Assembly (NCBI RefSeq): GCF_014701195.1
Contig: NZ_AP018712.1
Span: forward strand, 576,501-640,500
Origin: Tepiditoga spiralis
Lineage (GTDB): Bacteria > Thermotogota > Thermotogae > Petrotogales > Petrotogaceae
Direction: 5' to 3'
Length of the DNA: 64,000 nt
A program made the translations under genes and the position numbers. Position 1 is the first letter of the stretch; every line of letters begins with the position of its first letter. The notes under the pieces are model-generated. The model searched no databases. It had not been told where the DNA came from and worked only from the letters and a program-made list of their open reading frames with translations. This document shows positions 1 through 64,000 of this stretch, piece by piece.

Positions 1-641
1 GAAAAGAATCAACTGGACTAAAATCATTTGAAAAATTACTATTGCAATTAATTGTATCGTCAATATTATTTTTTGTAATAAATTATTTTAATTCACATGA
101 TTATACAAATATACCATTTTTTAATCTTAAATTAAATTTTGGACTACTCTATCCAATTTGGGTAATTTTATATTTAGCTGGTATGTCAAATGCATCAAAT
201 TTAACAGATGGACTCGATGGATTATCGGGTGGAATTTTTATAATATCAGCATTTTTTACAATATTAATAACTTCTGCACCAAAAGAATTATTATTTATAT
301 TAATAATTCCCGTGATTGCTTATTTAATGTTTAATATAAAACCAGCTAAATTATTTATGGGAGATACAGGTTCTCTTGCACTTGGTGGAATTTTAGGAAG
401 TATAGCAGTTTATTATTCTGCAGAATTTTTTACTATATTTACATGTTTTATATTCTTAACAGAAATGTTTAGCGTTATAATACAAGTAAGTAGCTATAAG
501 ATAAGAAAAAAAAGAGTATTTTTAATGTCTCCTATTCATCATCATTTTGAATTAAAAAACTGGTCTGAAGAAAGAGTAGTAATGTATTTTTGGATTATAA
601 ACTTTTTAATGGGCTTAATAGCTATTGGGGGTTTAAAATGA
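1..641 (+). CDS. mraY: Phospho-N-acetylmuramoyl-pentapeptide transferase MraY (5' end outside window)
   Basis: Membrane enzyme that transfers phospho-MurNAc-pentapeptide from UDP to undecaprenyl phosphate, giving lipid I. The frame is open from the first bases of the window, so about 213 C-terminal residues are visible of an expected 300-360; the TTG at 42 is probably an internal Leu codon. Family signatures are present: NASNLTDGLDGLSGG with its Asp residues, KLFMGDTGSLALGG, and the HHHFEL motif near the C-terminus. Several hydrophobic membrane segments lie between them. The stop overlaps the murD start (ATGA at 638-641), as expected for translational coupling in a dcw cluster. Confidence 0.96.
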   Translation, partial: KESTGLKSFEKLLLQLIVSSILFFVINYFNSHDYTNIPFFNLKLNFGLLYPIWVILYLAGMSNASNLTDGLDGLSGGIFIISAFFTILITSAPKELLFILIIPVIAYLMFNIKPAKLFMGDTGSLALGGILGSIAVYYSAEFFTIFTCFIFLTEMFSVIIQVSSYKIRKKRVFLMSPIHHHFELKNWSEERVVMYFWIINFLMGLIAIGGLK

Positions 642-1915
642 ATATTTGTCTTGTAGGTTATGGAAAAAGCAATAAAAGTCTTTTAAAATTCTTAATTGAT
701 CAAGCACACAATATTACTGTAAGTAATAATTCACCTTTTAATGAAGAAACAAAAAAGTACTTTAAAGAAAATAATGTAATATTTGAAGAAAAACATGGAG
801 ATTTATTAAAAAATACTCAATTAGCTATAATGAGTCCTGGAGTATCCCCTGAAAGTATTGCTGGAAAAATTGTTCTTGAAAATAACATAAATTATACAAC
901 TGAAATTGAATATTCATGGTCATTTATAAAAGGACAAAATCCAAATTCAATATTTATAGGAGTTACGGGAACTAATGGCAAAACAACAACAACGACATTA
1001 ATAAATCATATAATACAAGAATCTGATTATTCATCCATGACATGTGGAAATATTGGAAAACCTTTAATTGAATTACCAACTAATTTAAATTTTTATGTTG
1101 TTGAAGTTAGTTCATTTCAAATGTTTTGGTCAAAAAAATTTTTTCCTGAAATATCAATAATATTAAACCTTGCACCTGATCATTTAAATTGGCATAGAAG
1201 TATTGAAGAATATTATAATAGTAAATTAATTATGGCTGAAAGAACTTTAGCATCTGGTGGATTAGTTTTGTTAAATAAAAGTATAAAAACAAATAATTCT
1301 TCTGAAAGAATACTGTTTTTTGATAAAGAATTCATAAAAAATAACATATTAAATTATAAAAATATTTCTATAAAAATAGAAAATGATTTTTTAAATATGG
1401 AAATATACAAAGAAAATACAGTTGCAGCTATCTTAACAACATTAAATTTAAATATACCAAATTCTATAATACAAGAAGCAATTAAAACGTACTCACCAGA
1501 AAAACATAGATTAGAATTTTGTGGAAAAATAAATAATATAAATTTTTATGATGATTCAAAAGCAACAAATGTTCATGCAGCATACAATGCTTACTTGAGT
1601 TTTAGAAATAAAGATTATATTGCTATTTTATCTGGAGAACCTAAAAATGAAGATATGTCACAATTAATAGAAGAACTAAATAAAAATTCAATAGCTGTCT
1701 TTGTTTGTGGAGATATGAAAAAAGAAGTTAAAAAATATAATTACTCAAAAAAATTTTATTTTGAAGAAAATTTAAAAGACATAGTAAAAAAAGCTTTAAA
1801 CTTTAATACTAAAAATGTAGTATTATCTCCAGCTGGAGCAAGTTATGATTTATACAAAAATTATATAGAAAGAGGAAATGATTTCAAAAAATTTATTAAA
1901 GAGTTGAGAGAATAA
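638..1915 (+). CDS. murD: UDP-N-acetylmuramoylalanine--D-glutamate ligase MurD
   Basis: Cytoplasmic ATP-dependent ligase that adds D-Glu to UDP-MurNAc-Ala. The ATG at 638 overlaps the mraY stop and gives a 425-residue protein that begins with the Rossmann-like NICLVGYGKSN; an upstream in-frame ATG at 590 lies inside mraY and is rejected. The Mur ligase P-loop GVTGTNGKTTTT lies near residue 110, followed by a LAPDHLNWH motif and a C-terminal domain with FYDDSKATNVHAA. Length is normal for MurD. The stop overlaps the ftsW start by one base. Confidence 0.96.
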   Translation: MNICLVGYGKSNKSLLKFLIDQAHNITVSNNSPFNEETKKYFKENNVIFEEKHGDLLKNTQLAIMSPGVSPESIAGKIVLENNINYTTEIEYSWSFIKGQNPNSIFIGVTGTNGKTTTTTLINHIIQESDYSSMTCGNIGKPLIELPTNLNFYVVEVSSFQMFWSKKFFPEISIILNLAPDHLNWHRSIEEYYNSKLIMAERTLASGGLVLLNKSIKTNNSSERILFFDKEFIKNNILNYKNISIKIENDFLNMEIYKENTVAAILTTLNLNIPNSIIQEAIKTYSPEKHRLEFCGKINNINFYDDSKATNVHAAYNAYLSFRNKDYIAILSGEPKNEDMSQLIEELNKNSIAVFVCGDMKKEVKKYNYSKKFYFEENLKDIVKKALNFNTKNVVLSPAGASYDLYKNYIERGNDFKKFIKELRE

Positions 1916-3024
1916 TGGAAAAACAAATAAAAAAAAATATACTACTTTATTTAATTGTTTTAGGAATAACCCTAATATTTGGAATTTTTTTTGTATATAG
2001 CTCATTATTTGCCATGGAAGAATTAAATGGTATAAATCCAAAAACAAAGTTATTAAATTACATAATAGCAATGACAATAGGAACTGTTGGAGGAATAATT
2101 TCTTTTGTATTTGGAAAAGTGTTAATAAAATCAAAATCATTTATGATTTCAATGTATATATTTTTAAATTCTTTTTTATTCATTGTATTATTCTTTTCTC
2201 ATAATGTAGCTAATGTAAATAGATGGCTTTACTTTGGATCCTTTCAATTTCAACCATCAGAATTAGCAAAACTATTGATACCAGCAATTATAGCCCATTA
2301 TTATTATATAAAAACAAAAAGTAATTTTTTATTTGATTTACTAATACCAGTAATAATCTGTGGAATACCTATATTTTTGATTTATAAAGAACCAGATCTA
2401 AGTACATCAGTTATAATATCTTTTATATCAATAATATCTATATTTTTAGCTATAAAAAAATTTAAATATCAAAGCATTTTAATTTTAACTGTAATAACCA
2501 TTACAATTTTTGCTTTTATTTTTAAAGATAACCTTTTACACTCATATCAATTACAAAGATTAAATAATTCTGATAATTATCAAACACAGCAATCATTAAA
2601 AGCTATTGAAAATGGGGGAGTACTTGGAACATCACCTTTTAATGGAAAATACAAATATAGAGTTCCAGCATCCTACAGTGATTTTATAATGTCTGTAATA
2701 GGTGAAGAATGGGGAAAATTAGGTATTATATTAGTAATAACTTTATTTTTATTTTTATCTTGGAATTTAATAACTATGGCATACACTACAAAAAACTTAT
2801 TAACAATAGTATATTCATGTACAACAGCTATGTGGATATTTGTTCAAGTAACAATAAATGCTTTAGTTGGCCTTGGAGTTAAAGGTATACCAGTTACAGG
2901 TGTTACTCTACCTTTAATGAGCTATGGAAATACATCATTAATAATTACATTAACTGCAATAGGTTTATCTTTAGGTTTAATATACTTCAATTCATTAGGA
3001 AGTGAACAAATTGAAAAAAATTAA
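1915..3024 (+). CDS. ftsW: SEDS-family peptidoglycan polymerase/cell-division protein FtsW
   Basis: Polytopic membrane protein of 369 residues, of the SEDS glycosyltransferase family that polymerises lipid II at the septum. There are about ten hydrophobic segments. Family motifs include NVNRWLYFG, FQPSELAKL, an intramembrane KEPDLSTS and the C-terminal GVTLPLMSYGNTSLI. Its place between murD and murG supports FtsW over RodA. The end overlaps the murG start region. Confidence 0.94.
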   Translation: MEKQIKKNILLYLIVLGITLIFGIFFVYSSLFAMEELNGINPKTKLLNYIIAMTIGTVGGIISFVFGKVLIKSKSFMISMYIFLNSFLFIVLFFSHNVANVNRWLYFGSFQFQPSELAKLLIPAIIAHYYYIKTKSNFLFDLLIPVIICGIPIFLIYKEPDLSTSVIISFISIISIFLAIKKFKYQSILILTVITITIFAFIFKDNLLHSYQLQRLNNSDNYQTQQSLKAIENGGVLGTSPFNGKYKYRVPASYSDFIMSVIGEEWGKLGIILVITLFLFLSWNLITMAYTTKNLLTIVYSCTTAMWIFVQVTINALVGLGVKGIPVTGVTLPLMSYGNTSLIITLTAIGLSLGLIYFNSLGSEQIEKN

Positions 3025-4036
3025 AGTAATAGTATCTGGTGGAGGTACAGGTGGACATTATACTCCTGCTTTATCTTTTATAAAATATTTAGATAAAAAA
3101 TATGATTTAGAAGTTTTATACTTTGTAACTAAAGGTCGTATAGAACAAAAAAAATTAAAAAAAGATTTTCCAAAAGCAAAAATGGAAGTTGTAAACTTAA
3201 CAGGACTTAAAAGACCCTTGTACAAACTTCAAAATATAAAAATTATACTTTTAGCATTAAAAGAAACATTTAGAATTAAAAAAATAATTAAAAAATTTAA
3301 TCCTGATTTTGGTTTTTTAACTGGTGGTTATGTCGTTGGTCCAGTTGGAAAAGCTTTAAGTCAATTAAAAATACCATTTTATTTACATGAACAAAATTCA
3401 ATAATGGGTATTACCAATAAATTACTATCTAAAAAAGCTAAAAAAGTATTTACATCATTTGAAATGTCTCCTTTTATAAAAACTGGAAATCCAGTAAGAA
3501 TTCCAGAAAAAGAGGTAAAAAGAAGTGTATTAAAAAATTATAATCTTGATCCTTCAAAAAAAACATTATTAATTATGGCAGGGAGTCTTGGCTCAGAACA
3601 AATTGATGATATAATGTATAATGTATATAAAAAAAATAATGATATAAACTTTATACACATAACAAAAAATAAAAATAAATTCAAAGAGTTTAAAAATGTA
3701 AAAACATATGAATATTTAGATAACATATATGAAATAATGAGTATTTGTGATGGAGGAATTTTTAGAGGAGGAGCCACAACAATAGCAGAAATTTTATTTT
3801 ATGAGTTAAAATGTGCTATAATACCATGGTCAAATGCTTCTGAAAATCATCAATTTAAAAATGCTTTAAAACTTAAAGAAATGGGATTAGCAGAAGTTTT
3901 TGATGAAAAAAATATAGATTACAATAAATTACAAAATTTTATAGAAAAAATTGAAATAAAAAATACAGACTTTATATGGAATATAAAAGAAGATGAATCA
4001 ATAAAAAATATAGTAAAAAATATAGATGAATTTTAG
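3011..4036 (+). CDS. murG: UDP-GlcNAc:lipid I N-acetylglucosaminyltransferase MurG
   Basis: GT-B glycosyltransferase that converts lipid I to lipid II on the inner face of the membrane. The N-terminal GGGTGGHYTPAL loop and the central MAGSLGSEQID segment are typical, and FRGGATTIAE matches the donor-binding loop. The TTG start at 3011 is preferred because AGGAAGTGA at 2997-3005 is a well-spaced ribosome-binding site. A GTG at 3002 would add three residues but overlaps that site. About 341 residues, slightly short for MurG, whose family is usually 350-360. Confidence 0.93.
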   Translation: MKKIKVIVSGGGTGGHYTPALSFIKYLDKKYDLEVLYFVTKGRIEQKKLKKDFPKAKMEVVNLTGLKRPLYKLQNIKIILLALKETFRIKKIIKKFNPDFGFLTGGYVVGPVGKALSQLKIPFYLHEQNSIMGITNKLLSKKAKKVFTSFEMSPFIKTGNPVRIPEKEVKRSVLKNYNLDPSKKTLLIMAGSLGSEQIDDIMYNVYKKNNDINFIHITKNKNKFKEFKNVKTYEYLDNIYEIMSICDGGIFRGGATTIAEILFYELKCAIIPWSNASENHQFKNALKLKEMGLAEVFDEKNIDYNKLQNFIEKIEIKNTDFIWNIKEDESIKNIVKNIDEF

Positions 4037-4053
4037 GAGGATTAGATTATAAA

Positions 4054-5394
4054 ATGAAATATTTTTTTTCTGGAATAGGCGGTATTGGAATGAGTAGTCT
4101 TGCACTGTACAGCTATTACAGTGGTAATGAAGTTTATGGTACTAATAATGAAATAAATGAAAGAGTAGAATACTTAGAAAATAAAGGTATAAAAATAAAT
4201 ATAGGTCATACAAACGTTTTACCAAATGTAGATGTTGTAATTCGTTCAACCGCAATAAAAGATGATAATCCAGAAATAATAGAAGCAAATAAAAGAGGAA
4301 TTCCTGTTTTATATAGAATGGAATATTTAAACAACATATTAAAAAACAACTGGAGTATAGGTATAACAGGAACTGATGGAAAAACTTCAACAACAGCTAT
4401 GGTTTCACAAATATTTAAGTATGCTAAAAAAGATCCGACAGTTTTTTTAGGTGGAATACACAACTTTCTTGAAGATGGAAATTTTAGAATAGGATCTGGA
4501 CAAATAATAGCAGAAGTAGATGAGAGTGATGGATATATAAAAAAATCTCAATCTGATGTTGTAATAATAAATAACTTAAGACCTGATCATCTCGAACATT
4601 ATAATAATGACTTTCAAAATCTTGAGAATTCCTTAAAACAATATGCAAAAAGAACAAGAGATATATTGTTTTTAAACGGAGATGATCCTATTTTATCAAC
4701 GTGGAATTTAAATGTTCCACAATTATTATTTTTTGGACAAAACAATAATTGTGATTATATAATGAAAAACAGAAAAACAATGGGAAGATATCAAGAATTT
4801 GAAGTATATTATAAAGATAAATTTATTGGAAAAATAACCTTACCAATTCCTGGTGAACATTACGCTTACGATGCACTTGCAGCAACTGCACTTGCTATTG
4901 AATATGGTATAGATTTTAACACTATACATGAAGCATTATTTACATACAAAACAGTAAACAGAAGATTCAATATACTATACAGCAATTCAAGTATATTTGT
5001 AATTGATGACTATGCACATACACCTGATGAAATATCAATGACAATAGATGCAGCTAAAGAATATTTTCCAAATAAAAGAATAATAACTATATTTCAACCC
5101 CATAGATATACAAGACTTTATAGACATATGAAAGGTTTTATAAATGCCTTAGAAAAATCCGATGAAGTACTTGTATATAGAATATATTCAGCTTTTGAAA
5201 AACCTATTGAAGGTGTAGATGAAAGTAAAATAACAAATCTTTTAGACATAAATTCTAAATACTTTGATGATTCAAAAAAATTAATAAATCATTTAATCGA
5301 TTATAACAACAGTGTACTACTCTTTGTTGGAGCAGGAGATATTACAAAAGTAGCAAATAAAGTTGGAAGAATATTTAAAAATAAAAACCATTAA
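4054..5394 (+). CDS. murC: UDP-N-acetylmuramate--L-alanine ligase MurC
   Basis: First ATP-dependent amino-acid ligase of the Mur pathway; adds L-Ala to UDP-MurNAc. 446 residues with an N-terminal FSGIGGIGMSSLA nucleotide-sugar loop, a GITGTDGKTSTTAM P-loop near residue 108, DESDGY, RPDHLEHY, and the C-terminal IDDYAHTPDEI and FQPHRYTR motifs of MurC. The ATG lies 13 bases after AGGAGG. It is the last gene of the visible dcw run and is followed by a terminator hairpin that an insertion sequence has cut. Confidence 0.96.
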   Translation: MKYFFSGIGGIGMSSLALYSYYSGNEVYGTNNEINERVEYLENKGIKINIGHTNVLPNVDVVIRSTAIKDDNPEIIEANKRGIPVLYRMEYLNNILKNNWSIGITGTDGKTSTTAMVSQIFKYAKKDPTVFLGGIHNFLEDGNFRIGSGQIIAEVDESDGYIKKSQSDVVIINNLRPDHLEHYNNDFQNLENSLKQYAKRTRDILFLNGDDPILSTWNLNVPQLLFFGQNNNCDYIMKNRKTMGRYQEFEVYYKDKFIGKITLPIPGEHYAYDALAATALAIEYGIDFNTIHEALFTYKTVNRRFNILYSNSSIFVIDDYAHTPDEISMTIDAAKEYFPNKRIITIFQPHRYTRLYRHMKGFINALEKSDEVLVYRIYSAFEKPIEGVDESKITNLLDINSKYFDDSKKLINHLIDYNNSVLLFVGAGDITKVANKVGRIFKNKNH

Positions 5395-5421
5395 AGGGAT
5401 AGATTAACTATCCTTTTAATT
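5393..5421 (+). terminator. murC terminator hairpin, T-tract split by insertion
   Basis: The arms AAAGGGATAG and CTATCCTTTT (5393-5402 and 5408-5417) form a 10-bp stem with loop ATTAA. The downstream T-rich tract continues on the far side of the insertion at 7026 onwards, so the original terminator was interrupted within its tail by IS-A. The last bases, TTTTAATT (5414-5421), are the left target duplication. Confidence 0.75.
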
Positions 5422-7025
5422 GAGACCATAAAAAAATTTGTGTAAATAAAAAAATGAAAAACCTTCTTCTTGGGATGGTAAAATAAAACCAGGAAGGAGG
5501 TTTTTAAAATGGCAAGAAGAAAAAAAGAAGAAAAAGAAGAAAGCAACATTGAAAAATTAGCAAGATTAATAGCAAGGGATCCAGAGGTAAACACAATAAA
5601 AGATGTATATGAAAAGATAAAAGAATTAGTGGGACCGTTAATACAAGGGATGTTAGAAGCAGAATTAGAAGATGAATTAGGTTATGGGAAATATGATAAA
5701 GAAAACAAGAAAACAGATAATTCTAGAAATGGGTACAGTTCAAAAAGAGTAAGAACAAGTGTTGGAGAAATGGAATTAAAAATACCTAGAGATAGAAAAG
5801 GTGAATATGAGCCTAAAATAGTACCAAAGTATAAAAAAGATATCTCAGATATTGAAGGTAGAATAATAGGTATGTACGGTTTAGGATTAAGCACAAAAGA
5901 TATAGTAAAGAACGTAGAGGACATATATGGTGTAGAATTATCAGCGGAAATGATAAGTAAAATAACTAATAAAATATTACCTGAAATCAGAGAATGGCAA
6001 AGCAGACCTTTAGAAGAAATATATACTTTTATGTTTATGGATGGAATAGTGTTTAAAGTAAAAGATGATGGTGAAATAATAAAAAAGACTGCATATGTTG
6101 TACTTGGTGTAAATATAGATGGATTTAAAGAAGTACTTGGTATATATATAGGTGAAATAGAATCATCAAAATTTTGGTTAAGAGTATTAAATGATTTAAA
6201 AAATAGAGGAATAAAAGATATATTAATAGCTTCTGTAGATGGATTAACAGGTTTCCCACAAGCAATAAAAACTGCTTTCCCAGATACTATAGTACAAAGA
6301 TGTATAATACATCAAATAAGAAATACATTAAAATATGTTAGTTACAAAGATAGAAAAGAACTTGTTAATGATTTAAAAAAAGTATATAAAGCACCAAATA
6401 AAGATATTGCTTATTCAAACTTACAAGATTTGAAAGAAAACAAATGGACAAAATACAAATTAGCATTAGAAAGTTGGGAAAAACATTGGGAAACAATATC
6501 CCCTTATTTTGATTATGGCGATGATGTAAGAAAAATAATGTACACAACAAATGTAATAGAATCATTAAATAGACAATATAGAAAAGCAACAAAAAATAAA
6601 ACATCATTTCCAAATGACGATGCATTATTGAAAATGCTTTATTTAGCAACAATAAATGCAACAAAAAGATGGACAGCTCGTTATAGAAATTGGAGCAATG
6701 TCCTAAACGAATTATCCATCTTTTTTAATGAAAGAATTACAAAATATATCTATAATTCCTAACATAAATATACTTTGTAACATAACAAAAAATACCTATA
6801 ACACACAAAAATGAATATTAAATATTATAATGCTATACCTTGCAATAAAAAGTTGCAAAAGGCTATTTATTACAAAAAATTATAATAAAAACTTCTAAAA
6901 TTTACTCTTAAAGCATATTTCTTTATAGTCGATAATTCTTATGGAAATACTTTAAAAATAATAACTAATTTTATTTATTTTTACCTTCCAAGAAGAGCCG
7001 TTTACACAAAATTTTTTATGCTACC
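5422..7025 (+). mobile_element. IS256-family insertion sequence IS-A, copy 1 (complete, 1604 bp)
   Basis: Bounded by imperfect terminal inverted repeats: the left end GAGACCATAAAAAA and the reverse complement of the right end GGTAGCATAAAAAA share CATAAAAAA, then TTTGTGTAAA further in. It is flanked by an exact 8-bp target duplication TTTTAATT (5414-5421 and 7026-7033). It holds one intact transposase gene and about 260 bp of non-coding tail. A second copy of identical length, after removal of a nested element, lies at 33218-36372. Confidence 0.93.
5509..6762 (+). CDS. IS256-family (mutator-type) transposase, IS-A copy 1
   Basis: 417-residue DDE transposase that catalyses copy-paste movement of IS-A. 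Recognisable features are ELEDELGYGKYDKEN near the N-terminus, IPRDRKGEYEP, the catalytic region MDGIVFKVKDDGE, SVDGLTGFPQAI, QRCIIHQIRN and the C-terminal TTNVIESLNRQYRKATK that carries the last acidic residue. An AGGAGG lies before the ATG. It differs from the second copy at residue 2 (Ala versus Glu) and otherwise looks identical in protein sequence. Intact, so probably active. Confidence 0.95.
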   Translation: MARRKKEEKEESNIEKLARLIARDPEVNTIKDVYEKIKELVGPLIQGMLEAELEDELGYGKYDKENKKTDNSRNGYSSKRVRTSVGEMELKIPRDRKGEYEPKIVPKYKKDISDIEGRIIGMYGLGLSTKDIVKNVEDIYGVELSAEMISKITNKILPEIREWQSRPLEEIYTFMFMDGIVFKVKDDGEIIKKTAYVVLGVNIDGFKEVLGIYIGEIESSKFWLRVLNDLKNRGIKDILIASVDGLTGFPQAIKTAFPDTIVQRCIIHQIRNTLKYVSYKDRKELVNDLKKVYKAPNKDIAYSNLQDLKENKWTKYKLALESWEKHWETISPYFDYGDDVRKIMYTTNVIESLNRQYRKATKNKTSFPNDDALLKMLYLATINATKRWTARYRNWSNVLNELSIFFNERITKYIYNS

Positions 7026-8804
7026 TTTTAATTTTTTTATCTTTTCAATAGATAAATTTGTCATTTTAGATATAAATTCTATATCAACTCCATTTTCAAT
7101 CATGTTCTTTGCTACTTTTTCTATCTCTGTTAATTTTTCTTCTTTATCTAAATTACTAACAATTTCAACCTCTTTTTTATCAAAAGCTATCGAAACTTTT
7201 ATTATATCATTTATTCCATAACTTTTTATCTCTTCTTCATACCTTTTTTCATTTATTTGTTTCAATCCATTTTTAGCACTATTTAATAGTGTTTTTTCGT
7301 TTTTATAAAACTTTTTAAACTCTATTATTATTCCTTTATCTGTTTTATCTTTTGGAATTAAAATAACATCTGCTCTTCCAAGTCCTGTTTCTCTATTACT
7401 CTTTATTATATACTTTTCTTTCAAACCAACGCTCATTCCAAGTATTAGTCCATGATAAAATCTTTCTGGTTCTTCTCCGCTAACATCAAAGTAACTCAAT
7501 GTATTAATAGTTAATTTTTGAAAGTCTTCTTTAAACTCTTCTATATGTCCATTTATTAAATTTATTAATATATTATTGAGCTTTATTCTTTCTTCTTCAA
7601 GCATAGATACTACAGTTTTATTATAAAATATTTTTACTTCTTTATTTGGTATCTTTAAAGTATATCTTTCATAATCATGATTTATATTTTTTGTCCATTT
7701 TAAATATCCGCTGAATAAAAATAATGTCCATACAGACTCTTCTAAGTTGTTATTTAAGTCTCCATAAACCATAGTTTCATTTATTGTACTTTCAATTTCT
7801 TCACCATTTATTAGTTTTTCAATTTTATCTTTTAATTCAGCACTTCCTTGTTTTATTAATTGTTTAACTAAGTAGTTTCCACTCGTATTCATCCAATATG
7901 GTCTTATTTTACCTTTATTCTTTGCAAGAGTTACTATAGAAAAAGGATTGTAAATTTCAACACCACCAAAATTATAACCATTGTACCAATCTATAACTTC
8001 ACTTTCTTCATATTCAAGTTCATAATACTTCAATGTTTCTTCAACTTCTTCTTTAGTTAAACCATACTTATCATTGAATAGTTCATTTAATACAGTAGAA
8101 ACTTCTAAGTTATTCACACCAGTAAAGATACTTTCTTTAGAAACTCTTGTTATACCAGTAAGAACTGCTTTTTCAAGGTATACATTGTCTTTTAAAGCCA
8201 TGCCAAATAAGTTACCAATTAAAGATATTATTTCATCATAGTATCCGTATAAGTAAGCTTGTTGAATGGGAGTATCGTATTCATCTATTAATATTATTAC
8301 CTTTTTACCATAGTATCTTTCCATATACTTTGATAAGTTTCTTATAGAGTTTTCATACTTTGCATCATCCGCCGTTTCTGAAGTTATTGATTTATATACT
8401 GATTTTTCTTCTTCATCCAAAACATTTAAAACATACTTATGATCAATGTATAAAGATGAAAGTTCCATGGCTAATAAGTCATGCATCTTTTTTAAGTTAT
8501 TAGACTTTAAATCTTTAAAGGTGATGTATATAACTGGATGTTTATTTAAATGTTTTTCTATTATATTTTTTTCTTTGTATATCTTTAAATTTTTAAAGAG
8601 GTGTTCGTTGTTTTGAGTAATATCAAAAAAGTACTTCATCATGGATTGACTGAGAGTTTTCCCAAACCTTCTTGGTCTTGTTATTAATAGAACGTCTCCA
8701 CTTTCAATAACTTCTTTGATTAACATACTTTTATCTACAAAATACATATTGTCATCTATTAATGATTTAAAGTCACTTCTTCCTATTGGAAGTCTTTTTT
8801 TCAT
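7002..8804 (-). CDS. AAA-ATPase-like protein with PD-(D/E)XK nuclease domain, copy 1 (3' end altered by IS-A)
   Basis: About 600 residues. The N-terminal AAA-ATPase_like domain has the P-loop TRPRRFGKT at residues 42-50, Walker B KKVIILIDEYDTPI, and a sensor-like TGITRVSKES. A C-terminal PDDEXK_9-type nuclease follows (GRADVILIPKD, then IIIEFKK). Biological role unproven; proposals for the family include mobile or defence functions. The ATG at 8804 follows GAGGTGA; a GTG nine bases earlier is part of that site. The last residues (SIKNFV) and the stop codon come from the IS-A inverted repeat. Before insertion the frame would have read LKG then TAG. Near-identical copies lie at 28496 and 46083. 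An extended -10 (TGATATAAT) lies just upstream. Confidence 0.9.
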   Translation of the reverse strand: MKKRLPIGRSDFKSLIDDNMYFVDKSMLIKEVIESGDVLLITRPRRFGKTLSQSMMKYFFDITQNNEHLFKNLKIYKEKNIIEKHLNKHPVIYITFKDLKSNNLKKMHDLLAMELSSLYIDHKYVLNVLDEEEKSVYKSITSETADDAKYENSIRNLSKYMERYYGKKVIILIDEYDTPIQQAYLYGYYDEIISLIGNLFGMALKDNVYLEKAVLTGITRVSKESIFTGVNNLEVSTVLNELFNDKYGLTKEEVEETLKYYELEYEESEVIDWYNGYNFGGVEIYNPFSIVTLAKNKGKIRPYWMNTSGNYLVKQLIKQGSAELKDKIEKLINGEEIESTINETMVYGDLNNNLEESVWTLFLFSGYLKWTKNINHDYERYTLKIPNKEVKIFYNKTVVSMLEEERIKLNNILINLINGHIEEFKEDFQKLTINTLSYFDVSGEEPERFYHGLILGMSVGLKEKYIIKSNRETGLGRADVILIPKDKTDKGIIIEFKKFYKNEKTLLNSAKNGLKQINEKRYEEEIKSYGINDIIKVSIAFDKKEVEIVSNLDKEEKLTEIEKVAKNMIENGVDIEFISKMTNLSIEKIKKLKGSIKNFV

Positions 8805-8867
8805 TTTTATCACCTCGTTTTATATCCTTACATGTTATTATATCAAATCTTCTTTAAAATAGTATGA

Positions 8868-8916
8868 TTTTACAACTTAATACTATAAATTATATTTATA
8901 GTATTAAGTTGTAAAA
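8868..8916. repeat. Perfect 23-bp inverted repeat (AT-rich palindrome, 3-nt loop)
   Basis: Arms at 8868-8890 and 8894-8916 are exact reverse complements, separated only by TAT. Each arm contains TACAACTTAATACTATAAAT. It lies between the promoter of the AAA-ATPase gene and the tRNA promoter. It could be a bidirectional terminator-like hairpin (A/T tails on both sides), a protein-binding palindrome, or a MITE remnant. Confidence 0.8.
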
Positions 8917-8937
8917 AAATGTTTTAAAGTTGTTAAC

Positions 8938-8966
8938 TTGACTTTATTTAGAAATCATGGTAAAAT
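8938..8966 (+). promoter_or_regulatory. Promoter of the tRNA cluster
   Basis: TTGACT at 8938-8943 and TAAAAT at 8961-8966 with a 17-bp spacer, 31 bases before the first tRNA. Good sigma-70-type match. Confidence 0.75.
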
Positions 8967-8997
8967 AATCTCGTCAGTAAGACAAAAACATTTAAGT

Positions 8998-9073
8998 GCC
9001 CCCATCGTCTAGCGGCCTAGGACATTGGCCTTTCACGCCAAAGACACGAGTTCAAATCTCGTTGGGGGCGCCA
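8998..9073 (+). tRNA. tRNA-Glu (anticodon TTC)
   Basis: 76 nt including encoded CCA. Acceptor arms GCCCCCA/TGGGGGC, the anticodon loop CTTTCAC gives TTC, and the T-arm holds GTTCAAATC. First of three tandem tRNAs behind a strong promoter. Confidence 0.95.
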
Positions 9074-9077
9074 TAAT

Positions 9078-9152
9078 GGGTCCTTAGCTCAGCGGGAGAG
9101 CATCTGCCTTACAAGCAGAGGGTCGTAGGTTCAATCCCTACAGGACCCACCA
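9078..9152 (+). tRNA. tRNA-Val (anticodon TAC)
   Basis: 75 nt with encoded CCA. Acceptor arms GGGTCCT/AGGACCC, D-arm GCTC...GAGC, anticodon stem TCTGC/GCAGA with loop CTTACAA (anticodon TAC), T-loop TTCAATC. Confidence 0.95.
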
Positions 9153-9161
9153 TTTTTTTAT

Positions 9162-9237
<76 letters not shown>

Positions 9238-9268
9238 AAAAAAGAAAGCAAATGCTTTCTTTTTTTTA
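9238..9268. terminator. Bidirectional terminator between tRNA cluster and acetyltransferase gene
   Basis: Hairpin AAAGAAAGCA / TGCTTTCTTT with A-run before and T-run after. Serves the plus-strand tRNAs and the convergent minus-strand gene, whose stop codon overlaps it at 9266-9268. Confidence 0.85.
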
Positions 9269-9796
9269 TATTTTATATTCACTTCTTAAAATTCCCATTA
9301 TTATTTCATCATAATATTTTCCTTCTTTAAATATTTCTTGTCTTAATCTACCTTCTACTACAAAACCAACTTTTTTATATGACTTTATAGCTCTTTCATT
9401 AAAACTATATACGTTTAATTTTACTTTATTAATATTCATTTCATTGAAAATAAAATCAACTAAGATCTTTAAAGCTTCTGTTCCATAACCTTTATTCCAA
9501 TAGGGTTTACCCAAAAATATTCCAACTGTTGCTACTGAATTTTTCCAATCAATTTCATTTATACCACAACCACCAATATATTTTTCTGTCTCCAATAATT
9601 CTATTGCAAAGGAATAACTTGACGTACTCATAGGATTTAAACTTTCATAAAATTTAATTTCATCTTCATATCTAAAAGGAAATGGAACACCAGGTCTTAA
9701 AAATTTAGTTACATCTTCATCATTAATAAATTCCATAACAAGTTTTAATTCTTCTCTTTTGTAGGCTCTTAACCTTATTTTATTTCCTTTTAACAT
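9266..9796 (-). CDS. GNAT family N-acetyltransferase (RimJ/RimL-like)
   Basis: 176 residues, the usual length for a single-domain GNAT. It begins GNKIRLRAYKREE, typical of RimJ/RimL/SpeG-like enzymes. The acetyl-CoA binding segment is represented by GKPYWNKGYGTEAL, followed by the beta4-alpha4 VYSFNERAIKSYKKVGF motif and a C-terminal IIMGILRSEY. It should transfer acetyl from acetyl-CoA to an amine; the substrate (ribosomal protein, polyamine or small molecule) cannot be told from sequence. It stands alone between the tRNAs and an unknown gene. Confidence 0.88.
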   Translation of the reverse strand: MLKGNKIRLRAYKREELKLVMEFINDEDVTKFLRPGVPFPFRYEDEIKFYESLNPMSTSSYSFAIELLETEKYIGGCGINEIDWKNSVATVGIFLGKPYWNKGYGTEALKILVDFIFNEMNINKVKLNVYSFNERAIKSYKKVGFVVEGRLRQEIFKEGKYYDEIIMGILRSEYKI

Positions 9797-9864
9797 GAAG
9801 ATCCCCTCACTTTTTATAATTTTTTTTATTATATACTATTTTATATTTTTTTGCAAATAAAATT

Positions 9865-9892
9865 AGGAAAGTATTAAAAATACTTTCCTATC
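9865..9892 (-). terminator. Terminator overlapping the end of the 9874-10824 gene
   Basis: AGGAAAGTATT and its complement AATACTTTCCT form a hairpin at 9865-9889 that includes the stop codon; a T-rich stretch follows on the minus strand. Confidence 0.6.
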
Positions 9893-10824
9893 TTTTTTAT
9901 TCTTTCTATTATTGATTTTTCGTTTTTTGTTATAGAATCTACAACTAACATATCTAATATTTCTATAAATTCTTTATCTGTTTCTTTTTCTATTATATCT
10001 TTTAATTCAAAAAGTTCATTTATTATATTTGTGTTTTCTTTTAAGTCATAAAAAATATTGTAGATATCTTCAGAATTTAAGTATAAATCTTTTTTTATTT
10101 GATTAAAAGAATTTCTTATTTCTTCTATACTTATATTTTCTAATGTTACTTTGACTATTCCATTACTAATTATTTTTGTATTTTGTGGTTTAAAATTTTT
10201 TAATATTGATCTTTCTAAAGTGATTCTTAAAATTAACCATAAAAGTTTTTTTTCTATTTCATCATCTAACATATTTGCTATATTTATATATTTTTGTAAG
10301 TCTATTCCAAAAATTAATACTTTTCCAGAACTTTTTATTTCAATTTTGTATAGTAATTCATTTGAAATAAAGAAATCAAATAAAGTGTCTCTTATTGAAT
10401 CCATTATTTGCATTGAATAATCTAATTCTTTTATAGTTTCTAAATCTTGAAATTTATTTTTTTTGAAATTTTCTTTCAGTATTATTATTTCTTTATTTTT
10501 TATGAATAATTCTAAAAAATTATAAAATTCTTCCCAAATAGATGGAATAGAGATTTTTTTCGGTCTATAATAAACTTTTGTTATTTCCATAATATCCCAA
10601 GATAAATCTATTACTTCTTCATTATTAATCCATTCATCAGCCCAAAAACTTAAAACGTTTTCATAATCAACTAAAATAGCATATCCATCTCCATTTTTTA
10701 TTGAAGTTCCTTTAAATAATATTATGGATGGATATGGAAATTCTGTCATATTTTCAGAGGTTGTAAATGAAATAACTGAATTTTTAATTTTATCTATATC
10801 TTTAAATACATGAATAAAACTCAT
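9874..10824 (-). CDS. Uncharacterised protein, paralogue of the 21879-22820 gene
   Basis: 316 residues, not recognised as a named family. It shares an N-terminal block with the protein at 21879: YPSIIxFKG, then a glycine-rich GxGxAIL(V/I)D, then VLxxWA. It also shares a central block, GKVLIFGIDLQKY against GKMIMFSIDLSSY, followed by KK(L/F)LWLIL. There is no signal peptide, membrane segment or metal-binding motif; the C-terminal half is helical and charged, suggesting a cytoplasmic protein. AGGAG lies before the ATG. It sits alone, facing away from the pilus operon. Confidence 0.75.
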   Translation of the reverse strand: MSFIHVFKDIDKIKNSVISFTTSENMTEFPYPSIILFKGTSIKNGDGYAILVDYENVLSFWADEWINNEEVIDLSWDIMEITKVYYRPKKISIPSIWEEFYNFLELFIKNKEIIILKENFKKNKFQDLETIKELDYSMQIMDSIRDTLFDFFISNELLYKIEIKSSGKVLIFGIDLQKYINIANMLDDEIEKKLLWLILRITLERSILKNFKPQNTKIISNGIVKVTLENISIEEIRNSFNQIKKDLYLNSEDIYNIFYDLKENTNIINELFELKDIIEKETDKEFIEILDMLVVDSITKNEKSIIERIKKIGKYF

Positions 10825-11316
10825 AACATCTCCTCCAAATATGGTTTATACTAAAATTATAACATATTTTTTATGTTTTTTTAATTTCTTAATAAAATAT
10901 GATAAAATAAGTTTGTGGTTATTCTTTTGATTTTGAACCTATGAATTTTATTCTATATTCTTTAATAGTGATGGTAGTGATAGAGTGATGTTTATAGTTG
11001 AAAAGTGCTCTTTTTTATTTTTTCATACTATTTTTATCCGTCGATACTTTATCGACTTACAAAATTTTTTTGAACAGGTTTATGTTGATAATTTTTTTTA
11101 ATACCTTTGTATATAAAGGTTTATGTTGAAAAGTTATTTTAGTTGTTATTTTATAAACATTTTCGTTTATAACTTGGTTGTTATTTTTTTATAAACATTT
11201 TCGTTTATAACTTAGTTGTTATTTTGGTTGATAAGTTATCTTTTTATTTTTATAGATGCTTTTTATAGCTTATTGTTTTTGAACTAATTTTTGTTGATAA
11301 TTGAGGAGTGAGTGAT
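10825..11316 (+). promoter_or_regulatory. Long leader region upstream of pilus operon with several hairpins and a tandem repeat
   Basis: No convincing gene. An extended -10 (TGATAAAAT, 10900-10908) lies near the left edge. Downstream are palindromes GTCGATA-CTT-TATCGAC (11040-11056) and ACCTTT-GTATAT-AAAGGT (11103-11120). Two tandem units at 11141-11175 and 11176-11213 each hold TATAAAC-ATTTTC-GTTTATA. The motif GTTGATAA/GTTGAAAAG recurs. A 37-codon frame from ATG 10988 to 11101 is open but has no good ribosome-binding site. The arrangement suggests a structured 5' untranslated region of the pilus operon. Confidence 0.5.
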
Positions 11317-12453
11317 TTGAAAAAGCTTTACGAGGTTTTTGTTTATGATAAACTTTTAAAAACCTCTTATAAAACTTATTTTATAGGAAAAAATGATCAA
11401 GAATTCTTTGGGTTTTTAAGTTATGATTTTAAGATTATAAACATTAAAGTTGTTAATTTAATTTTTGGTTCAAAAGTTTTATCAACATCTTCAATGAAAT
11501 TTTTAACTAGTAATTTATATATACTTTTAGATTCTGGTGTATCTTTATTGGATGCCTTATCTTTTGTTATTATGAATAATGAAGTTGATAGTTTACTGCG
11601 TGGAGTATTGTTTAAAAGTTATTTGATTCTTAGAAAAGGTTCTGATTTAAAAACATCCTTTACTTTTAAAGAATATGATGATTATTTTATTTATAGTATC
11701 AGCATATGTAAGAATAAATCTTCTTTTATAAATGTTCTTAAGTCTTTATCTAATTATTATGAAAATGTTGAACTTACACGTTCAACATTGAGTAAATCTA
11801 CATTATATCCTTTCATGGTTTTAACTTCTATCTTATTTTTATTAACCTTTTTAAAACTTTATTTTCTACCTAAAATTTCTTTACTTTTAAATACTACTAT
11901 AACTTTTAGATTTTCAACCTTTATGTTGGTATCTTTTTTATTTCTAAATTTATCTTTTTTTATTATTTTTATTTTATCAAAAAAGAATGATATTTATGTT
12001 TCAAAAATACCTTTTTTAAAGAACTTTTATAAAAATTATTTATTTTATAAGTTTTCAAGAGATATAAATCTTTTAATACATAATGGATTATCTTTATATT
12101 ATGCTTTTAATATTGTTATATCAAATATAAACTCAAATTATTTAGCATTAAAATTTACTAACATTGCTGTAATGCTTGAATCTGGATTTGATATTATAAA
12201 TGCTTTTTCTGAAATAAAAGATATACCTGAATTTGCTTTAGCATTTTCTTTAACTGAAAAAACAGGTAATAGCAAAGAGTTATTTAATTATTTGGAAAAA
12301 TTTTTTTATCAAAAATTTACTTTATTTGTTGATAAAGTTTATAAGTTAATAGAACCATTTTTTTTGTTAATTCTTTCAATAATAGTAGCTTCACTTACAT
12401 ATGAACTATATACCAATATTTTTTTAAATGGAGTTGATTTGAGTGAATTATAA
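11317..12453 (+). CDS. GspF/PilC-like inner-membrane platform protein
   Basis: 378 residues. This family forms the inner-membrane core that couples the assembly ATPase to pilin insertion in type IV pili and type II secretion. Visible are two GspF-type repeats, LYILLDSGVSLLDAL and INLLIHNGLSLYYAF, each followed by a hydrophobic segment. C-terminal membrane helices IEPFFLLILSIIVASL complete the fold. The TTG at 11317 is eight bases after GAGGAG; GTG at 11308 is the alternative. First gene of a cluster encoding a pseudopilin, two assembly proteins and a secretin. No assembly ATPase is present in this cluster. Confidence 0.85.
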   Translation: MKKLYEVFVYDKLLKTSYKTYFIGKNDQEFFGFLSYDFKIINIKVVNLIFGSKVLSTSSMKFLTSNLYILLDSGVSLLDALSFVIMNNEVDSLLRGVLFKSYLILRKGSDLKTSFTFKEYDDYFIYSISICKNKSSFINVLKSLSNYYENVELTRSTLSKSTLYPFMVLTSILFLLTFLKLYFLPKISLLLNTTITFRFSTFMLVSFLFLNLSFFIIFILSKKNDIYVSKIPFLKNFYKNYLFYKFSRDINLLIHNGLSLYYAFNIVISNINSNYLALKFTNIAVMLESGFDIINAFSEIKDIPEFALAFSLTEKTGNSKELFNYLEKFFYQKFTLFVDKVYKLIEPFFLLILSIIVASLTYELYTNIFLNGVDLSEL

Positions 12454-12844
12454 ATCAGGTTTTTTAAGTTTTGAAATAATTATATATCTTTTAATAGAAA
12501 TAATTTTTTTTGGAGCAACGAGTTTTTTTATAAGTTCAAAGTTATATGATTATTTTGATGAACTTTCAAATAAAGCAATGATTACAGAAATGATTTTAAA
12601 TTTAAGAATTACATCATTAACTAATAGTTATGATAAAAGTTCTGCATTTGTAGGTTCAGTTTATTTAAATAATGGTTTTGGTATTTTAAATTATAACTTT
12701 AAATTTAATTCAGGAATTTTAAAAAGAGTTTCATTTGTTGATGGAAAATATGCATCTTCTGGAGGTTTTTTTGAAGATGATAAAAATAAAAAATTATTGA
12801 ACTTAATTCCAGTTACAGGAGCTATAACTAAAAATGACTATTAA
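12443..12844 (+). CDS. Type IV pilin-like / pseudopilin protein
   Basis: 133 residues. It starts with a short basic leader and a class III cleavage site: KSG cut before FLSFE, with Glu at +5 of the mature protein. A hydrophobic helix of about 20 residues follows. This is the prepilin peptidase signature. The rest is a small globular domain with no recognised match. The GTG start overlaps the end of the platform gene by 11 bases, so translation is probably coupled. Confidence 0.8.
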   Translation: MNYKSGFLSFEIIIYLLIEIIFFGATSFFISSKLYDYFDELSNKAMITEMILNLRITSLTNSYDKSSAFVGSVYLNNGFGILNYNFKFNSGILKRVSFVDGKYASSGGFFEDDKNKKLLNLIPVTGAITKNDY

Positions 12845-13616
12845 AAAAAATAAAGTATGTATAGGAGATATTGATGGATTTATAAAACCTTTTAAAGGAG
12901 AATTTGAATTAAAAAAACAGTATTTTGATGAAATAATTAATAAAAAAATTGTTTTTTTTGAATTAGATAAAAATGAATATTTTATTTGTTCTAAAAAAGA
13001 GTATTTAAAGCATAAATTTGATTATGTTTATGATGAATTTATTCCAATACAAATCATTTTATATTTTTTAAAAAAAGAAGGAACTTTTAAAACAGAATTT
13101 GGAATATATACTGTTGTAAAAGAAGATAATAATTTTTTAGTTTTTAAAAATGATAAAAATAATATAGAGAATATACAAAATCTTTCAGTTAAAAATTTTA
13201 AAGATAATGCAAAGGATATTTTTAAAATCAAATCTTATTTAAGAAAAGGAATAAATATTTTTTTTAGTGTTTTCATAATATTTTTAATTTTTATAAATAT
13301 AAAATCAGGAATAAATCTTTTTACAAAGTTTAATTATGAGCTAAAAAAAGAAAAACAAGAAACAAATGATTATAATCAATATTCTAATTTAGTTCAAAAT
13401 CAAAAAAAAAGACTTAGCGAATTTTTTGATTATTTAAATAAAATAGATGCAAAATTAATAACTTTTAATTATAGTGGGATTAAGTTACAAGCAAGAGTTA
13501 TTTTAAGAATGGAGTATGGAAAAAAAATAATGGGAAAATATGCAATAAAAGAAATATCAAGATTAGAATTTGATGGTTATGGATACGCAATACTTGATAT
13601 TTTTGAAGGAGATTAA
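12834..13616 (+). CDS. PilN/GspL-like inner-membrane assembly protein (tentative)
   Basis: 260 residues with about 130 cytoplasmic residues, one membrane segment (about 137-157, rich in Ile/Phe), and a periplasmic part starting with a charged coiled-coil-like stretch. This layout and the position between the pilin and a PilP/GspC-like gene match the GspL or fused PilM/PilN alignment subcomplex. Sequence similarity alone would not establish this. The ATG overlaps the previous gene by 11 bases. Confidence 0.6.
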   Translation: MTIKKNKVCIGDIDGFIKPFKGEFELKKQYFDEIINKKIVFFELDKNEYFICSKKEYLKHKFDYVYDEFIPIQIILYFLKKEGTFKTEFGIYTVVKEDNNFLVFKNDKNNIENIQNLSVKNFKDNAKDIFKIKSYLRKGINIFFSVFIIFLIFINIKSGINLFTKFNYELKKEKQETNDYNQYSNLVQNQKKRLSEFFDYLNKIDAKLITFNYSGIKLQARVILRMEYGKKIMGKYAIKEISRLEFDGYGYAILDIFEGD

Positions 13617-13617
13617 A

Positions 13618-14196
13618 ATGAAAATTAAACTTTTAATTATAGTTTTTCTTTTTTTTATATATATTTTTTTAAATACATTTAATTTTAAACCAAAAGAAAA
13701 AGAATATACTATAAAAGATTTTGATTTAAAAAATGGAGTATTAAATTATCAAGAAACTAAGTTGTTATTAAGCAATATTTTAAATACTAATGTATTAATA
13801 AAAAATATAGATATTAAAAGAGAAAACTTTTCTCTTTTAAATATTGAAAAAGAATATAATATAAAAATACAAAAATTTTATCCAGGGTTTAATTATACAA
13901 AAATAAAAAATGAAAATTATACAAAATTAAATACAAAATTAAATACAAAATTTTTGAATGTAATAAAAATAAACTTTAATACAATTTGGAAATTAAAAGA
14001 TACATTTAAAAGATTTGATGCATCATTTTCAGGATATATAAAAACACAAAATAAAAAAGAAGCTTATATATACTTTAATAAAGAAATAATTAAAGTATAT
14101 AAAGGAGATAAATTAGGAAATAGAAAAATAATAGAAATATTTGAAGATGGAATATTATTATTAACAATAGACAATTCTTTTGAGGTGATATTGTGA
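13618..14196 (+). CDS. PilP/GspC-like periplasmic assembly protein (tentative)
   Basis: 192 residues from the ATG at 13618, which follows AAGGAG; a longer frame starting within the previous gene is rejected. One N-terminal membrane anchor (residues 4-20) is followed by a periplasmic region. The last 60 residues resemble the homology region of GspC/PilP: a beta-rich pattern of GYIKTQ, YIYF..EIIKVYKGDKLGN, and IIEIFEDGILLL. That region docks on the secretin N0 domain, in agreement with the secretin gene next door, whose GTG overlaps by four bases. Confidence 0.65.
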   Translation: MKIKLLIIVFLFFIYIFLNTFNFKPKEKEYTIKDFDLKNGVLNYQETKLLLSNILNTNVLIKNIDIKRENFSLLNIEKEYNIKIQKFYPGFNYTKIKNENYTKLNTKLNTKFLNVIKINFNTIWKLKDTFKRFDASFSGYIKTQNKKEAYIYFNKEIIKVYKGDKLGNRKIIEIFEDGILLLTIDNSFEVIL

Positions 14197-16166
14197 AAAA
14201 ATTTTTTTTAATAATTTTTATTTTTTTTGTTATTATAATGAATGCTTTTAATTTGGAGTATGAAAATAATAATAATGTAATTATTTTTGAAAAAAATACA
14301 AACTTAATAGTTAAATCATCTTTTTCAAAAACTATTCATAAGATAATTATTAATAAAAATTTTGAAGAAAAAACAATTAAAGTAAAAAGAGGGATTATTT
14401 CTGAAATAAAAACTAAAGATAATATAATTACAATAAAAACATTGATACCAACTACAATAAATATTGAAAATAACAAAGTATACTTTCCTTCTAGTAAGTT
14501 ATTAAATGTAGATAAAGTCTATTTTGAAAAAATAAAATTAAAAGATTTATTTAAGATTTTTACAGATTATATGAATTGGAATTGGATAAAAACAGATATT
14601 ATACCAGATAAAGATATATCAATTTCTACAAAAGAATTTAGAATAGAAGATTTTATAAGAATATTAAAAAATATTTATAGTATAAATACTATTTTTTTTA
14701 ATAAAAATACAGTTATTTTAAGTAAAAAAATTTTGGATATGCAAGATACTATGCCGTTAATAATAAATTCTAAACAGTTGATAAAAAATGAGAATGAAAA
14801 TAAAATAAAATATTTAATTATAGATAAAAATATAACAATTATTCCTTTAAAAAAATTATTCAATATTAAAGTTGTTGAATTAAAAAATAATTATGTTGTT
14901 AAAATAGAGTATAAAGATATTGAATCTTTTTTTTATATTTTAAATAACTTAAAAAAACATAATGAAACAAATATAAAAAATACAATTACTAATGAAAGTA
15001 CAACAATTATTTTAAGTTCAAAGTATGATTTAAAAAACATTACTAATTTTTATGGATTAAATTGTGTTAAAAGCAATGATGTTTTTATAATAAACGGAAA
15101 AACAAATGATATAAATAACTTTTTAAAATTGGAAGAAAAATTAAAAAAATTAGAAAAAAGTAAAAAAACTATAAAAGAAAAAGTGAAAAACATAGAAAAA
15201 AAAGAAGAAAAAGACAAAATATTAAACAAATTGTTAATAATACCCTCTAAAATTAATAATATTTTTGATAAAATATTGTTGAAGGAAAATATAAAATTTG
15301 AAAAAATAGAAAATAATATTTATATAATTAAATATACAAAAGATAAAGAAGAAATTTTAAAACAAATTATTCAAACTTTAAAAGTTGATACTTTGAATGG
15401 AAATGTTTCACTAAAAAAATTAATAAACTACTTGGCAAAAATGGAAAAGATAAATACTATATGTGATTTTAAAGATATAGAAGTTAGTGTAAATGATTAT
15501 GATCTTACTTTTAATAATATATTAAAATGTTCAATTTCTAAAGGAATATTGTATAATTATATTGATAAGAATACAATAAGATTTTTTCAAGATAAAAAAT
15601 TATTAAAATATAGAATATATGTTTTAACTGGAAATAATATTAAAAGTATTAGTACAAAAGATTTATACTTAATGGCAAAAATGAATTTTTCAAATTTAAA
15701 AGATACAAAAAGTGAGTTTTTTTTAATTTCAAATCCAATAATATATGTAAATGAAAATGAAACTTCTGAAATGAATTCAGTATTATCAGTTCCAATAATG
15801 GATACAGAAAATAAAGTAATATCCAAAATTGAATCTGGATTTAAATTAAATATTATTGGAAAGTTAGATAGAATAACAAATATGATAGAAACAAAGATAA
15901 ATTTGAGCATAAGTGAAATGAAAGATCAAGATAAAAATATTGTAGATGAAAGAAGTATAAAAACAATTTTAAAAACAACAAATGGTGGATTTATAAAGAT
16001 TGGATCTATGTCATTTGAAAAAAGTATAAATAAAAAAATAGGAATACCATTTTTAAAAGATATACCAGCTATTGGAATTTTATTTTCTACAAATGAACTT
16101 ACAAATACAAAATTTGATATGATAATATTATTAAATGTTCAAGCTATGAACAAACCGGAGGAATAA
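14193..16166 (+). CDS. Secretin (PilQ/GspD family) outer-membrane channel
   Basis: 657 residues beginning with a signal-peptide-like hydrophobic stretch (residues 4-18). The N-terminal half contains divergent N0/N-domain-like segments, including KKLINYLAKMEKINTICDF. The C-terminus has the secretin signature: GSMSFEKSINKKIGIPFLKDIPAIGILF, in which VP(F/V)L.DIP..G.LF is diagnostic. Multimers form the gated outer-membrane pore for pili or secreted protein. The start is a GTG after GAGGTGA. Last gene of the pilus/secretion block, two bases from a MEMO-family gene. Confidence 0.85.
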   Translation: MKKFFLIIFIFFVIIMNAFNLEYENNNNVIIFEKNTNLIVKSSFSKTIHKIIINKNFEEKTIKVKRGIISEIKTKDNIITIKTLIPTTINIENNKVYFPSSKLLNVDKVYFEKIKLKDLFKIFTDYMNWNWIKTDIIPDKDISISTKEFRIEDFIRILKNIYSINTIFFNKNTVILSKKILDMQDTMPLIINSKQLIKNENENKIKYLIIDKNITIIPLKKLFNIKVVELKNNYVVKIEYKDIESFFYILNNLKKHNETNIKNTITNESTTIILSSKYDLKNITNFYGLNCVKSNDVFIINGKTNDINNFLKLEEKLKKLEKSKKTIKEKVKNIEKKEEKDKILNKLLIIPSKINNIFDKILLKENIKFEKIENNIYIIKYTKDKEEILKQIIQTLKVDTLNGNVSLKKLINYLAKMEKINTICDFKDIEVSVNDYDLTFNNILKCSISKGILYNYIDKNTIRFFQDKKLLKYRIYVLTGNNIKSISTKDLYLMAKMNFSNLKDTKSEFFLISNPIIYVNENETSEMNSVLSVPIMDTENKVISKIESGFKLNIIGKLDRITNMIETKINLSISEMKDQDKNIVDERSIKTILKTTNGGFIKIGSMSFEKSINKKIGIPFLKDIPAIGILFSTNELTNTKFDMIILLNVQAMNKPEE

Positions 16167-16168
16167 AA

Positions 16169-16978
16169 ATGATTAGAAGAGCAAGATTTTCTGGAAGTTT
16201 TTATCCCCAAAATATTGAAAAATTAAATGAATTAATGAATTTTTATTATGATAATATAAAATTGTGCAATAAATATTCCGAACCAATAGGAATAATAGTT
16301 CCTCATGCTGGGTATATTTATTCTGGAAAAATAGCAGCTTTAGCTTATAAAAAAATTTTTAATACTTCTAATTTTAAAAGAGTGTTTTTAATAGGACCAA
16401 ATCATAGTGGAATAGGAAGTAATATTTCAATATACGATGAAGGTAGTTGGGAAACTCCATATGGAAAAATAAAAGTTGATACTAAAATAGCAAAAAAAAT
16501 AATAGAAACACTTAATATAAATAATGATATATCAGCACATTATTATGAACATAGTCTTGAAGTTCAATTACCATTTTTACAGTATGTATTAAAAGATAAT
16601 TTTAGTATAGTACCCATAACCTTAAAAGATCAAAGTTTTTTAACTGTAAAAAATATTGCAAAAGTTTTAAAACCACTTTTGAAAAAAGGTGACTTAATAA
16701 TAGCCTCTACTGATTTGAATCACTATGAAAAACAAGAAATAACTTATGAAAAAGATTTAAAAATAATTAAAGCAATTGAACAGAAAGATGTTGAGGATTT
16801 ATATATACAAATTGAAACAAATGATATAACAATGTGTGGATATGGAGCTGTAGGTATTTTATTAAATTTAGAATTTAAAGATGTGAACATACTTGGACAT
16901 ACTACAAGTGGAGATGTTACTTATGATTATTCTAGTGTTGTAGGGTATATGTCTGCAATTTTAAAAAATAGTGTATAA
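16169..16978 (+). CDS. MEMO1-family protein (AmmeMemoRadiSam system protein B)
   Basis: 269 residues covering a complete MEMO fold related to class III extradiol dioxygenases. It begins RRARFSGSFYPQN and has IIVPHAGYIYSGKIAA, LIGPNHSG, HSLEVQLPFLQY, IASTDLNHYE and CGYGAVGILL, which carry the conserved His/Asp/Cys residues. In many prokaryotes MEMO occurs with AMMECR1 and a radical SAM protein; neither partner is next to it here. The exact reaction of the family is unsettled. GGAGG precedes the ATG. Confidence 0.92.
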   Translation: MIRRARFSGSFYPQNIEKLNELMNFYYDNIKLCNKYSEPIGIIVPHAGYIYSGKIAALAYKKIFNTSNFKRVFLIGPNHSGIGSNISIYDEGSWETPYGKIKVDTKIAKKIIETLNINNDISAHYYEHSLEVQLPFLQYVLKDNFSIVPITLKDQSFLTVKNIAKVLKPLLKKGDLIIASTDLNHYEKQEITYEKDLKIIKAIEQKDVEDLYIQIETNDITMCGYGAVGILLNLEFKDVNILGHTTSGDVTYDYSSVVGYMSAILKNSV

Positions 16979-16996
16979 TATATGGAGGTGTGAGCT

Positions 16997-17338
16997 ATGG
17001 TAGTTCAAACTGAATTTGGATCAGTTAATATTAAATCTGAAGTAATTCAAGATATAGTATATAAAGCTGTTTTAGAATCTTATGGTACTGTAGATACTGG
17101 AAAACAAGGTTTTTTTGACAAAATAGCTAATCTTTTGACAAGAGAAGAAACAAAAGGAGTTAATGTTTTAGAAGAAGAAGGAAGAATTATTGTTAATTTA
17201 GATTTGGTATTGGAATATGGTCTTCCAGTAAAAAAAGTAGCTGAAAATACACAAGAAAATGTTTATCATAGAATAGAATCCATGTTAAATTTTGACGATG
17301 TCATTGTTAATGTAAATATAGCTGGGTTAAAGTTTTAA
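16997..17338 (+). CDS. Asp23/Gls24 family envelope stress-type protein
   Basis: 113 residues, typical length. An N-terminal TEFGSVNIKSEVIQDIVYKAVLESYGTV is followed by NLDLVLEYGLPVKKVAENTQENVYHRIESML and the final VNVNIAGLKF that defines the family. Such proteins are small cytoplasmic or membrane-associated factors of unclear mechanism. It lies directly upstream of a DAK2/FakA-like gene, a pairing conserved in Firmicutes and Thermotogota, which suggests a link to lipid or envelope metabolism. Confidence 0.9.
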   Translation: MVVQTEFGSVNIKSEVIQDIVYKAVLESYGTVDTGKQGFFDKIANLLTREETKGVNVLEEEGRIIVNLDLVLEYGLPVKKVAENTQENVYHRIESMLNFDDVIVNVNIAGLKF

Positions 17339-17353
17339 GAAAGGGTGAGTTTG

Positions 17354-18988
17354 TTGAAGAGAATTCTTGAAGGTAAAGATATATATATTGGGGTAAAAAA
17401 AGCGGCTGAAGAATTAGTAAAAAATAGAGATGAAATAAATGCATTAAATGTTTTTCCAGTCCCAGATGGAGATACAGGTTCAAACATGAGTGCAGCAATG
17501 CTTGAAGCATGTGATTGGATGGATAAAGTAAAAGATCCAAACAATCCAAAAGAAGTATTAAAAATTTTAAGAGATGGACTTTTAATGGGAGCAAGAGGTA
17601 ATTCTGGAGTTATACTTTCACAAATTTTTAGAGGATTTACAGAGTCTCTTGAAACTAAAAAAAGAATAACAACAAAAGATTTTATAGAAGCTTTAAAAAA
17701 TGCAAAAGAAGTTGCATATCAAGCTGTTATAAAACCAGTTGAAGGAACTATGCTTACACTAATAAGAAAATTAGCAGAAAGATCAGAAAAAGAATTAGCA
17801 GATGAAAAAGATTTTTTAATTTTTACTGAAAAAATGATGAAAATAGCCTATGAAATAGTAGAAGAAACACCAAAATACTTAAAAAAATTAAGAGAAGCAA
17901 ATGTAGTTGATGCAGGAGCTAAAGGTGTTTATTATATATTTAAAGGAATAACAGATGCAATACATGGAGATACAGAAGTTAATATTGAAAAATTAGAAAA
18001 AGCAGATTCTGCAGAAATTTCTAATATAGCATATGAAGAATTAAAGTATCAATACTGTACAGAATGTGTATTAAAATTAAAAAATGAAGAAATATCAAAA
18101 AAAGAATTGGAAGAATTAAGAGCATTTCTTGAAGAAATGGGAGATTCAATAGTATCAGTTCATCAAGGAGAGTTTTTAAAAACACACATACATACTAATC
18201 ATCCAGGAACTGTTTTCGAAAAATTTCTTGAATATGGTGAATTTTTAAAAGTAAAAGTAGACAATATGAAAATACAACATGAACATGTTGTAGAAACTAA
18301 AAAAACAAAAAAAGAAGAAAGCTATCCAGAAAGAAATTGGGGAATTGTAGCAGTTTCACCTGGTAAAGGAATTTCAGAAATATTTAAAAGTTTAGGTGTA
18401 AGTAAAGTTATATTTGGTGGACAAACAATGAATCCAAGTGTTAAAGATATAACAGATGCTATAGAAGAAATTCCATATGAAAAAATAATATTATTGCCAA
18501 ACAATCCCAATATAATAATGACTGCAGAAAAAGCAGCAGAAATGACAGAAAAAGAAATAATTGTTTTACCAACTAAATATATTCAAGAAGGAGTTTCATC
18601 ATTGTTGGGATTTCAAGATGACTTAGAAAAAGAAGAATTGAAGACATCAATGGAAGAATATATGAAATCAATAGTACCAATTCAAGTTACTTATGCAGTT
18701 AGAGACTCTGAAATAAATGGAGAACCAGTAAAAAAAGGAGAATATTTAATATTTACAGGTAAAGAATTGAGTGCTCATGGAAAAAATATGTATAAAGAAA
18801 CACAAAATATTTTATTAAATTTAATAGAAGAAGGTTATGAAATAATAACTATATTCTATGGAGATGAAGCAAAAGAAAAAGATGTACAAAAAATGGCAAA
18901 TAAAATAATGGAAAAAAATCATGATGTTGAAATAGAAATACATCAAGGTGGACAACAACACTATCCATTATTGATTTCACTTGAATAA
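17354..18988 (+). CDS. DAK2 (DhaL) domain protein, FakA/YloV-like kinase
   Basis: About 544 residues. The N-terminal DhaL-type nucleotide-binding domain is clear, with NALNVFPVPDGDTGSNM carrying the Mg-binding Asp residues, then GARGNSGVILSQIFRGF. A central linker (CTECVLKL, HIHTNHPG) and a C-terminal DegV-like domain follow. The layout matches YloV/FakA, which phosphorylates fatty acids bound to FakB. TTG at 17354 is five bases beyond an AAAGGGTGA site; GTG at 17345 is the alternative start. It follows Asp23, its usual partner. Confidence 0.9.
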   Translation: MKRILEGKDIYIGVKKAAEELVKNRDEINALNVFPVPDGDTGSNMSAAMLEACDWMDKVKDPNNPKEVLKILRDGLLMGARGNSGVILSQIFRGFTESLETKKRITTKDFIEALKNAKEVAYQAVIKPVEGTMLTLIRKLAERSEKELADEKDFLIFTEKMMKIAYEIVEETPKYLKKLREANVVDAGAKGVYYIFKGITDAIHGDTEVNIEKLEKADSAEISNIAYEELKYQYCTECVLKLKNEEISKKELEELRAFLEEMGDSIVSVHQGEFLKTHIHTNHPGTVFEKFLEYGEFLKVKVDNMKIQHEHVVETKKTKKEESYPERNWGIVAVSPGKGISEIFKSLGVSKVIFGGQTMNPSVKDITDAIEEIPYEKIILLPNNPNIIMTAEKAAEMTEKEIIVLPTKYIQEGVSSLLGFQDDLEKEELKTSMEEYMKSIVPIQVTYAVRDSEINGEPVKKGEYLIFTGKELSAHGKNMYKETQNILLNLIEEGYEIITIFYGDEAKEKDVQKMANKIMEKNHDVEIEIHQGGQQHYPLLISLE

Positions 18989-19003
18989 TCGGAGGTTATT
19001 AAC

Positions 19004-19849
19004 TTGAAAATACAAGAACTAATAATGAATTTAAATAAATTTTGGTCTGAAAAAGGTTGTGTGATAGATCAACCATATGATATGGAAATGGGAGCTGGTA
19101 CATACCATTCTTCTACTTTCTTTAGAGTACTTGGTGAAGAACCATGGAAAGTTGCTTTTGTACAACCATGTAGAAGACCAACAGATGGAAGATATGGAGA
19201 AAATCCAAATAGAATGCAAAGATTTTATCAATATCAAGTAATTATAAAACCATCACCAGAAAATATACAAGAAATATATTTAGAATCACTTGAATCATTA
19301 GGAATTAATCCTAAGGAACATGATATAAGGTTTGTAGAAGATAACTGGGAATCACCTACACTTGGAGCTTGGGGTGTAGGATGGGAAGTATGGATGGACG
19401 GTATGGAAATAACTCAATTTACATACTTTCAACAAATGGGAGGAGTTTCATTAAAACCTATTCCAGTTGAAATAACTTATGGTATTGAAAGAATAGCAAT
19501 GTACTTACAAAATATAGAAAATGTATATGAATCAAATTGGAATGAAGATACGAAGTATGGAAAGTTATATAAAGAAAATGAAAGACAATTTTCAACATAT
19601 AACTTTGAAGTTGCAAACACAGAAATGTTGTACAAACTATATGAAATGTATAGAGAAGAATTTAATAGATTAATAGAAAAAAATCTATACTTTCCAGCAT
19701 ATGAATATTTAATAAAAACAGCACATACATTTAATCTTTTAGATGCAAGAAATGCAATAAGTGTAAATGAAAGACAAAAATATATATTAGATATAAGAGA
19801 AATGTCTAAAAAATGTGCTTCTTCGTATATTGGAGGAGATGAAAAATGA
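19004..19849 (+). CDS. glyQ: Glycyl-tRNA synthetase alpha subunit
   Basis: 281 residues. Catalytic subunit of the bacterial heterotetrameric GlyRS that charges tRNA-Gly. Typical sequence includes [56 protein letters not shown] and [17 protein letters not shown] start after GGAGG. The end overlaps the start of glyS (ATGA), consistent with equal translation of the two subunits. Confidence 0.97.
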
Positions 19850-21867
19850 ATAAACTATTATTTGAAATAGGTATGGAAGAACTTCCATCAAGTGAATATA
19901 AAAATATCAAAAAACAATTAAATGAAAACATAGAAAAATTCTTAAAAGAAAACAATTTAAAATATGAAAAAATTAATATATTTATATCTCCAAGAAGATT
20001 TGGATCATATATAACTGGATTATCTGATTCACAACCAGATAAAGTAGAAGAAAGAAAAGGACCTGCAAAAAGTGTAGCTTACAATGAAAATGGAGAACCA
20101 ACAAAGGCACTATTAGGATTTTTAAAAGGTGCAAAAGCAACAGAAAAAGATATAATAATAAAAGAATTTAAAGGAAATGAATACGTATTTATTAAAATAG
20201 AAAGAAAAGGAAAAACAACAAAAAAACTTTTTGAAGAAAATCTTCCAAAAATAATAAAGTCTATTAAATTTAAAAAATCTATGAAATGGGGAAATGGAGA
20301 TTATGAATTTGTAAGACCAGTCCATTGGATTCTTGGAATGTATAATAAGGAAATATTAGACTTTGAAATATTTGGGAAAAAAGCATCTAATATTACATAT
20401 GGACATAGGTTTTTTGGAGGTAAAATAGAATTAAAAGAAATAGAAAAATACTTTGAAGAGCTAAAAAATAATTATGTAATAGCAAACTTTGAAGAAAGAG
20501 TACAAAAAATAAAAAATGATTTACAACAATTAAAAGAAAAAAATAACATAAAAATAGAACAAGACGAAGATTTAATAATTGAAATAGCTGAATTAACAGA
20601 ATATCCAACAGGAGTAATAGGAACCTTTAATGAAAAATATATGAAATTACCTTATGAAATAATAGAAGTAACTGTAAAACATCATCAAAGAAGTTTTGTA
20701 GTAAAAGATGAAAATAAATATATATCATTTCAAGATGGAATAGGAAGAGAAGAAAATATAATAAAAGGATATTCAAGAGTAATAAATGCAAGACTCGATG
20801 ATGCTGCATTTTATTATGAAGATGATCTTAAAGTAAGTATAGAAGATAACTTAAAATCTCTTGAAAAAATAACATATCAAAAAGGGATAGGAAATTACAA
20901 AGAAAAAGTTGAAAGAATAGAAAAGCTTTCAGAATTTATAGCAAATGAATTAAAAATAAAAGAAGTTAAAGAAATAAAAAGAGCGGCAAAACTATCTAAG
21001 ATAGATATACCATCAAATGTAGTATATGAATTTCCAGAAATGCAAGGAATAATGGGAAGAATATACTTAAAAAACAAAGGTGAAACAGAAAATATTTATT
21101 TAACAGCAGAAGAACATTATCATCCAATTGAAGAAAACGATAAAGTAACAAAAAATATAGTTTCAGATATAGTATCTCTTGCAGATAGAATAGATGACAT
21201 AGTTGGTTACTTTGGAATAGGAAAAATACCAAGTGGTTCAAAGGATCCATTTGCACTTAGAAGAAAATCTTTTGGAGTATTTAGAATAATAATAGAAAAT
21301 GATTGGGACATAGATATAAAAAATATAGTAAAAAAAGCATCAGAAATTTTAAATCTTGAATATGATGAAAATAAATTAGAAGATTTCTTTAAATCAAGAT
21401 TTGAAACAATACTTTTGAAAGAAGGGATAAAACCAGATATTTTATCAAGTGTGATAACTAATTACAATAAACCATTAAGAGCTATAATTTCTGCAAAAGC
21501 CCTTTTAAAATATTCAGATTCAAAAGAATTTAAGGAATTTATAACAGCCTTTCAAAGAGTTAATAATATATCAAAAAAACATAACTCTACAGAATATCAG
21601 GGAAGACTTTTTGTGGAAGAAGTCGAAAAAAACTTATTTGAAAAATACTTGGAAACAAAAGCTCAATTAGAAGATAAAATAAAAATTTTAGATTACGAAG
21701 GTGCAATGGAAAAATTGATTAACTTGAAGGAAGCGATTGATACCTATTTTGATAATATATTTGTTATGGATAAAGATGAAAGTATAAGATTGAATAGATT
21801 GGGATTTTTAAAAACTATATCAGAAATGTTTAAGGATATAGGTGATGTTTCAAAACTTTATCAATAA
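19846..21867 (+). CDS. glyS: Glycyl-tRNA synthetase beta subunit
   Basis: 673 residues, normal length. It begins [12 protein letters not shown], with [11 protein letters not shown], the KFKKSMKWG and RPVHWILG motifs, TVKHHQRSF, an HD-like [11 protein letters not shown] segment and [10 protein letters not shown]. The C-terminal part is the anticodon-binding region. Translationally coupled to glyQ. Confidence 0.97.
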
Positions 21868-21878
21868 AAGGTGATTGT

Positions 21879-22820
21879 ATGGAATTTTTAAAAAAGTTAA
21901 AAGAAGTAGATAAAAGTGTTGTTTTTTCTTCAGTAGAAGAAATAAAAGGGCTTTCATATCCTTCTATAATAGTATTCAAAGGTAGTTCTTCTGAATATGG
22001 AAAAGGAATGGCCATATTAATAGACTTTGATAGAGTATTAGAAGCATGGGCTGGAGAAAAGGTAGATAATGATAAAACTTTAAAAATAAATGAAGAAATA
22101 TCAGAATACTTAGGCGTTAAATATGAAGCAGAATACTTAGATTTACCAGATAATTGGGAAGGTTTTAATGGTTATACAGAATTTTTTCTTGAAAGTGGAG
22201 AAGTAGATGTTATAAGTATGGAATTTGAAAAAATTAAAACCTTAAGAGAAGACTACATAGAATCATTTAAAAAGATAATAAAAAATGTAAAAACAATAAA
22301 AGAAGATGTAAAATTAATATCTAATAATAAAGACAGCATTTTTAAAGTACACTTTGTTTCTGCTGGAAAGATGATAATGTTTTCAATAGATTTAAGTAGT
22401 TATATAAAACTTTCAAACAAATTAAAAACAGAAAATGAAAAAAAATTTTTATGGCTTATATTAAATTTACTAATGAAAAAAAATTTATTGAGTAATGGTA
22501 AACAATTATCTTTTTCACAAGTTAGTAAAGGAATGATGGGATTATTTATAGAAGAAGTTGAAGATAAAAAATTAAAAGAAATTTTTAAAAATTTTAAAAC
22601 AATAATAGACATGAAAGAAGAAGAAATACTATCTAAATTTAATGAATGTCAAGAATGTATAAAATATATAGATAAATTGACTTTATTAAATAAAAATGTA
22701 TCCAATGAAAACACAAATACAGTATGGGATATGTTAGAATTAGCACTATTAGACTATTTAATAAATAAAAAAGACTCTTCAATTTCTACTATAATCAAAA
22801 ATTTTGAAAAATTTAATTAA
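21879..22820 (+). CDS. Uncharacterised protein, paralogue of the 9874-10824 gene
   Basis: 313 residues, not recognised. It shares the blocks LSYPSIIVFKGSSSEYGKG, AILIDFDRVLEAWAGE and SAGKMIMFSIDLSSYI with the minus-strand gene at 9874. There are no membrane segments. A ribosome-binding site (AAAGGTGAT) lies before the ATG. It is eleven bases from glyS and its end lies in front of the RecB-like nuclease gene, so it is probably part of the same operon. Confidence 0.75.
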   Translation: MEFLKKLKEVDKSVVFSSVEEIKGLSYPSIIVFKGSSSEYGKGMAILIDFDRVLEAWAGEKVDNDKTLKINEEISEYLGVKYEAEYLDLPDNWEGFNGYTEFFLESGEVDVISMEFEKIKTLREDYIESFKKIIKNVKTIKEDVKLISNNKDSIFKVHFVSAGKMIMFSIDLSSYIKLSNKLKTENEKKFLWLILNLLMKKNLLSNGKQLSFSQVSKGMMGLFIEEVEDKKLKEIFKNFKTIIDMKEEEILSKFNECQECIKYIDKLTLLNKNVSNENTNTVWDMLELALLDYLINKKDSSISTIIKNFEKFN

Positions 22821-22848
22821 AAAAATAAAAAAAGAAAAGGGTGTTACA

Positions 22849-23946
22849 ATGGATGTTCTCTACTTTGAGAATTTAAAAAAATGCCCAGAATTTGTTCCCG
22901 GTTATAAAAGACCGGGTACTTATTTTAGGGTAAAGATTGAAGATGTTGAAATAGAAGCAAATTATGAAAATGTTGAAGAAAATAAAGCTGTAATAATTAG
23001 AGCTGGAAAAAATATGAGACAATCACACTGGATACATATTTATGCAGTGTATAAGTACTTTGAGCAACAAAATAAGAAACTTGAAGAAATTATACTTGAG
23101 CTTGAAAACAGAAAAAAACCAATAAAAAAAATTGAGATATTAAACAAAGAAAAATGGATAAAAAAAGATATACTAAAATTAAAAACAAAAGAAAAAGAAC
23201 CAGGATCACACTGCAAATTTTGTATAAAAAAAGAACAATGCCATGCTGAATTTTTTAAAAATAAAAATTATTTAGTTGTACCATCAATAAATAAAAAAAT
23301 GATATCAGATTTTGAAGAAATGGAAATAGATCCAGTAGATATTATAAAATCAAATCAAATAGAAAAATTTCCACAACATAGAAAAAAATTATACAACTTA
23401 AAATCATTATTAAAAAATGAACCATTAAAGATAAAACCATTTAAATTACCAAATAGTTATATAATCTTTGATGTTGAATCATATTATAGCTTAGATTTTT
23501 TATTTGGATTTTTAAACAATGATGAATATATACCATTTGTTTTTACTAAAAAAGATAGAAAAAAGATGAAAAAAATGATAGATTATTTAACAAAGGAAAA
23601 TAAACAACTCGTACATTATGATAAACACGATGTAATGGCACTTGCAAGAATATCAAAAGAAATACCAGAATACAAGAAAAAAATAGATAAATTAATAAAA
23701 AATGCAATGGATATATATGAAGTAATACTAAAAAACTACTCATTTCCAGTAACTTCATACTCTTTAAAAGATATAAGCAAATATTATAACTTCAATTGGA
23801 GAACAAAATTGAATGGATTTGCAGTAATAATAGAATACAATAGATATTTAAAAGGCGAAACAAAAATAATGCAAACAATATTAGACTATAATGAAGATGA
23901 TTGTAGAGCAACAAAAGTACTATTAGAAGAAATGAAAAAGATATAA
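22849..23946 (+). CDS. TM0106-type RecB-like nuclease / RNase H-like exonuclease
   Basis: 365 residues from the ATG at 22849, chosen because AAAAGGG lies just upstream; a longer frame overlaps the previous gene. The N-terminal half resembles RecB-family nucleases with a Cys cluster GSHCKFCIKKEQC that could hold an iron-sulfur or zinc site. The C-terminal half is an RNase_H_2-like DEDD exonuclease: YIIFDVESYYSLDFLFGF, then a histidine- and Asp-containing middle, and DYNEDDCRATKVL. Predicted nucleic-acid processing enzyme; no experimental role is known to me. era follows 19 bases later. Confidence 0.82.
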   Translation: MDVLYFENLKKCPEFVPGYKRPGTYFRVKIEDVEIEANYENVEENKAVIIRAGKNMRQSHWIHIYAVYKYFEQQNKKLEEIILELENRKKPIKKIEILNKEKWIKKDILKLKTKEKEPGSHCKFCIKKEQCHAEFFKNKNYLVVPSINKKMISDFEEMEIDPVDIIKSNQIEKFPQHRKKLYNLKSLLKNEPLKIKPFKLPNSYIIFDVESYYSLDFLFGFLNNDEYIPFVFTKKDRKKMKKMIDYLTKENKQLVHYDKHDVMALARISKEIPEYKKKIDKLIKNAMDIYEVILKNYSFPVTSYSLKDISKYYNFNWRTKLNGFAVIIEYNRYLKGETKIMQTILDYNEDDCRATKVLLEEMKKI

Positions 23947-23965
23947 AGAAATAATGGAGGAAAAA

Positions 23966-24877
23966 ATGGAAAACTTTAAAAGTGGATTTGTAGCCTTTGC
24001 AGGAAAACCAAATGTTGGAAAATCTACACTAATAAATGCACTAATGAAACAAAAAATAGTAATAACCTCAAACAAACCACAAACAACAAGAAATAAGATA
24101 AACTGTATACTAACAGAAAAAGACTATCAAATAGTATTTGTAGACACACCAGGAATACATAAACCACTTCATAAACTTGGAGAATACATGGTTGAAATAG
24201 CGGTAGGAGCATTGCGTGGAGTAGACCTAATACTTTTTGTAGTTGATCCAACAGATGGAATAAGAAAATCCGACATGCACGTTGCAGAAATAATATCAAA
24301 ATCAAGAATACCAACAATACTAATCATAAATAAAATAGATCAAATAAAAGATGAAAAAATATTAAAAGAAACAGAAGAAAAATTTAAAGAATTGAATAAA
24401 ATAAAAACAATATACACATCAGCAATAAAAGGAACAAATATAGACGAATTAGAAAAAACAATAGTTGAAAACTTATCAAAAGGACCAATGTACTATCCAG
24501 AAGACATGATATCAGATAAACCATCAAGATTTATAATATCAGAATTGATAAGAGAAAAAGTTTTTAGACTAACGGAACAAGAAATACCACACTCAACAGG
24601 AATAGTAGTAGAAGACCTTAAAACAAGAGAAAATGGAATGTTATATGTTAGAGCAACAATATATGTTGAAAGAGACTCACAAAAAGGAATAATAATAGGA
24701 AAAAGTGGTAAAATGATAAAAGAAATAGGAAAACTTGCAAGACTAGATATACAAGAAATGTTTGAAGAAAAAGTATTTCTCGACTTACACGTTAAAGTTA
24801 AGAAAAAATGGAGAGAAAGCGAATTTCTAATAAGAAATACAATGGGATTTAAAGATGAACTAAAAAAAGATAAATAA
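23966..24877 (+). CDS. era: GTPase Era
   Basis: 303 residues. Ribosome-assembly GTPase that binds the 3' end of 16S rRNA. G1 GKPNVGKST, G2 around TTRNKI, G3 DTPGIHKP and G4 NKID are present, and a C-terminal KH domain follows (GIIIGKSGKMIKEIG). The ATG at 23966 is preceded by GGAGG; the upstream in-frame ATG at 23954 overlaps that site. Last gene of the long plus-strand run. Confidence 0.97.
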   Translation: MENFKSGFVAFAGKPNVGKSTLINALMKQKIVITSNKPQTTRNKINCILTEKDYQIVFVDTPGIHKPLHKLGEYMVEIAVGALRGVDLILFVVDPTDGIRKSDMHVAEIISKSRIPTILIINKIDQIKDEKILKETEEKFKELNKIKTIYTSAIKGTNIDELEKTIVENLSKGPMYYPEDMISDKPSRFIISELIREKVFRLTEQEIPHSTGIVVEDLKTRENGMLYVRATIYVERDSQKGIIIGKSGKMIKEIGKLARLDIQEMFEEKVFLDLHVKVKKKWRESEFLIRNTMGFKDELKKDK

Positions 24878-24910
24878 CCCTACACAAAATTTGTGTAGGG
24901 TTTTATTTTA
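24876..24910 (+). terminator. Terminator after era
   Basis: CCCTACACAAA and TTTGTGTAGGG form an 11-bp perfect stem (24878-24900) followed by TTTTATTTTA. Ends the operon that runs through glyQS and era. Confidence 0.93.
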
Positions 24911-25082
24911 TTAAAATTAAATAAAAAAAACAACCTGAAAACTCAGATTGTTTAAACTTACATAACAATTATACCATAGAAATTAAGATTTGTAAATAAA
25001 TTTTTTGCAACACTTTTATTAAAAATAACCAAATTAATATAAAAACAGAATTTAGAAAAAAATATATTTAAAAAATTACATA

Positions 25083-25129
25083 AACGACATATTCGTTAAA
25101 TAAAAATATCGTATACTTTAAATACGATA
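25083..25129 (+). promoter_or_regulatory. Two palindromic operator-like sites upstream of the peroxiredoxin gene
   Basis: AACGA-CATAT-TCGTT (about 25084-25098) and TATCGTA-(9 nt)-TACGATA (25107-25129). The second overlaps TATACT, a possible -10. This looks like a repressor or redox-sensor binding region; it does not match the PerR consensus. The remainder of 24911-25082 shows nothing clear. Confidence 0.5.
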
Positions 25130-25163
25130 AATAAAGTTTCATATTTTAAGGAGGTTTTTAAAA

Positions 25164-25616
25164 ATGATAAAAGTAGGAGAAAAAGCAATAGACTTTAATG
25201 TTAAAGATCATAACGGAAATGAAGTGAAGTTGTCAAATTATAAAGGAAAAAAAGTTTTATTATCATTTCACCCGTTAGCATTTACAGGAGTTTGTGAAAC
25301 ACAAATGAAAAACTTAGATATAAAATATAAAGAATTAGAAAAATTAAATGTGATACCATTAGGATTTAGTGTAGATTCACAATTTGCAAAAAAAGCATGG
25401 GCTGATCAAATGATGTTAAAAAATTTACAGTTAGTAACAGATTTTTGGCCACATGGAGAAGTTGCAAAAAATTATGGAATCTTTAATGAAGAATTAGGAT
25501 TTTCAGAAAGAGCAAATATTTTAATAGATGAAAATGGAATAGTTGAATTTGTAAAGGTTTATCCAATAAAAGAACAACCAAACTTAAATGAAATACTTGA
25601 CTACCTAAAAAAATAA
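25164..25616 (+). CDS. Peroxiredoxin (AhpC/TSA family), one-cysteine type
   Basis: 150 residues with a thioredoxin-like fold that reduces peroxides. The peroxidatic Cys is residue 44 in PLAFTGVCETQM, in place of the usual FTPVC. No other Cys is present, so a partner thiol would be needed for recycling. Also seen: GFSVDSQFAKKAWAD and SERANILIDENGIV, which position the conserved Arg. AGGAGG before the ATG. Single gene with its own terminator and palindromic upstream region. Confidence 0.92.
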   Translation: MIKVGEKAIDFNVKDHNGNEVKLSNYKGKKVLLSFHPLAFTGVCETQMKNLDIKYKELEKLNVIPLGFSVDSQFAKKAWADQMMLKNLQLVTDFWPHGEVAKNYGIFNEELGFSERANILIDENGIVEFVKVYPIKEQPNLNEILDYLKK

Positions 25617-25625
25617 AAACTCCCA

Positions 25626-25662
25626 AAACAAGAAGGGCAAAATTTGCTCTTCTTGTTTAATA
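25626..25662 (+). terminator. Terminator after peroxiredoxin gene
   Basis: AAACAAGAAG and CTTCTTGTTT flank an inner GCAAA/TTTGC stem; one mismatch in the stem, T-rich tail. Confidence 0.8.
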
Positions 25663-25671
25663 TTAATATGA

Positions 25672-25677
25672 TATAAT
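25672..25677 (+). promoter_or_regulatory. Extended -10 of the chemoreceptor gene
   Basis: TGATATAAT (TATAAT at 25672-25677), 38 bases before the start codon; no clear -35. Confidence 0.45.
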
Positions 25678-25714
25678 TATTAATATACAATATTATAAAA
25701 AGGGAGGAATATAT

Positions 25715-27742
25715 ATGAGTATTAAGAAAAAGCTTATGATAATTATGATTTTTTCAGTTATTCTTTTTGTATTAATAACTATATTTATGATTTCAGAAAC
25801 AAATAGTTTGAATAAAAAATGGGATAATTATACAAATACTGTAACAAAAAGATCTGAACTCATATCTGATATAAAAGAACAATTTGGATATGGTGGAGCT
25901 ATTCATTTATTCAAAAATTATATATTACGTGGAAAAGATAAATATATTCAATCATTTAAAAATAAACAAGAAAAGGTAATGGAAAGTTTTAAAGAATATA
26001 AATTATTGAAAGATATTAGTCAAGAAGAAATAAAGTATCTAGATATTATAGAAAATACATTTAAAAAATATGGTGAAAATTTAGATTATGCAGTTACATT
26101 GAAAAAGAATAATGAATCTATTGAAAAAATTGATTCTATTATAAAAATTGACGATTCTCCTGCATTAAATTCATTTAATGAATTAGAAAAAATAGTACAA
26201 ACTTTAGTAAATAAACAAACAAATGAATTTGAAAATAAAATAATACAATTAAAACTTTTAATAGAAAGTGGAATAATAATAATTTCAATATTATTATTTG
26301 GAACATTTATTTATTTTTTATATACTATAAAACCATTATATACAGTTAGAAATAAATTAAAAGAACTATCACAAAATGAAGGAGACTTAATAATAAATAT
26401 TGAAGTTAAATCAAAAGACGAAATAGGAGAAGTATCTTTATTTTTTAATAAATTTATAAATACATTTAGAAAATCTTTAATAAACTTTTTTAGTAAATTT
26501 AGAAATAATATACTTCAATTTAATTCAATAACAAAAGAATTAGAAATTTTTAGATACAACTTTGAAGATATGGACAAATCTTTATCAAAAAACATGAATT
26601 CTTTAAATAATGTTACGGAATATATAGAACAACAAGATGCAAGTACACAAGAAATATCTGATAATATACAAAATTTAGCAAATACAGCAGTTGAATTAAA
26701 TAATGTAGCAACAGAAATAAGTGAAGTAAGTGAAAATAGTAAAGTAGATTTAAATGAAATGAATGAAATTGTAAATTCAATATCTTCAAATATGACACCA
26801 ATAGTTACTAAGGTTAAATCCGTTTCAGAAAAAGCGGAAGTAATAAATGAAGTTGTTGAAACAATAGCAAGTATTTCTGAACAAACAAATTTATTAGCTT
26901 TAAATGCAGCCATAGAAGCAGCAAGAGCAGGAGAAGCAGGAAAAGGATTTGCAGTAGTAGCAGATGAGATTAGAAAATTAGCAGAGGAAAGTAGAAATGC
27001 TTCAGAAAGTATTAGGGAAAATTTAGAAGAAGTTATGACAGGGGTTAACGAAACATCTGATATGGTTGTATCTATGTCCAAAAATATAAAAGAAGTTTCA
27101 AAGGTTAATGAAAAAACAGCAAATAAATTATTTGAATTAATAGATTCAGTAGAAAAAATTTCAAACTATTCTAATAATTTAGCTGCAAGTGCTGAAGAAC
27201 AAGGGGCAGCAGTTGAAGAATTATCAGCATCATCTCAAAATATAACAGAATTAGTTAACTCATTGAAGTTAGATATGAATTCTATATTTGAAAAAGAACA
27301 ATATATGAATGAAAGAAATTATAGTATGGTAGAAAGAGTGAGTAATGAAAGTAATGAACTTTTAAACATAGTTAATATGTTCTCAGCATTTAAAATGTTT
27401 AATACAAATGACTTTATTGAAGAAATTGAAAAAGCAAAATTGAGTCATGAAGAATGGATTAAAAAATTTGAAGAATCAATAAAAAATAATATAAAATTAA
27501 TAGAAGATAATCCTAAAAAATGTGGGTTTGGTTTATTTATTGGTGTTAATTCTAAAAATTATCCAGAAAACATAAAAGAAATATGGGAAAAAATAATAAT
27601 TATTCATAAAAAATTACATGAATATGCAAAACAATTTGAATACAATAATAAATCTAATAATGATAACTTATTAATAAAAGTAAAAGAGACTTCCAAAGAG
27701 TTAGAAAGTTTATTAAATCAAATAATAGAAAAATTAAAATGA
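25715..27742 (+). CDS. Methyl-accepting chemotaxis protein with C-terminal CZB domain
   Basis: 675 residues. Membrane helix 1 (about 7-27), a periplasmic four-helix-like sensor (28-183), helix 2 (about 184-207), HAMP, then a cytoplasmic signalling domain whose tip reads [19 protein letters not shown] (from about residue 388) and continues [13 protein letters not shown]. After it comes a chemoreceptor zinc-binding (CZB) module from about residue 576: [14 protein letters not shown], and [10 protein letters not shown], giving the His/Cys/His/His set. CZB domains respond to zinc or oxidation by HOCl-type oxidants. No chemotaxis genes lie nearby. Monocistronic. Confidence 0.93.
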
Positions 27743-27753
27743 ATTAAACTTTT

Positions 27754-27796
27754 AAATAAAGAACCTATCAAAACTTGATAGGTTCTTTATTTAATC
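27754..27796 (+). terminator. Terminator after chemoreceptor gene
   Basis: AAATAAAGAACCTATCAA paired with TTGATAGGTTCTTTATTT, an 18-bp stem with a three-base loop. Confidence 0.9.
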
Positions 27797-27838
27797 CAAA
27801 TTATTTCAATAAAAACTATATAAACAATAAAAAATTTT

Positions 27839-27869
27839 TTGACTATAAATATAAGGTATATGATATAAT
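27839..27869 (+). promoter_or_regulatory. Promoter of the Nudix gene
   Basis: TTGACT at 27839-27844 and an extended TGATATAAT (TATAAT 27864-27869), spacer 19 bp. Confidence 0.55.
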
Positions 27870-27905
27870 TTTTATAAATTAAAACAAGTAATTTAAGGAG
27901 GAATT

Positions 27906-28391
27906 ATGAAATATACAACCCTGTGTTTTATAAAAAAAGAAGATAGTATACTAATGCTCAATAGAGAAAAAAAAGTATGGATGGGAATGTGGAATGTTCT
28001 TGGTGGAAAAGGTATTGAAAATGAAAAACCAGAAGAATGTGCTATAAGAGAAATTTATGAAGAATCTGGAATAAAGGTAAAAAATATATCTTATCATGGC
28101 ATGGTTACTTGGGAACATAATAAAATAAAGTTTATAGATGAACCAATGTATATATTTTTTTCAGAAATTGATAAAAATTATGAATTAAAAACACCATTAA
28201 AAACACCGGAAGGTATATTAGATTGGAAAAAAATAGATTGGATCTTAAATAAAGATAATATTGGAGTAATAAAAAATATACCTATTTTTTTAAAAGATAT
28301 ACTATATGAAAATAAAATTTTTAAATATCATTTTATATGGAAAAATAATACATTAAAAGATTACTCTAAAAAAGCATGTGAAATGAATTAA
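27906..28391 (+). CDS. NUDIX hydrolase (MutT/8-oxo-dGTP diphosphatase-like)
   Basis: 161 residues. The Nudix box is perfect: Gly34, Glu40, Arg48-Glu49, Glu52-Glu53 and Gly55 in the GX5EX7REUXEEXGU pattern. Upstream, MGMWNVLGGKG is typical of 8-oxo-dGTP/MTH1-type members, as is WEHNKIKFIDEPMYIFF after the box. It likely removes oxidised or non-canonical nucleoside triphosphates; the substrate is not proven. AAGGAGGAATT before the ATG. Confidence 0.92.
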   Translation: MKYTTLCFIKKEDSILMLNREKKVWMGMWNVLGGKGIENEKPEECAIREIYEESGIKVKNISYHGMVTWEHNKIKFIDEPMYIFFSEIDKNYELKTPLKTPEGILDWKKIDWILNKDNIGVIKNIPIFLKDILYENKIFKYHFIWKNNTLKDYSKKACEMN

Positions 28392-28495
28392 TTATAATAA
28401 AAAATTTGATTAAATTTATTATTTTTTGGTATATATTTATAATTTTATGAATTATGTTATAATAACATATAAAGAAGTAAAACGAGGTGATGAAA

Positions 28496-30277
28496 ATGAA
28501 AAAAAGGCTTCCAATAGGAAGAAGTGACTTTAAATCATTAATAGATGACAATATGTATTTTGTAGATAAAAGCATGTTAATCAAAGAAGTTATTGAAAGT
28601 GGAGACGTTCTATTAATAACAAGACCAAGAAGGTTTGGTAAAACTCTCAGTCAATCTATGATGAAGTACTTTTTTGATATTACTCAAAATAACGAATACC
28701 TCTTTAAAAACTTAAAGATTTATAAAGAAAAAAATATAATAGAAAAACATTTGAATAAACATCCTGTTATATACATCACCTTTAAGGATTTAAAGTCTAA
28801 TAACTTAAAAAAGATGCATGCTTTATTAACCATGGAGCTTTCAAGGTTGTATTTAAAGCATAAGTATGTTTTAGAAGTTTTAGATAATGAAGAAAAAATT
28901 ATATATGATAAAATAATGGGTAGAGAAGCTTTAGATGCTGATTATGAAAATTCTATAAGAAGTTTATCTGAATATATGGAAAGATACTATGGAAAAAAGG
29001 TAATAATATTAATAGATGAATATGATACTCCAATTCAACAAGCTTACTTACATGGATACTATGATGAAATAATATCTTTAATAGGTAATTTATTTGGCAT
29101 GGCATTAAAAGATAATGTATACCTTGAAAAAGCAGTTCTTACTGGTATAACAAGAGTTTCCAAAGAAAGTATCTTTACTGGTGTGAATAACTTAGAAGTT
29201 TCTACTGTATTGAATGAACTATTCAATAATAAGTATGGTTTAACTAAAGAAGAAGTAGAAAAAATACTTAAGTATTATGAACTTGAATATGAAGAAAATG
29301 AAGTTATAGATTGGTACAATGGTTATAACTTTGGCGGTGTTGAAATTTACAATCCTTTTTCTATAGTAACTCTTGCAAAGAATAAAGGGAAAATAGGTCC
29401 ATACTGGATGAATACGAGTGGAAATTTCTTGGTTAAACAATTAATAAAACAAGGAAGTGCTGAATTAAAAGATAAAATTGAAAAACTAATAAATGGTGAA
29501 GAAATTGAAAGTACAATAAATGAAACTATGGTTTATGGAGACTTAAATAACAACTTAGAAGAGTCTGTATGGACATTATTTTTATTCAGCGGATATTTAA
29601 AATGGACAAAAAATATAAATCATGATTATGAAAGATATACTTTAAAGATACCAAATAAAGAAGTAAAAATATTTTATAATAAAACTGTAGTATCTATGCT
29701 TGAAGAAGAAAGAATAAAGTTTGATAATATGTTATTAAATCTAAAAGTAGGAAGAATAAAAACCTTTACAGATCAATTTAAAGATTTAACGATGAACACA
29801 TTGAGTTATTTTGATGTTAGCGGAAAGGAACCAGAAAGATTTTATCATGGACTAATACTTGGAATGAGTGTTGGTTTAAAAGAAAAGTACATAATAAAGA
29901 GTAATAGAGAAACAGGACTTGGAAGAGCAGATGTTATTTTAATTCCAAAAGATAAAACAGATAAGGGAATAATTATTGAGTTTAAAAAGTACAATAGAGA
30001 TGAAGATAAAAGTTTAAAAGACAGTGCAAAAAATGGACTAAATCAAATAAATGAAAAAAGGTATGAAGAAGAGATAAAAAGTTATGGAATAAATGATATA
30101 ATAAAAGTTTCAATAGCTTTTGATAAAAAAGAAGTTGAAATTGTTAGTAATTTAGATAAAGATGTTGAATTAACTCCTGAAGAAAAAATAGCAAAAGAAC
30201 TATTAAAAAATGGTGTTGATATAGAAATTATTTCTAAAACAACAAAATTATCTGTTGAAAAAATAAAAAAATTATAA
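28496..30277 (+). CDS. AAA-ATPase-like protein with PD-(D/E)XK nuclease domain, copy 2
   Basis: 593 residues, near-identical to the copies at 7002 and 46083. P-loop TRPRRFGKT, Walker B IILIDEYDTP, and nuclease GRADVILIPKDKTDKG...IIIEFKK are all intact. It differs from the other copies mainly in two short blocks (about residues 115-160 and 405-435) and near the C-terminus. The start is ATG at 28496 after CGAGGTGA; GTG 28487 and ATG 28490 lie in that site. It has its own extended -10 (TGTTATAAT at 28455-28463). Function unknown. Confidence 0.9.
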   Translation: MKKRLPIGRSDFKSLIDDNMYFVDKSMLIKEVIESGDVLLITRPRRFGKTLSQSMMKYFFDITQNNEYLFKNLKIYKEKNIIEKHLNKHPVIYITFKDLKSNNLKKMHALLTMELSRLYLKHKYVLEVLDNEEKIIYDKIMGREALDADYENSIRSLSEYMERYYGKKVIILIDEYDTPIQQAYLHGYYDEIISLIGNLFGMALKDNVYLEKAVLTGITRVSKESIFTGVNNLEVSTVLNELFNNKYGLTKEEVEKILKYYELEYEENEVIDWYNGYNFGGVEIYNPFSIVTLAKNKGKIGPYWMNTSGNFLVKQLIKQGSAELKDKIEKLINGEEIESTINETMVYGDLNNNLEESVWTLFLFSGYLKWTKNINHDYERYTLKIPNKEVKIFYNKTVVSMLEEERIKFDNMLLNLKVGRIKTFTDQFKDLTMNTLSYFDVSGKEPERFYHGLILGMSVGLKEKYIIKSNRETGLGRADVILIPKDKTDKGIIIEFKKYNRDEDKSLKDSAKNGLNQINEKRYEEEIKSYGINDIIKVSIAFDKKEVEIVSNLDKDVELTPEEKIAKELLKNGVDIEIISKTTKLSVEKIKKL

Positions 30278-30340
30278 ATTAAATATTAATAATAAAAAAA
30301 GAAAACTTTACTAAGATAGTTTGTAAAAAAATATAAAATA

Positions 30341-30383
30341 AATGCTTGATTTCTAAATCTTAAAGAAATCAAGCATTTTAATT
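30341..30383 (+). terminator. Terminator after AAA-ATPase copy 2
   Basis: TGCTTGATTTCT and AGAAATCAAGCA flank an 8-9 nt loop, followed by TTTTAATTT. Separates the gene from the distal end of the small CRISPR array. Confidence 0.85.
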
Positions 30384-30389
30384 TAAAAA

Positions 30390-30694
30390 AAATCCTCAAG
30401 AGTGGAAAAACGTCCCACTCGGTACTAGTAAATGGTAGGATAAGAACAAAAGATAAAGATATAGTTATAGGCTCAATGGACTTTTAGTTTCAATTCCTCA
30501 AGAGCGTAAAACCATCCCGCTCGGTACTAGTATATGGTAGAATAATAACAAGAAAATATGCAACAAAAATACCTATGTCATCAAAGTTTCAATTCCTCGT
30601 AGGTAGAATAATAACTTTCATAACCATGAAGTATAAAGTTAGATGCTCCGCGTTTCAATTCCTCATGAGCAGAAAACCATCCTGCTCGGTACCA
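30390..30694 (-). CRISPR. CRISPR array 2, truncated remnant (four repeats, three spacers)
   Basis: Read on the minus strand, the units are: a repeat cut by IS21 at 30652-30694, a normal 30-bp repeat at 30586-30615 (GTTATTATTCTACC...GAGGAATTGAAAC), an extended 63-bp repeat at 30487-30549, and a degenerate last repeat at about 30390-30447 that is also extended. Spacers of 36, 36 and 39 bp lie between. Degeneration at the left marks the leader-distal end, so the leader and first units once lay to the right. That agrees with the orientation of the cas operon, but an IS21 element now occupies that side. Confidence 0.93.
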
Positions 30695-30802
30695 TGTATT
30701 TTGCAAGTGAAGAATAAGCCAGGAATACAATTGAAAAATGGGCCAGGAAGGAAAAAATATGATAAACTCTTCTCAGAGAACAAGAGAGGAGTTGAAGGAA
30801 GG

Positions 30803-32347
30803 ATGATAAGATTGGGCCAAAAAAGAGAAATAATAATATTATATTTTAGAGAAAACAAATCAGAGATAAGCAGAAAAACAGGAATTAACAGAAAAACAGT
30901 AAATAAATATATAAATGAATATGAAGATGCATTAAAAGAATTTGAAAAGGTAGAAAGTAAAAAGAGTAAAGAAGAAATAATAGAAATTATAACAGGTAAA
31001 CCAAAATATAAAGTTTCAAATAGAAAACCCAGAAAAGTCACAGAAGAATTAAGAATTAAAATAGAAGAGTTAGTTAAAGCAAATGAATTAAAAAGGCAAA
31101 AAGGGTTGAGAAAACAAACTATGCCAGTTACTCAAATGTATGAAATTATTCGAGATGAAGGGTATGAGATTAGTATAGGAACAATATATAATATTGTAAA
31201 GAAATTTAATACAAAAAGAACTAAAGAGGCTTATATAAAACAAAGATATAATCCTGGAGAAATTGTTGAATTCGATTGGGGAGAAGTTAAGTTAGAAATA
31301 AATGGAATCAATAAAAAGTTTCAAATGGCAGTATTTACTTTTGCATATAGTAATTATAGATATGCGTTATTGTATGAAAAACAAAATATGGAGAGTTTTA
31401 TAGATTCACACGTAAGGTTTTTTGAACATATTGGTGGTATTAATAAAACTATTGTATATGACAATATGAAAGTTGCAATAAGAAAATTTGTAGGGCATAA
31501 CGATAGAGAGTTGACAGATGATTTAACTAAATTATCATTATATTATAAATTCGATATAAGGTTTTGTAATGTGAGAAAACCAAATGAAAAAGGTCATGTA
31601 GAAAAGAGTGTCAATGTATTGAAACAAAGAGCATTTTCAATAAAAGATAAATTTAAAAATATAGATGATGCAAATGAATTTTTGAGTTCAAGAGTCAAAT
31701 ATTTAAATGAAAATATGAAAAACACATCAAACATTAGCCCTTTAAAGTTGTTAAAAGAAGAAAAAGAATATTTAATATGCAAACCACCAAAATATGAATA
31801 TTCAATAATAAAAGAAGTTTATGTAGATAAATATTCAACTATAACTTTAAATAACTGTCATTACTCGGTACCAGTAGAATATACTAATAAATGGTTAAAG
31901 GTTAAGTTATATCCAGAAAAGATAATAATATATGATGAAAAACCTATTGCTACTCATAAAAGGTTATATGGTAATAATATGTGGAAAATAGAAATAAATC
32001 ATTATTTATCATTATTAAAAAGAAAACCTGGTGCATTGCATAGTAGTTTAGCTCTGCATCAGGTCCCACAAAAAATAAAAAAAATCTACAATAACTATTT
32101 TACCACAAAACCAAAAGAATTCATAAACTTATTAGAGTATATGTATAAAAATAATTTAAGAATAAATGATATTGAAGAAACAATTGAAAAGTTAGAACGT
32201 ATAAGTCCAAAAGATATAAGCGCTACAAAAATAAAGATACTCTATGAAAATAAAATTAATAATAATCAAAAAAATAAATATCAAGGAACAATAGAAGAAT
32301 ATTCAAGAAAACAATTGTTGCATTTAAAAGAGCTGATCAAATCATGA
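30803..32347 (+). CDS. istA: IS21-family transposase IstA
   Basis: 514 residues from the ATG at 30803 (GGAAGG upstream); a longer frame from 30575 reads through the CRISPR array and IS end and is rejected. A helix-turn-helix near the N-terminus (EISRKTGINRKTVNKY) is followed by an rve-type DDE core: EFDWGEVKLEI, VYDNMKVAIRK and EKGHVEKSVNVLK. The stop overlaps the istB start. Intact, but its partner istB is broken, so the element is probably immobile. Confidence 0.92.
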   Translation: MIRLGQKREIIILYFRENKSEISRKTGINRKTVNKYINEYEDALKEFEKVESKKSKEEIIEIITGKPKYKVSNRKPRKVTEELRIKIEELVKANELKRQKGLRKQTMPVTQMYEIIRDEGYEISIGTIYNIVKKFNTKRTKEAYIKQRYNPGEIVEFDWGEVKLEINGINKKFQMAVFTFAYSNYRYALLYEKQNMESFIDSHVRFFEHIGGINKTIVYDNMKVAIRKFVGHNDRELTDDLTKLSLYYKFDIRFCNVRKPNEKGHVEKSVNVLKQRAFSIKDKFKNIDDANEFLSSRVKYLNENMKNTSNISPLKLLKEEKEYLICKPPKYEYSIIKEVYVDKYSTITLNNCHYSVPVEYTNKWLKVKLYPEKIIIYDEKPIATHKRLYGNNMWKIEINHYLSLLKRKPGALHSSLALHQVPQKIKKIYNNYFTTKPKEFINLLEYMYKNNLRINDIEETIEKLERISPKDISATKIKILYENKINNNQKNKYQGTIEEYSRKQLLHLKELIKS

Positions 32348-33106
32348 AAAATAACAAAAATAAAATATATGAAGAAATAGAGTTTTATTCAAAAGAATTA
32401 AAGTTATCAAAATTAAAAATACATTTTAAAGAATATATAAAAGATGCAAATAATACAGAGATAAGTTATGAATTATTTTTGTATGAGATATTAAAAAAAG
32501 AATATGAAAGATTATTAGATTCAAGATTAAAAAGCAGGATAAGAACAGCAAATTTCTCACAAAAAAAATATATAGAAGATTTAGAAAAAGAATATTTACC
32601 AGAAGATGCAAGAAAAAAATTAAAAGTATTATCTACATTAGAATTTATACAAACAAATCAGAATGTAATATTATCTGGTAATCCTGGAACAGGGAAAACT
32701 CATATAGCAATAGGACTTGGTATGAAAGCTTGTATGAAAGGATTTAAAGTATTATTTACGACAATTCCATTATTAATAACTCAATTAAAAGAATCTAGAT
32801 CAAATAAAACTTTGAGAGCTTTTCAAAGTAAATTTGGAAAATATGACCTTGTAATATGTGATGAATTAGGATACATATCTTTTGATAAAGAAGGTGCTGA
32901 ATTATTATTTTCTTTATTATCTCTAAGAGCATCAAGAAAATCTACTGTAATAACAACTAATTTATCCTTTGGTGGGAAGAAATATTTAATGATCCTGTAT
33001 TATCTGCAGCTATGATTGATAGATTAACTCATAGAGCTTATATGGTCAATATGAACATAGTTATAGATTAAAAGAAACAGAAGAATTTATAAAATCTTTG
33101 GATTGA
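32344..33106 (+). pseudogene. istB: IS21 helper ATPase IstB, broken by two frameshifts
   Basis: The first 215 or so codons are intact, with Walker A SGNPGTGKTHIA and VICDELGYISF. At about 32975 the conserved TTNLSFGEWEE-type segment reads TTNLSFGGK: a small deletion shifts the frame and ends the protein at 33015. The rest of IstB (EIFNDPVLSAAMIDRLTHRAY) is readable in another frame up to about 33050. A second shift is needed to reach LKETEEFIKSLD and the natural stop at 33104-33106. IstB assists strand transfer, so loss should disable transposition. Confidence 0.85.
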
Positions 33107-33304
33107 TTGGAGGGATGCTTATAGAAAGATTGGTGAGATTATAATATTAACAAACTCTTAATGTTTCCTGAAACGTGGTTTTATTCAGCGTTTTATTTTT
33201 TTGGCCCATTTTTCAATGAGACCATAAAAAATTTTGTGTAAATAAAAAAATGAAAAACCTTCTTCTTGGGATGGTAAAATAAAACCAGGAAGGAGGTTTT
33301 TAAA

Positions 33305-34558
33305 ATGGAAAGAAGGAAAAAAGAAGAAAAAGAAGAAAGCAACATTGAAAAATTAGCAAGATTAATAGCAAGGGATCCAGAGGTAAACACAATAAAAGAT
33401 GTATATGAAAAGATAAAAGAATTAGTGGGACCGTTAATACAAGGGATGTTAGAAGCAGAATTAGAAGATGAATTAGGTTATGGGAAATACGATAAAGAAA
33501 ACAAGAAAACAGATAATTCTAGAAATGGGTACAGTTCAAAAAGAGTAAGAACAAGTGTTGGAGAAATGGAATTAAAAATACCTAGAGATAGAAAAGGTGA
33601 ATATGAGCCTAAAATAGTACCAAAGTATAAAAAAGATATCTCAGATATTGAAGGTAGAATAATAGGTATGTACGGTTTAGGATTAAGCACAAAAGATATA
33701 GTAAAGAACGTAGAGGACATATATGGTGTAGAATTATCAGCGGAAATGATAAGTAAAATAACTAATAAAATATTACCTGAAATTAGAGAATGGCAAAGCA
33801 GACCTTTAGAAGAAATATATACTTTTATGTTTATGGATGGAATAGTGTTTAAAGTAAAAGATGATGGAGAAATAATAAAAAAGACTGCATATGTTGTACT
33901 TGGTGTAAATATAGATGGATTTAAAGAAGTACTTGGTATATATATAGGTGAAATAGAATCATCAAAATTTTGGTTAAGAGTATTAAATGATTTAAAAAAT
34001 AGAGGAATAAAAGATATATTAATAGCTTCTGTAGATGGATTAACAGGTTTCCCACAAGCAATAAAAACTGCTTTCCCAGATACTATAGTACAAAGATGTA
34101 TAATACATCAAATAAGAAATACATTAAAATATGTTAGTTACAAAGATAGAAAAGAACTTGTTAATGATTTAAAAAAAGTATATAAAGCACCAAATAAAGA
34201 TATTGCCTATTCAAACTTACAAGATTTGAAAGAAAACAAATGGACTAAATACAAATTAGCATTAGAAAGTTGGGAAAAACATTGGGAAACAATATCTCCT
34301 TATTTCGATTATGGCGATGATGTAAGAAAAATAATGTACACAACAAATGTAATAGAATCATTAAATAGGCAATATAGAAAAGCAACAAAAAATAAAACAT
34401 CATTTCCAAATGACGATGCATTATTGAAAATGCTTTATTTAGCAACAATAAATGCAACAAAAAGATGGACAGCTCGTTATAGAAATTGGAGCAATGTCCT
34501 AAACGAATTATCCATCTTTTTTAATGAAAGAATTACAAAATATATCTATAATTCCTAA
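33305..34558 (+). CDS. IS256-family transposase, IS-A copy 2
   Basis: 417 residues, the same protein as at 5509 apart from Glu instead of Ala at position 2; only a few silent base differences were noticed. All catalytic regions are intact, so it could act in trans on copy 1 even though the IS-C insertion separates it from its own right end. Confidence 0.95.
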   Translation: MERRKKEEKEESNIEKLARLIARDPEVNTIKDVYEKIKELVGPLIQGMLEAELEDELGYGKYDKENKKTDNSRNGYSSKRVRTSVGEMELKIPRDRKGEYEPKIVPKYKKDISDIEGRIIGMYGLGLSTKDIVKNVEDIYGVELSAEMISKITNKILPEIREWQSRPLEEIYTFMFMDGIVFKVKDDGEIIKKTAYVVLGVNIDGFKEVLGIYIGEIESSKFWLRVLNDLKNRGIKDILIASVDGLTGFPQAIKTAFPDTIVQRCIIHQIRNTLKYVSYKDRKELVNDLKKVYKAPNKDIAYSNLQDLKENKWTKYKLALESWEKHWETISPYFDYGDDVRKIMYTTNVIESLNRQYRKATKNKTSFPNDDALLKMLYLATINATKRWTARYRNWSNVLNELSIFFNERITKYIYNS

Positions 34559-34678
34559 CATAAATATACTTTGTAACATAACAAAAAATACCTATAACAC
34601 ACAAAAATGAATATTAAATATTATAATGCTATACCTTGCAATAAAAAGTTGCAAAAGGCTATTTATTACAAAAAATTA

Positions 34679-36221
34679 GAGAGTGTAAAATATTAAGTGT
34701 ATAAGGAAAAAAAGATACAGATCTGGTGGTAAAATAAAACCAGAGGAGGTACGAAAAATGGGAAATGTACTACAGGAAATAATAAAGGAAATGGTAAGAA
34801 AAGGAGAAATCCGAACAATAAAGGATATAAAGGAATTAACAAAATCACTGACAGGAAATCTGATCCAGGAAGTACTGGAAGCGGAACTCGAAGACGAGCT
34901 GGGCTATGGAAAGTATGACAGAGAAAAGAAAAATACAGAAAATTCAAGAAATGGCTACAGGAAGAAGAATTTAAAGAGTAGTAGCGGTATGATAGAATTA
35001 ATGGTACCTCGAGACAGAAAGGGAGAATATGAACCCAAAATAGTTCCAAAGTATTCGAATGATATTTCAGAGATAGAGGAAAAAATAATAAGTTTGTACG
35101 CAAGAGGAATGACCACCAGGGATATATCTGATCAGATAATGGATTTGTACGGATTTGAAGTATCAGCTGAACTGGTGAGCAAAATAACAAATAAGCTTAT
35201 GCCATTAATAAAAGACTGGCAAGAAAGGCCATTACACGAAATATACACCTTCGTTTTCTTGGATGCAATATACTTCAACGTTAGAGAGGACGGAAGGATA
35301 GTAAAGAAGGCTGCTTATGTAATAATAGGTGTTGACATAGATGGAATTAAAGATGTGCTCGGGATATATGTTGGTGAAGTAGAAAGTGCCAAGTTTTGGA
35401 TGGGAGTACTTAACAACCTCAAAAACAGAGGAGTTAAGGACATACTTGTAGCTTCAATAGATGGTCTTTCTGGATTCGAGCAGGCTATAAATGCAACCTT
35501 CCCGCAAACTATGATACAAAGGTGCATAATCCACCAGATTAGAAACACCCTGAAATATGTTCCTCACAAGGACAGGAAAGAGTTCGCAAAGGACTTAAAG
35601 ACAATCTATACAGCACTGGATGAAAAGACAGGCTATGATAATCTAACCAATGTAATAAACAAATGGGGAGACAAGTATTACGCTTCATTGAGGAGCTGGG
35701 AGAAAAATTGGCACCTATTATCCACCTTCTTTCAGTTCTCAGACGGGGTAAGGAAGATTATGTACACCACGAACATCATAGAGTCACTTAACAGGCAATT
35801 CAGGAAGGCTACCAAGACCAAATCAATATTCCCTAATGACGATGCTGTCCTTAAAAGTTTATACCTTACTACCAAAAACGTGACAAAAAAATGGACAGCA
35901 CGGTTTCACAACTGGAACGCTGTTATTTCCGAACTGGCCATCCTTTTCGAGGAACGTCTTAAAGACTACCTCTGAAAGTAGCTTGTAATCCTAAAAAACT
36001 TAATATTTTACACTCTCGGGAGATGGGTTGTCGCCCTTTCAGTCATTGCAGTTTTTTACTGTAAAAGGTTGGTTTTACCAATTTTGCCTTATTTAATTCA
36101 TACTATTCAGGAACATTTTTTTCATTTTCTAATAACTACATTTTTTTAAGATTTTTGTCGTTGTTTTCCAATATTTATATGCTACCAGATATATCTAATA
36201 CACACTAATCTTTACAGACTC
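34679..36221 (+). mobile_element. IS256-family IS-C, copy 1 (1543 bp, nested in IS-A copy 2)
   Basis: Flanked by the exact 8-bp duplication AAAAATTA (34671-34678 and 36222-36229), and IS-A copy 1 shows the uninterrupted target. The left end GAGAGTGTAAAATATTAAGT has a perfect complement at 35998-36017, but the duplication places the true right end 204 bp further, at CTTTACAGACTC, whose complement GAGTCTGTAAAG matches the left end imperfectly. Base composition is visibly richer in G and C than the surroundings, indicating recent arrival. A copy of identical length lies at 53379. Confidence 0.92.
34758..35975 (+). CDS. IS256-family transposase, IS-C copy 1
   Basis: 405 residues, homologous to the IS-A transposase (ELEDELGYGKYDRE, PRDRKGEYEPKIVPKY, SIDGLSGFEQAI, QRCIIHQIRNTLKYV, TTNIIESLNRQFRKATK) but clearly a different element. 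Codon use includes AGG, CTC, ACC and GCC codons rare in neighbouring genes. The start follows GAGGTACGAAAA. The same protein is encoded at 53458. Confidence 0.95.
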   Translation: MGNVLQEIIKEMVRKGEIRTIKDIKELTKSLTGNLIQEVLEAELEDELGYGKYDREKKNTENSRNGYRKKNLKSSSGMIELMVPRDRKGEYEPKIVPKYSNDISEIEEKIISLYARGMTTRDISDQIMDLYGFEVSAELVSKITNKLMPLIKDWQERPLHEIYTFVFLDAIYFNVREDGRIVKKAAYVIIGVDIDGIKDVLGIYVGEVESAKFWMGVLNNLKNRGVKDILVASIDGLSGFEQAINATFPQTMIQRCIIHQIRNTLKYVPHKDRKEFAKDLKTIYTALDEKTGYDNLTNVINKWGDKYYASLRSWEKNWHLLSTFFQFSDGVRKIMYTTNIIESLNRQFRKATKTKSIFPNDDAVLKSLYLTTKNVTKKWTARFHNWNAVISELAILFEERLKDYL

Positions 36222-36375
36222 AAAAATTATACTAAAAACTTCTAAAATTTACTCTTAAAGCATATTTCTTTATAGTCGATAATTCTTATGGAAATACTTT
36301 AAAAATAATAACTAATTTTATTTATTTTTACCTTCCAAGAAGAGCCGTTTACACAAAATTTTTTATGCTACCTTT

Positions 36376-36654
36376 TCAATTGTAATTTGGCTTATTCTTC
36401 ACTTGCAAAATACAAAATTTAGATGTTTTTTTTATTTCACCTATAATAAGTTTATCTTTTGATTTGTATACTAAATCAAATTTAACTCTTCCAAAAGATA
36501 TTTCTTTTTTCTTCTTTTGATAAACTTGTTCATGTAAAAATCTTCCATAATCTATATTCTCATCATATTGATCCGGAATTATATTTCTTGACATAAACCA
36601 AACTTCTCTTTTACATATTTTATAATACCAAATTAAAGTTCCTGTTTGTTTCAT
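36376..36654 (-). pseudogene. cas4: Cas4 nuclease, truncated after 80 codons by IS21
   Basis: The ATG at 36654 follows GAAGGGAT. The retained part (36415-36654) is a RecB-like Cas4: TGTLIWYYKICKREVWFMSRN with the first Cys, GRFLHEQVY, VKFDLVY and GEIKKTSKF, which carry the His, Asp and Glu-x-Lys catalytic residues. The frame then enters the IS21 end (CILQVKNKPNYN) and stops at 36376. Missing are the Q-x3-Y motif and the three C-terminal cysteines of the iron-sulfur site; Cas4 of this type is normally about 165 residues. Almost certainly inactive. Downstream cas1 and cas2 are absent. Confidence 0.9.
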
Positions 36655-36667
36655 ATATATCCCTTCT

Positions 36668-38935
36668 TTATATAATAAATTCATTAGATTTATTAATAAA
36701 TCCTATATTTTTATCATAGTAAAGATCTATCATTTCTTTTGTTAAAATTTTTATATTTCCATATTCTTCAAAATTTTTTATTGAGTTAAAATTTTCTTTA
36801 GTAATTATTAATGAGATTGTATAATCATAAAACTCTTTTTTTATTTTTAAAAATGATTCTTTTCTTTTATAAAAATCATTTATAGATAAAATATTTTTAA
36901 AAACTTTTAGTATTTTTGATGCTTTTTCATCTTTTTCAATAAAAATAGATACACTTAAAGTATTTTCTATTAAGTTAAAATTTTTATATATTTTATCGTA
37001 ATTTAACTTTTTTATATTTTCTAAAATTTTTTTTGACATATCTGTTGACATATTATTGTGTATTTTTTTATAATAAATTTCTAAATATTCTAACAAATCT
37101 TTTTCATATATGATTTCAATATCTCTTAATACTTCTTTTGTTGGAATTAATACTACTTTTTTATATATGTATTCAAAATCTTCTTTTTTACTACTTTTAT
37201 TTCTTTTTAAAGAAAATAATTTTAAAAGTCCCATTTGATTTTTATTGTTCCTATTGCATCTACCTGCTGTTTGTATTATATTATCAAGTGGTGCTAAATC
37301 TCTGTAAATAACATCCAAATCTATATCTACACCAGCTTCAATTAATTGAGTAGATACTACTATTTTTCTTTTTTTGGAAGTTTTTATATAATTTATTCTT
37401 TCTAATCTTTCAATTGGAGTTATATTAGTAGAAAGATATGTTATTTTTTCATTTATGTTTTCCTTTAATAGCTTAAAAAATTCAGTACTACTCTTTATAG
37501 TATTAAAAACAAATAAAAAATCTTTCTGTGGATTTTCCTTTAAATCTTTTAATGCTATTTCAGAAATATCCTCTAAATAAATTGTATTTAAATTATTTAT
37601 CTTTGATATTTTATATCTTGAAAATTTTGAAAAATATTTTTTCTTATCATTTATAAGAGGAAAAATATTTATTTTATCTTCTTTAAATATAAAAGGCATT
37701 GTTGCCGTCATTATTATTATTTTTATATTAAATATTTTCGTTATTTTTTCAAATATATCCTTTATCAAATTCCAATAAATATAGGGTAATGTTTGAATTT
37801 CATCTAAAATTATTATACTATTTGAAATATTATGAAACTTTCTTAATGTCAAATTTTGATTAGTTATTATTGAATTAAATAATTGCCAAAATGTTGTTAT
37901 TATAAGTGGTTTATCCCAATTTTCTATTAAAAATTGAGCTTTTTCACCTTTATAAAAATCATCATTATTTTTATATTCTATTTCAGACAAATGATGATGT
38001 ACTGTAAGATAATTTTCTGGAACTAATTCATTAATTTTAAGCATTTCAACTGCAATTTTTGCAGTTTGATCTACTATTGATGTATAAGGTAATGCATATA
38101 TTATTTTATTGTACTGTGAATTTAAAGAATTAAAAGCTAAATTAAATGCATTCAAAGTTTTTCCTATTCCTGTTGGAAGATTTAAAGAAAATATTTTTGC
38201 ATCATTTAAATTAGTAAAAGATTCTAAATAAGCACTTTCTCTCAATTCATTTAATTCATTTGATACTACATTTTTAAATTTAATAGCTTTATATTTATTA
38301 ACAAAATTTTTGACATCTGAAAAATAAATATTTTTTATTTTTTTATGAAAAATAACTTCTGTTTTATCTGAATAAGTTAATATTGAAAAAAAGAAATTTA
38401 AAATAAAATAATATTCATCTTTAAAAGACTGTTCATCTAAATCATATAAAAAATCAATATAGTCTTTTATTTCAAAGTATTTAATTTCGTTTTTTATATT
38501 TAAATCTTTAAAATTTAAATTATCCCATATTTTTTTTAAATGTTCATCTTCAATAAATATTGCACTATCAAAATCTTCCAAATTTCCATGATGCTTTTTT
38601 ATTGATTCGAATACAATTAAAGATAATATCTTTGAATTTGTATCTTTATATGTTTTTAACCCTGCATACAAAGCAGATATTAATGAATGTTTTCTTAAAT
38701 CTTTTGAAACACTTATTTCTTCATTTTCTATCGATTCTTTTAAATATTGCTGAAAAAAAGCTGTTGATTTTCCTAAATCATGAAAAAATAACATATTTTT
38801 TAAAGCAACTTCAATATGCTTTTTTTCAAAAGGAAATAACAGCTTTTTTTTATTTTTATAAACATCAACACCTATATTTAAAACACCTTTTAAATGATCT
38901 ATCAATTTAATATTTTCATGAGAGTAAAGCATCAA
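36668..38935 (-). CDS. cas3: CRISPR-associated helicase/nuclease Cas3 (type I-B)
   Basis: 755 residues. The N-terminal HD nuclease has H52-D53 in FFHDLGKS, H83 in RKHSL and H115-H116 in KKHHGN. The SF2 helicase has Walker A LPTGIGKT at about 253-260, the DEIQ box at 378-381, IIIMTATMPF, and the C-terminal AGVDIDLDVIYRD and QTAGRCNRN motifs. Recruited by Cascade, it unwinds and degrades target DNA. All key residues are present. The start overlaps the cas5 end by four bases; ATG 38932 is a close alternative. Confidence 0.95.
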   Translation of the reverse strand: MMLYSHENIKLIDHLKGVLNIGVDVYKNKKKLLFPFEKKHIEVALKNMLFFHDLGKSTAFFQQYLKESIENEEISVSKDLRKHSLISALYAGLKTYKDTNSKILSLIVFESIKKHHGNLEDFDSAIFIEDEHLKKIWDNLNFKDLNIKNEIKYFEIKDYIDFLYDLDEQSFKDEYYFILNFFFSILTYSDKTEVIFHKKIKNIYFSDVKNFVNKYKAIKFKNVVSNELNELRESAYLESFTNLNDAKIFSLNLPTGIGKTLNAFNLAFNSLNSQYNKIIYALPYTSIVDQTAKIAVEMLKINELVPENYLTVHHHLSEIEYKNNDDFYKGEKAQFLIENWDKPLIITTFWQLFNSIITNQNLTLRKFHNISNSIIILDEIQTLPYIYWNLIKDIFEKITKIFNIKIIIMTATMPFIFKEDKINIFPLINDKKKYFSKFSRYKISKINNLNTIYLEDISEIALKDLKENPQKDFLFVFNTIKSSTEFFKLLKENINEKITYLSTNITPIERLERINYIKTSKKRKIVVSTQLIEAGVDIDLDVIYRDLAPLDNIIQTAGRCNRNNKNQMGLLKLFSLKRNKSSKKEDFEYIYKKVVLIPTKEVLRDIEIIYEKDLLEYLEIYYKKIHNNMSTDMSKKILENIKKLNYDKIYKNFNLIENTLSVSIFIEKDEKASKILKVFKNILSINDFYKRKESFLKIKKEFYDYTISLIITKENFNSIKNFEEYGNIKILTKEMIDLYYDKNIGFINKSNEFII

Positions 38936-39651
38936 AACAACACTACTTTTTCATTTATTTCTGGTATATCAATATACTCTTTTATTTCTAGATTTATTGA
39001 TTTTCCAGTTCTTTCAATTAAAAAATCTCTTGATTCAACTAAAACTCTATTAATATTAAATTCAGTTGGAAGATGTATTTTTAAATATTTTTTTTGTGTA
39101 TCAAAAAAATTTATTTTTTCTACAAAGTCAATAGGAATTATTGAAGTTAATTCTTTTCCTTTGTTTTTTACAACATAATCAAATTCACCAACATATTTAA
39201 AATTTGCTAAACACTCTGAAATACCCATTGATACAGTATAAATTGATTTATGTTGTTTTATATTTTGTATCAATTGTTCAAACAAACTATTATTTTTCAT
39301 TGATACAAAAACTCTATACTTTGGATTTTTTAAAAATTCAAATCTTATTTGTGTTCTTGGTGCTTTTTTCCTTGAATTCATTCTTGCAAATAATGGAACA
39401 TATCTTGTATTTATCAAATTTTCTGGTATTAAAATTTTTTGTATAGAGTTTTTTATAGAAATTCCAATTTTAGTTTGTTTATCTTTATAATATTTTAAAT
39501 ATTCATTTTTATCTAATCCTAAAATAGCAGATAAAATACCATAAACTGTTGTTTTTGGTGGAACTGGAAACGTCAAAGGCGATGTTGTTGTATATGGAAC
39601 TTTGAAGTGACCAAAGTCACTCCAAAGGTCAAAAACTAATATCTTATCCAT
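38932..39651 (-). CDS. cas5: CRISPR-associated protein Cas5 (type I-B)
   Basis: 239 residues. The Cas5 RAMP signature is the N-terminal LVFDLWSDFGHFKVPYTTTSPLTFPVPPKTTVYGILSAILGL. It binds the crRNA 5' handle in Cascade. In I-B and related systems Cas5 is not the processing enzyme. It lies four bases behind cas7 and overlaps cas3, so all are probably made from one transcript. Confidence 0.93.
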   Translation of the reverse strand: MDKILVFDLWSDFGHFKVPYTTTSPLTFPVPPKTTVYGILSAILGLDKNEYLKYYKDKQTKIGISIKNSIQKILIPENLINTRYVPLFARMNSRKKAPRTQIRFEFLKNPKYRVFVSMKNNSLFEQLIQNIKQHKSIYTVSMGISECLANFKYVGEFDYVVKNKGKELTSIIPIDFVEKINFFDTQKKYLKIHLPTEFNINRVLVESRDFLIERTGKSINLEIKEYIDIPEINEKVVLF

Positions 39652-39654
39652 AAT

Positions 39655-40551
39655 TTATATCTCCAATTTTTCCCAAGTTGATGGTATTTCTCCAATTATA
39701 TTTAAAAACTTGTCTACTTTATATGATATTTTATCAATTTTTTCTTCTTCTTCTTCAAATACTTCTAATAATTTTGAAATATCTAATGTAAAATCTTCTA
39801 ATTTTCTTATTTTATTTTCAAGTTTTTCAGTTTTTATTTTTATATATTTATCTAAATCTCCTATAAAATAACCTTTTTCTTTATAATCAACTTTTATTAA
39901 TAACCTTGGCATTTGCCCAAACTTTGAACGGCTAATTAAATTTTTTGTTCCATTCCACATTCCATCTAACAATAAATCAACATCTTCTTCAGATAAACTT
40001 GTGTGTTTTGCTGCTGTTTCATTTATAATTCCATGGAAAGCAATAAATGAATATGGCAATATATATTCTTCTCTAAAAGTATTTTGTTTTGTACCTTGTT
40101 TTGAAGCAAATGCTCCAGTTCCTTTTATATGCTGGAGTTCAACTTGATGCAATGAACGCCCTACCTTAAATTGAATAGGTCCAGTATAAGTTATTGAATC
40201 TTTTGAAAGTGGTATTACTCCACCAAACAATCTAACATCTATACATTTATTCAAAATATCATTAGCATTATTTTCAAAGTTTCCTGCTCTTTTTTTACCA
40301 TCTTGAATATACATATTTTTATCATCATATATAATTTCTCTAACAAAAATATCTTTGTTATTTTCTCCATTATAACCTTTATATTCATATAAATAATCTC
40401 TTATAGTTCTTTTTAACCTAACATCAGTTACAAAGTTTATACTAGTTTCTTCATCTATTCTTGGTTTATTGTTATCTAAAGGATCACCATTTGGATTTGC
40501 ATCTGTAATATCATAACAAAATAATAATTCACTTCTTTTTTCAATGTACAT
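39655..40551 (-). CDS. cas7: CRISPR-associated protein Cas7 (Csh2-like, type I-B)
   Basis: 298 residues from the ATG at 40551, which is preceded by GAGGGGGA; a start 11 codons upstream lies inside cas8. Typical Cas7b sequence: LLFCYDITDANPNGDP, RIDEETSINFVTDVRLKRTIRDYL, FGGVIPL, TGPIQFKVGRSLHQVE and the C-terminal SKFGQMPRLL. It forms the crRNA-coating backbone of Cascade. Confidence 0.95.
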   Translation of the reverse strand: MYIEKRSELLFCYDITDANPNGDPLDNNKPRIDEETSINFVTDVRLKRTIRDYLYEYKGYNGENNKDIFVREIIYDDKNMYIQDGKKRAGNFENNANDILNKCIDVRLFGGVIPLSKDSITYTGPIQFKVGRSLHQVELQHIKGTGAFASKQGTKQNTFREEYILPYSFIAFHGIINETAAKHTSLSEEDVDLLLDGMWNGTKNLISRSKFGQMPRLLIKVDYKEKGYFIGDLDKYIKIKTEKLENKIRKLEDFTLDISKLLEVFEEEEEKIDKISYKVDKFLNIIGEIPSTWEKLEI

Positions 40552-40552
40552 A

Positions 40553-42355
40553 TTAATCCCCCTCATTCTTAAAGTTTTTTGCAAGTGTCATTCCAAGAAC
40601 AAAATAAAAACTCATTTCATCAACTGTATATTTACTAAAATTACTATTTAACATATATTTTGATATTTCCGTTTCTAAACTTCTGTAATAATTTTCATCA
40701 TATTCTTCCAATTTGTTTATTATTTCTGGTAAAAGTCTTTTAGCTATTTTTTCATTTATTTTTAAACCATTTAACCGTGCCATAAATGGTTTTGATTTTC
40801 TATTTTTATACTGAATATTTAATAAAAATTCAGTTAATACTCCTTCTAAAAATAAAGCTTTTTTTGTTTCTGTATCTAATATTTTTGCTTGTTCAAAAAA
40901 CTCTTCATACACAGTTTCTACCCCCTTAACAAAATTAAATTTTTTATCTAACAGGTTTAATTCATTCAAGTATAAAACTATTTTAAAAGCTTTTAAAACA
41001 TTTAAATCATAAAAACCATTATTTAAAAATTCACTTCTAATTTTTTTCATAAAATTGTTCAACAAAAAATTATAAGAAATATTTTTATCTATAAAAATAT
41101 TATTTAAAATATCTAAAAAATATTTATTAAATTTTCCATCTATTTTGTTATTTAGAAAAAATTCTCGTATAAAATAAAAAGAAAAATTAAAATTTACTTC
41201 ATCACCTTTTTTTAAAATTATAGGTTTAAAAAAACTCTCTTTTCCAATTAGATCAACTGTTTTTTGTGCAGTAACTAATTTATTCAATCGTGAAGGTGGT
41301 ATCTCTGAAAGTTCTAACAATATATTAAATGCATTGTTAGTTTTTTCAAAAAAAATAAAATTAAAAAGAATACTGTTATTTTCTTTTGAGAGAATTTCTA
41401 AAATTTTTTCTTCTGTTTGAGTAATTTTTCTTCCAGAAATTTTTTTAGAAGAAAATTCAGAATATCTACTTTTTATTCTATTAATCAAATTTTTTAAAAG
41501 AACATCATTTTCTACAATTAATTGTGGAATTAATAAATAATTAAAGCCACAAAATTTATACTTTAAATTATTCATTAGAAATTTTTTACCTCTTTCAAGA
41601 GTTACAGCACAATCTAAACAAACAGGATAATTTTTCCAAGCATTTTCTTTTTTAAAACCTCCAGTTACCATTCCTCGTTTATCAACAGTATAAAATTGAA
41701 ATGTTGACACAAAGCCATAAACTTCATCTTTTTCTTTTTTACATATATAACAATATTTATCCTTTGATTTACTTACTTTTCCACCTTTAATATAAAAATT
41801 TTTATAAGCATCTTCTTTACTTTTTAAAAATAAGTTTTTAAATTCATCAAGTTCTCCAACATAATAAAATTTATTATCTTTTTTAAATACAAAAGTTACT
41901 ATACCTCCACCCTCAATATTTCCATTATTATTTAAAAAATTATTATTTTTTAAATAATCAAAAAACTCTTCTTTTATTTTTTCTTCTGACTTATTAAAAG
42001 ACATTTCAAGATTTTGAAAAAATAAAAGTTCATCACTACTAAAATTTTTTTCATTATTTTTTATTATATTTTTAAAAATTTGACTTATTTTATTTGAAAA
42101 AACTTTTTCAAAAGTTGTAATTTTTGAAGTTGGCGTTTTATCTGGACCATTTGAAAAACCTTTTTTATAAAAATACTTCAATTTTTTATCTGAATCAAAC
42201 TCTTCATAATCTATATTTAAATATTTAAATTCATCTATATCAAAAATAATTTTAAAAACATGTTTATAATTTGTACCTATATCCTCTATAAAATCATTTA
42301 AAAAATTATCATCTTCAGGTATAATTTTTCCTATTTCATAAAGAGCTTCTAACAT
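40553..42355 (-). CDS. cas8b: Cascade large subunit Cas8b (TM1802/Csh1 family)
   Basis: 600 residues, typical for Cas8b. Two CxxC pairs form a probable zinc finger, KYCYICKKEK and NYPVCLDCAVTLERGKKF, about 45 residues apart. The helical C-terminal half ends KAIAxR-like NEKIAKRLLPEIINKLEEY and FYFVLGMTLAK. In I-B this subunit recognises the PAM. AAGGAGG precedes the ATG. No break or missing part is visible. Confidence 0.85.
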   Translation of the reverse strand: MLEALYEIGKIIPEDDNFLNDFIEDIGTNYKHVFKIIFDIDEFKYLNIDYEEFDSDKKLKYFYKKGFSNGPDKTPTSKITTFEKVFSNKISQIFKNIIKNNEKNFSSDELLFFQNLEMSFNKSEEKIKEEFFDYLKNNNFLNNNGNIEGGGIVTFVFKKDNKFYYVGELDEFKNLFLKSKEDAYKNFYIKGGKVSKSKDKYCYICKKEKDEVYGFVSTFQFYTVDKRGMVTGGFKKENAWKNYPVCLDCAVTLERGKKFLMNNLKYKFCGFNYLLIPQLIVENDVLLKNLINRIKSRYSEFSSKKISGRKITQTEEKILEILSKENNSILFNFIFFEKTNNAFNILLELSEIPPSRLNKLVTAQKTVDLIGKESFFKPIILKKGDEVNFNFSFYFIREFFLNNKIDGKFNKYFLDILNNIFIDKNISYNFLLNNFMKKIRSEFLNNGFYDLNVLKAFKIVLYLNELNLLDKKFNFVKGVETVYEEFFEQAKILDTETKKALFLEGVLTEFLLNIQYKNRKSKPFMARLNGLKINEKIAKRLLPEIINKLEEYDENYYRSLETEISKYMLNSNFSKYTVDEMSFYFVLGMTLAKNFKNEGD

Positions 42356-42367
42356 ACAAAATCCTCC

Positions 42368-43096
42368 TTAAATTTTTTCAATAAACCCATACCCCATAGA
42401 ATTTTTCGAACCTAAACCTGTATTTAAAGCAACATTTAAAAGTTTTGGATTTCCAGTTAATTCATATTCTCCCATCCATCCTTTTATTATAAATCCCTTA
42501 TAATTAGTAACTACTTCTTTCAAATTTTTAACATGTCTTATATTTAATCTTTTATCATTTATTTCTTCGTTATAATAAGAACTATACTTTTTTATTATAT
42601 TTTTTTTCAAAATCTTATAAAACTTTTCTTCATATGGAGTATAATAATAAGTTTTATTTTTATTATTATCTTTAAAAGTACTATAAACTACTACTGGAGA
42701 CAAAGATTTAACTCTTAAATACTCTGTATTAAATTCATTTTTTTCTCCAGATATTTCTTCGATAACAACCTTTTGATTATTTATATATAATTCATTATTA
42801 AACAATAAAGTTTTAGATATATATTTCATAAATTCAGTGTTTATAGATGTAATAGAAAAAATAGCAAAATCATAAAACTTAATTTTTTTAACCTCTTTAT
42901 TATATTTAAAATTTCCATTTAATCTTGAAAAAGAATATAATTTATAATTTCGATTTTTATATTTAAAACCAACATCATGAATAAATTTTTGATAAGTTTC
43001 ATCATTTATTAATTTTAAAACAATTGCTTGAAGTATATGATTGTAATTAATAGGTATTTCTAATGTATCAAAAGAAAATTTTATATTTAATCTCAA
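42368..43096 (-). CDS. cas6: CRISPR RNA endonuclease Cas6
   Basis: 242 residues. RAMP fold with an N-terminal PINYNHILQAIVLKLI in which His20 may be catalytic, and the glycine-rich C-terminal loop NTGLGSKNSMGYGFIE of Cas6. It cleaves pre-crRNA within the repeat. TTG start after AAGGAGG. First gene of the minus-strand cas operon; divergent from array 1. Confidence 0.92.
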   Translation of the reverse strand: MRLNIKFSFDTLEIPINYNHILQAIVLKLINDETYQKFIHDVGFKYKNRNYKLYSFSRLNGNFKYNKEVKKIKFYDFAIFSITSINTEFMKYISKTLLFNNELYINNQKVVIEEISGEKNEFNTEYLRVKSLSPVVVYSTFKDNNKNKTYYYTPYEEKFYKILKKNIIKKYSSYYNEEINDKRLNIRHVKNLKEVVTNYKGFIIKGWMGEYELTGNPKLLNVALNTGLGSKNSMGYGFIEKI

Positions 43097-43127
43097 TTTA
43101 CTTCCTCCTTGTTTTTCTCTAACATTA

Positions 43128-43157
43128 ATTTTAACTCAAAGTAACTTTAAAAGTCAA
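43128..43157 (-). promoter_or_regulatory. Promoter of the cas operon
   Basis: On the minus strand TTGACT (complement of 43152-43157) and TAAAAT (complement of 43128-43133), spacer 18 bp, 32 bases before the cas6 TTG. Confidence 0.7.
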
Positions 43158-43298
43158 GTGCATATTTAAATTTATATTTATACATAAAAATTTAATATTT
43201 TTATATCAAAAAAACATTATTACTTTACATTTAATAAATCAAATGATAAATTAATACTTAAAAAATAAGAAGAAGATATAAAATAAAAAATTGAAATT

Positions 43299-43507
43299 AT
43301 CGTCAACCACCAATGTGTCTATAAACACCTGGGGTCGACGATTTCATAAACAGGCATAAATAAAAGAAAGTTACTGTTTTTTAATGTTTTAGATATAATT
43401 TGACAACATATATCTTTTGTAGTATAATTTTATTGCCTATTAATTGAAATTATTTTATAATAATAGTTTTATGCAACACCTATATGAAAAAATATTTTTA
43501 TTAATGG
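43299..43507 (+). promoter_or_regulatory. CRISPR array 1 leader with consensus promoter and a hairpin
   Basis: AT-rich leader directly before the first repeat. A consensus promoter, TTGACA (43400-43405), 17-bp spacer, TATAAT (43423-43428), points into the array and would start transcription about 70 bp before repeat 1. Upstream, 43299-43342 forms an interrupted stem: ATCGTC/GACGAT, ACC/GGT, CCA/TGG and GTGT/ACAC. Its role (protein or IHF-like binding, terminator, small RNA) is unknown. The rest of 43158-43298 shows nothing clear. Confidence 0.8.
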
Positions 43508-44179
43508 GTTCTTATTCTACCTATGAGGAATTGAAACGTGAAAGAAAAACATATAACAGAAGAGAAATACCAAGTTCGTTCTTATTCTACCTATGAGGAA
43601 TTGAAACTCAACAAATTTATAGGAAGTGATTTAATAGTTAGAAGTTCTTATTCTACCTATGAGGAATTGAAACCTAATAAATTGTATTTTATCATTTACA
43701 TTCAGTTCTTTGTTCTTATTCTACCTATGAGGAATTGAAACTACTTAAGACAATAAATTATACTTAAAATTAAATAGTTCTTATTCTACCTATGAGGAAT
43801 TGAAACCTGGTGTTTCAATGAAAAGTGGATCTTCTTCTAATTCGGTTCTTATTCTACCTATGAGGAATTGAAACGATGAAACAGAATTTAAAAATTTATT
43901 AGATGTAGTGGGTTCTTATTCTACCTATGAGGAATTGAAACCGTCATCGCTTTCTAAAAATGTTTTCATTACTGATAGTTCTTATTCTACCTATGAGGAA
44001 TTGAAACAGTATAAAATGGCTCTATGGGCTTAATTTAAGCTTAAGTTCTTATTCTACCTATGAGGAATTGAAACAATGGGATGGAAAAGGTAACTGTTAT
44101 CTCTATGACTAGTTCTTATTCTACCTATGAGGAATTGAAACGGAGAAAAGTTGATTTCTTTACTTATAGTGATATTATA

Positions 44180-44344
44180 GTTCTTATTCTACCATTTACT
44201 TGTACCGAGCGAAATGGTTTTTCGCTCATAAGGAATTGAAACCTTCATCTATAACTTGTTCGTCTTCTAATAAAAATTTTCGTTCATATTCTACCATTTA
44301 CTTGTACCGAGCGAAATGGTTTTTCGCTCATAAGGAATTGAAAC
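44180..44344 (+). repeat. 165-bp extended repeat-spacer-repeat cassette, copy 1
   Basis: Extended repeat 11, spacer 11 (39 bp) and extended repeat 12. Base-for-base identical to 44650-44814. The first repeat starts GTTCTTATT like the short repeats, the second GTTCATATT like the distal long ones, suggesting that the cassette was copied into a short repeat by recombination. Confidence 0.9.
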
Positions 44345-44649
44345 TAATCATTTAATACAAAACGAAAAGAATGAAAACGTGTTCTTATTCTACCTATGAG
44401 GAATTGAAACGATACAAATATATTAAAAGATTTCTTTATAGATTTGTGTTCTTATTCTACCTATGAGGAATTGAAACTTAAATAATATACATGATTCATT
44501 AAATAAATCATTCTGGTTCTTATTCTACCTATGAGGAATTGAAACTACTAAAGACCAAATTAAAAAGGTTTTGCCTACAGCGTTCTTATTCTACCTATGA
44601 GGAATTGAAACCTATTATAAATACTTGATAATTCCCTCAAAGTATTTAT

Positions 44650-44814
44650 GTTCTTATTCTACCATTTACTTGTACCGAGCGAAATGGTTTTTCGCTCATA
44701 AGGAATTGAAACCTTCATCTATAACTTGTTCGTCTTCTAATAAAAATTTTCGTTCATATTCTACCATTTACTTGTACCGAGCGAAATGGTTTTTCGCTCA
44801 TAAGGAATTGAAAC
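44650..44814 (+). repeat. 165-bp extended repeat-spacer-repeat cassette, copy 2
   Basis: Extended repeats 17 and 18 around spacer 17, identical to 44180-44344. Different spacers flank each copy. The same spacer recurs a third time at 44914-44952 between slightly different extended repeats. Confidence 0.9.
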
Positions 44815-45354
44815 GGATGATCCATATTGGTACGAAAAATAGATTTCCAAGTTCATATTCTACCATTTACTTGTACCGAGCGGGATGGTTTTTCGCTCAT
44901 AAGGAATTGAAACCTTCATCTATAACTTGTTCGTCTTCTAATAAAAATTTTCGTTCATATTCTACCATTTACTTAGTACCGAGCGGGATGCTTTTCCGCT
45001 CTTGAGGAATTGAAACTCTTCTAATTCATCTTGAATATTGAATTGATATAAAGGTTCATATTCTACCATTTACTTGTACCGAGCGAAATGGTTTTTCGCT
45101 CATGAGGAATTGAAACTTTTCAATTGATAAATTTTCATTATCTAAATCAATAGTTCATATTCTACTATATACTAGTACCGAGCGGGATGCTTTTCCGCTC
45201 TTGAGGAATTGAAACTCTTCTAATTCATCTTGAATATTGAATTGATATAAAGGTTCATATTCTACCATATACTAGTACCGAGCGGGACGGTTTTCCGCTC
45301 ACGAGGAATTGAAACATAAAATAAAATCATAAAGTTGATTAGGGAGGTTATAAA

Positions 45355-45897
45355 ATGAGTATTAATTATACTGATAAAGAACAACAAATTATTAATACCT
45401 TAATGTCATTTACTTTTTTATGGGAACTTCATAATTTAAAGTTTTTAGAATCTAAATGTTATGCTGATTTAAAATTTAAAGATCGTTTTGTTCATGAACA
45501 GATAAAATCAATTGGAATTATGAATAATGGAATGATTCCAGTTATTTTATATATGATGTTAATAATTCCAAAAGAATTATTTGATAATACAAAATATTCA
45601 GAAAATTTTAAAGAAATAAATAAACAAATATCTAATTTAAAAAATATAGAAATAATAAAATCTACATATAAAAGTGATGAAAAAAACATTAATTACATAA
45701 GACATTTTAGAAATGCAGTTGCACATATGAATATAAAATGTGAAAAAACAGTTGTTGTATTTGAGGATAAAAATAAAAAAGAAAATTTTAAAATAGAGGT
45801 TAGTTATAAAGCACTTGGTGAAATAGTTGGTTTTTTTTATAAATTCTATGCTGAACTTATTGAAGAATATAAGGAAAAATATAAAAATAAACAGTAA
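45355..45897 (+). CDS. HEPN-motif protein immediately downstream of CRISPR array 1
   Basis: 180 residues, not assigned to a named family. Mostly helical, with one long hydrophobic stretch (GMIPVILYMMLIIP). It carries R119-N-A-V-A-H124, the Rx4H motif of HEPN ribonucleases, in HFRNAVAHMNI. AGGGAGG lies eight bases before the ATG. The start is 40 bp behind the last repeat with no terminator between, so array read-through could express it. A HEPN RNase could act as toxin or abortive-infection effector; alternatively it is a non-catalytic HEPN protein. Confidence 0.65.
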   Translation: MSINYTDKEQQIINTLMSFTFLWELHNLKFLESKCYADLKFKDRFVHEQIKSIGIMNNGMIPVILYMMLIIPKELFDNTKYSENFKEINKQISNLKNIEIIKSTYKSDEKNINYIRHFRNAVAHMNIKCEKTVVVFEDKNKKENFKIEVSYKALGEIVGFFYKFYAELIEEYKEKYKNKQ

Positions 45898-46082
45898 AAT
45901 GCAAAAACCAATCAATATATAAAAATAGTATAAAATAAAATTTTTGATAAAAAATACTGTATAAATTAATAACAAATTTATATGATTTATTTTATTAGAG
46001 TTATTTTTTCTTTTATTTTATCCATTTTTCAAATTAAATTATGTTATAATTTATTTATGAAGAAGTATATGGGGTGATTAAA

Positions 46083-47864
46083 ATGAAAAAAAGACTTCCA
46101 ATAGGAAGAAGTGACTTCAAATCGTTAATTGAAGATAATATGTACTTTGTAGATAAAAGTATGTTAATCAAAGAAGTTATTGAAAGTGGTGATGTTTTAT
46201 TAATAACAAGGCCAAGAAGGTTTGGGAAAACTCTCAGTCAATCTATGATGAAGTACTTTTTTGATATTACTCAAAATAACGAACACCTCTTTAAAAATTT
46301 AAAGATATACAAAGAAAAAAATATAATAGAAAAACATTTAAATAAACATCCAGTTATATACATCACCTTTAAAGATTTAAAGTCTAATAACTTAAAAAAG
46401 ATGCATGCTTTATTAACAATGGAACTTTCAAGATTATATACAAAACATGAATATGTTTTTGAAATATTGAGTGAAAAGGAAAAGATTGTATTTAAAGAAA
46501 TAATGTTAGAAACAGCAGATGATGCTAAATATGAAAACTGTATAAGAAGTTTATCTGAATATATGGAAAGATACTATGGTAAAAAGGTAATAATATTAAT
46601 AGATGAATACGACACTCCCATTCAACAAGCTTACTTATACGGATACTATGATGAAATAATATCTTTAATTGGTAACTTATTTGGCATGGCTTTAAAAGAC
46701 AATGTATACCTTGAAAAAGCAGTTCTTACTGGTATAACAAGAGTTTCTAAAGAAAGCATCTTTACTGGTGTGAATAACTTAGAAGTTTCTACTGTATTAA
46801 ATGAACTATTCAATGATAAGTATGGTTTAACTAAAGAAGAAGTTGAAGAAACATTGAAGTATTATGAACTTGAATATGAAGAAAGTGAAGTTATAGATTG
46901 GTACAATGGTTATAATTTTGGTGGTGTTGAAATTTACAATCCTTTTTCTATAGTAACTCTTGCAAAGAATAAAGGTAAAATAAGACCATATTGGATGAAT
47001 ACGAGTGGAAACTACTTAGTTAAACAATTAATAAAACAAGGAAGTGCTGAATTAAAAGATAAAATAGAAAAACTAATAAATGGTGAAGAAATTGAAAGTA
47101 CAATAAATGAAACTATGGTTTATGGAGACTTAAATAACAACTTAGAAGAGTCTGTATGGACATTATTTTTATTCAGCGGATATTTAAAATGGACAAAAAA
47201 TATAAATCATGATTATGAAAGATATACTTTAAAGATACCAAATAAAGAAGTAAAAATATTTTATAATAAAACTGTAGTATCTATGCTTGAAGAAGAAAGA
47301 ATAAAGCTCAATAATATATTAATAAATTTAATAAATGGACATATAGAAGAGTTTAAAGAAGACTTTCAAAAATTAACTATTAATACATTGAGTTACTTTG
47401 ATGTTAGCGGAGAAGAACCAGAAAGATTTTATCATGGACTAATACTTGGAATGAGCGTTGGTTTGAAAGAAAAGTATATAATAAAGAGTAATAGAGAAAC
47501 AGGACTTGGAAGAGCAGATGTTATTTTAATTCCAAAAGATAAAACAGATAAAGGAATAATAATAGAGTTTAAAAAGTTTTATAAAAACGAAAAAACACTA
47601 TTAAATAGTGCTAAAAATGGATTGAAACAAATAAATGAAAAGAAGTATGAAGAAGAGATAAAAGATCATGGAATAAATGATATAATAAAAGTTTCAATAG
47701 CTTTTGATAAAAAAGAGGTTGAAATTGTTAGTAATTTAGATAAAGATGTTGAATTAACAGAGATAGAAAAAGTAGCAAAGAACATGATTGAAAATGGAGT
47801 TGATATAGAGTTTATATCTAAAATGACAAATTTGTCTATTGAAAAAATTAAAAATTTAATATAA
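46083..47864 (+). CDS. AAA-ATPase-like protein with PD-(D/E)XK nuclease domain, copy 3
   Basis: 593 residues with intact P-loop, Walker B and nuclease motifs. The block at residues 115-160 is unique to this copy, while the block at 405-435 matches the copy at 7002 and not that at 28496, so the three copies are mosaics. ATG 46083 follows GGGGTGA. Its extended -10 TGTTATAAT (46042-46050) resembles that of copy 2. It lies between the HEPN gene and a convergent DUF554 gene. Confidence 0.9.
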   Translation: MKKRLPIGRSDFKSLIEDNMYFVDKSMLIKEVIESGDVLLITRPRRFGKTLSQSMMKYFFDITQNNEHLFKNLKIYKEKNIIEKHLNKHPVIYITFKDLKSNNLKKMHALLTMELSRLYTKHEYVFEILSEKEKIVFKEIMLETADDAKYENCIRSLSEYMERYYGKKVIILIDEYDTPIQQAYLYGYYDEIISLIGNLFGMALKDNVYLEKAVLTGITRVSKESIFTGVNNLEVSTVLNELFNDKYGLTKEEVEETLKYYELEYEESEVIDWYNGYNFGGVEIYNPFSIVTLAKNKGKIRPYWMNTSGNYLVKQLIKQGSAELKDKIEKLINGEEIESTINETMVYGDLNNNLEESVWTLFLFSGYLKWTKNINHDYERYTLKIPNKEVKIFYNKTVVSMLEEERIKLNNILINLINGHIEEFKEDFQKLTINTLSYFDVSGEEPERFYHGLILGMSVGLKEKYIIKSNRETGLGRADVILIPKDKTDKGIIIEFKKFYKNEKTLLNSAKNGLKQINEKKYEEEIKDHGINDIIKVSIAFDKKEVEIVSNLDKDVELTEIEKVAKNMIENGVDIEFISKMTNLSIEKIKNLI

Positions 47865-47882
47865 ATATTAAAAGCTAATAGT

Positions 47883-47914
47883 AAAAAAAGCAAACCGTAA
47901 GGTTTGCTTTTTTA
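47883..47914. terminator. Bidirectional terminator between AAA-ATPase copy 3 and DUF554 gene
   Basis: AAAAAAGCAAACC-GTAA-GGTTTGCTTTTTT, A- and T-runs on both sides; convergent genes end next to it. Confidence 0.9.
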
Positions 47915-47915
47915 T

Positions 47916-48596
47916 TTAAAATAATGTTTTTATAAAGTCAATTAAAATTACGAAGATTAATGAAGGTAAAAAATTACCAACTTTAATTTCTTTTATGTTT
48001 AAAAGTCTTAAAGCTATTGCGAAAACCATTAATCCACCAACTGCTGTAAAATCATTTAAGTATGTTGGATTAGATAAGAAGTTTAAACTTCCTGCAAATA
48101 CAACTAATAGACCTTGTACTATATAAACGCTTAATGCTGAAAATATAACTCCTGTTCCATATACAGATGCTAAAACAATAGATGAAATGCCATCTAATAG
48201 TGATTTTAAAAAGATTAATGAATTATCTCCTGTTCCAGCGCTCATACATCCTAATATTGTCATAGGTCCAACAACAAATAAAACAGTGGCTGTTATAAAT
48301 CCTTTTACAAATGGGGTTTCTCCTTTTGAATTTTCTAATTTGTTAGCAATTTTACCTATGCCACCTTCAATATTCCAAAACTCTCCAAGTAAACCTCCTA
48401 AAGCAAGAGAACCCAAAACAACAAGTAAGTCATTAGCTTTAAATGCCATTTTCATTCCAATTGCAATGGTTGTTAGTCCTATTGCTTGAAATAGTATGTT
48501 TCTATAATTATCTTTTAATTTATTTCCTATTAATAAGCCCAAACTTCCACCAATTATTATAGCAAAGGTATTTACTATTACAGATATATTGAACAT
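47916..48596 (-). CDS. DUF554 family membrane protein (YdfK-like)
   Basis: 226 residues with about seven hydrophobic segments. Family features: N-terminal VNTFAIIIGGSLGLLIGNKL, GLTTIAIGMKMA, LVVLGSLALGGLLGE, FVVGPMTILGCMSAGTGDNS, and VGGLMVFAIALRLLNIKEIKVGNFLPSL. Predicted integral membrane protein, possibly a transporter; no function is established. The pepD stop lies immediately upstream, so the two are probably cotranscribed. Confidence 0.9.
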   Translation of the reverse strand: MFNISVIVNTFAIIIGGSLGLLIGNKLKDNYRNILFQAIGLTTIAIGMKMAFKANDLLVVLGSLALGGLLGEFWNIEGGIGKIANKLENSKGETPFVKGFITATVLFVVGPMTILGCMSAGTGDNSLIFLKSLLDGISSIVLASVYGTGVIFSALSVYIVQGLLVVFAGSLNFLSNPTYLNDFTAVGGLMVFAIALRLLNIKEIKVGNFLPSLIFVILIDFIKTLF

Positions 48597-50020
48597 TATT
48601 TATTTGCTAACTCCTTTAGTATTTCTAATAAATATTTCCACATGTTTTGTACAGATGATATAGACATTTTTTCTTGTGGTGTGTGTACATCGTATAAGTT
48701 TGGACCAAAAGATATCATATCTACATTTGGCATTTTTCCTGAAAGTAATCCACATTCAAGTCCAGCGTGTATAGCTGATATTTTTACTTCTTTCTTGAAA
48801 GTTTTTAAGTAGACATCTTTAAATATTTCTCTTAATTTTGAATCTTCTCTGTATTGCCAAGCAGGGTATGATGACATTGTTTTAAATTCAGCTCCAAATG
48901 CTTCTACTGATATTTTTGTTCTATTTACTATTTCTTCTTTTAAAGATTCAACAGAACTTCGTGAAGCTATATCAAAATTTATAGAGTTGTCTGTCATGGT
49001 TAAAACTCCAAGATTTGTTGAACTTTGAACTAAATTATCTATTGATTGACTCATGGTTTGAACTCCATCTGGTATTACATAAAGTATCTTTACAGCTTTT
49101 ATGAAATCTTCTTTTTTAATTATTTTATTTGTTTTTTCATGTTTAGTAAACTCTATTTTTAATTCTGGATCTTGAACTGAATATTCATTTTTAACTAATT
49201 TTTCAAAATTTTTTATCTTTATTTCTAAATCTTTGGGGTTTTCACATGTAATTATTGCTTGAGCTTCTCTTGGTATTGCATTCATTTTTGCGCCACCGTT
49301 TAATGATACTAAGTTAATATCATCTAATATAGAATATAATGTTCTTCCAAGAATTTTTATAGCATTTCCTCTTTGTTTTATTATTTCCATTCCAGAATGG
49401 CCACCTTTTAAGCCACTAACCTTTATGGAATAGGTTTCACTTGAATAATTTTCAAAGTTTATTGGTAAAGATATTTTTTCTCTAACTCCACCCGCACAGC
49501 TAACTAATATTTCTCCTTCTTCTTCTGAATCTATATTTATTAGCATTGTTCCAGTTAAATTTTTAGGATCAACTGCAGCAGCTCCTCCCATTCCTGTTTC
49601 TTCTTCTGTTGTTATTAAGACTTCAAGGTTTGGGTGTACTATATCATTTGAATCTAAAAGTGCAAGAGCATAGGCAACTGCAATACCATTATCTGCACCA
49701 AGTGTTGTTCCATTTGTTTTTACAAAATCACCTTCTACAATAAGTGGTATTGGGTCTTTAGTAAAGTCATGATTACTTGAGCTTTCTTTTTCACAAACCA
49801 TATCCATGTGACCTTGTAGTATTACTGTTGGAGAATTTTCAACGCCTTTTTTCTTTATAATAACGTTTAATGCTTCATCTTGAATTACTTCAAGATTTCT
49901 ATCTTTTGCAAATTTTACTAAATAATCACTAACTGCTTTTTCATTTCCAGATCCTCTTGGTATTTTTGTTAATTCTTCAAAGAAAGTAAATACTTTTTTT
50001 GGTTCTAAATTTTCAAGCAT
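48596..50020 (-). CDS. pepD: Aminoacyl-histidine dipeptidase PepD (M20 family)
   Basis: 474 residues, a cytoplasmic zinc dipeptidase with broad specificity. Metal-binding and catalytic motifs: VILQGHMDMVCEK, GTTLGADNGIAVAYAL, TTEEETGMGGA, SGLKGGHSGMEI and the C-terminal AIHAGLECG. The N-terminal LEPKKVFTFFEELTKIPRGSGNE is typical of PepD. It may feed amino acids, including lysine, to fermentation. Confidence 0.95.
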   Translation of the reverse strand: MLENLEPKKVFTFFEELTKIPRGSGNEKAVSDYLVKFAKDRNLEVIQDEALNVIIKKKGVENSPTVILQGHMDMVCEKESSSNHDFTKDPIPLIVEGDFVKTNGTTLGADNGIAVAYALALLDSNDIVHPNLEVLITTEEETGMGGAAAVDPKNLTGTMLINIDSEEEGEILVSCAGGVREKISLPINFENYSSETYSIKVSGLKGGHSGMEIIKQRGNAIKILGRTLYSILDDINLVSLNGGAKMNAIPREAQAIITCENPKDLEIKIKNFEKLVKNEYSVQDPELKIEFTKHEKTNKIIKKEDFIKAVKILYVIPDGVQTMSQSIDNLVQSSTNLGVLTMTDNSINFDIASRSSVESLKEEIVNRTKISVEAFGAEFKTMSSYPAWQYREDSKLREIFKDVYLKTFKKEVKISAIHAGLECGLLSGKMPNVDMISFGPNLYDVHTPQEKMSISSVQNMWKYLLEILKELANK

Positions 50021-50066
50021 AGTTAACCCCCTTTTAATTAATTATGTTAATTAAATTATAACCCAT

Positions 50067-50095
50067 TTGAAAAAAAATGTAAAGATTGGTATAAT
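50067..50095 (+). promoter_or_regulatory. Promoter of the GlpA-like operon
   Basis: TTGAAA (50067-50072), 17-bp spacer, TATAAT (50090-50095) in an extended TGGTATAAT context, 40 bases before the start codon. Confidence 0.7.
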
Positions 50096-50134
50096 TAAAA
50101 TTGAGGCATTTAATTGGGAGACAGGAGGGATTTT

Positions 50135-51577
50135 ATGAAAATTGTCGTTATAGGAGGAGGAGTCGTTGGTTCGCTAGTTGCCAGAGAACTGTGTAAATAC
50201 GAAGTTGACGTTACTCTCATAGATAAAAATTTTGATATAGGCATGGGTGTTTCGAAGGCTAATTCAGCAATATTGCATGCTGGATACGATGATGAAGCTG
50301 GTACTCAAAGGGCTAAATTTTGTGTTAGAGGAAATGAACTTTACACAAAGTTAGAAGAAGAACTTGAAATAGATGTAAAGAGAATAGGTTCTCATGTTCT
50401 TGCTTTTAAAAATGAAGATTTGAATACTTTGGATGAGCTCTATAAACGCGGTATTGAAAATGGTGTTCCTGGTATGAGAATTTTGACTAAAGATGAAATT
50501 CAAGATATGGAACCAAATATAAATCCAAGTGTAATAGCTTCACTTTATGCACCAACTGCAGGAATTACAGAGCCATGGCAAGTTGCAATTGCAGCAGTTG
50601 AAAATGCACAAAAAAATGGTTTAAAATTAGCCTTAAATGAAGAAGTAATAAAAATAGTTACTGTTGATGGTAAGATAAAGGGTGTTGAAACTGATAAAAA
50701 TGAGTATGATGCAGATGTTGTTATCAATGCTGCTGGATTGTATTCAGATAAGATAGCAACGATGGCAGGAGATGTTGCTATTCCACTTCATCCAAGAAGA
50801 GGAGAATATGTTCTTTTAAATAAGTTTACAGTTCATGATTTGGTTAATAGTATTATTTTCCCACCTCCATCAAAAATGGGTAAGGGAATATTAGTACTAC
50901 CAACTGTTGATGGTGGAATACTTCTTGGTCCAACATCAGAAGATTTACCATATGTCATGAAGTTTGATAGATCTACTACAAAACCTGGTATAGAAAAAGT
51001 AGTAGAAGGTGCAAAACGTTTGATACCAGGAATAGATTTGAGAGAAACTGTAAAAACTTTTGCAGGTTCAAGACCAGAGAGTCCAAATAAGGATTTTTGG
51101 ATAGGAAGAAGTAAAAAAATAAAGGGATTAGTTCATGCAGCAGCAATGAGGTCGCCTGGATTAACAGCAGCACCAGCTATAGCTGAATTTATTCCTGAAG
51201 AAGTTCAAGATTTTATGGAAGTTAAGTTTGAAAAAAAGAATGATTTTGATCCAAAGAGAAAAAGAATAGTTCATTACTTTACAGATGTTTCAAAAGAAGA
51301 GTATGATGAAATAATAAAAAAAGATCCACTTGCTGGAAAGATAGTATGTGTTTGTAATAAGGTAACTGAAAGAGAAGTTTTAGAAGCAATAAAAAGAGGA
51401 GCAACAACTCTTGATGGAATAAAATTTAGAACAAGAGCAATGTTTGGAGAATGTCAAGGGGGTTTTTGTACTAATAAATTATTAGAAATACTTTCTCGTG
51501 AAACTGGGAAATCAATTGAAGAACTACATTATGGAACAAAAAAATCTTATGTAGTGAATGGTAAGGTGAGACCATGA
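50135..51577 (+). CDS. FAD-dependent oxidoreductase with BFD-like [2Fe-2S] domain (GlpA-like)
   Basis: 480 residues from the ATG at 50135 (AGGAGGG upstream). An N-terminal FAD-binding VVIGGGVVGSLVARELCKY is followed by a DAO/glycerol-3-phosphate dehydrogenase-like domain (GVSKANSAILHAGYD, VINAAGLYSDKIA, AGSRPESPNKDFWIG). A C-terminal BFD-like module has CVCNKVTE and CQGGFC cysteines. With the next two genes it forms the conserved trio often annotated as anaerobic glycerol-3-phosphate dehydrogenase in Clostridia and Thermotogota. The substrate is not proven; L-2-hydroxyglutarate-type oxidation is an alternative. Confidence 0.88.
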   Translation: MKIVVIGGGVVGSLVARELCKYEVDVTLIDKNFDIGMGVSKANSAILHAGYDDEAGTQRAKFCVRGNELYTKLEEELEIDVKRIGSHVLAFKNEDLNTLDELYKRGIENGVPGMRILTKDEIQDMEPNINPSVIASLYAPTAGITEPWQVAIAAVENAQKNGLKLALNEEVIKIVTVDGKIKGVETDKNEYDADVVINAAGLYSDKIATMAGDVAIPLHPRRGEYVLLNKFTVHDLVNSIIFPPPSKMGKGILVLPTVDGGILLGPTSEDLPYVMKFDRSTTKPGIEKVVEGAKRLIPGIDLRETVKTFAGSRPESPNKDFWIGRSKKIKGLVHAAAMRSPGLTAAPAIAEFIPEEVQDFMEVKFEKKNDFDPKRKRIVHYFTDVSKEEYDEIIKKDPLAGKIVCVCNKVTEREVLEAIKRGATTLDGIKFRTRAMFGECQGGFCTNKLLEILSRETGKSIEELHYGTKKSYVVNGKVRP

Positions 51578-52806
51578 AAAAATATGAAACCGATGTACTT
51601 GTAATAGGTGGCGGTGCTGCCGGAATGGGAGCTGCACTTTCAGCTTCTGAAGAAGGGGTTAAAGTAACTATTGTTGAAAGAACAGAAAGACTTGGTGGAA
51701 TTTTAAATCAATGTATACACAATGGTTTTGGTCTTCATTTTTTTAAAGAAGAATTAACAGGTCCAGAATATGCATTTAAATTTAAAAAACTCGTTCAAAA
51801 AGATAATATAGAGTTTTTATCAAATAGATTTTTATACAAAATAGATGAAGAGAATAAAGAAGTTTACTTTACTTCAACAGAAGGTATGGAAGTTATAAAA
51901 TGTAAGAGTATGGTTTATGCAGCAGGGGCAAGAGAAAGGCCATATGGTTCATTATTAGTACCTGGTGGAAGGGTTTCGGGAATATACACAGCAGGTGTTG
52001 CTCAAAGATTAACAAACCTTGAAAATAGACTTCCTGGTAAAAAAGCTTTAATTTTAGGTTCAGGAGATATAGGATTAATAATGGCAAGAAGATTAACTCT
52101 TGAAGGTATGAAGGTTGAAGCAGTTCTTGAAAGAATGCCTTATCCAGGAGGACTTGAAAGAAATATAAATCAATGTTTGAATGACTTTAATATACCTCTT
52201 TTATTGAGTACAACAGTACTTGAAGTTAGAGGAAATGGAAGACTTGAAGAAGTTATTGTTGGTCAAGTTGATGAAAATTACAATGTAATAAAAGGTTCTG
52301 AAAGATCTTATGCAGTAGATACTTTAATTTTATCTGTTGGTCTTGTTCCATCTACAACGCCAATAATGCATGTTGTTGATATAAATCCAAGGACAAGAGG
52401 TGTTGTTGTAGATAGTCAAATGAGAACGAGTAAAGATTGGATTTTTGCTGCGGGGAACTGTGTTGTTGTTTATGATTTGGTTGATTATGTATCTAGTGAA
52501 GGGCAAATTGCAGGTAAAAATGCAGCAAAATATGTAAAAGGTGAAGAAAAAGGAAATAGATATGAAATAAAAAAAGGAAGAAATATTGGTATAATAAATC
52601 CATTAATTTATTCAGATAAAAGTGATTTAGAACTTTATATAAGAGTTAGTAAACCAGATACTGGAAAATTAGTTGTTAAAAATGGTGATGAAATAGTTTA
52701 TCAGAGTAAGGAATCAAATTTATTACCAAGTGAAATGGAACATTTTAAGATAAAAAAAGAAAAACTTGGTGAAATTAAAGGGTTAACAGTGGAGATGATA
52801 AAATGA
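51574..52806 (+). CDS. NAD(P)/FAD-dependent oxidoreductase, second subunit of GlpA-like complex
   Basis: 410 residues, pyridine nucleotide-disulphide reductase-like. FAD site VLVIGGGAAGMGAALSA, ERLGGILNQCIHNGFG, CKSMVYAAGARERPYG, NAD site ALILGSGDIGLIMARRL, and the C-terminal FAD motif WIFAAGNCVVVYD. It probably passes electrons between FAD of the first subunit and NAD. The start overlaps the previous stop by four bases. Confidence 0.9.
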   Translation: MKKYETDVLVIGGGAAGMGAALSASEEGVKVTIVERTERLGGILNQCIHNGFGLHFFKEELTGPEYAFKFKKLVQKDNIEFLSNRFLYKIDEENKEVYFTSTEGMEVIKCKSMVYAAGARERPYGSLLVPGGRVSGIYTAGVAQRLTNLENRLPGKKALILGSGDIGLIMARRLTLEGMKVEAVLERMPYPGGLERNINQCLNDFNIPLLLSTTVLEVRGNGRLEEVIVGQVDENYNVIKGSERSYAVDTLILSVGLVPSTTPIMHVVDINPRTRGVVVDSQMRTSKDWIFAAGNCVVVYDLVDYVSSEGQIAGKNAAKYVKGEEKGNRYEIKKGRNIGIINPLIYSDKSDLELYIRVSKPDTGKLVVKNGDEIVYQSKESNLLPSEMEHFKIKKEKLGEIKGLTVEMIK

Positions 52807-53177
52807 AAGAAGTTGATTTAACTTGTGTTCAATGCCCACTGGGATGTAAGATAAAGGTAAAAATGGATGACGCAGGTGTTGTTTTAGATATTTTAGGAAA
52901 TAGATGTAACCGTGGTAAAGAGTATGCAATGCAAGAGGTTGTAGATCCAAAAAGAGTAATACCTACTAATGTAAAGGTTTTAAATGGGGTAGATGAATTG
53001 GTATCTGTAAAAACAACAAATCCAGTTCCTAAAAGATTGATGTGGGAAATAATGAATATAATAAAAGAAACAACAGTTGAAGCTCCAGTTAAAATAGGTC
53101 AAGTTATAATAAAAGATATTTTAAAAACTGGTGCAGATATAGTTGCAACAAGAGAAGTAGAAAAAGTAAATAAATAA
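52803..53177 (+). CDS. DUF1667 family protein, third gene of GlpA-like operon
   Basis: 124 residues. The N-terminal TCVQCPLGCKIKV and GNRCNRGKEYAMQEVVDPKRVIPTNV carry four Cys in a CxxCxxxC..C arrangement, consistent with an iron-sulfur or zinc site. The C-terminal EAPVKIGQVIIKDILKTGADIVATR is diagnostic. It always accompanies the two flavoproteins upstream in this operon type. Overlaps the previous gene by four bases. Confidence 0.92.
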   Translation: MKEVDLTCVQCPLGCKIKVKMDDAGVVLDILGNRCNRGKEYAMQEVVDPKRVIPTNVKVLNGVDELVSVKTTNPVPKRLMWEIMNIIKETTVEAPVKIGQVIIKDILKTGADIVATREVEKVNK

Positions 53178-53218
53178 AAACTAAAACCAGTATAGCTTTC
53201 TATACTGGTTTTAGTTTT
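53177..53218 (+). terminator. Terminator after the GlpA-like operon
   Basis: AAAACTAAAACCAGTATAG and CTATACTGGTTTTAGTTTT form a perfect 19-bp stem with loop CTTT. Confidence 0.93.
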
Positions 53219-53265
53219 TAAATTATATAGAGACTAAAAGATAATTTTAGAATGAGTAAAAAGGG

Positions 53266-53378
53266 TTACTTTATCATTAATTTATATTTTTCAATTAAAC
53301 CTTGTTTTCCATTGAAGTTTATTACATAATTATTTCCTTTTATATTGTATAAATCTATAAGTGATCCACGGGTAAGGA
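53266..53378 (-). pseudogene. 3' remnant of an unidentified gene cut by IS-C
   Basis: 36 codons and a stop are readable on the minus strand from the IS-C boundary: the frame begins LTRGSLIDLYNIKG and ends LIEKYKLMIK. No family recognised. The rest of the gene is not on the other side of IS-C, where relics of other insertion sequences lie instead, and IS-C copy 2 lacks a matching target duplication. A deletion next to IS-C probably removed the front of this gene. Confidence 0.5.
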
Positions 53379-54921
53379 GAGAGTGTAAAATATTAAGTGT
53401 ATAAGGAAAAAAAGATACAGATCTGGTGGTAAAATAAAACCAGAGGAGGTACGAAAAATGGGAAATGTACTACAGGAAATAATAAAGGAAATGGTAAGAA
53501 AAGGAGAAATCCGAACAATAAAGGATATAAAGGAATTAACAAAATCACTGACAGGAAATCTGATCCAGGAAGTACTGGAAGCGGAACTCGAAGACGAGCT
53601 GGGCTATGGAAAGTATGACAGAGAAAAGAAAAATACAGAAAATTCAAGAAATGGCTACAGGAAGAAGAATTTAAAGAGTAGTAGCGGTATGATAGAATTA
53701 ATGGTACCTCGAGACAGAAAGGGAGAATATGAACCCAAAATAGTTCCAAAGTATTCGAATGATATTTCAGAGATAGAGGAAAAAATAATAAGTTTGTACG
53801 CAAGAGGAATGACCACCAGGGATATATCTGATCAGATAATGGATTTGTACGGATTTGAAGTATCAGCTGAACTGGTGAGCAAAATAACAAATAAGCTTAT
53901 GCCATTAATAAAAGACTGGCAAGAAAGGCCATTACACGAAATATACACCTTCGTTTTCTTGGATGCAATATACTTCAACGTTAGAGAGGACGGAAGGATA
54001 GTAAAGAAGGCTGCTTATGTAATAATAGGTGTTGACATAGATGGAATTAAAGATGTGCTCGGGATATATGTTGGTGAAGTAGAAAGTGCCAAGTTTTGGA
54101 TGGGAGTACTTAACAACCTCAAAAACAGAGGAGTTAAGGACATACTTGTAGCTTCAATAGATGGTCTTTCTGGATTCGAGCAGGCTATAAATGCAACCTT
54201 CCCGCAAACTATGATACAAAGGTGCATAATCCACCAGATTAGAAACACCCTGAAATATGTTCCTCACAAGGACAGGAAAGAGTTCGCAAAGGACTTAAAG
54301 ACAATCTATACAGCACTGGATGAAAAGACAGGCTATGATAATCTAACCAATGTAATAAACAAATGGGGAGACAAGTATTACGCTTCATTGAGGAGCTGGG
54401 AGAAAAATTGGCACCTATTATCCACCTTCTTTCAGTTCTCAGACGGGGTAAGGAAGATTATGTACACCACGAACATCATAGAGTCACTTAACAGGCAATT
54501 CAGGAAGGCTACCAAGACCAAATCAATATTCCCTAATGACGATGCTGTCCTTAAAAGTTTATACCTTACTACCAAAAACGTGACAAAAAAATGGACAGCA
54601 CGGTTTCACAACTGGAACGCTGTTATTTCCGAACTGGCCATCCTTTTCGAGGAACGTCTTAAAGACTACCTCTGAAAGTAGCTTGTAATCCTAAAAAACT
54701 TAATATTTTACACTCTCGGGAGATGGGTTGTCGCCCTTTCAGTCATTGCAGTTTTTTACTGTAAAAGGTTGGTTTTACCAATTTTGCCTTATTTAATTCA
54801 TACTATTCAGGAACATTTTTTTCATTTTCTAATAACTACATTTTTTTAAGATTTTTGTCGTTGTTTTCCAATATTTATATGCTACCAGATATATCTAATA
54901 CACACTAATCTTTACAGACTC
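53379..54921 (+). mobile_element. IS256-family IS-C, copy 2 (1543 bp)
   Basis: Same length and, by eye, the same sequence as 34679-36221, including the internal perfect inverted end repeat and the 204-bp tail. Left flank GGTAAGGA and right flank AAATATTT do not match, so this copy has no target duplication: its flanks have been rearranged since insertion. Both copies point the same way. Confidence 0.92.
53458..54675 (+). CDS. IS256-family transposase, IS-C copy 2
   Basis: 405 residues, identical in protein sequence to that at 34758. Intact mutator-type DDE transposase with GC-rich codon use compared with neighbouring genes. Two identical copies point to very recent duplication or gene conversion. 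Confidence 0.95.
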   Translation: MGNVLQEIIKEMVRKGEIRTIKDIKELTKSLTGNLIQEVLEAELEDELGYGKYDREKKNTENSRNGYRKKNLKSSSGMIELMVPRDRKGEYEPKIVPKYSNDISEIEEKIISLYARGMTTRDISDQIMDLYGFEVSAELVSKITNKLMPLIKDWQERPLHEIYTFVFLDAIYFNVREDGRIVKKAAYVIIGVDIDGIKDVLGIYVGEVESAKFWMGVLNNLKNRGVKDILVASIDGLSGFEQAINATFPQTMIQRCIIHQIRNTLKYVPHKDRKEFAKDLKTIYTALDEKTGYDNLTNVINKWGDKYYASLRSWEKNWHLLSTFFQFSDGVRKIMYTTNIIESLNRQFRKATKTKSIFPNDDAVLKSLYLTTKNVTKKWTARFHNWNAVISELAILFEERLKDYL

Positions 54922-55087
54922 AAATATTTTATAAATAATAATCATTTTTATTAATACTTACCTTCTAAGAAGAGGCATTTACACAAAATTTTACAGGCTA
55001 CCGATTAAACGTGATTTTATTCAGTATTTTATTTTTGAAGACTATTTTTCAATTGTAATTTGGAGTATTATTGGGTTGCAAAATACA
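54922..55087 (+). mobile_element. Relics of IS-A-like and IS21-like right ends
   Basis: 54922-55002 resembles the last 80 bp of IS-A (TACCTTCTAAGAAGAGGC, TTTACACAAAATTTT, ending GGCTACC) with many differences. 55003-55087 resembles the IS21 right end (CGTGATTTTATTCAG, TTTTTCAATTGTAATTTGG, ending TTGCAAAATACA). These are diverged relatives, not copies of the elements at 30695-36414, and only right ends remain. 55088-55201 shows nothing I can identify. Confidence 0.75.
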
Positions 55088-55201
55088 CACAATATCAACT
55101 TTAGAAATTTGAGTGTTTTTTACTTTGATTTTTAACTCTTTTTCATCATTACTTTCATGCTTTTTATGGATAATATTTTTAAAAGTTATGTGTTTTTAAA
55201 A

Positions 55202-55231
55202 AAAAATAATCCCAGCATCCGCTGGGATTAT
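55202..55231 (-). terminator. Terminator of the 55228-56763 gene
   Basis: ATAATCCCAGC and GCTGGGATTAT flank a four-base loop; a run of T follows on the minus strand (A-run at 55199-55206). Confidence 0.88.
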
Positions 55232-56763
55232 ATCTTTTCTATTTTGTATTCGTCTATGTTTCTTTTTTCTGAGTTTATGTTTATTCCTATTATGTACACT
55301 TCTTTCCCTTTGTACTTTTCATAGTACTTCATTTCTTTTATTTGATTTAAGGCTTTTTCTGCACTCTTATCTATCTTTATTTCCATTATGTATATGTCGT
55401 CTTCTTCTATTACTATATCGCTTCTTCCTAAGTTCGTTAATTCTTCTGCTGTTACGTTTAGTCCTGCTGATGCTAGTATTGTGTATATCAATGAATGATA
55501 GTAACTTTCTTCTTTTTTGTGCAAGTTGTATGGTATTGCACTTATTATTCTTTTTATTTCTTTTATTATTCCTTCTATGTCTTTTTCTTTTATTGCTTTC
55601 CATATCGTTTTGTTTATTTCTTTTATTTTTCCTCTTTCAAGTTCATAATTTGCTTCTAATATCATCTTTGAAAAGCTGTTCTTTACTTCTATGTTTGGAT
55701 AGTCTAATAGATATTCATATTCCATTCCATATTTTTCTTTTCCTTTAAAGGTTAAGTATCCTGCTTGTGTAAAGAATATGCTTGCATTTGCTTCTTCTAT
55801 TTCTCGGGTTGAAAAATCGAGTTTGCTCACCGGATACTTCACTAAGTCTTCGTATCTTATCTTCTTCCCTTTTATGTATTCATACAAGAATGATGGTGAT
55901 CCACTTTCAAACCAATAGTTTTCAAATTCTCTTTTTTTAAAAAATTGTAGTATTGAAAATGGATTGTATACAGAATTCTCTCCATCAAATGAAAATCCAT
56001 TGTAGTACATCTTTAAGTTTTTTAATAATTCTTTCTCTTCCATATTCATTTCAATTGCTGTTTCTTTTATGTGCTCTTTAAAGTTACTTTCTAACTCTTC
56101 TTGTGTATATCCCAACATCTGCGCATATGCTTTATCCAATGATATATCGTTTAAGTTGTTCAATGCAGAAAATACTCCTGTTTTTGTGAACTTTGTTATT
56201 CCTGTCATGAATACAAACTTTATGTATTCATCTTTTGATTTTATGCTCACATAAAAGTCTCTCAATATTTCTCTATACTTTTCTGCTTTTTCTTTGTTGT
56301 TTATATTGTCTAATATTGGTTTTTCATATTCATCTACTAATATTACTACTCTTTCTTTTTGGGATAGTTTTATTATTAGTTCATTGAATGCAAACTTATA
56401 GTCTGTTTCTGTTATTTCTATTCCATTCCTATTTCCTTCTAATTTTATTATCTTTGTTAGACTTTCTTTCATTCTTTCCACATTATCTGTTGCTACATCT
56501 AAAAGGTTTATCCTTATTACTGGATACTCTTTGAACTCCCATTTGTCGTATATGTATGTTCCTTTAAATAAGTCTTTTTCTCCTTTAAATAGATAGTACA
56601 GTGTTGATATCGTTAAACTCTTTCCAAATCTTCTTGGTCGAGATAAAAAAATAGGTGCTTCTGAACTTATTAAATCTAATATATACTTTGTTTTATCTAT
56701 ATATGTATAATTTCCTTCTTTTATTTTTTTATAGTCTTGTACTCCTATTGGTAGTTTTTTCAT
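55228..56763 (-). CDS. AAA-ATPase-like protein with PD-(D/E)XK nuclease domain, divergent member
   Basis: 511 residues, same architecture as the three other copies but clearly different in sequence and shorter. P-loop SRPRRFGKSLT, Walker B VVILVDEYEKPI, TGITKFTKTGVFS, YNGFSFDGENSVYNPFS, and nuclease LGRSDIVIEEDD..IMEIKIDK. ATG 56763 after GAGGTGA. An extended -10 (TGATATAAT on the minus strand, near 56784-56791) lies upstream and diverges from the polA promoter. Role unknown. Confidence 0.9.
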   Translation of the reverse strand: MKKLPIGVQDYKKIKEGNYTYIDKTKYILDLISSEAPIFLSRPRRFGKSLTISTLYYLFKGEKDLFKGTYIYDKWEFKEYPVIRINLLDVATDNVERMKESLTKIIKLEGNRNGIEITETDYKFAFNELIIKLSQKERVVILVDEYEKPILDNINNKEKAEKYREILRDFYVSIKSKDEYIKFVFMTGITKFTKTGVFSALNNLNDISLDKAYAQMLGYTQEELESNFKEHIKETAIEMNMEEKELLKNLKMYYNGFSFDGENSVYNPFSILQFFKKREFENYWFESGSPSFLYEYIKGKKIRYEDLVKYPVSKLDFSTREIEEANASIFFTQAGYLTFKGKEKYGMEYEYLLDYPNIEVKNSFSKMILEANYELERGKIKEINKTIWKAIKEKDIEGIIKEIKRIISAIPYNLHKKEESYYHSLIYTILASAGLNVTAEELTNLGRSDIVIEEDDIYIMEIKIDKSAEKALNQIKEMKYYEKYKGKEVYIIGININSEKRNIDEYKIEKI

Positions 56764-56825
56764 CTTTATCACCTCTAATTTTTATTATATCATAGTTTCT
56801 ATTAATTATTAATGGTTTACTACTA

Positions 56826-56834
56826 TGGTATAAT
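56826..56834 (+). promoter_or_regulatory. Extended -10 of polA
   Basis: TGGTATAAT with TATAAT at 56829-56834, 30 bases before the ATG; no clear -35. Confidence 0.55.
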
Positions 56835-56864
56835 AGATAAAAAGATAAAATTGGAGGAAAAAAT

Positions 56865-59531
56865 ATGGGCGACTTATATTTAATAGATGGAACAGGTATA
56901 GCATATAGAGCATTTTTTGCACTTGATACATGGTTAAAAAATTCAAAAGGGTTAACAACTAATGCAATACTTGGAACATCAAGAATGATGCTAAAACTTT
57001 TAAATGATTTTATTAGAAAAGATGAGGATTCTATTTTATTTGTAATGGATAAAAAGACAAAAACTTATAGAAATGAACTCTTAGAATCTTACAAAGCCAA
57101 TAGACCAAAAGCTCCTGATGAATTTATAGAACAAATCCCATATATTTTAAATATGGTTGAATATATGGGGATAAATGTTACTTCTGCTGATGGTTATGAA
57201 GCTGATGATATTATTGCAACAGCAGCTGTTAAATATAAAGATTTATATGACAATATTTATATAGTAACTTCTGATAAAGATATGATGCAATTAATAAAAG
57301 AAAATATCTTTATCTTAAGACCAGAAAAAGGAATAACAGATATTGTCATGTATGAAGAAAATAGAGTTAAAGAAAAAATGGGAGTTCCACCAAAAAAAAT
57401 AATAGATCTTTTATCCTTAATGGGAGATTCTGCTGATAATATACCTGGAGTTAAAGGAATAGGTATAAAAACAGCACAAAAGTTATTGAATGTTTATAAT
57501 GATATAGAAGATATTTATGAACATATAGAAGAGTTAAAGGGTGCTATTAAGACTAAATTAATAGCTGGAAAAGATATGGCTTATTTGAGTAAAAGATTGG
57601 TTAGACTTCAATACGATGCTCCTTTAAACTATGAAAAAAAAGATTTAATTTATACAGGCTTTACCGATAAATTTCAGGATTATTTAAAAGAACTTGAATT
57701 TAAAAGAATAATCAAAGAACTTGGATTTGAAAATGAAGAAAAAATTGAGTCTCAAGAAAATGATTATTCAAAAAAGGTTGAATATGAACTTTTTGCTTCT
57801 GAAAATGTAAAAGACCTATATAAAAAAATAGAAAAATCTTCTAAAATATCTTTTGATTTAGAAACAACTTCTTTAATACCAAACAAAGCAAAAGTTTTAG
57901 GAGTTGCTCTTTCACCTGAACCATTTGTTGGATATTATTTAGACCTTTCAAATGAAACTGAAGAAAAGAAAAAAGAAATTCTAACTGAACTATCAAATTT
58001 AATAATAAAAAAAGATATAATAGGGCAAAATATAAAGTATGATATTTCTGTTTTAAAAAACTATGATATAAATATTGAAAATATCTATTTTGATACCATG
58101 ATTGGGGCATTTTTAATAAGCCCAGATAGTAGAAGATTCAATATGGATGATCTTGCTGAAAAGTATTTAAACTATAAAACTACAAAGTACAAAGAAGTTA
58201 TGAGTGGAACTTTATTTTCAAAAACATTAAAGGACGTAAATATAGAATCAGTAAAAGACTATGCTAGTGAAGATGCAGATATTACTCACAGACTTTATAA
58301 GGTAATATACCCTAAAGTTAATGCTTCAAAATTAGATAGAATTTTGAATGAAGTTGAATTACCATTAATACCTGTTCTTGCTGAAATGGAAACAAATGGA
58401 GTATACTTTGACACAAAGTATTTGAAGCAACTTGAAGGAGAATTTTCTAAAAAAGTAAATCAGTTGATGATTGATATGGAAAATCTTGCTGGTTATCCTT
58501 TCAATCCAAACTCTCCTAAACAAGTTGGAGAACTTTTATATAAAAAAATTGGATTGAAAGGAAAAAAGAAAACTAAAACTGGATCTTATTCGACCGATGC
58601 AGAATCACTTGAATATTTAAAAGGTCAACATCCAATAATAGAAAAAATATTAGAAAATAGAAAGTATCAAAAATTATTATCAACTTATGTAATTGCAATT
58701 CCAAAGATGGTCAATGAAAAAACTGGAAGAGTACACACATCTTTTAATCAAACTGGTACTTCTACTGGTAGACTTTCAAGTAGCGATCCAAACCTACAAA
58801 ACTTACCAATAAGAGAAGAAGAAGGCGGAAGAATAAGAAAAGCTGTAAAACCTCAAAGTGAAGATGGAATACTTTTGAGTGCAGATTATTCTCAAATAGA
58901 ACTCAGAGTTTTAGCTCATATTTCAAAAGACGAAACACTAATAAATGCTTACAAACATGGAAAAGATATTCATACAATAACTGCTTCAAAAATCTTTGGA
59001 ATTTCAGAAGAAGAAGTAGATTCACATGCAAGAAGAGTTGGAAAAACTGTTAACTTTTCTATTGTTTATGGTGTTTCTGGATATGGCCTTGCTCAAAGGG
59101 TTGGAATAGGGGTTGCTCAAGCTCAAACATTTATAAACAAATATTTTGAATTATATAAAGGTGTTGGAAGTTATCAAAAGAGTATTCTTGAATTTGCTAA
59201 AAATAATGGTTATGTTGAAACATTAATGGGAAGAAAAAGATTTATAAAAAATATTAGAGCAAATAAAAATGAAATAGAAAGAATGGCTATAAATTCACCA
59301 ATACAAGGTACAGCAGCAGATATAATGAAACTTGCAATGATAAAACTGTATAAAAATTTACCAAGTTATGCAAAAATGATACTACAAGTACATGATGAAA
59401 TTGTAATTGAACTACCTAAAAGTAAACTTGAAGAAGTAAAACCAATACTAAAAGATTGTATGGAAAATGCCTTTAAACTTGATGTACCGCTTGAAATTGA
59501 TATGAAATATGGAGATTATTGGATGAAGTAG
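56865..59531 (+). CDS. polA: DNA polymerase I
   Basis: 888 residues with all three domains. 5' nuclease domain 1-290: YLIDGTGIAYRAFFAL, GYEADDIIATAA, TSDKDMMQL, GDSADNIPGVKGIG. The 3'-5' exonuclease keeps its acidic residues: FDLETTSLIP, IGQNIKYDISVL, and YASEDADITHRL. Polymerase motif A LLSADYSQIELRVLAHIS, motif B ARRVGKTVNFSIVYG and motif C LQVHDEIVIEL. It acts in repair and Okazaki-fragment maturation. GGAGG before the ATG. Probably proofreading-competent. Confidence 0.97.
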   Translation: MGDLYLIDGTGIAYRAFFALDTWLKNSKGLTTNAILGTSRMMLKLLNDFIRKDEDSILFVMDKKTKTYRNELLESYKANRPKAPDEFIEQIPYILNMVEYMGINVTSADGYEADDIIATAAVKYKDLYDNIYIVTSDKDMMQLIKENIFILRPEKGITDIVMYEENRVKEKMGVPPKKIIDLLSLMGDSADNIPGVKGIGIKTAQKLLNVYNDIEDIYEHIEELKGAIKTKLIAGKDMAYLSKRLVRLQYDAPLNYEKKDLIYTGFTDKFQDYLKELEFKRIIKELGFENEEKIESQENDYSKKVEYELFASENVKDLYKKIEKSSKISFDLETTSLIPNKAKVLGVALSPEPFVGYYLDLSNETEEKKKEILTELSNLIIKKDIIGQNIKYDISVLKNYDINIENIYFDTMIGAFLISPDSRRFNMDDLAEKYLNYKTTKYKEVMSGTLFSKTLKDVNIESVKDYASEDADITHRLYKVIYPKVNASKLDRILNEVELPLIPVLAEMETNGVYFDTKYLKQLEGEFSKKVNQLMIDMENLAGYPFNPNSPKQVGELLYKKIGLKGKKKTKTGSYSTDAESLEYLKGQHPIIEKILENRKYQKLLSTYVIAIPKMVNEKTGRVHTSFNQTGTSTGRLSSSDPNLQNLPIREEEGGRIRKAVKPQSEDGILLSADYSQIELRVLAHISKDETLINAYKHGKDIHTITASKIFGISEEEVDSHARRVGKTVNFSIVYGVSGYGLAQRVGIGVAQAQTFINKYFELYKGVGSYQKSILEFAKNNGYVETLMGRKRFIKNIRANKNEIERMAINSPIQGTAADIMKLAMIKLYKNLPSYAKMILQVHDEIVIELPKSKLEEVKPILKDCMENAFKLDVPLEIDMKYGDYWMK

Positions 59532-59539
59532 GTGATTTT

Positions 59540-60184
59540 ATGAATTATATAGATATAATAATTAGAATAATAACAGCATCTTTTGCTGGTAGTGCAATTG
59601 GTTACAATAGAGAAAAAATAAATAGACCTGCTGGAATCAGAACACACGCTCTTCTAGCTCTAGGATCAGCAATCTTAACTATACTTTCTATGGATATTTT
59701 TTATGACCCTTTAACTAAAGCTGGTGATCCTGGAAGAATAGCTGCACAAGTAGTTTCAGGTATAGGATTTCTTGGAGCCGGTACTATATTAAAAAATGGA
59801 AATAAGGTAAAAGGACTGACCACAGCTGCAACTTTATGGGTATCAGCTTCAATTGGTATTACCTTTGGTAGTGGTTCTTATTTTATTGGCAGTGTAGCCT
59901 TAATTATAACTTTAATAGTTCTTTCTTTTAATAAAATTTCAAAACATTTGACTGACGAAGTTACAATTGAAATTGTTTTAAAAGAAAACAAATCTCATAA
60001 AAAAATTTTAGAAAAAATATCAGAAACAAATTTTAATTTAGTAAATGCCGATCTCTCTCAAAAAGATGAAGGACGTTTATACTTTACTTTTAAAAACATT
60101 GATGAAAAAAATATCTCTGATATACAAAAAAAACTTTTACTTTTAGATTCAATTGAAAGTTTAGGTATATTGGATAATAATTAA
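59540..60184 (+). CDS. MgtC/SapB family membrane protein
   Basis: 214 residues from the ATG at 59540, which follows AGGTGA at the end of polA. The MgtC N-terminal domain has four to five membrane helices with FAGSAIGYNREKINRPAGIRTHALLALGSA, IAAQVVSGIGFLGAGTI and VKGLTTAATLWVSASIGI. A cytoplasmic ACT-like C-terminal domain follows (VTIEIVLKENKSHKKIL). Members are linked to Mg homeostasis and stress survival; the exact function here is unknown. Confidence 0.93.
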   Translation: MNYIDIIIRIITASFAGSAIGYNREKINRPAGIRTHALLALGSAILTILSMDIFYDPLTKAGDPGRIAAQVVSGIGFLGAGTILKNGNKVKGLTTAATLWVSASIGITFGSGSYFIGSVALIITLIVLSFNKISKHLTDEVTIEIVLKENKSHKKILEKISETNFNLVNADLSQKDEGRLYFTFKNIDEKNISDIQKKLLLLDSIESLGILDNN

Positions 60185-60213
60185 AAAGGTGAGATATTAA
60201 TCTCACCTTTTTA
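60183..60213. terminator. Bidirectional terminator between mgtC-like and thiolase genes
   Basis: AAAAAGGTGAGAT-ATTA-ATCTCACCTTTTT, symmetric hairpin between convergent genes. Confidence 0.92.
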
Positions 60214-60214
60214 A

Positions 60215-61417
60215 TTATTTAACATTTTTAATAACAATAGCAGTTCCCATACCTCCACCAATACACAATGATGCCAATCCTATATTTAAATTTCTCTTTT
60301 TCATTTCATGTATCAATGTTACTGTTATTCTGTTTCCTGATGCTCCTATTGGATGCCCTATTGCTATTGCTCCTCCATTTACATTTGTTCTTTCAGTAAA
60401 CCATTCTTTTGTTAAGTTATACTTTTCTGTAAGTGCCTTTATATTTGCCAATGATTGTGCTGCAAAGGCTTCATTTAATTCTAATAATTCCATATCTTTT
60501 AATTCATATTCTGTATATTTTTCAAAGAGATTACTTATTGCTGCAACTGGTCCCATTCCCATGTATGCTGGATCTACTCCTCCTTGATCGTATGCCACTA
60601 TTTCTGCTATTGGTTTTAAGTTATATTTTTTTACTGCTTCTTCTGATGCTAATAGCATTGCACTTGCCCCATCATTTATTCCTGATGAGTTCCCTGCTGT
60701 TACTGTTCCATCTTTTTTGAATGCTGGTCTCAATTTTGCTAGTTTTTCTACTGTTGTTCCAAATCTTGGATATTCATCTGTATCTACTGTTACTGTTCCT
60801 TTTCTTGTTTTTATTTCTACTGGTATTATTTCATCTTTAAACTTCCCTGCTTTTATTGCTTCTTCTGCTCTATTTTGACTCATTGCTGATAGTTCATCCA
60901 TTTCTTCTCTTGTTATTCCATACTTTTCTACTAAGTTTTCTGCTGTTACTCCCATATGATAGTCGTTGAATACATCCCAAAGTCCTTCTCGTATCATATG
61001 ATCCGTTACTTTCATATCTCCAAACTTACTTCCAAATCTTGATTTTGAAGGTAAGTTGTATGGTGCATTTGACATGCTTTCCATTCCTGCCGCTACTACC
61101 AAGTCTGCTCCTAATTTTATTTCATTTGCTGCAAGCATTATTGCCTTCATTCCACTTCCACATATCATGTTTATTGTGTATGCTGGCACTTCTACTGGTA
61201 TACCTGCTTTTATCGATGCTTGTCTTGCTGGTCCCATCCCTTGTCCTGCTTGTAATACATTTCCTACTACTACTTGATTTATATTTTTTGGATCAACATC
61301 TTTTATCACTTCTTTTATTGCTATTGCTCCTAACTCCGATGCTGTTAAGTCTTTTAATGCTCCTCCAAAACTTCCTACTGCTGTTCTTTTTGCTTCTACT
61401 ATATATATTTTTCTCAT
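60215..61417 (-). CDS. Acetyl-CoA acetyltransferase (thiolase)
   Basis: 400 residues, the usual length. Converts two acetyl-CoA to acetoacetyl-CoA and back. The nucleophilic Cys86 lies in NMICGSGMKAI, His355 in AIGHPIGASG and the acid/base Cys385 in ASLCIGGGMG. In lysine fermentation, acetoacetyl-CoA is the product to be cleaved, so thiolysis to acetyl-CoA fits the operon. AAAGGAGG precedes the ATG. Last gene of the kam operon. Confidence 0.95.
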   Translation of the reverse strand: MRKIYIVEAKRTAVGSFGGALKDLTASELGAIAIKEVIKDVDPKNINQVVVGNVLQAGQGMGPARQASIKAGIPVEVPAYTINMICGSGMKAIMLAANEIKLGADLVVAAGMESMSNAPYNLPSKSRFGSKFGDMKVTDHMIREGLWDVFNDYHMGVTAENLVEKYGITREEMDELSAMSQNRAEEAIKAGKFKDEIIPVEIKTRKGTVTVDTDEYPRFGTTVEKLAKLRPAFKKDGTVTAGNSSGINDGASAMLLASEEAVKKYNLKPIAEIVAYDQGGVDPAYMGMGPVAAISNLFEKYTEYELKDMELLELNEAFAAQSLANIKALTEKYNLTKEWFTERTNVNGGAIAIGHPIGASGNRITVTLIHEMKKRNLNIGLASLCIGGGMGTAIVIKNVK

Positions 61418-61487
61418 TGTTTTTTCCTCCTTTGAATATTTTCTTTTTATTCAAGTGAAATCAATCTCAATATCACAAACTATCCAA

Positions 61488-61516
61488 AATACTTCCGAGA
61501 AAATCCCGGAAGTTTA
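61488..61516 (-). terminator. Weak hairpin between the SDR and thiolase genes
   Basis: ACTTCCG and CGGAAGT (61491-61497 and 61507-61513) can pair with a 9-nt loop just behind the SDR stop codon. No T-run follows on the minus strand, so it may be an attenuator or mRNA-processing/stability element. Confidence 0.4.
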
Positions 61517-62245
61517 TTATATTACAAGTCCTCCATCTACACCAAGAATTTGACCATTTACATACGACGATTCATCGCTTGCAAGGAAAAGCGCAGCATT
61601 TGCTATATCTTCAACTTCTCCCATCCTTTTAAGAGGTACTTTTTCAGCTATTGAATTTAATATTTTTTCAGGCATAGCTTCTGTCATAGGTGTTTTTATA
61701 AAACCTGGAGCAATTGCATTTGACCTTACTTGAGCACCTTTTCTTGAAAATTCCTTTGCCCATGTCTTTGTCATTGATATTACTCCACCTTTTGTTGCTG
61801 CATAGTTCGTTTGCCCTATATTTCCAAATACACCAACTATTGATGAAGTAGATATTATACTGCCTTTTCCTTTTTTTATCATTATAGGAGCTATGAATTG
61901 AGTCATGTTGAATACACCTTTTAAATTAACATTTATAACTGCATCCCATGCTTCTTCACTCATTCTTTGAATTAATGCATCTTTTGTTATTCCTGCATTG
62001 TTTACTAAAACATCTATTTTTTCAAATTCTTCTACAACTTTATCTACAAATTCTTTTATTGCATCTCTATCCGTAACATCTAATTTTACACTTCTTATAT
62101 TTTCTACCTTATTTAATTCTTCATTTATATTCATATCACAAGCAAAAACCATTTTTGCACCTTCTTGCGCAAACTTTCTTACTATACCTTCACCAATTCC
62201 TCTTGCTCCACCTGTTACGACACAAATTTTATCTTCCATTCTCAT
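61517..62245 (-). CDS. Short-chain dehydrogenase/reductase, FabG/acetoacetyl-CoA reductase-like
   Basis: 242 residues. NAD(P)-binding TGGARGIG at residues 11-18, NNAG at 82-85, catalytic Ser135, Tyr148 and Lys152 in TNYAATKGG, and a C-terminal NGQILGVDGG. The usual reaction is reduction of a 3-oxoacyl thioester. Between lysine aminomutase and thiolase genes, reduction of acetoacetyl-CoA is more likely than fatty-acid synthesis, but this is inference. The ATG overlaps the kamE stop; ATG 62239 is an alternative. Confidence 0.88.
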   Translation of the reverse strand: MRMEDKICVVTGGARGIGEGIVRKFAQEGAKMVFACDMNINEELNKVENIRSVKLDVTDRDAIKEFVDKVVEEFEKIDVLVNNAGITKDALIQRMSEEAWDAVINVNLKGVFNMTQFIAPIMIKKGKGSIISTSSIVGVFGNIGQTNYAATKGGVISMTKTWAKEFSRKGAQVRSNAIAPGFIKTPMTEAMPEKILNSIAEKVPLKRMGEVEDIANAALFLASDESSYVNGQILGVDGGLVI

Positions 62246-63042
62246 TTTTCATTTCCCCCTTCTATTCTTCTAACCATTTCTTGTGCAACATAAGATGCAA
62301 CATCATCAGCATAAGAATTTGGTCCAAATCCAGCATCATATCCAAGTTCTTTTACCAATTCATGAGAAATTCTTGGTCCACCTGCAATTAATATTACCTT
62401 ATCTCTTATTCCTTCTGCTTCTAAAATTTCTACAAGTTCAGTTAAATTTTTTATATGTATATCTTTTTGTGTTACTGTTTGAGAAACTAATAATACATCT
62501 GCATTCATTTCTATTGCCTTTGCTACAAAGTCTTCATTTAAAACTTGACTTCCCATATTTAATGTTTCGAACATTTTATATCTTTCAAGTCCATAATGAC
62601 CCGCAAAACCCTTCATATTCATTATTGCATCTATTCCAACAGTATGTGCATCTGTTCCTGTACTTGCACCTATTATAACTATTTTTCTTCCTATATGTTC
62701 TTTTATATATTCGTCTGTTTCTTTCATACTCCAAGTTGTAGATTCTACTTTTGGTACATGAATTGTTGTATAGTCTACTGTATGAGTACAGCTTCCATAA
62801 CATACAAAGTATGTAAAACCTTTAGTCAATTCTTTAGAATACACAACTTGTGGATTTTCAAACCCCATTTTTTTCATTAATTGCTTTGCTGCTTCTGATG
62901 CTTCATCTCCATAGGGTACTGGAAGCGTAAAACTCAATTGTGTCTTACCATCATTCATTGTATCTCCATATGGTTTTATAGCTTTTAAATTCAATGTTTT
63001 ATCAAAGTCTTTACTACTCATAGAATATAATCCACCGCTCAT
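62242..63042 (-). CDS. kamE: Lysine 5,6-aminomutase beta subunit (adenosylcobalamin- and PLP-binding)
   Basis: 266 residues. With KamD it moves the terminal amino group of beta-lysine or D-lysine in clostridial-type lysine fermentation. The base-off cobalamin motif is D131-A-H133-T-V-G136, with His133 as Co ligand, and Lys144 in MNMKGFAGHYG is the PLP-binding lysine; both positions agree with those known for the clostridial enzyme. The Rossmann B12 domain ends with LIAGGPRISHELVKELGYDAGFGPNSYADDVA. It overlaps the kamD stop by four bases. Confidence 0.95.
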   Translation of the reverse strand: MSGGLYSMSSKDFDKTLNLKAIKPYGDTMNDGKTQLSFTLPVPYGDEASEAAKQLMKKMGFENPQVVYSKELTKGFTYFVCYGSCTHTVDYTTIHVPKVESTTWSMKETDEYIKEHIGRKIVIIGASTGTDAHTVGIDAIMNMKGFAGHYGLERYKMFETLNMGSQVLNEDFVAKAIEMNADVLLVSQTVTQKDIHIKNLTELVEILEAEGIRDKVILIAGGPRISHELVKELGYDAGFGPNSYADDVASYVAQEMVRRIEGGNEK

Positions 63043-64000
63043 GGTCTTTCACCTTCTAACATCTTTTTTATAAATGGATTAAAATAATTGTTACCTTTTT
63101 CCACAACTCCATTTAAACCTTTTCCACCATCAATAGGTCTTTTTATAGCTGCAAAGGTCCCTTTTTCAAGTGATTTAAATAGACCATCTTCTACCATTTT
63201 TTCAAGCAATTCTGTAGCATCATTTAAAACCTTTTGTGCTCTTTGTTGAATTATTCCATCTTTTTTAAATTCAACTTCACTTCCTAAATCTTTCATATTA
63301 TTGAATATATACTTTGCATTTTCAATAGATAAATATCTATCAGACATAAATGGTGTATGTAAAGCTTCTGTCAACATACCAAGAAGTTGTATTCCTTGTC
63401 CAGTCCATATTGATACTTCATTGAATAGTGCATCTTGTACATGACCTCTAAATATATTTCCTGTCATGAACTTTGTTGGTGGCATATATTTCAATGGAGC
63501 CTTTGGAAAGATTTCTCTCAACATTTGTGCTTGAGCTAATTCATATAAAAATCCATTTGTTAATTCTGGATTCATTTCAAATGCATGTCCCAATCCCATT
63601 TGTTCTTCAGGTATTCCTGCCATCAATGCAAGTTGTTCATTTATAAAATCTGATGCAAGAACTGTATGAGCTTCTTCAACAGCATCTGCTGTTGTTAAGT
63701 AATTATCTTCTCCCGTGTTTATTATTACTCCTGCAAATCCATTTATTACTCTTGAAAAAAACTGATCAACAAGAGTTCTCTTCATGTTTATATCTCTAAA
63801 CAATATTCCATAAAGAGCATCATTGAGCATTACATCAAGTCTTTCAAATGCACCCATAGCTGCTATTTCTGGCATACACAATCCAGAACAATAATTACAA
63901 AGTCTTATGTATCTACCAACTTCTTCTCCAACTTCGTCGAGTGCTTCTCTCATTATTTTAAAATTTGCTTGTGTTGCCATTGTTCCTCCAAAACCTTCTG
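63039..64000 (-). CDS. kamD: Lysine 5,6-aminomutase alpha subunit (5' end outside window)
   Basis: 320 codons are visible of about 515 expected. The frame stays open to the window edge (EGFGGT before the ATG at 63980), so that ATG is internal. Family sequence: GTMATQANFKIMREALDEVGEEVGRY, RLCNYCSGLCMPEIA, INTGEDNYLTTADAVEEAHTV and PPTKFMTGNIFRGHVQDALFN. It forms the TIM-barrel catalytic subunit that holds the cobalamin and PLP delivered by KamE. First visible gene of the operon; other lysine-fermentation genes may lie beyond the edge. Confidence 0.95.
   Translation of the reverse strand, partial: EGFGGTMATQANFKIMREALDEVGEEVGRYIRLCNYCSGLCMPEIAAMGAFERLDVMLNDALYGILFRDINMKRTLVDQFFSRVINGFAGVIINTGEDNYLTTADAVEEAHTVLASDFINEQLALMAGIPEEQMGLGHAFEMNPELTNGFLYELAQAQMLREIFPKAPLKYMPPTKFMTGNIFRGHVQDALFNEVSIWTGQGIQLLGMLTEALHTPFMSDRYLSIENAKYIFNNMKDLGSEVEFKKDGIIQQRAQKVLNDATELLEKMVEDGLFKSLEKGTFAAIKRPIDGGKGLNGVVEKGNNYFNPFIKKMLEGERP

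Follow-up and report, generated by a model that had tools for sequence, protein, structure and literature searches.

A hairpin-extended repeat variant in a type I-B CRISPR system of Tepiditoga spiralis and its parallel in a sister genus

The type I-B CRISPR system of Tepiditoga spiralis contains what appears to be a new variant of CRISPR repeat, in which an insert of 33-34 nt bearing a hairpin lies within the normal 30-nt unit, and an unexpected parallel to this variant occurs in a sister genus. No description of such hairpin-extended repeats was found in a search of the literature (open-licence papers). The long units are read here as I-B repeats that gained an RNA hairpin early, were subsequently copied as units and most likely act in crRNA maturation, a reading to which we assign a probability of about 0.5. 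The window analysed is a stretch of 64,000 nucleotides of contig NZ_AP018712.1, to which the positions in Table 1 and in the text refer.

Table 1. Features of the type I-B locus and its two arrays, by position in the window
Feature	Position	Strand	Remarks
Array 2, terminal long repeat	30390..30447	-	3′ end degenerate; hairpin GAGTGGGACGTTTTTCCACTC, compensatory C-G to T-A
Array 2, long repeat	30487..30549	-	one stem mismatch (GGGA/TTAC)
Array 2, short repeat	30586..30615	-	GTTATTATTCTACCTACGAGGAATTGAAAC
Array 2, long repeat	30652..30694	-	5′ side cut by IS21 end; hairpin GAGCAGGATGGTTTTCTGCTC, compensatory G-C to A-T
cas4 remnant, 102 aa	36376..36684	-	PF01930 positions 1-77 of 160; cut by IS21 end at 36389
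cas3	36668..38935	-	TIGR01587 and TIGR01596
cas5b	38932..39651	-	TIGR02592 1.6e-39
cas7 (Csh2)	39655..40584	-	TIGR02590 1.4e-88
cas8b (TM1802/Csh1)	40553..42355	-	PF09484 1.3e-142; TIGR02591 4.7e-49
cas6	42368..43096	-	TIGR01877 1.1e-41; nearest solved sequences include PDB 3pkm/3i4h
Array 1, promoter	43400..43428	+	TTGACA, 17 nt, TATAAT; sigma-70 consensus match 12/12
Array 1, leader-proximal section of ten identical 30-nt repeats	43508..44141	+
Array 1, long repeat, 63 nt	44180..44242	+	hairpin GAGCGAAATGGTTTTTCGCTC at 44207-44227
Array 1, long repeat, 63 nt	44282..44344	+	hairpin as in 44180 copy; flank marker GTTCATATTC
Array 1, four short repeats flanked by long ones	44381..44611	+
Array 1, long repeat, 63 nt	44650..44712	+	with next spacer, duplicate of 44180-44281
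Array 1, long repeat, 63 nt	44752..44814	+
Array 1, long repeat, 63 nt	44851..44913	+	G-U intermediate hairpin GAGCGGGATGGTTTTTCGCTC
Array 1, long repeat, 64 nt	44953..45016	+	hairpin GAGCGGGATGCTTTTCCGCTC
Array 1, long repeat, 63 nt	45054..45116	+
Array 1, long repeat, 63 nt	45153..45215	+	hairpin GAGCGGGATGCTTTTCCGCTC
Array 1, terminal (oldest) long repeat, 63 nt	45253..45315	+	hairpin GAGCGGGACGGTTTTCCGCTC

Array 1 (43508-45315, forward strand) consists of 23 repeats, 14 of 30 nt and nine of 63-64 nt (63 nt in eight, 64 nt in one), the long units making up 39% of the total and starting at the nine positions given in Table 1. Array 2 (30390-30694, reverse strand) has three long repeats, one of them truncated and one degenerate, and a single short one. 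Mapping of the repeats in both arrays bore out the counts of the initial annotation, which had reported long repeats as nine of 23 in array 1 and three of four in array 2. All 14 short repeats of array 1 are identical (GTTCTTATTCTACCTATGAGGAATTGAAAC), and matches to the Rfam model CRISPR-DR2 are confined to short repeats. A promoter with a full consensus match just 5′ of the first short repeat sets the polarity of the array, the short repeats being leader-proximal and young and the long ones leader-distal and old. The long repeats occupy ranks 11, 12 and 17-23 of the 23, a leader-distal bias for which a rank permutation test gave 6.5e-5 with units that are not independent of each other. Segmental duplication has left one spacer in the array three times and another twice, and since these copies are kin by duplication array 1 holds only about six independent long units. 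The core sequences of the two duplicated spacers had no exact match in IMG/VR. A HEPN-domain gene (pEK499_p136 family, 45355-45897) lies downstream of array 1 in the same orientation, its start 40 nt past the terminal repeat. No terminator-like site was found between the two, and the gene may be co-transcribed with the array.

The long format reads GTTC(A/T)TATTCTACC, followed by AT(T/A)TACT(T/A)GTACC, the hairpin GAGCG..CGCTC and (A/T)(T/C)(G/A)AGGAATTGAAAC, such that the insert lies inside the repeat and upstream of the presumed Cas6 cut, as the initial annotation had placed it, with the hairpin 7 nt from that cut. TACC is repeated in the long repeat, but the second TACC lies inside the insert. 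None of the ten aligned copies departs from GTACCGAG where the stem starts, from CTC where it ends or from AGGA ahead of the presumed cut, and TACCTATRAGGAAT is the most conserved portion of the repeats of relatives. The flank marker GTTCATATTC is present in seven of the nine long repeats of array 1 versus none of the 14 short ones, a linkage indicating that insert and flank were copied, or descended, together. The two long repeats that lack the marker, at 44180 and 44650, each precede the triplicated spacer and resemble the products of crossover between a short and a long repeat.

The hairpin of the insert has a stem of 8 bp with three compensatory pair changes (C-G/U-A, G-C/A-U and G-C/A-U), and occurs in the stem variants GAGCGAAA/TTTCGCTC, GAGCGGGA/TTCCGCTC, GAGTGGGA/TTCCACTC and GAGCAGGA/TTCTGCTC. 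The stem positions vary together as had been claimed, the copy at 44851 being a G-U intermediate and the 30487-30549 copy, which folds no better than shuffles, having a G.A mismatch. Across the eight distinct sequences 98.4% of the stem cells are paired compared with 94.7% in shuffles (sd 1.0), three pairs are changed on both sides compared with 0.5 in shuffles, and none of 500 shuffles reached either the observed pairing or the observed number of both-sided changes. Sliding the stem partner by one to three columns lowers the pairing to 45-75%. In a simulation in which the observed number of stem substitutions was placed independently, at least three compensated pairs arose with P = 9e-5 to 5e-4, according to the transition bias assumed, and by both measures the covariation lies above background. 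By our own count from the alignments, change per site is at least as frequent in the stem as in the flanks. One stem pair is G-U in seven of the eight distinct sequences, and the tolerance of G-U pairs points to pairing in RNA rather than in DNA. The predicted folds of the flanks vary among the long copies, with the 5′ tag partly paired in several. Some long copies, but not all, are also predicted to pair the linker with AUAAG/AUGAG, a helix that for this reason is not claimed, and a 7-bp stem predicted in the short repeat (UUCUUAU/AUGAGGA) was set aside, not being conserved among relatives. The initial annotation had attributed the paired changes to selection for structure, of which the selection, or at least the preservation, of base pairing is supported; as a source of such changes, quasi-palindrome mutation is the main rival to selection.

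According to this rival, which is mutational and involves no function, quasi-palindrome correction (template switching in replication) together with slippage would lengthen old repeats and keep their arms complementary. We regard it as possible, though improbable. The stem forms an imperfect palindrome, and a single correction event could account for the step from the 44851 copy (GGG/TTC) to the 44180 copy (AAA/TTT); the leader-distal units are those that have existed longest, and the inserts of the sister genus described below include exact reverse complements of the 5′ half of the repeat (AGGTAGGA vs TCCTACCT; GGTAGAG vs CTCTACC), as expected of templated insertion. However, the inner G-T pair has been left uncorrected in nearly all copies, the closing pairs and GTACC are invariant, and the old array ends examined in two further genera (g3 and g5, five species) are without extended distal repeats. 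The linked flank marker and the near-identical inserts also indicate that the long units were copied and not formed in place. The persistence of the G-U pair, the invariant closing pairs and the copying of insert with flank weigh against a quasi-palindrome origin.

The operon divergent from array 1 comprises cas6, cas8b, cas7, cas5b, cas3 and a cas4 remnant and is of type I-B, with Cas8b, Cas7, Cas5b, Cas3 and Cas6 of the I-B effector all encoded in the one operon. A cas4-cas1-cas2 module is usual at I-B loci and is not required for the subtype. At this locus the module is incomplete, with the cas4 remnant present and cas1 and cas2 missing, and the long-repeat units are filed under I-B by effector genes and repeat only. 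In relatives the I-B loci have the same gene order running on to cas4-cas1-cas2, with arrays on both sides. Near-identical IS21 ends are found at 30695, abutting the first repeat of array 2, and at 36389, where the cas4 frame ends, and for this reason IS activity most likely removed the remainder of cas4, together with cas1, cas2 and the array 2 leader. The interval separating array 2 from the truncated cas4 contains two IS256-type transposases and IS21 istA/istB (33305-35975; 30695-36389). Four AAA-ATPase-like paralogues (PF09820) also occur within the 64 kb (7029-8813, 28487-30277, 46074-47864 and 55252-56772), two of them about 89% and 95% identical to the 46074-47864 copy, and a PDDEXK_9 domain was confirmed in the two paralogues tested.

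The three cas1 genes of the genome sit elsewhere, in loci with unrelated repeats, and derivation of the long insert from another CRISPR repeat of the genome was ruled out, the repeats of the three other systems being unrelated. A separate CRISPR locus (G000:C1:2036590-2043990, L082, with 2028600-2029880, L112; genome coordinates) encodes Cas6, a TOTE-type primase, Cas1, Cas2 and an MpAgo-like Argonaute. Its spacers are interrelated and rich in inverted repeats, with perfect arms of up to 14 bp, and 11 of its 35 spacers fold at z below -2 compared with one of 34 in the two I-B arrays. This Argonaute-bearing locus may capture structured RNA or terminators.

The phylum was searched by pattern for repeats with an interruption between CTACC and AGGAATKGAAAC. 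Apart from this genome, extended repeats turned up only in one sister genus, in all six of its species (G013-G018); in the other matches the repeat was ordinary and CTACC belonged to the spacer before it. The 30-nt repeat of the sister genus, CTTTTTATCCTACCTATRAGGAATGGAAAC, there becomes CTTTTTATCCTACCTATRAGGAATGGA + 10-11 nt + AGGAATGGAAAC, 49-50 nt in length, and a doubly extended terminal repeat of 68-69 nt is common to two of the species. The extended units lie at or near the leader-distal end (0 of 200,000 permutations), one array having 42 short repeats and then one extended, another 95 short repeats and then extended-short-extended, and the array tails, terminal extended repeat included, are recognisably common between species. 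At the loci read the cas set is the same as here, and the Cas6 proteins of the two genera are homologous and about 45% identical. In one species (G018:C60) both array ends pass into a palindromic sequence that is itself repeated, CACCCCTTCACAGAAGGGGAATTAAACCGACTACCCCGTCTGCAGCA.

The flanks of the sister-genus units are nearly identical, with inserts that differ but are all G-rich (63% G, 1% C) and are unrelated in sequence to the insert of T. spiralis. These inserts are predicted to fold back onto the pyrimidine-rich 5′ half of the repeat. In most units the predicted stem stops 9-10 nt short of the 3′ end, which places its base 1-2 nt ahead of the presumed Cas6 cut. The 8-nt tag has a paired probability of 0.71 in the short repeat and of 0-0.19 in the extended ones. 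The summed folding is -158.8 kcal/mol versus -102 ± 8 kcal/mol for random AT-rich inserts, shuffled G-rich inserts fold nearly as well, and a comparison of each unit's own arms with those of other units found no unit-specific folding (permutation P = 0.41). The signal in the sister genus is therefore compositional and not covariation, composition explaining most of it, and unit-specific covariation across its repeats was rejected on the same P value, with one fitting unit only (CTCTACC, insert GGTAGAG). That unrelated inserts are found at different positions of the repeat in the two genera suggests that the two extensions were gained independently.

It is conceivable, though unlikely, that the long repeats are pure fossils, having been normal under an earlier adaptation and Cas6 regime, with each unit a snapshot of the repeat that was then leader-proximal and the covariation a record of past selection only. 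The leader-distal position of extended units in both genera, the array tails common between sister-genus species and the loss here of cas1/cas2 and of the array 2 leader are all in keeping with this. It leaves unexplained, however, why adjacent old units of the sister genus have identical flanks yet different inserts, and it overlaps with the explanation preferred here in that past function is needed as well.

A covariance model of the insert recovered from its own genome 12 strong copies, all within the two arrays, the next match having E = 1.5, and covariance model, DNA and pattern searches of this genome together found no copy outside the arrays. The model gave no convincing match in 102 other genomes of the phylum, and the insert was not found in viral contigs (IMG/VR), plasmids or phages. 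When 85,000 species genomes were searched by pattern, 14 single matches came up, approximately the chance expectation, which on inspection were without matching stems or CRISPR repeat flanks. The search of the insert alone against genomes, which the initial annotation had proposed as a check, hence yielded no occurrence outside the CRISPR repeats of the two arrays. The ends of the insert show neither target duplication nor terminal inverted repeats.

It is very improbable that the hairpins are transcription terminators or attenuators along array 1, controlling for example the HEPN gene. They do lie in the distal half of the array with that gene next in the same direction, but no T-tract follows any hairpin, there are no terminator-like sites in 43200-45400 and the gene is absent from the I-B loci read in relatives; nor did any positive evidence emerge for the regulator of array transcription that the initial annotation had considered. 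The most improbable source of the insert, and one that is rejected here, is a MITE- or REP-like mobile hairpin inserting into CRISPR repeats, a parasite that had likewise been suggested and that would suit a discrete hairpin-bearing insert at a constant position, but against which stand the lack of copies outside the arrays in all of these searches, the plain insert ends and the flank variants that travel with the insert.

The locus shares with type I-B systems the effector genes, a 30-nt repeat ending in ATTGAAAC, spacers of 35-40 nt and a divergent array with leader, and differs in its 63-64-nt internal-hairpin repeats and the absence of cas1/cas2 at the locus. In the hairpin-type repeats of types I-C, I-E and I-F, cleavage by Cas6 or Cas5d falls at the 3′ base of the stem. 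The extended repeats would share with these a stable stem upstream of the 8-nt tag, and in the folds predicted for the sister genus the foot of the stem lies next to the presumed cut, whereas the stem of T. spiralis stands off from it and is an added insert, confined to leader-distal units of a weakly structured 30-nt I-B array. Degenerate trailer-end repeats are likewise leader-distal and diverged from the consensus, but the units described here are lengthened at one place, over many units, with pairing kept by compensatory change. MITEs and REP elements have in common with them a short hairpin insert, here confined to CRISPR repeats with no dispersed copies or target duplication. In CreTA (CRISPR-regulated toxin-antitoxin) systems one or two ectopic repeats give rise to an RNA that represses a toxin promoter, in contrast to the full arrays with many spacers found here.

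For the preferred reading, in which the hairpin acts in crRNA maturation, the best-fitting order of events is that the hairpin was inserted early into a former template repeat, that the long form was then copied with each new spacer and later also by array duplications, and that the array template afterwards either changed back into a 30-nt repeat or gave way to one. As the template repeat is now short in both genera, the present system can do without the long form. The insert would fold, in the pre-crRNA, into a hairpin that follows the second TACC and precedes the AGGA^ATTGAAAC end, the presumed site of Cas6 cleavage, and the weakly folded repeat would thereby become a hairpin repeat. Each crRNA upstream of a long repeat would carry a structured terminal handle of about 55 nt where a short repeat would leave 22, and the long structured 3′ handle that the initial annotation had proposed for such crRNAs is supported by analogy with I-B biology. 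The most likely use of the hairpin would be to hold the Cas6 recognition and cut sites together and to shield the 3′ handle, which is normally trimmed in I-B. The 3′ handles of I-B crRNAs are usually trimmed to about 2 nt, and a stable 3′ hairpin has been proposed to govern Cas6 retention (PMC5965380), for which reasons an effect on crRNA maturation is favoured. Both the Cas6 cut site and the effect of the hairpin on processing are our inference from these comparisons.

More tentatively, the arrays of this family may be of two formats, in which leader-distal hairpin units, evolved independently and with different sequences in the two genera, make a distinct class of crRNA. The same Cas6 would then process or protect the two classes differently, and old memories would stay expressed or stable far from the promoter.

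CRISPR repeats are usually regarded as fixed, exactly copied modules, and unstructured and hairpin repeats as a rule characterise different subtypes. In T. spiralis two formats occur within a single array, two genera have gained structure at the old end of the array, and the structure of the repeat in this CRISPR system appears to have been remodelled more than once. The shift of a repeat between unstructured and hairpin types can be tested within one natural locus, where the effect of a 3′ hairpin on Cas6 retention and crRNA trimming may be compared between short and long repeats with the same Cas6 and neighbouring spacers.

Follow-up and report, generated by a model that had tools for sequence, protein, structure and literature searches.

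The window analysed here is a 64,000-nt stretch (25.7% G+C) of the Tepiditoga spiralis genome, which is assembled as a single contig of 2,502,404 bases and is the sole representative of its genus among the genomes compared. The window contains a type I-B CRISPR-Cas locus. The operon cas6–cas8b (TM1802/Csh1)–cas7 (Csh2)–cas5–cas3 occupies positions 36668–43096 on the minus strand and, by Pfam and NCBIfam models, encodes the type I-B effector set (TIGR01877, TIGR02556/TIGR02591, TIGR02590, TIGR02592 and TIGR01587/TIGR01596). Between cas6 and the main CRISPR array lies a leader (43100–43507, plus strand), in which a promoter scan predicts a sigma-70-like promoter, TTGACA-17-TATAAT, at 43400–43428, matching 12 of 12 consensus positions. 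By eye, the leader also contains an imperfect inverted repeat (ATCGTC...GACGAT, 43299–43345), and a similar-looking one is found at 1785–1835 of L051, in the leader of an array of G012.

The main array (43508–45315, plus strand) runs rightwards from this leader and comprises 23 repeats and 22 spacers, 19 of them distinct. Instead of the uniform repeat of ~30 nt expected of type I-B, it contains 14 repeats of 30 nt and 9 extended repeats of 63–64 nt; the tag end (ATTGAAAC-type) is retained in all 23. The terminal repeat, R23 (45253–45315, plus strand), is itself extended and bears the hairpin GAGCGGGACGGTTTTCCGCTC. A gene for a HEPN-domain protein (45355–45897, plus strand; PF18736, E = 5e-8) starts 40 nt past this last extended repeat, has its own ribosome-binding-like stretch upstream, and is possibly a toxin or defence gene linked to the array end. 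Flanking the whole CRISPR region are direct copies of an AAA-ATPase/PD-(D/E)XK gene (28487–30277 and 46074–47864), 89% identical over 596 amino acids.

On the other side of the operon, cas4 (36415–36654, minus strand; PF01930, E = 1.3e-22) is truncated, being cut after 80 codons by the end of an IS21 element (30695–36414, plus strand; ends TGTATTTTGCAAGTGAAGAATAAGCCA) that contains two IS256-type transposase genes. The far end of the same element cuts into the remnant of a second array (30385–30694, minus strand), consisting of two extended repeats, Q4 (30385–30447) and Q3 (30487–30549), one short repeat, Q2 (30586–30615), and an extended Q1 interrupted at 30694/30695. Extended and short repeats are thus mixed in this array too, and Q3 and Q2 share an array-specific start, GTTATTATTCTACC. 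Two open reading frames of 405 aa, at 34758–35975 and 53458–54675, each with an opposite-strand shadow frame of the same size, are probably two copies of one IS256-type element.

The IS21 element stands where cas4–cas1–cas2 and the front of the second array would be expected. Besides the truncation of cas4, a search of the genome for Cas1 gave no match in the window and three matches elsewhere, near arrays with different repeats; from the gene order, cas2 also appears to be missing. Many type I-B loci lack the adaptation genes or share them, and the assignment to type I-B by effector genes therefore stands. The loss looks secondary and IS21-linked: because cas1 and an array follow the operon in L049, from a relative with the same cas8b family, cas4–cas1–cas2 and the front of the second array have most likely been deleted here. 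Acquisition by the locus's own genes would then most likely have ended, and any later change in the array is likely to have come about through recombination, unless the Cas1–Cas2 of another locus, as is conceivable, acts on the main array in trans.

The short repeat reads GTTCTTATTCTACC-T-ATGAGGAATTGAAAC. Inspection of the two forms side by side indicates that in the extended repeat the middle T is replaced by ~34 nt, without a clean duplication, and that this stretch ends in a hairpin with an 8-bp stem (GAGCGAAA...TTTCGCTC and variants). The most likely origin of the extended repeat would be just such a replacement, with a hairpin-bearing stretch of ~34 nt substituted for a single central T. 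A covariance model of the insert finds the extended form at 12 places in the T. spiralis genome, all of them inside the main or the second array, and none outside. Nor was the extended form encountered elsewhere: blastn with the extended repeat recovered the T. spiralis genome alone among 101 genomes, and the covariance model gave credible matches in that genome alone among 198 (one match in G061, with E = 0.028 and covering half of the model, was taken as chance). A pattern for double-length units, which detects repeats ending in GGRATTGAAAC, likewise picked out this genome alone among 103 genomes of the phylum and 390 relatives (the latter including the former), so that extended repeats of that kind were not seen in the 389 others. 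A search of plasmids with the repeat and a search of viral contigs with the exact hairpin pattern gave no match. An ‘extended unit’ pattern did hit three viral contigs, all with non-CRISPR repeats that look protein-coding, and these were set aside. Literature searches for inserted or double-length CRISPR repeats brought up nothing matching by title or abstract, subscription papers being incompletely covered.

This distribution bears on the idea that the extended part is a small mobile palindrome, of the REP or MITE kind, that hops into CRISPR repeats by itself. The insertion site is identical in both arrays, and in the second array a filled repeat (Q3) sits beside an empty one (Q2), both with the same left end, as such hopping would leave them. 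REP and MITE elements also consist of a short hairpin present in several copies per genome; the hairpin here, however, has no copy outside CRISPR repeats, as all 12 covariance-model matches fall within the two arrays, and neither a target-site duplication nor terminal repeats are evident. We therefore regard independent mobility as improbable.

The stem itself is well preserved. In an alignment of nine distinct copies, 71 of the 72 pair cells hold standard pairs, and in three of the eight stem pairs both partners have changed. Of 500 shuffles, none matched the paired percentage or the covariation score, and 5 attained the count of such two-sided changes. When seven distinct hairpins are taken as plus-strand RNA, the strand on which the array reads, 55 of 56 pairs hold, compared with 48 of 56 for the minus strand, and one stem pair is G-U in seven of the nine sequences. 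Folding predictions, made at 37 and 48 °C, give the inserted hairpin a pair probability of 0.93–0.99; for the short repeat, they support the Cas6 stem only weakly, with mean pair probabilities of 0.17 at 37 °C and 0.15 at 48 °C. The pairing pattern, drawn from copies that are related sequences, is suggestive of selection on the transcript. Palindrome correction at the DNA level might also maintain such a stem, and the persistent G-U pair points the other way.

How the long form spread along the array can be framed in terms of ruler-type integrases, in which, according to the accessible part of PMC6895254, lengthening or shortening the repeat upstream of its ruler element displaces the second integration site accordingly. 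If this behaviour extends to the repeats described here, the insert would lie ahead of the 3′ portion by which the integrase places its second cut, and Cas1–Cas2 could have copied the long form with each new spacer. On a tentative reading, to which we give a low probability, the hairpin is a passenger confined to CRISPR repeats: having entered the leader-proximal repeat, it would be copied by the cell's own Cas1–Cas2 at each acquisition, thanks to its position upstream of the ruler element, and would be selected as an RNA hairpin in the 3′ handle of the crRNA, in line with the two-sided stem changes and the tolerance of G-U on the crRNA strand.

The two repeat forms are not simply derived from one another. 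No single-block deletion in any of the nine extended repeats yields either of the short repeats, the best leaving two to three mismatches; a derivation of the short repeats by simple deletion, which leaves at least two mismatches in all nine, was therefore dropped, and the short block cannot have come from the extended block by plain loss. Short repeats of this type from relatives carry TACCTAT in eight of eight cases. Since no single-block deletion leads from the extended form and the relatives share this motif, the short form is, as judged from these sequences, the old form of the repeat, and both lineages coexist in the array. The relatives' TACCTATGAGGAATTGAAAC-type 30-nt arrays (L049, L051, L054–L059 and also L035) are of the same type as the short repeats here, lack the hairpin insert and have main-array unit lengths of 62–71 nt, and the cas8b family of this locus is common to the genomes of L035, L049 and L051. 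Lengthening of a distal repeat has a partial parallel among them: in G012, the second array likewise has, at its far end (L051, 2223–2350), an extended, irregular repeat of ~49 nt and a degenerate last repeat. The extra stretch of this repeat, which occurs once and has no evident hairpin, resembles a partial copy of its own 3′ part, and other routes to a longer distal repeat are thus open to this repeat type.

Within the main array, the ordinary block of 30-nt repeats lies on the leader side and the presumably older block of 63-nt repeats on the far side. At their border, R17 begins at its 5′ end like a short repeat and continues as an extended one, as a join predicts, and it can therefore be read as the block join, with T5 as the one diagnostic base. 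The main array is thus probably a recombinant of the two blocks, joined at R17.

Two spacers occur more than once, and the copies reported in the preliminary description were confirmed by sequence comparison. A cassette of 165 bp at 44180–44344 is identical, letter for letter, to one at 44650–44814 on the same strand, 470 bp away. The first copy consists of the chimeric extended repeat R11, spacer A and the extended repeat R12, and sits amid short repeats; the second consists of R17, spacer A and R18 at the border between the short and extended blocks, and is the probable original. Identity terminates precisely at the repeat edges, with no shared base past either end, and the neighbouring spacers differ on the left (44142–44179 versus 44612–44649) as well as on the right (44345–44380 versus 44815–44850). 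Spacer A (CTTCATC..., 39 nt) is present three times, at 44243–44281, 44713–44751 and 44914–44952, the third copy (plus strand) being preceded by R19 and followed by R20. Spacer B (TCTTCTAATTC..., 37 nt) is present twice, at 45017–45053 and 45216–45252, both on the plus strand. All duplicates have the same orientation and lie within the main array, which gives three extra copies in total; identity over 37–39 nt between spacers, each bounded by repeats, is not due to chance. The first repeat of each cassette had also been described as having the 5′ start of a short repeat. Both do begin with GTTCTTATTCTACC, as the short repeats do; the resemblance, though, comes down to a single diagnostic base, T5, in place of the A5 that the remaining extended repeats of this array carry. 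As the left end of the cassette lies within 14 nt shared with the short repeat, a chimeric repeat is expected in the first copy whichever of the two is the original.

The preliminary description had proposed searching the phages for the repeated spacers; the whole array gave no match against phages, a 28-nt stretch of spacer A gave none against viral contigs, and the 19 distinct spacers had no off-array match in their own genome better than E = 0.006.

The flanks of the duplicated spacers indicate where the copies were joined. Around the copies of spacer A in differing context, identity reaches 29 nt leftwards and 22 nt rightwards, and around the two copies of spacer B 43 and 16 nt, respectively; all ends of these shared flanks fall within repeats. 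The clearest case is R20 (44953–45016, plus strand; 64 nt), which separates spacers A and B. Its 22-nt prefix is that of R12, R19 and R21, its 43-nt suffix is that of R22, which likewise precedes spacer B, and because prefix and suffix together cover all 64 nt, with an overlap of one base, R20 is a mosaic that joins two repeat types. The join is one base out of register at nucleotides 21–22, six bases ahead of the hairpin stem.

With joins inside repeats and donor repeat variants carried along with the spacers, the duplications have very probably arisen by recombination between repeats within this type I-B array. Two earlier suggestions are borne out by the position of the junctions: that copying moved a block with extended repeats into a short repeat, or out of one, and that acquisition at the leader end does not explain the copies. 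For each of the three extra copies (spacer A at 44243 or 44713, spacer A at 44914, and spacer B at 45017 or 45216), one repeat would have been swapped for a repeat–spacer–repeat unit copied from elsewhere in the array. Such an event may have been replication misalignment with template switching, or unequal crossover followed by deletion, and conversion within repeats belongs with these among the candidate routes; duplication of a larger block and subsequent deletion would give the same end product. At the junctions of the first cassette copy, the sequence shared with the short repeat amounts to just 14 bp (5′) and 12 bp (3′), which is short for a RecA-type exchange and would favour template switching.

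The same junctions weigh against repeated capture of the same spacer by Cas1–Cas2, whether ectopically or by the Cas1–Cas2 of another locus. The genome does encode three Cas1 proteins elsewhere, and the accessible text of PMC8047081 reports ectopic insertion into inner repeats. An insertion of this kind duplicates the acceptor repeat, however, so that spacer A should lie between two short repeats and not between two extended ones, as found. Re-acquisition is contradicted because, after Cas1–Cas2 insertion, the new spacer would stand between two copies of its acceptor repeat, and the repeats on the two sides of these spacers are not both acceptor copies. In addition, the copies of spacer B have 43 nt of the preceding repeat in common, and all copies of either spacer have exactly identical ends, at 39 or 37 nt. 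This explanation is therefore extremely unlikely.

Duplication of the cassette by assembly error also has to be considered, as short reads are easily misassembled over two identical stretches of 165 bp that lie 470 bp apart. We think it very improbable. The genome forms one contig, and differing repeats surround the third copy of spacer A as well as the two copies of spacer B, so the array has been rearranged regardless of the cassette; copies in differing repeats of one array argue against a simple duplication in the assembly.

A further proposal, compatible with recombination between repeats, is that the hairpin of the extended repeats promotes it, replication stalling there and the new strand jumping to another repeat. 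Of the four distinct spacers with an extended repeat on either side, two are duplicated, compared with none of the 15 others (Fisher p = 0.035), all duplicated spacers thus having extended flanks; the join in R20, out of register by one base, lies close before the stem; and, when folded as single-stranded DNA, extended repeats exceeded their shuffles in stability in two of three cases (z = -3.0 and -2.5; -1.5 for the third, compared with -0.2 for the short repeat). On the other hand, age and length of homology (63 versus 30 bp) account equally well for the bias towards extended flanks, since the extended-flanked units are also the oldest and have the longest repeats, which makes hairpin, length and age inseparable here, and the junction in R20 is the only one resolved to a few bases. 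Hairpin-free arrays of relatives also hold duplicates. The hairpin is therefore not required, and the idea that it is needed for, or causes, movement of the cassette is unsupported; a contribution to duplication is possible, although we consider a promoting role unlikely.

The baseline for this comparison is 21 hairpin-free arrays with plain repeats of ~30 nt, from T. spiralis and other genomes (omitting L051 1969–2345, L054 14799–15412 and, in L062, a 90-bp repeat of non-CRISPR appearance), which hold 17 extra identical copies among 780 spacers. Duplicates or near-duplicates occur in 5 of the 21, as isolated displaced copies and as blocks. Several duplicated or near-duplicated spacers are present in L057, L058, L062 and L063, and in L062 neighbouring spacers are nearly identical, differing by a few bases. 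With 3 extra copies among 22 spacers, duplications are denser in the main array than in the compared arrays (Fisher p = 0.015, the copies not being independent), and some factor may raise the rate here.

Copying of spacers within arrays is known from other systems. As far as the accessible text of both sources goes (PMC11472070 and PMC8047081), the known cases match those here: the identical spacers lie within one array and away from the leader, their junctions fall inside repeats, and either a single unit or a block is involved. In the survey made with SpacerPlacer, ~3% of spacers were candidates for duplication and duplications made up 86% of non-polar events (PMC11472070, accessible part). 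The available portion of the review PMC8047081 treats recombination between repeats or slippage as the favoured hypothesis, and notes that direct data on the mechanism of duplication are lacking. The main array differs from these cases in that the repeats beside its copies fall into two length classes and vary in sequence among several types, through which the joins can be read directly.

The duplicated spacers are thus ordinary and mostly explained, and the hairpin-bearing, double-length repeat confined to two arrays is the more unusual part of this locus. Heterogeneous repeats make the recombination joins in a CRISPR array readable base by base, which uniform repeats mask. The extended repeats, for their part, raise the questions of whether a type I integrase and Cas6 can handle a double-length repeat with a stable hairpin in its middle, and whether that hairpin has any effect on the crRNA.
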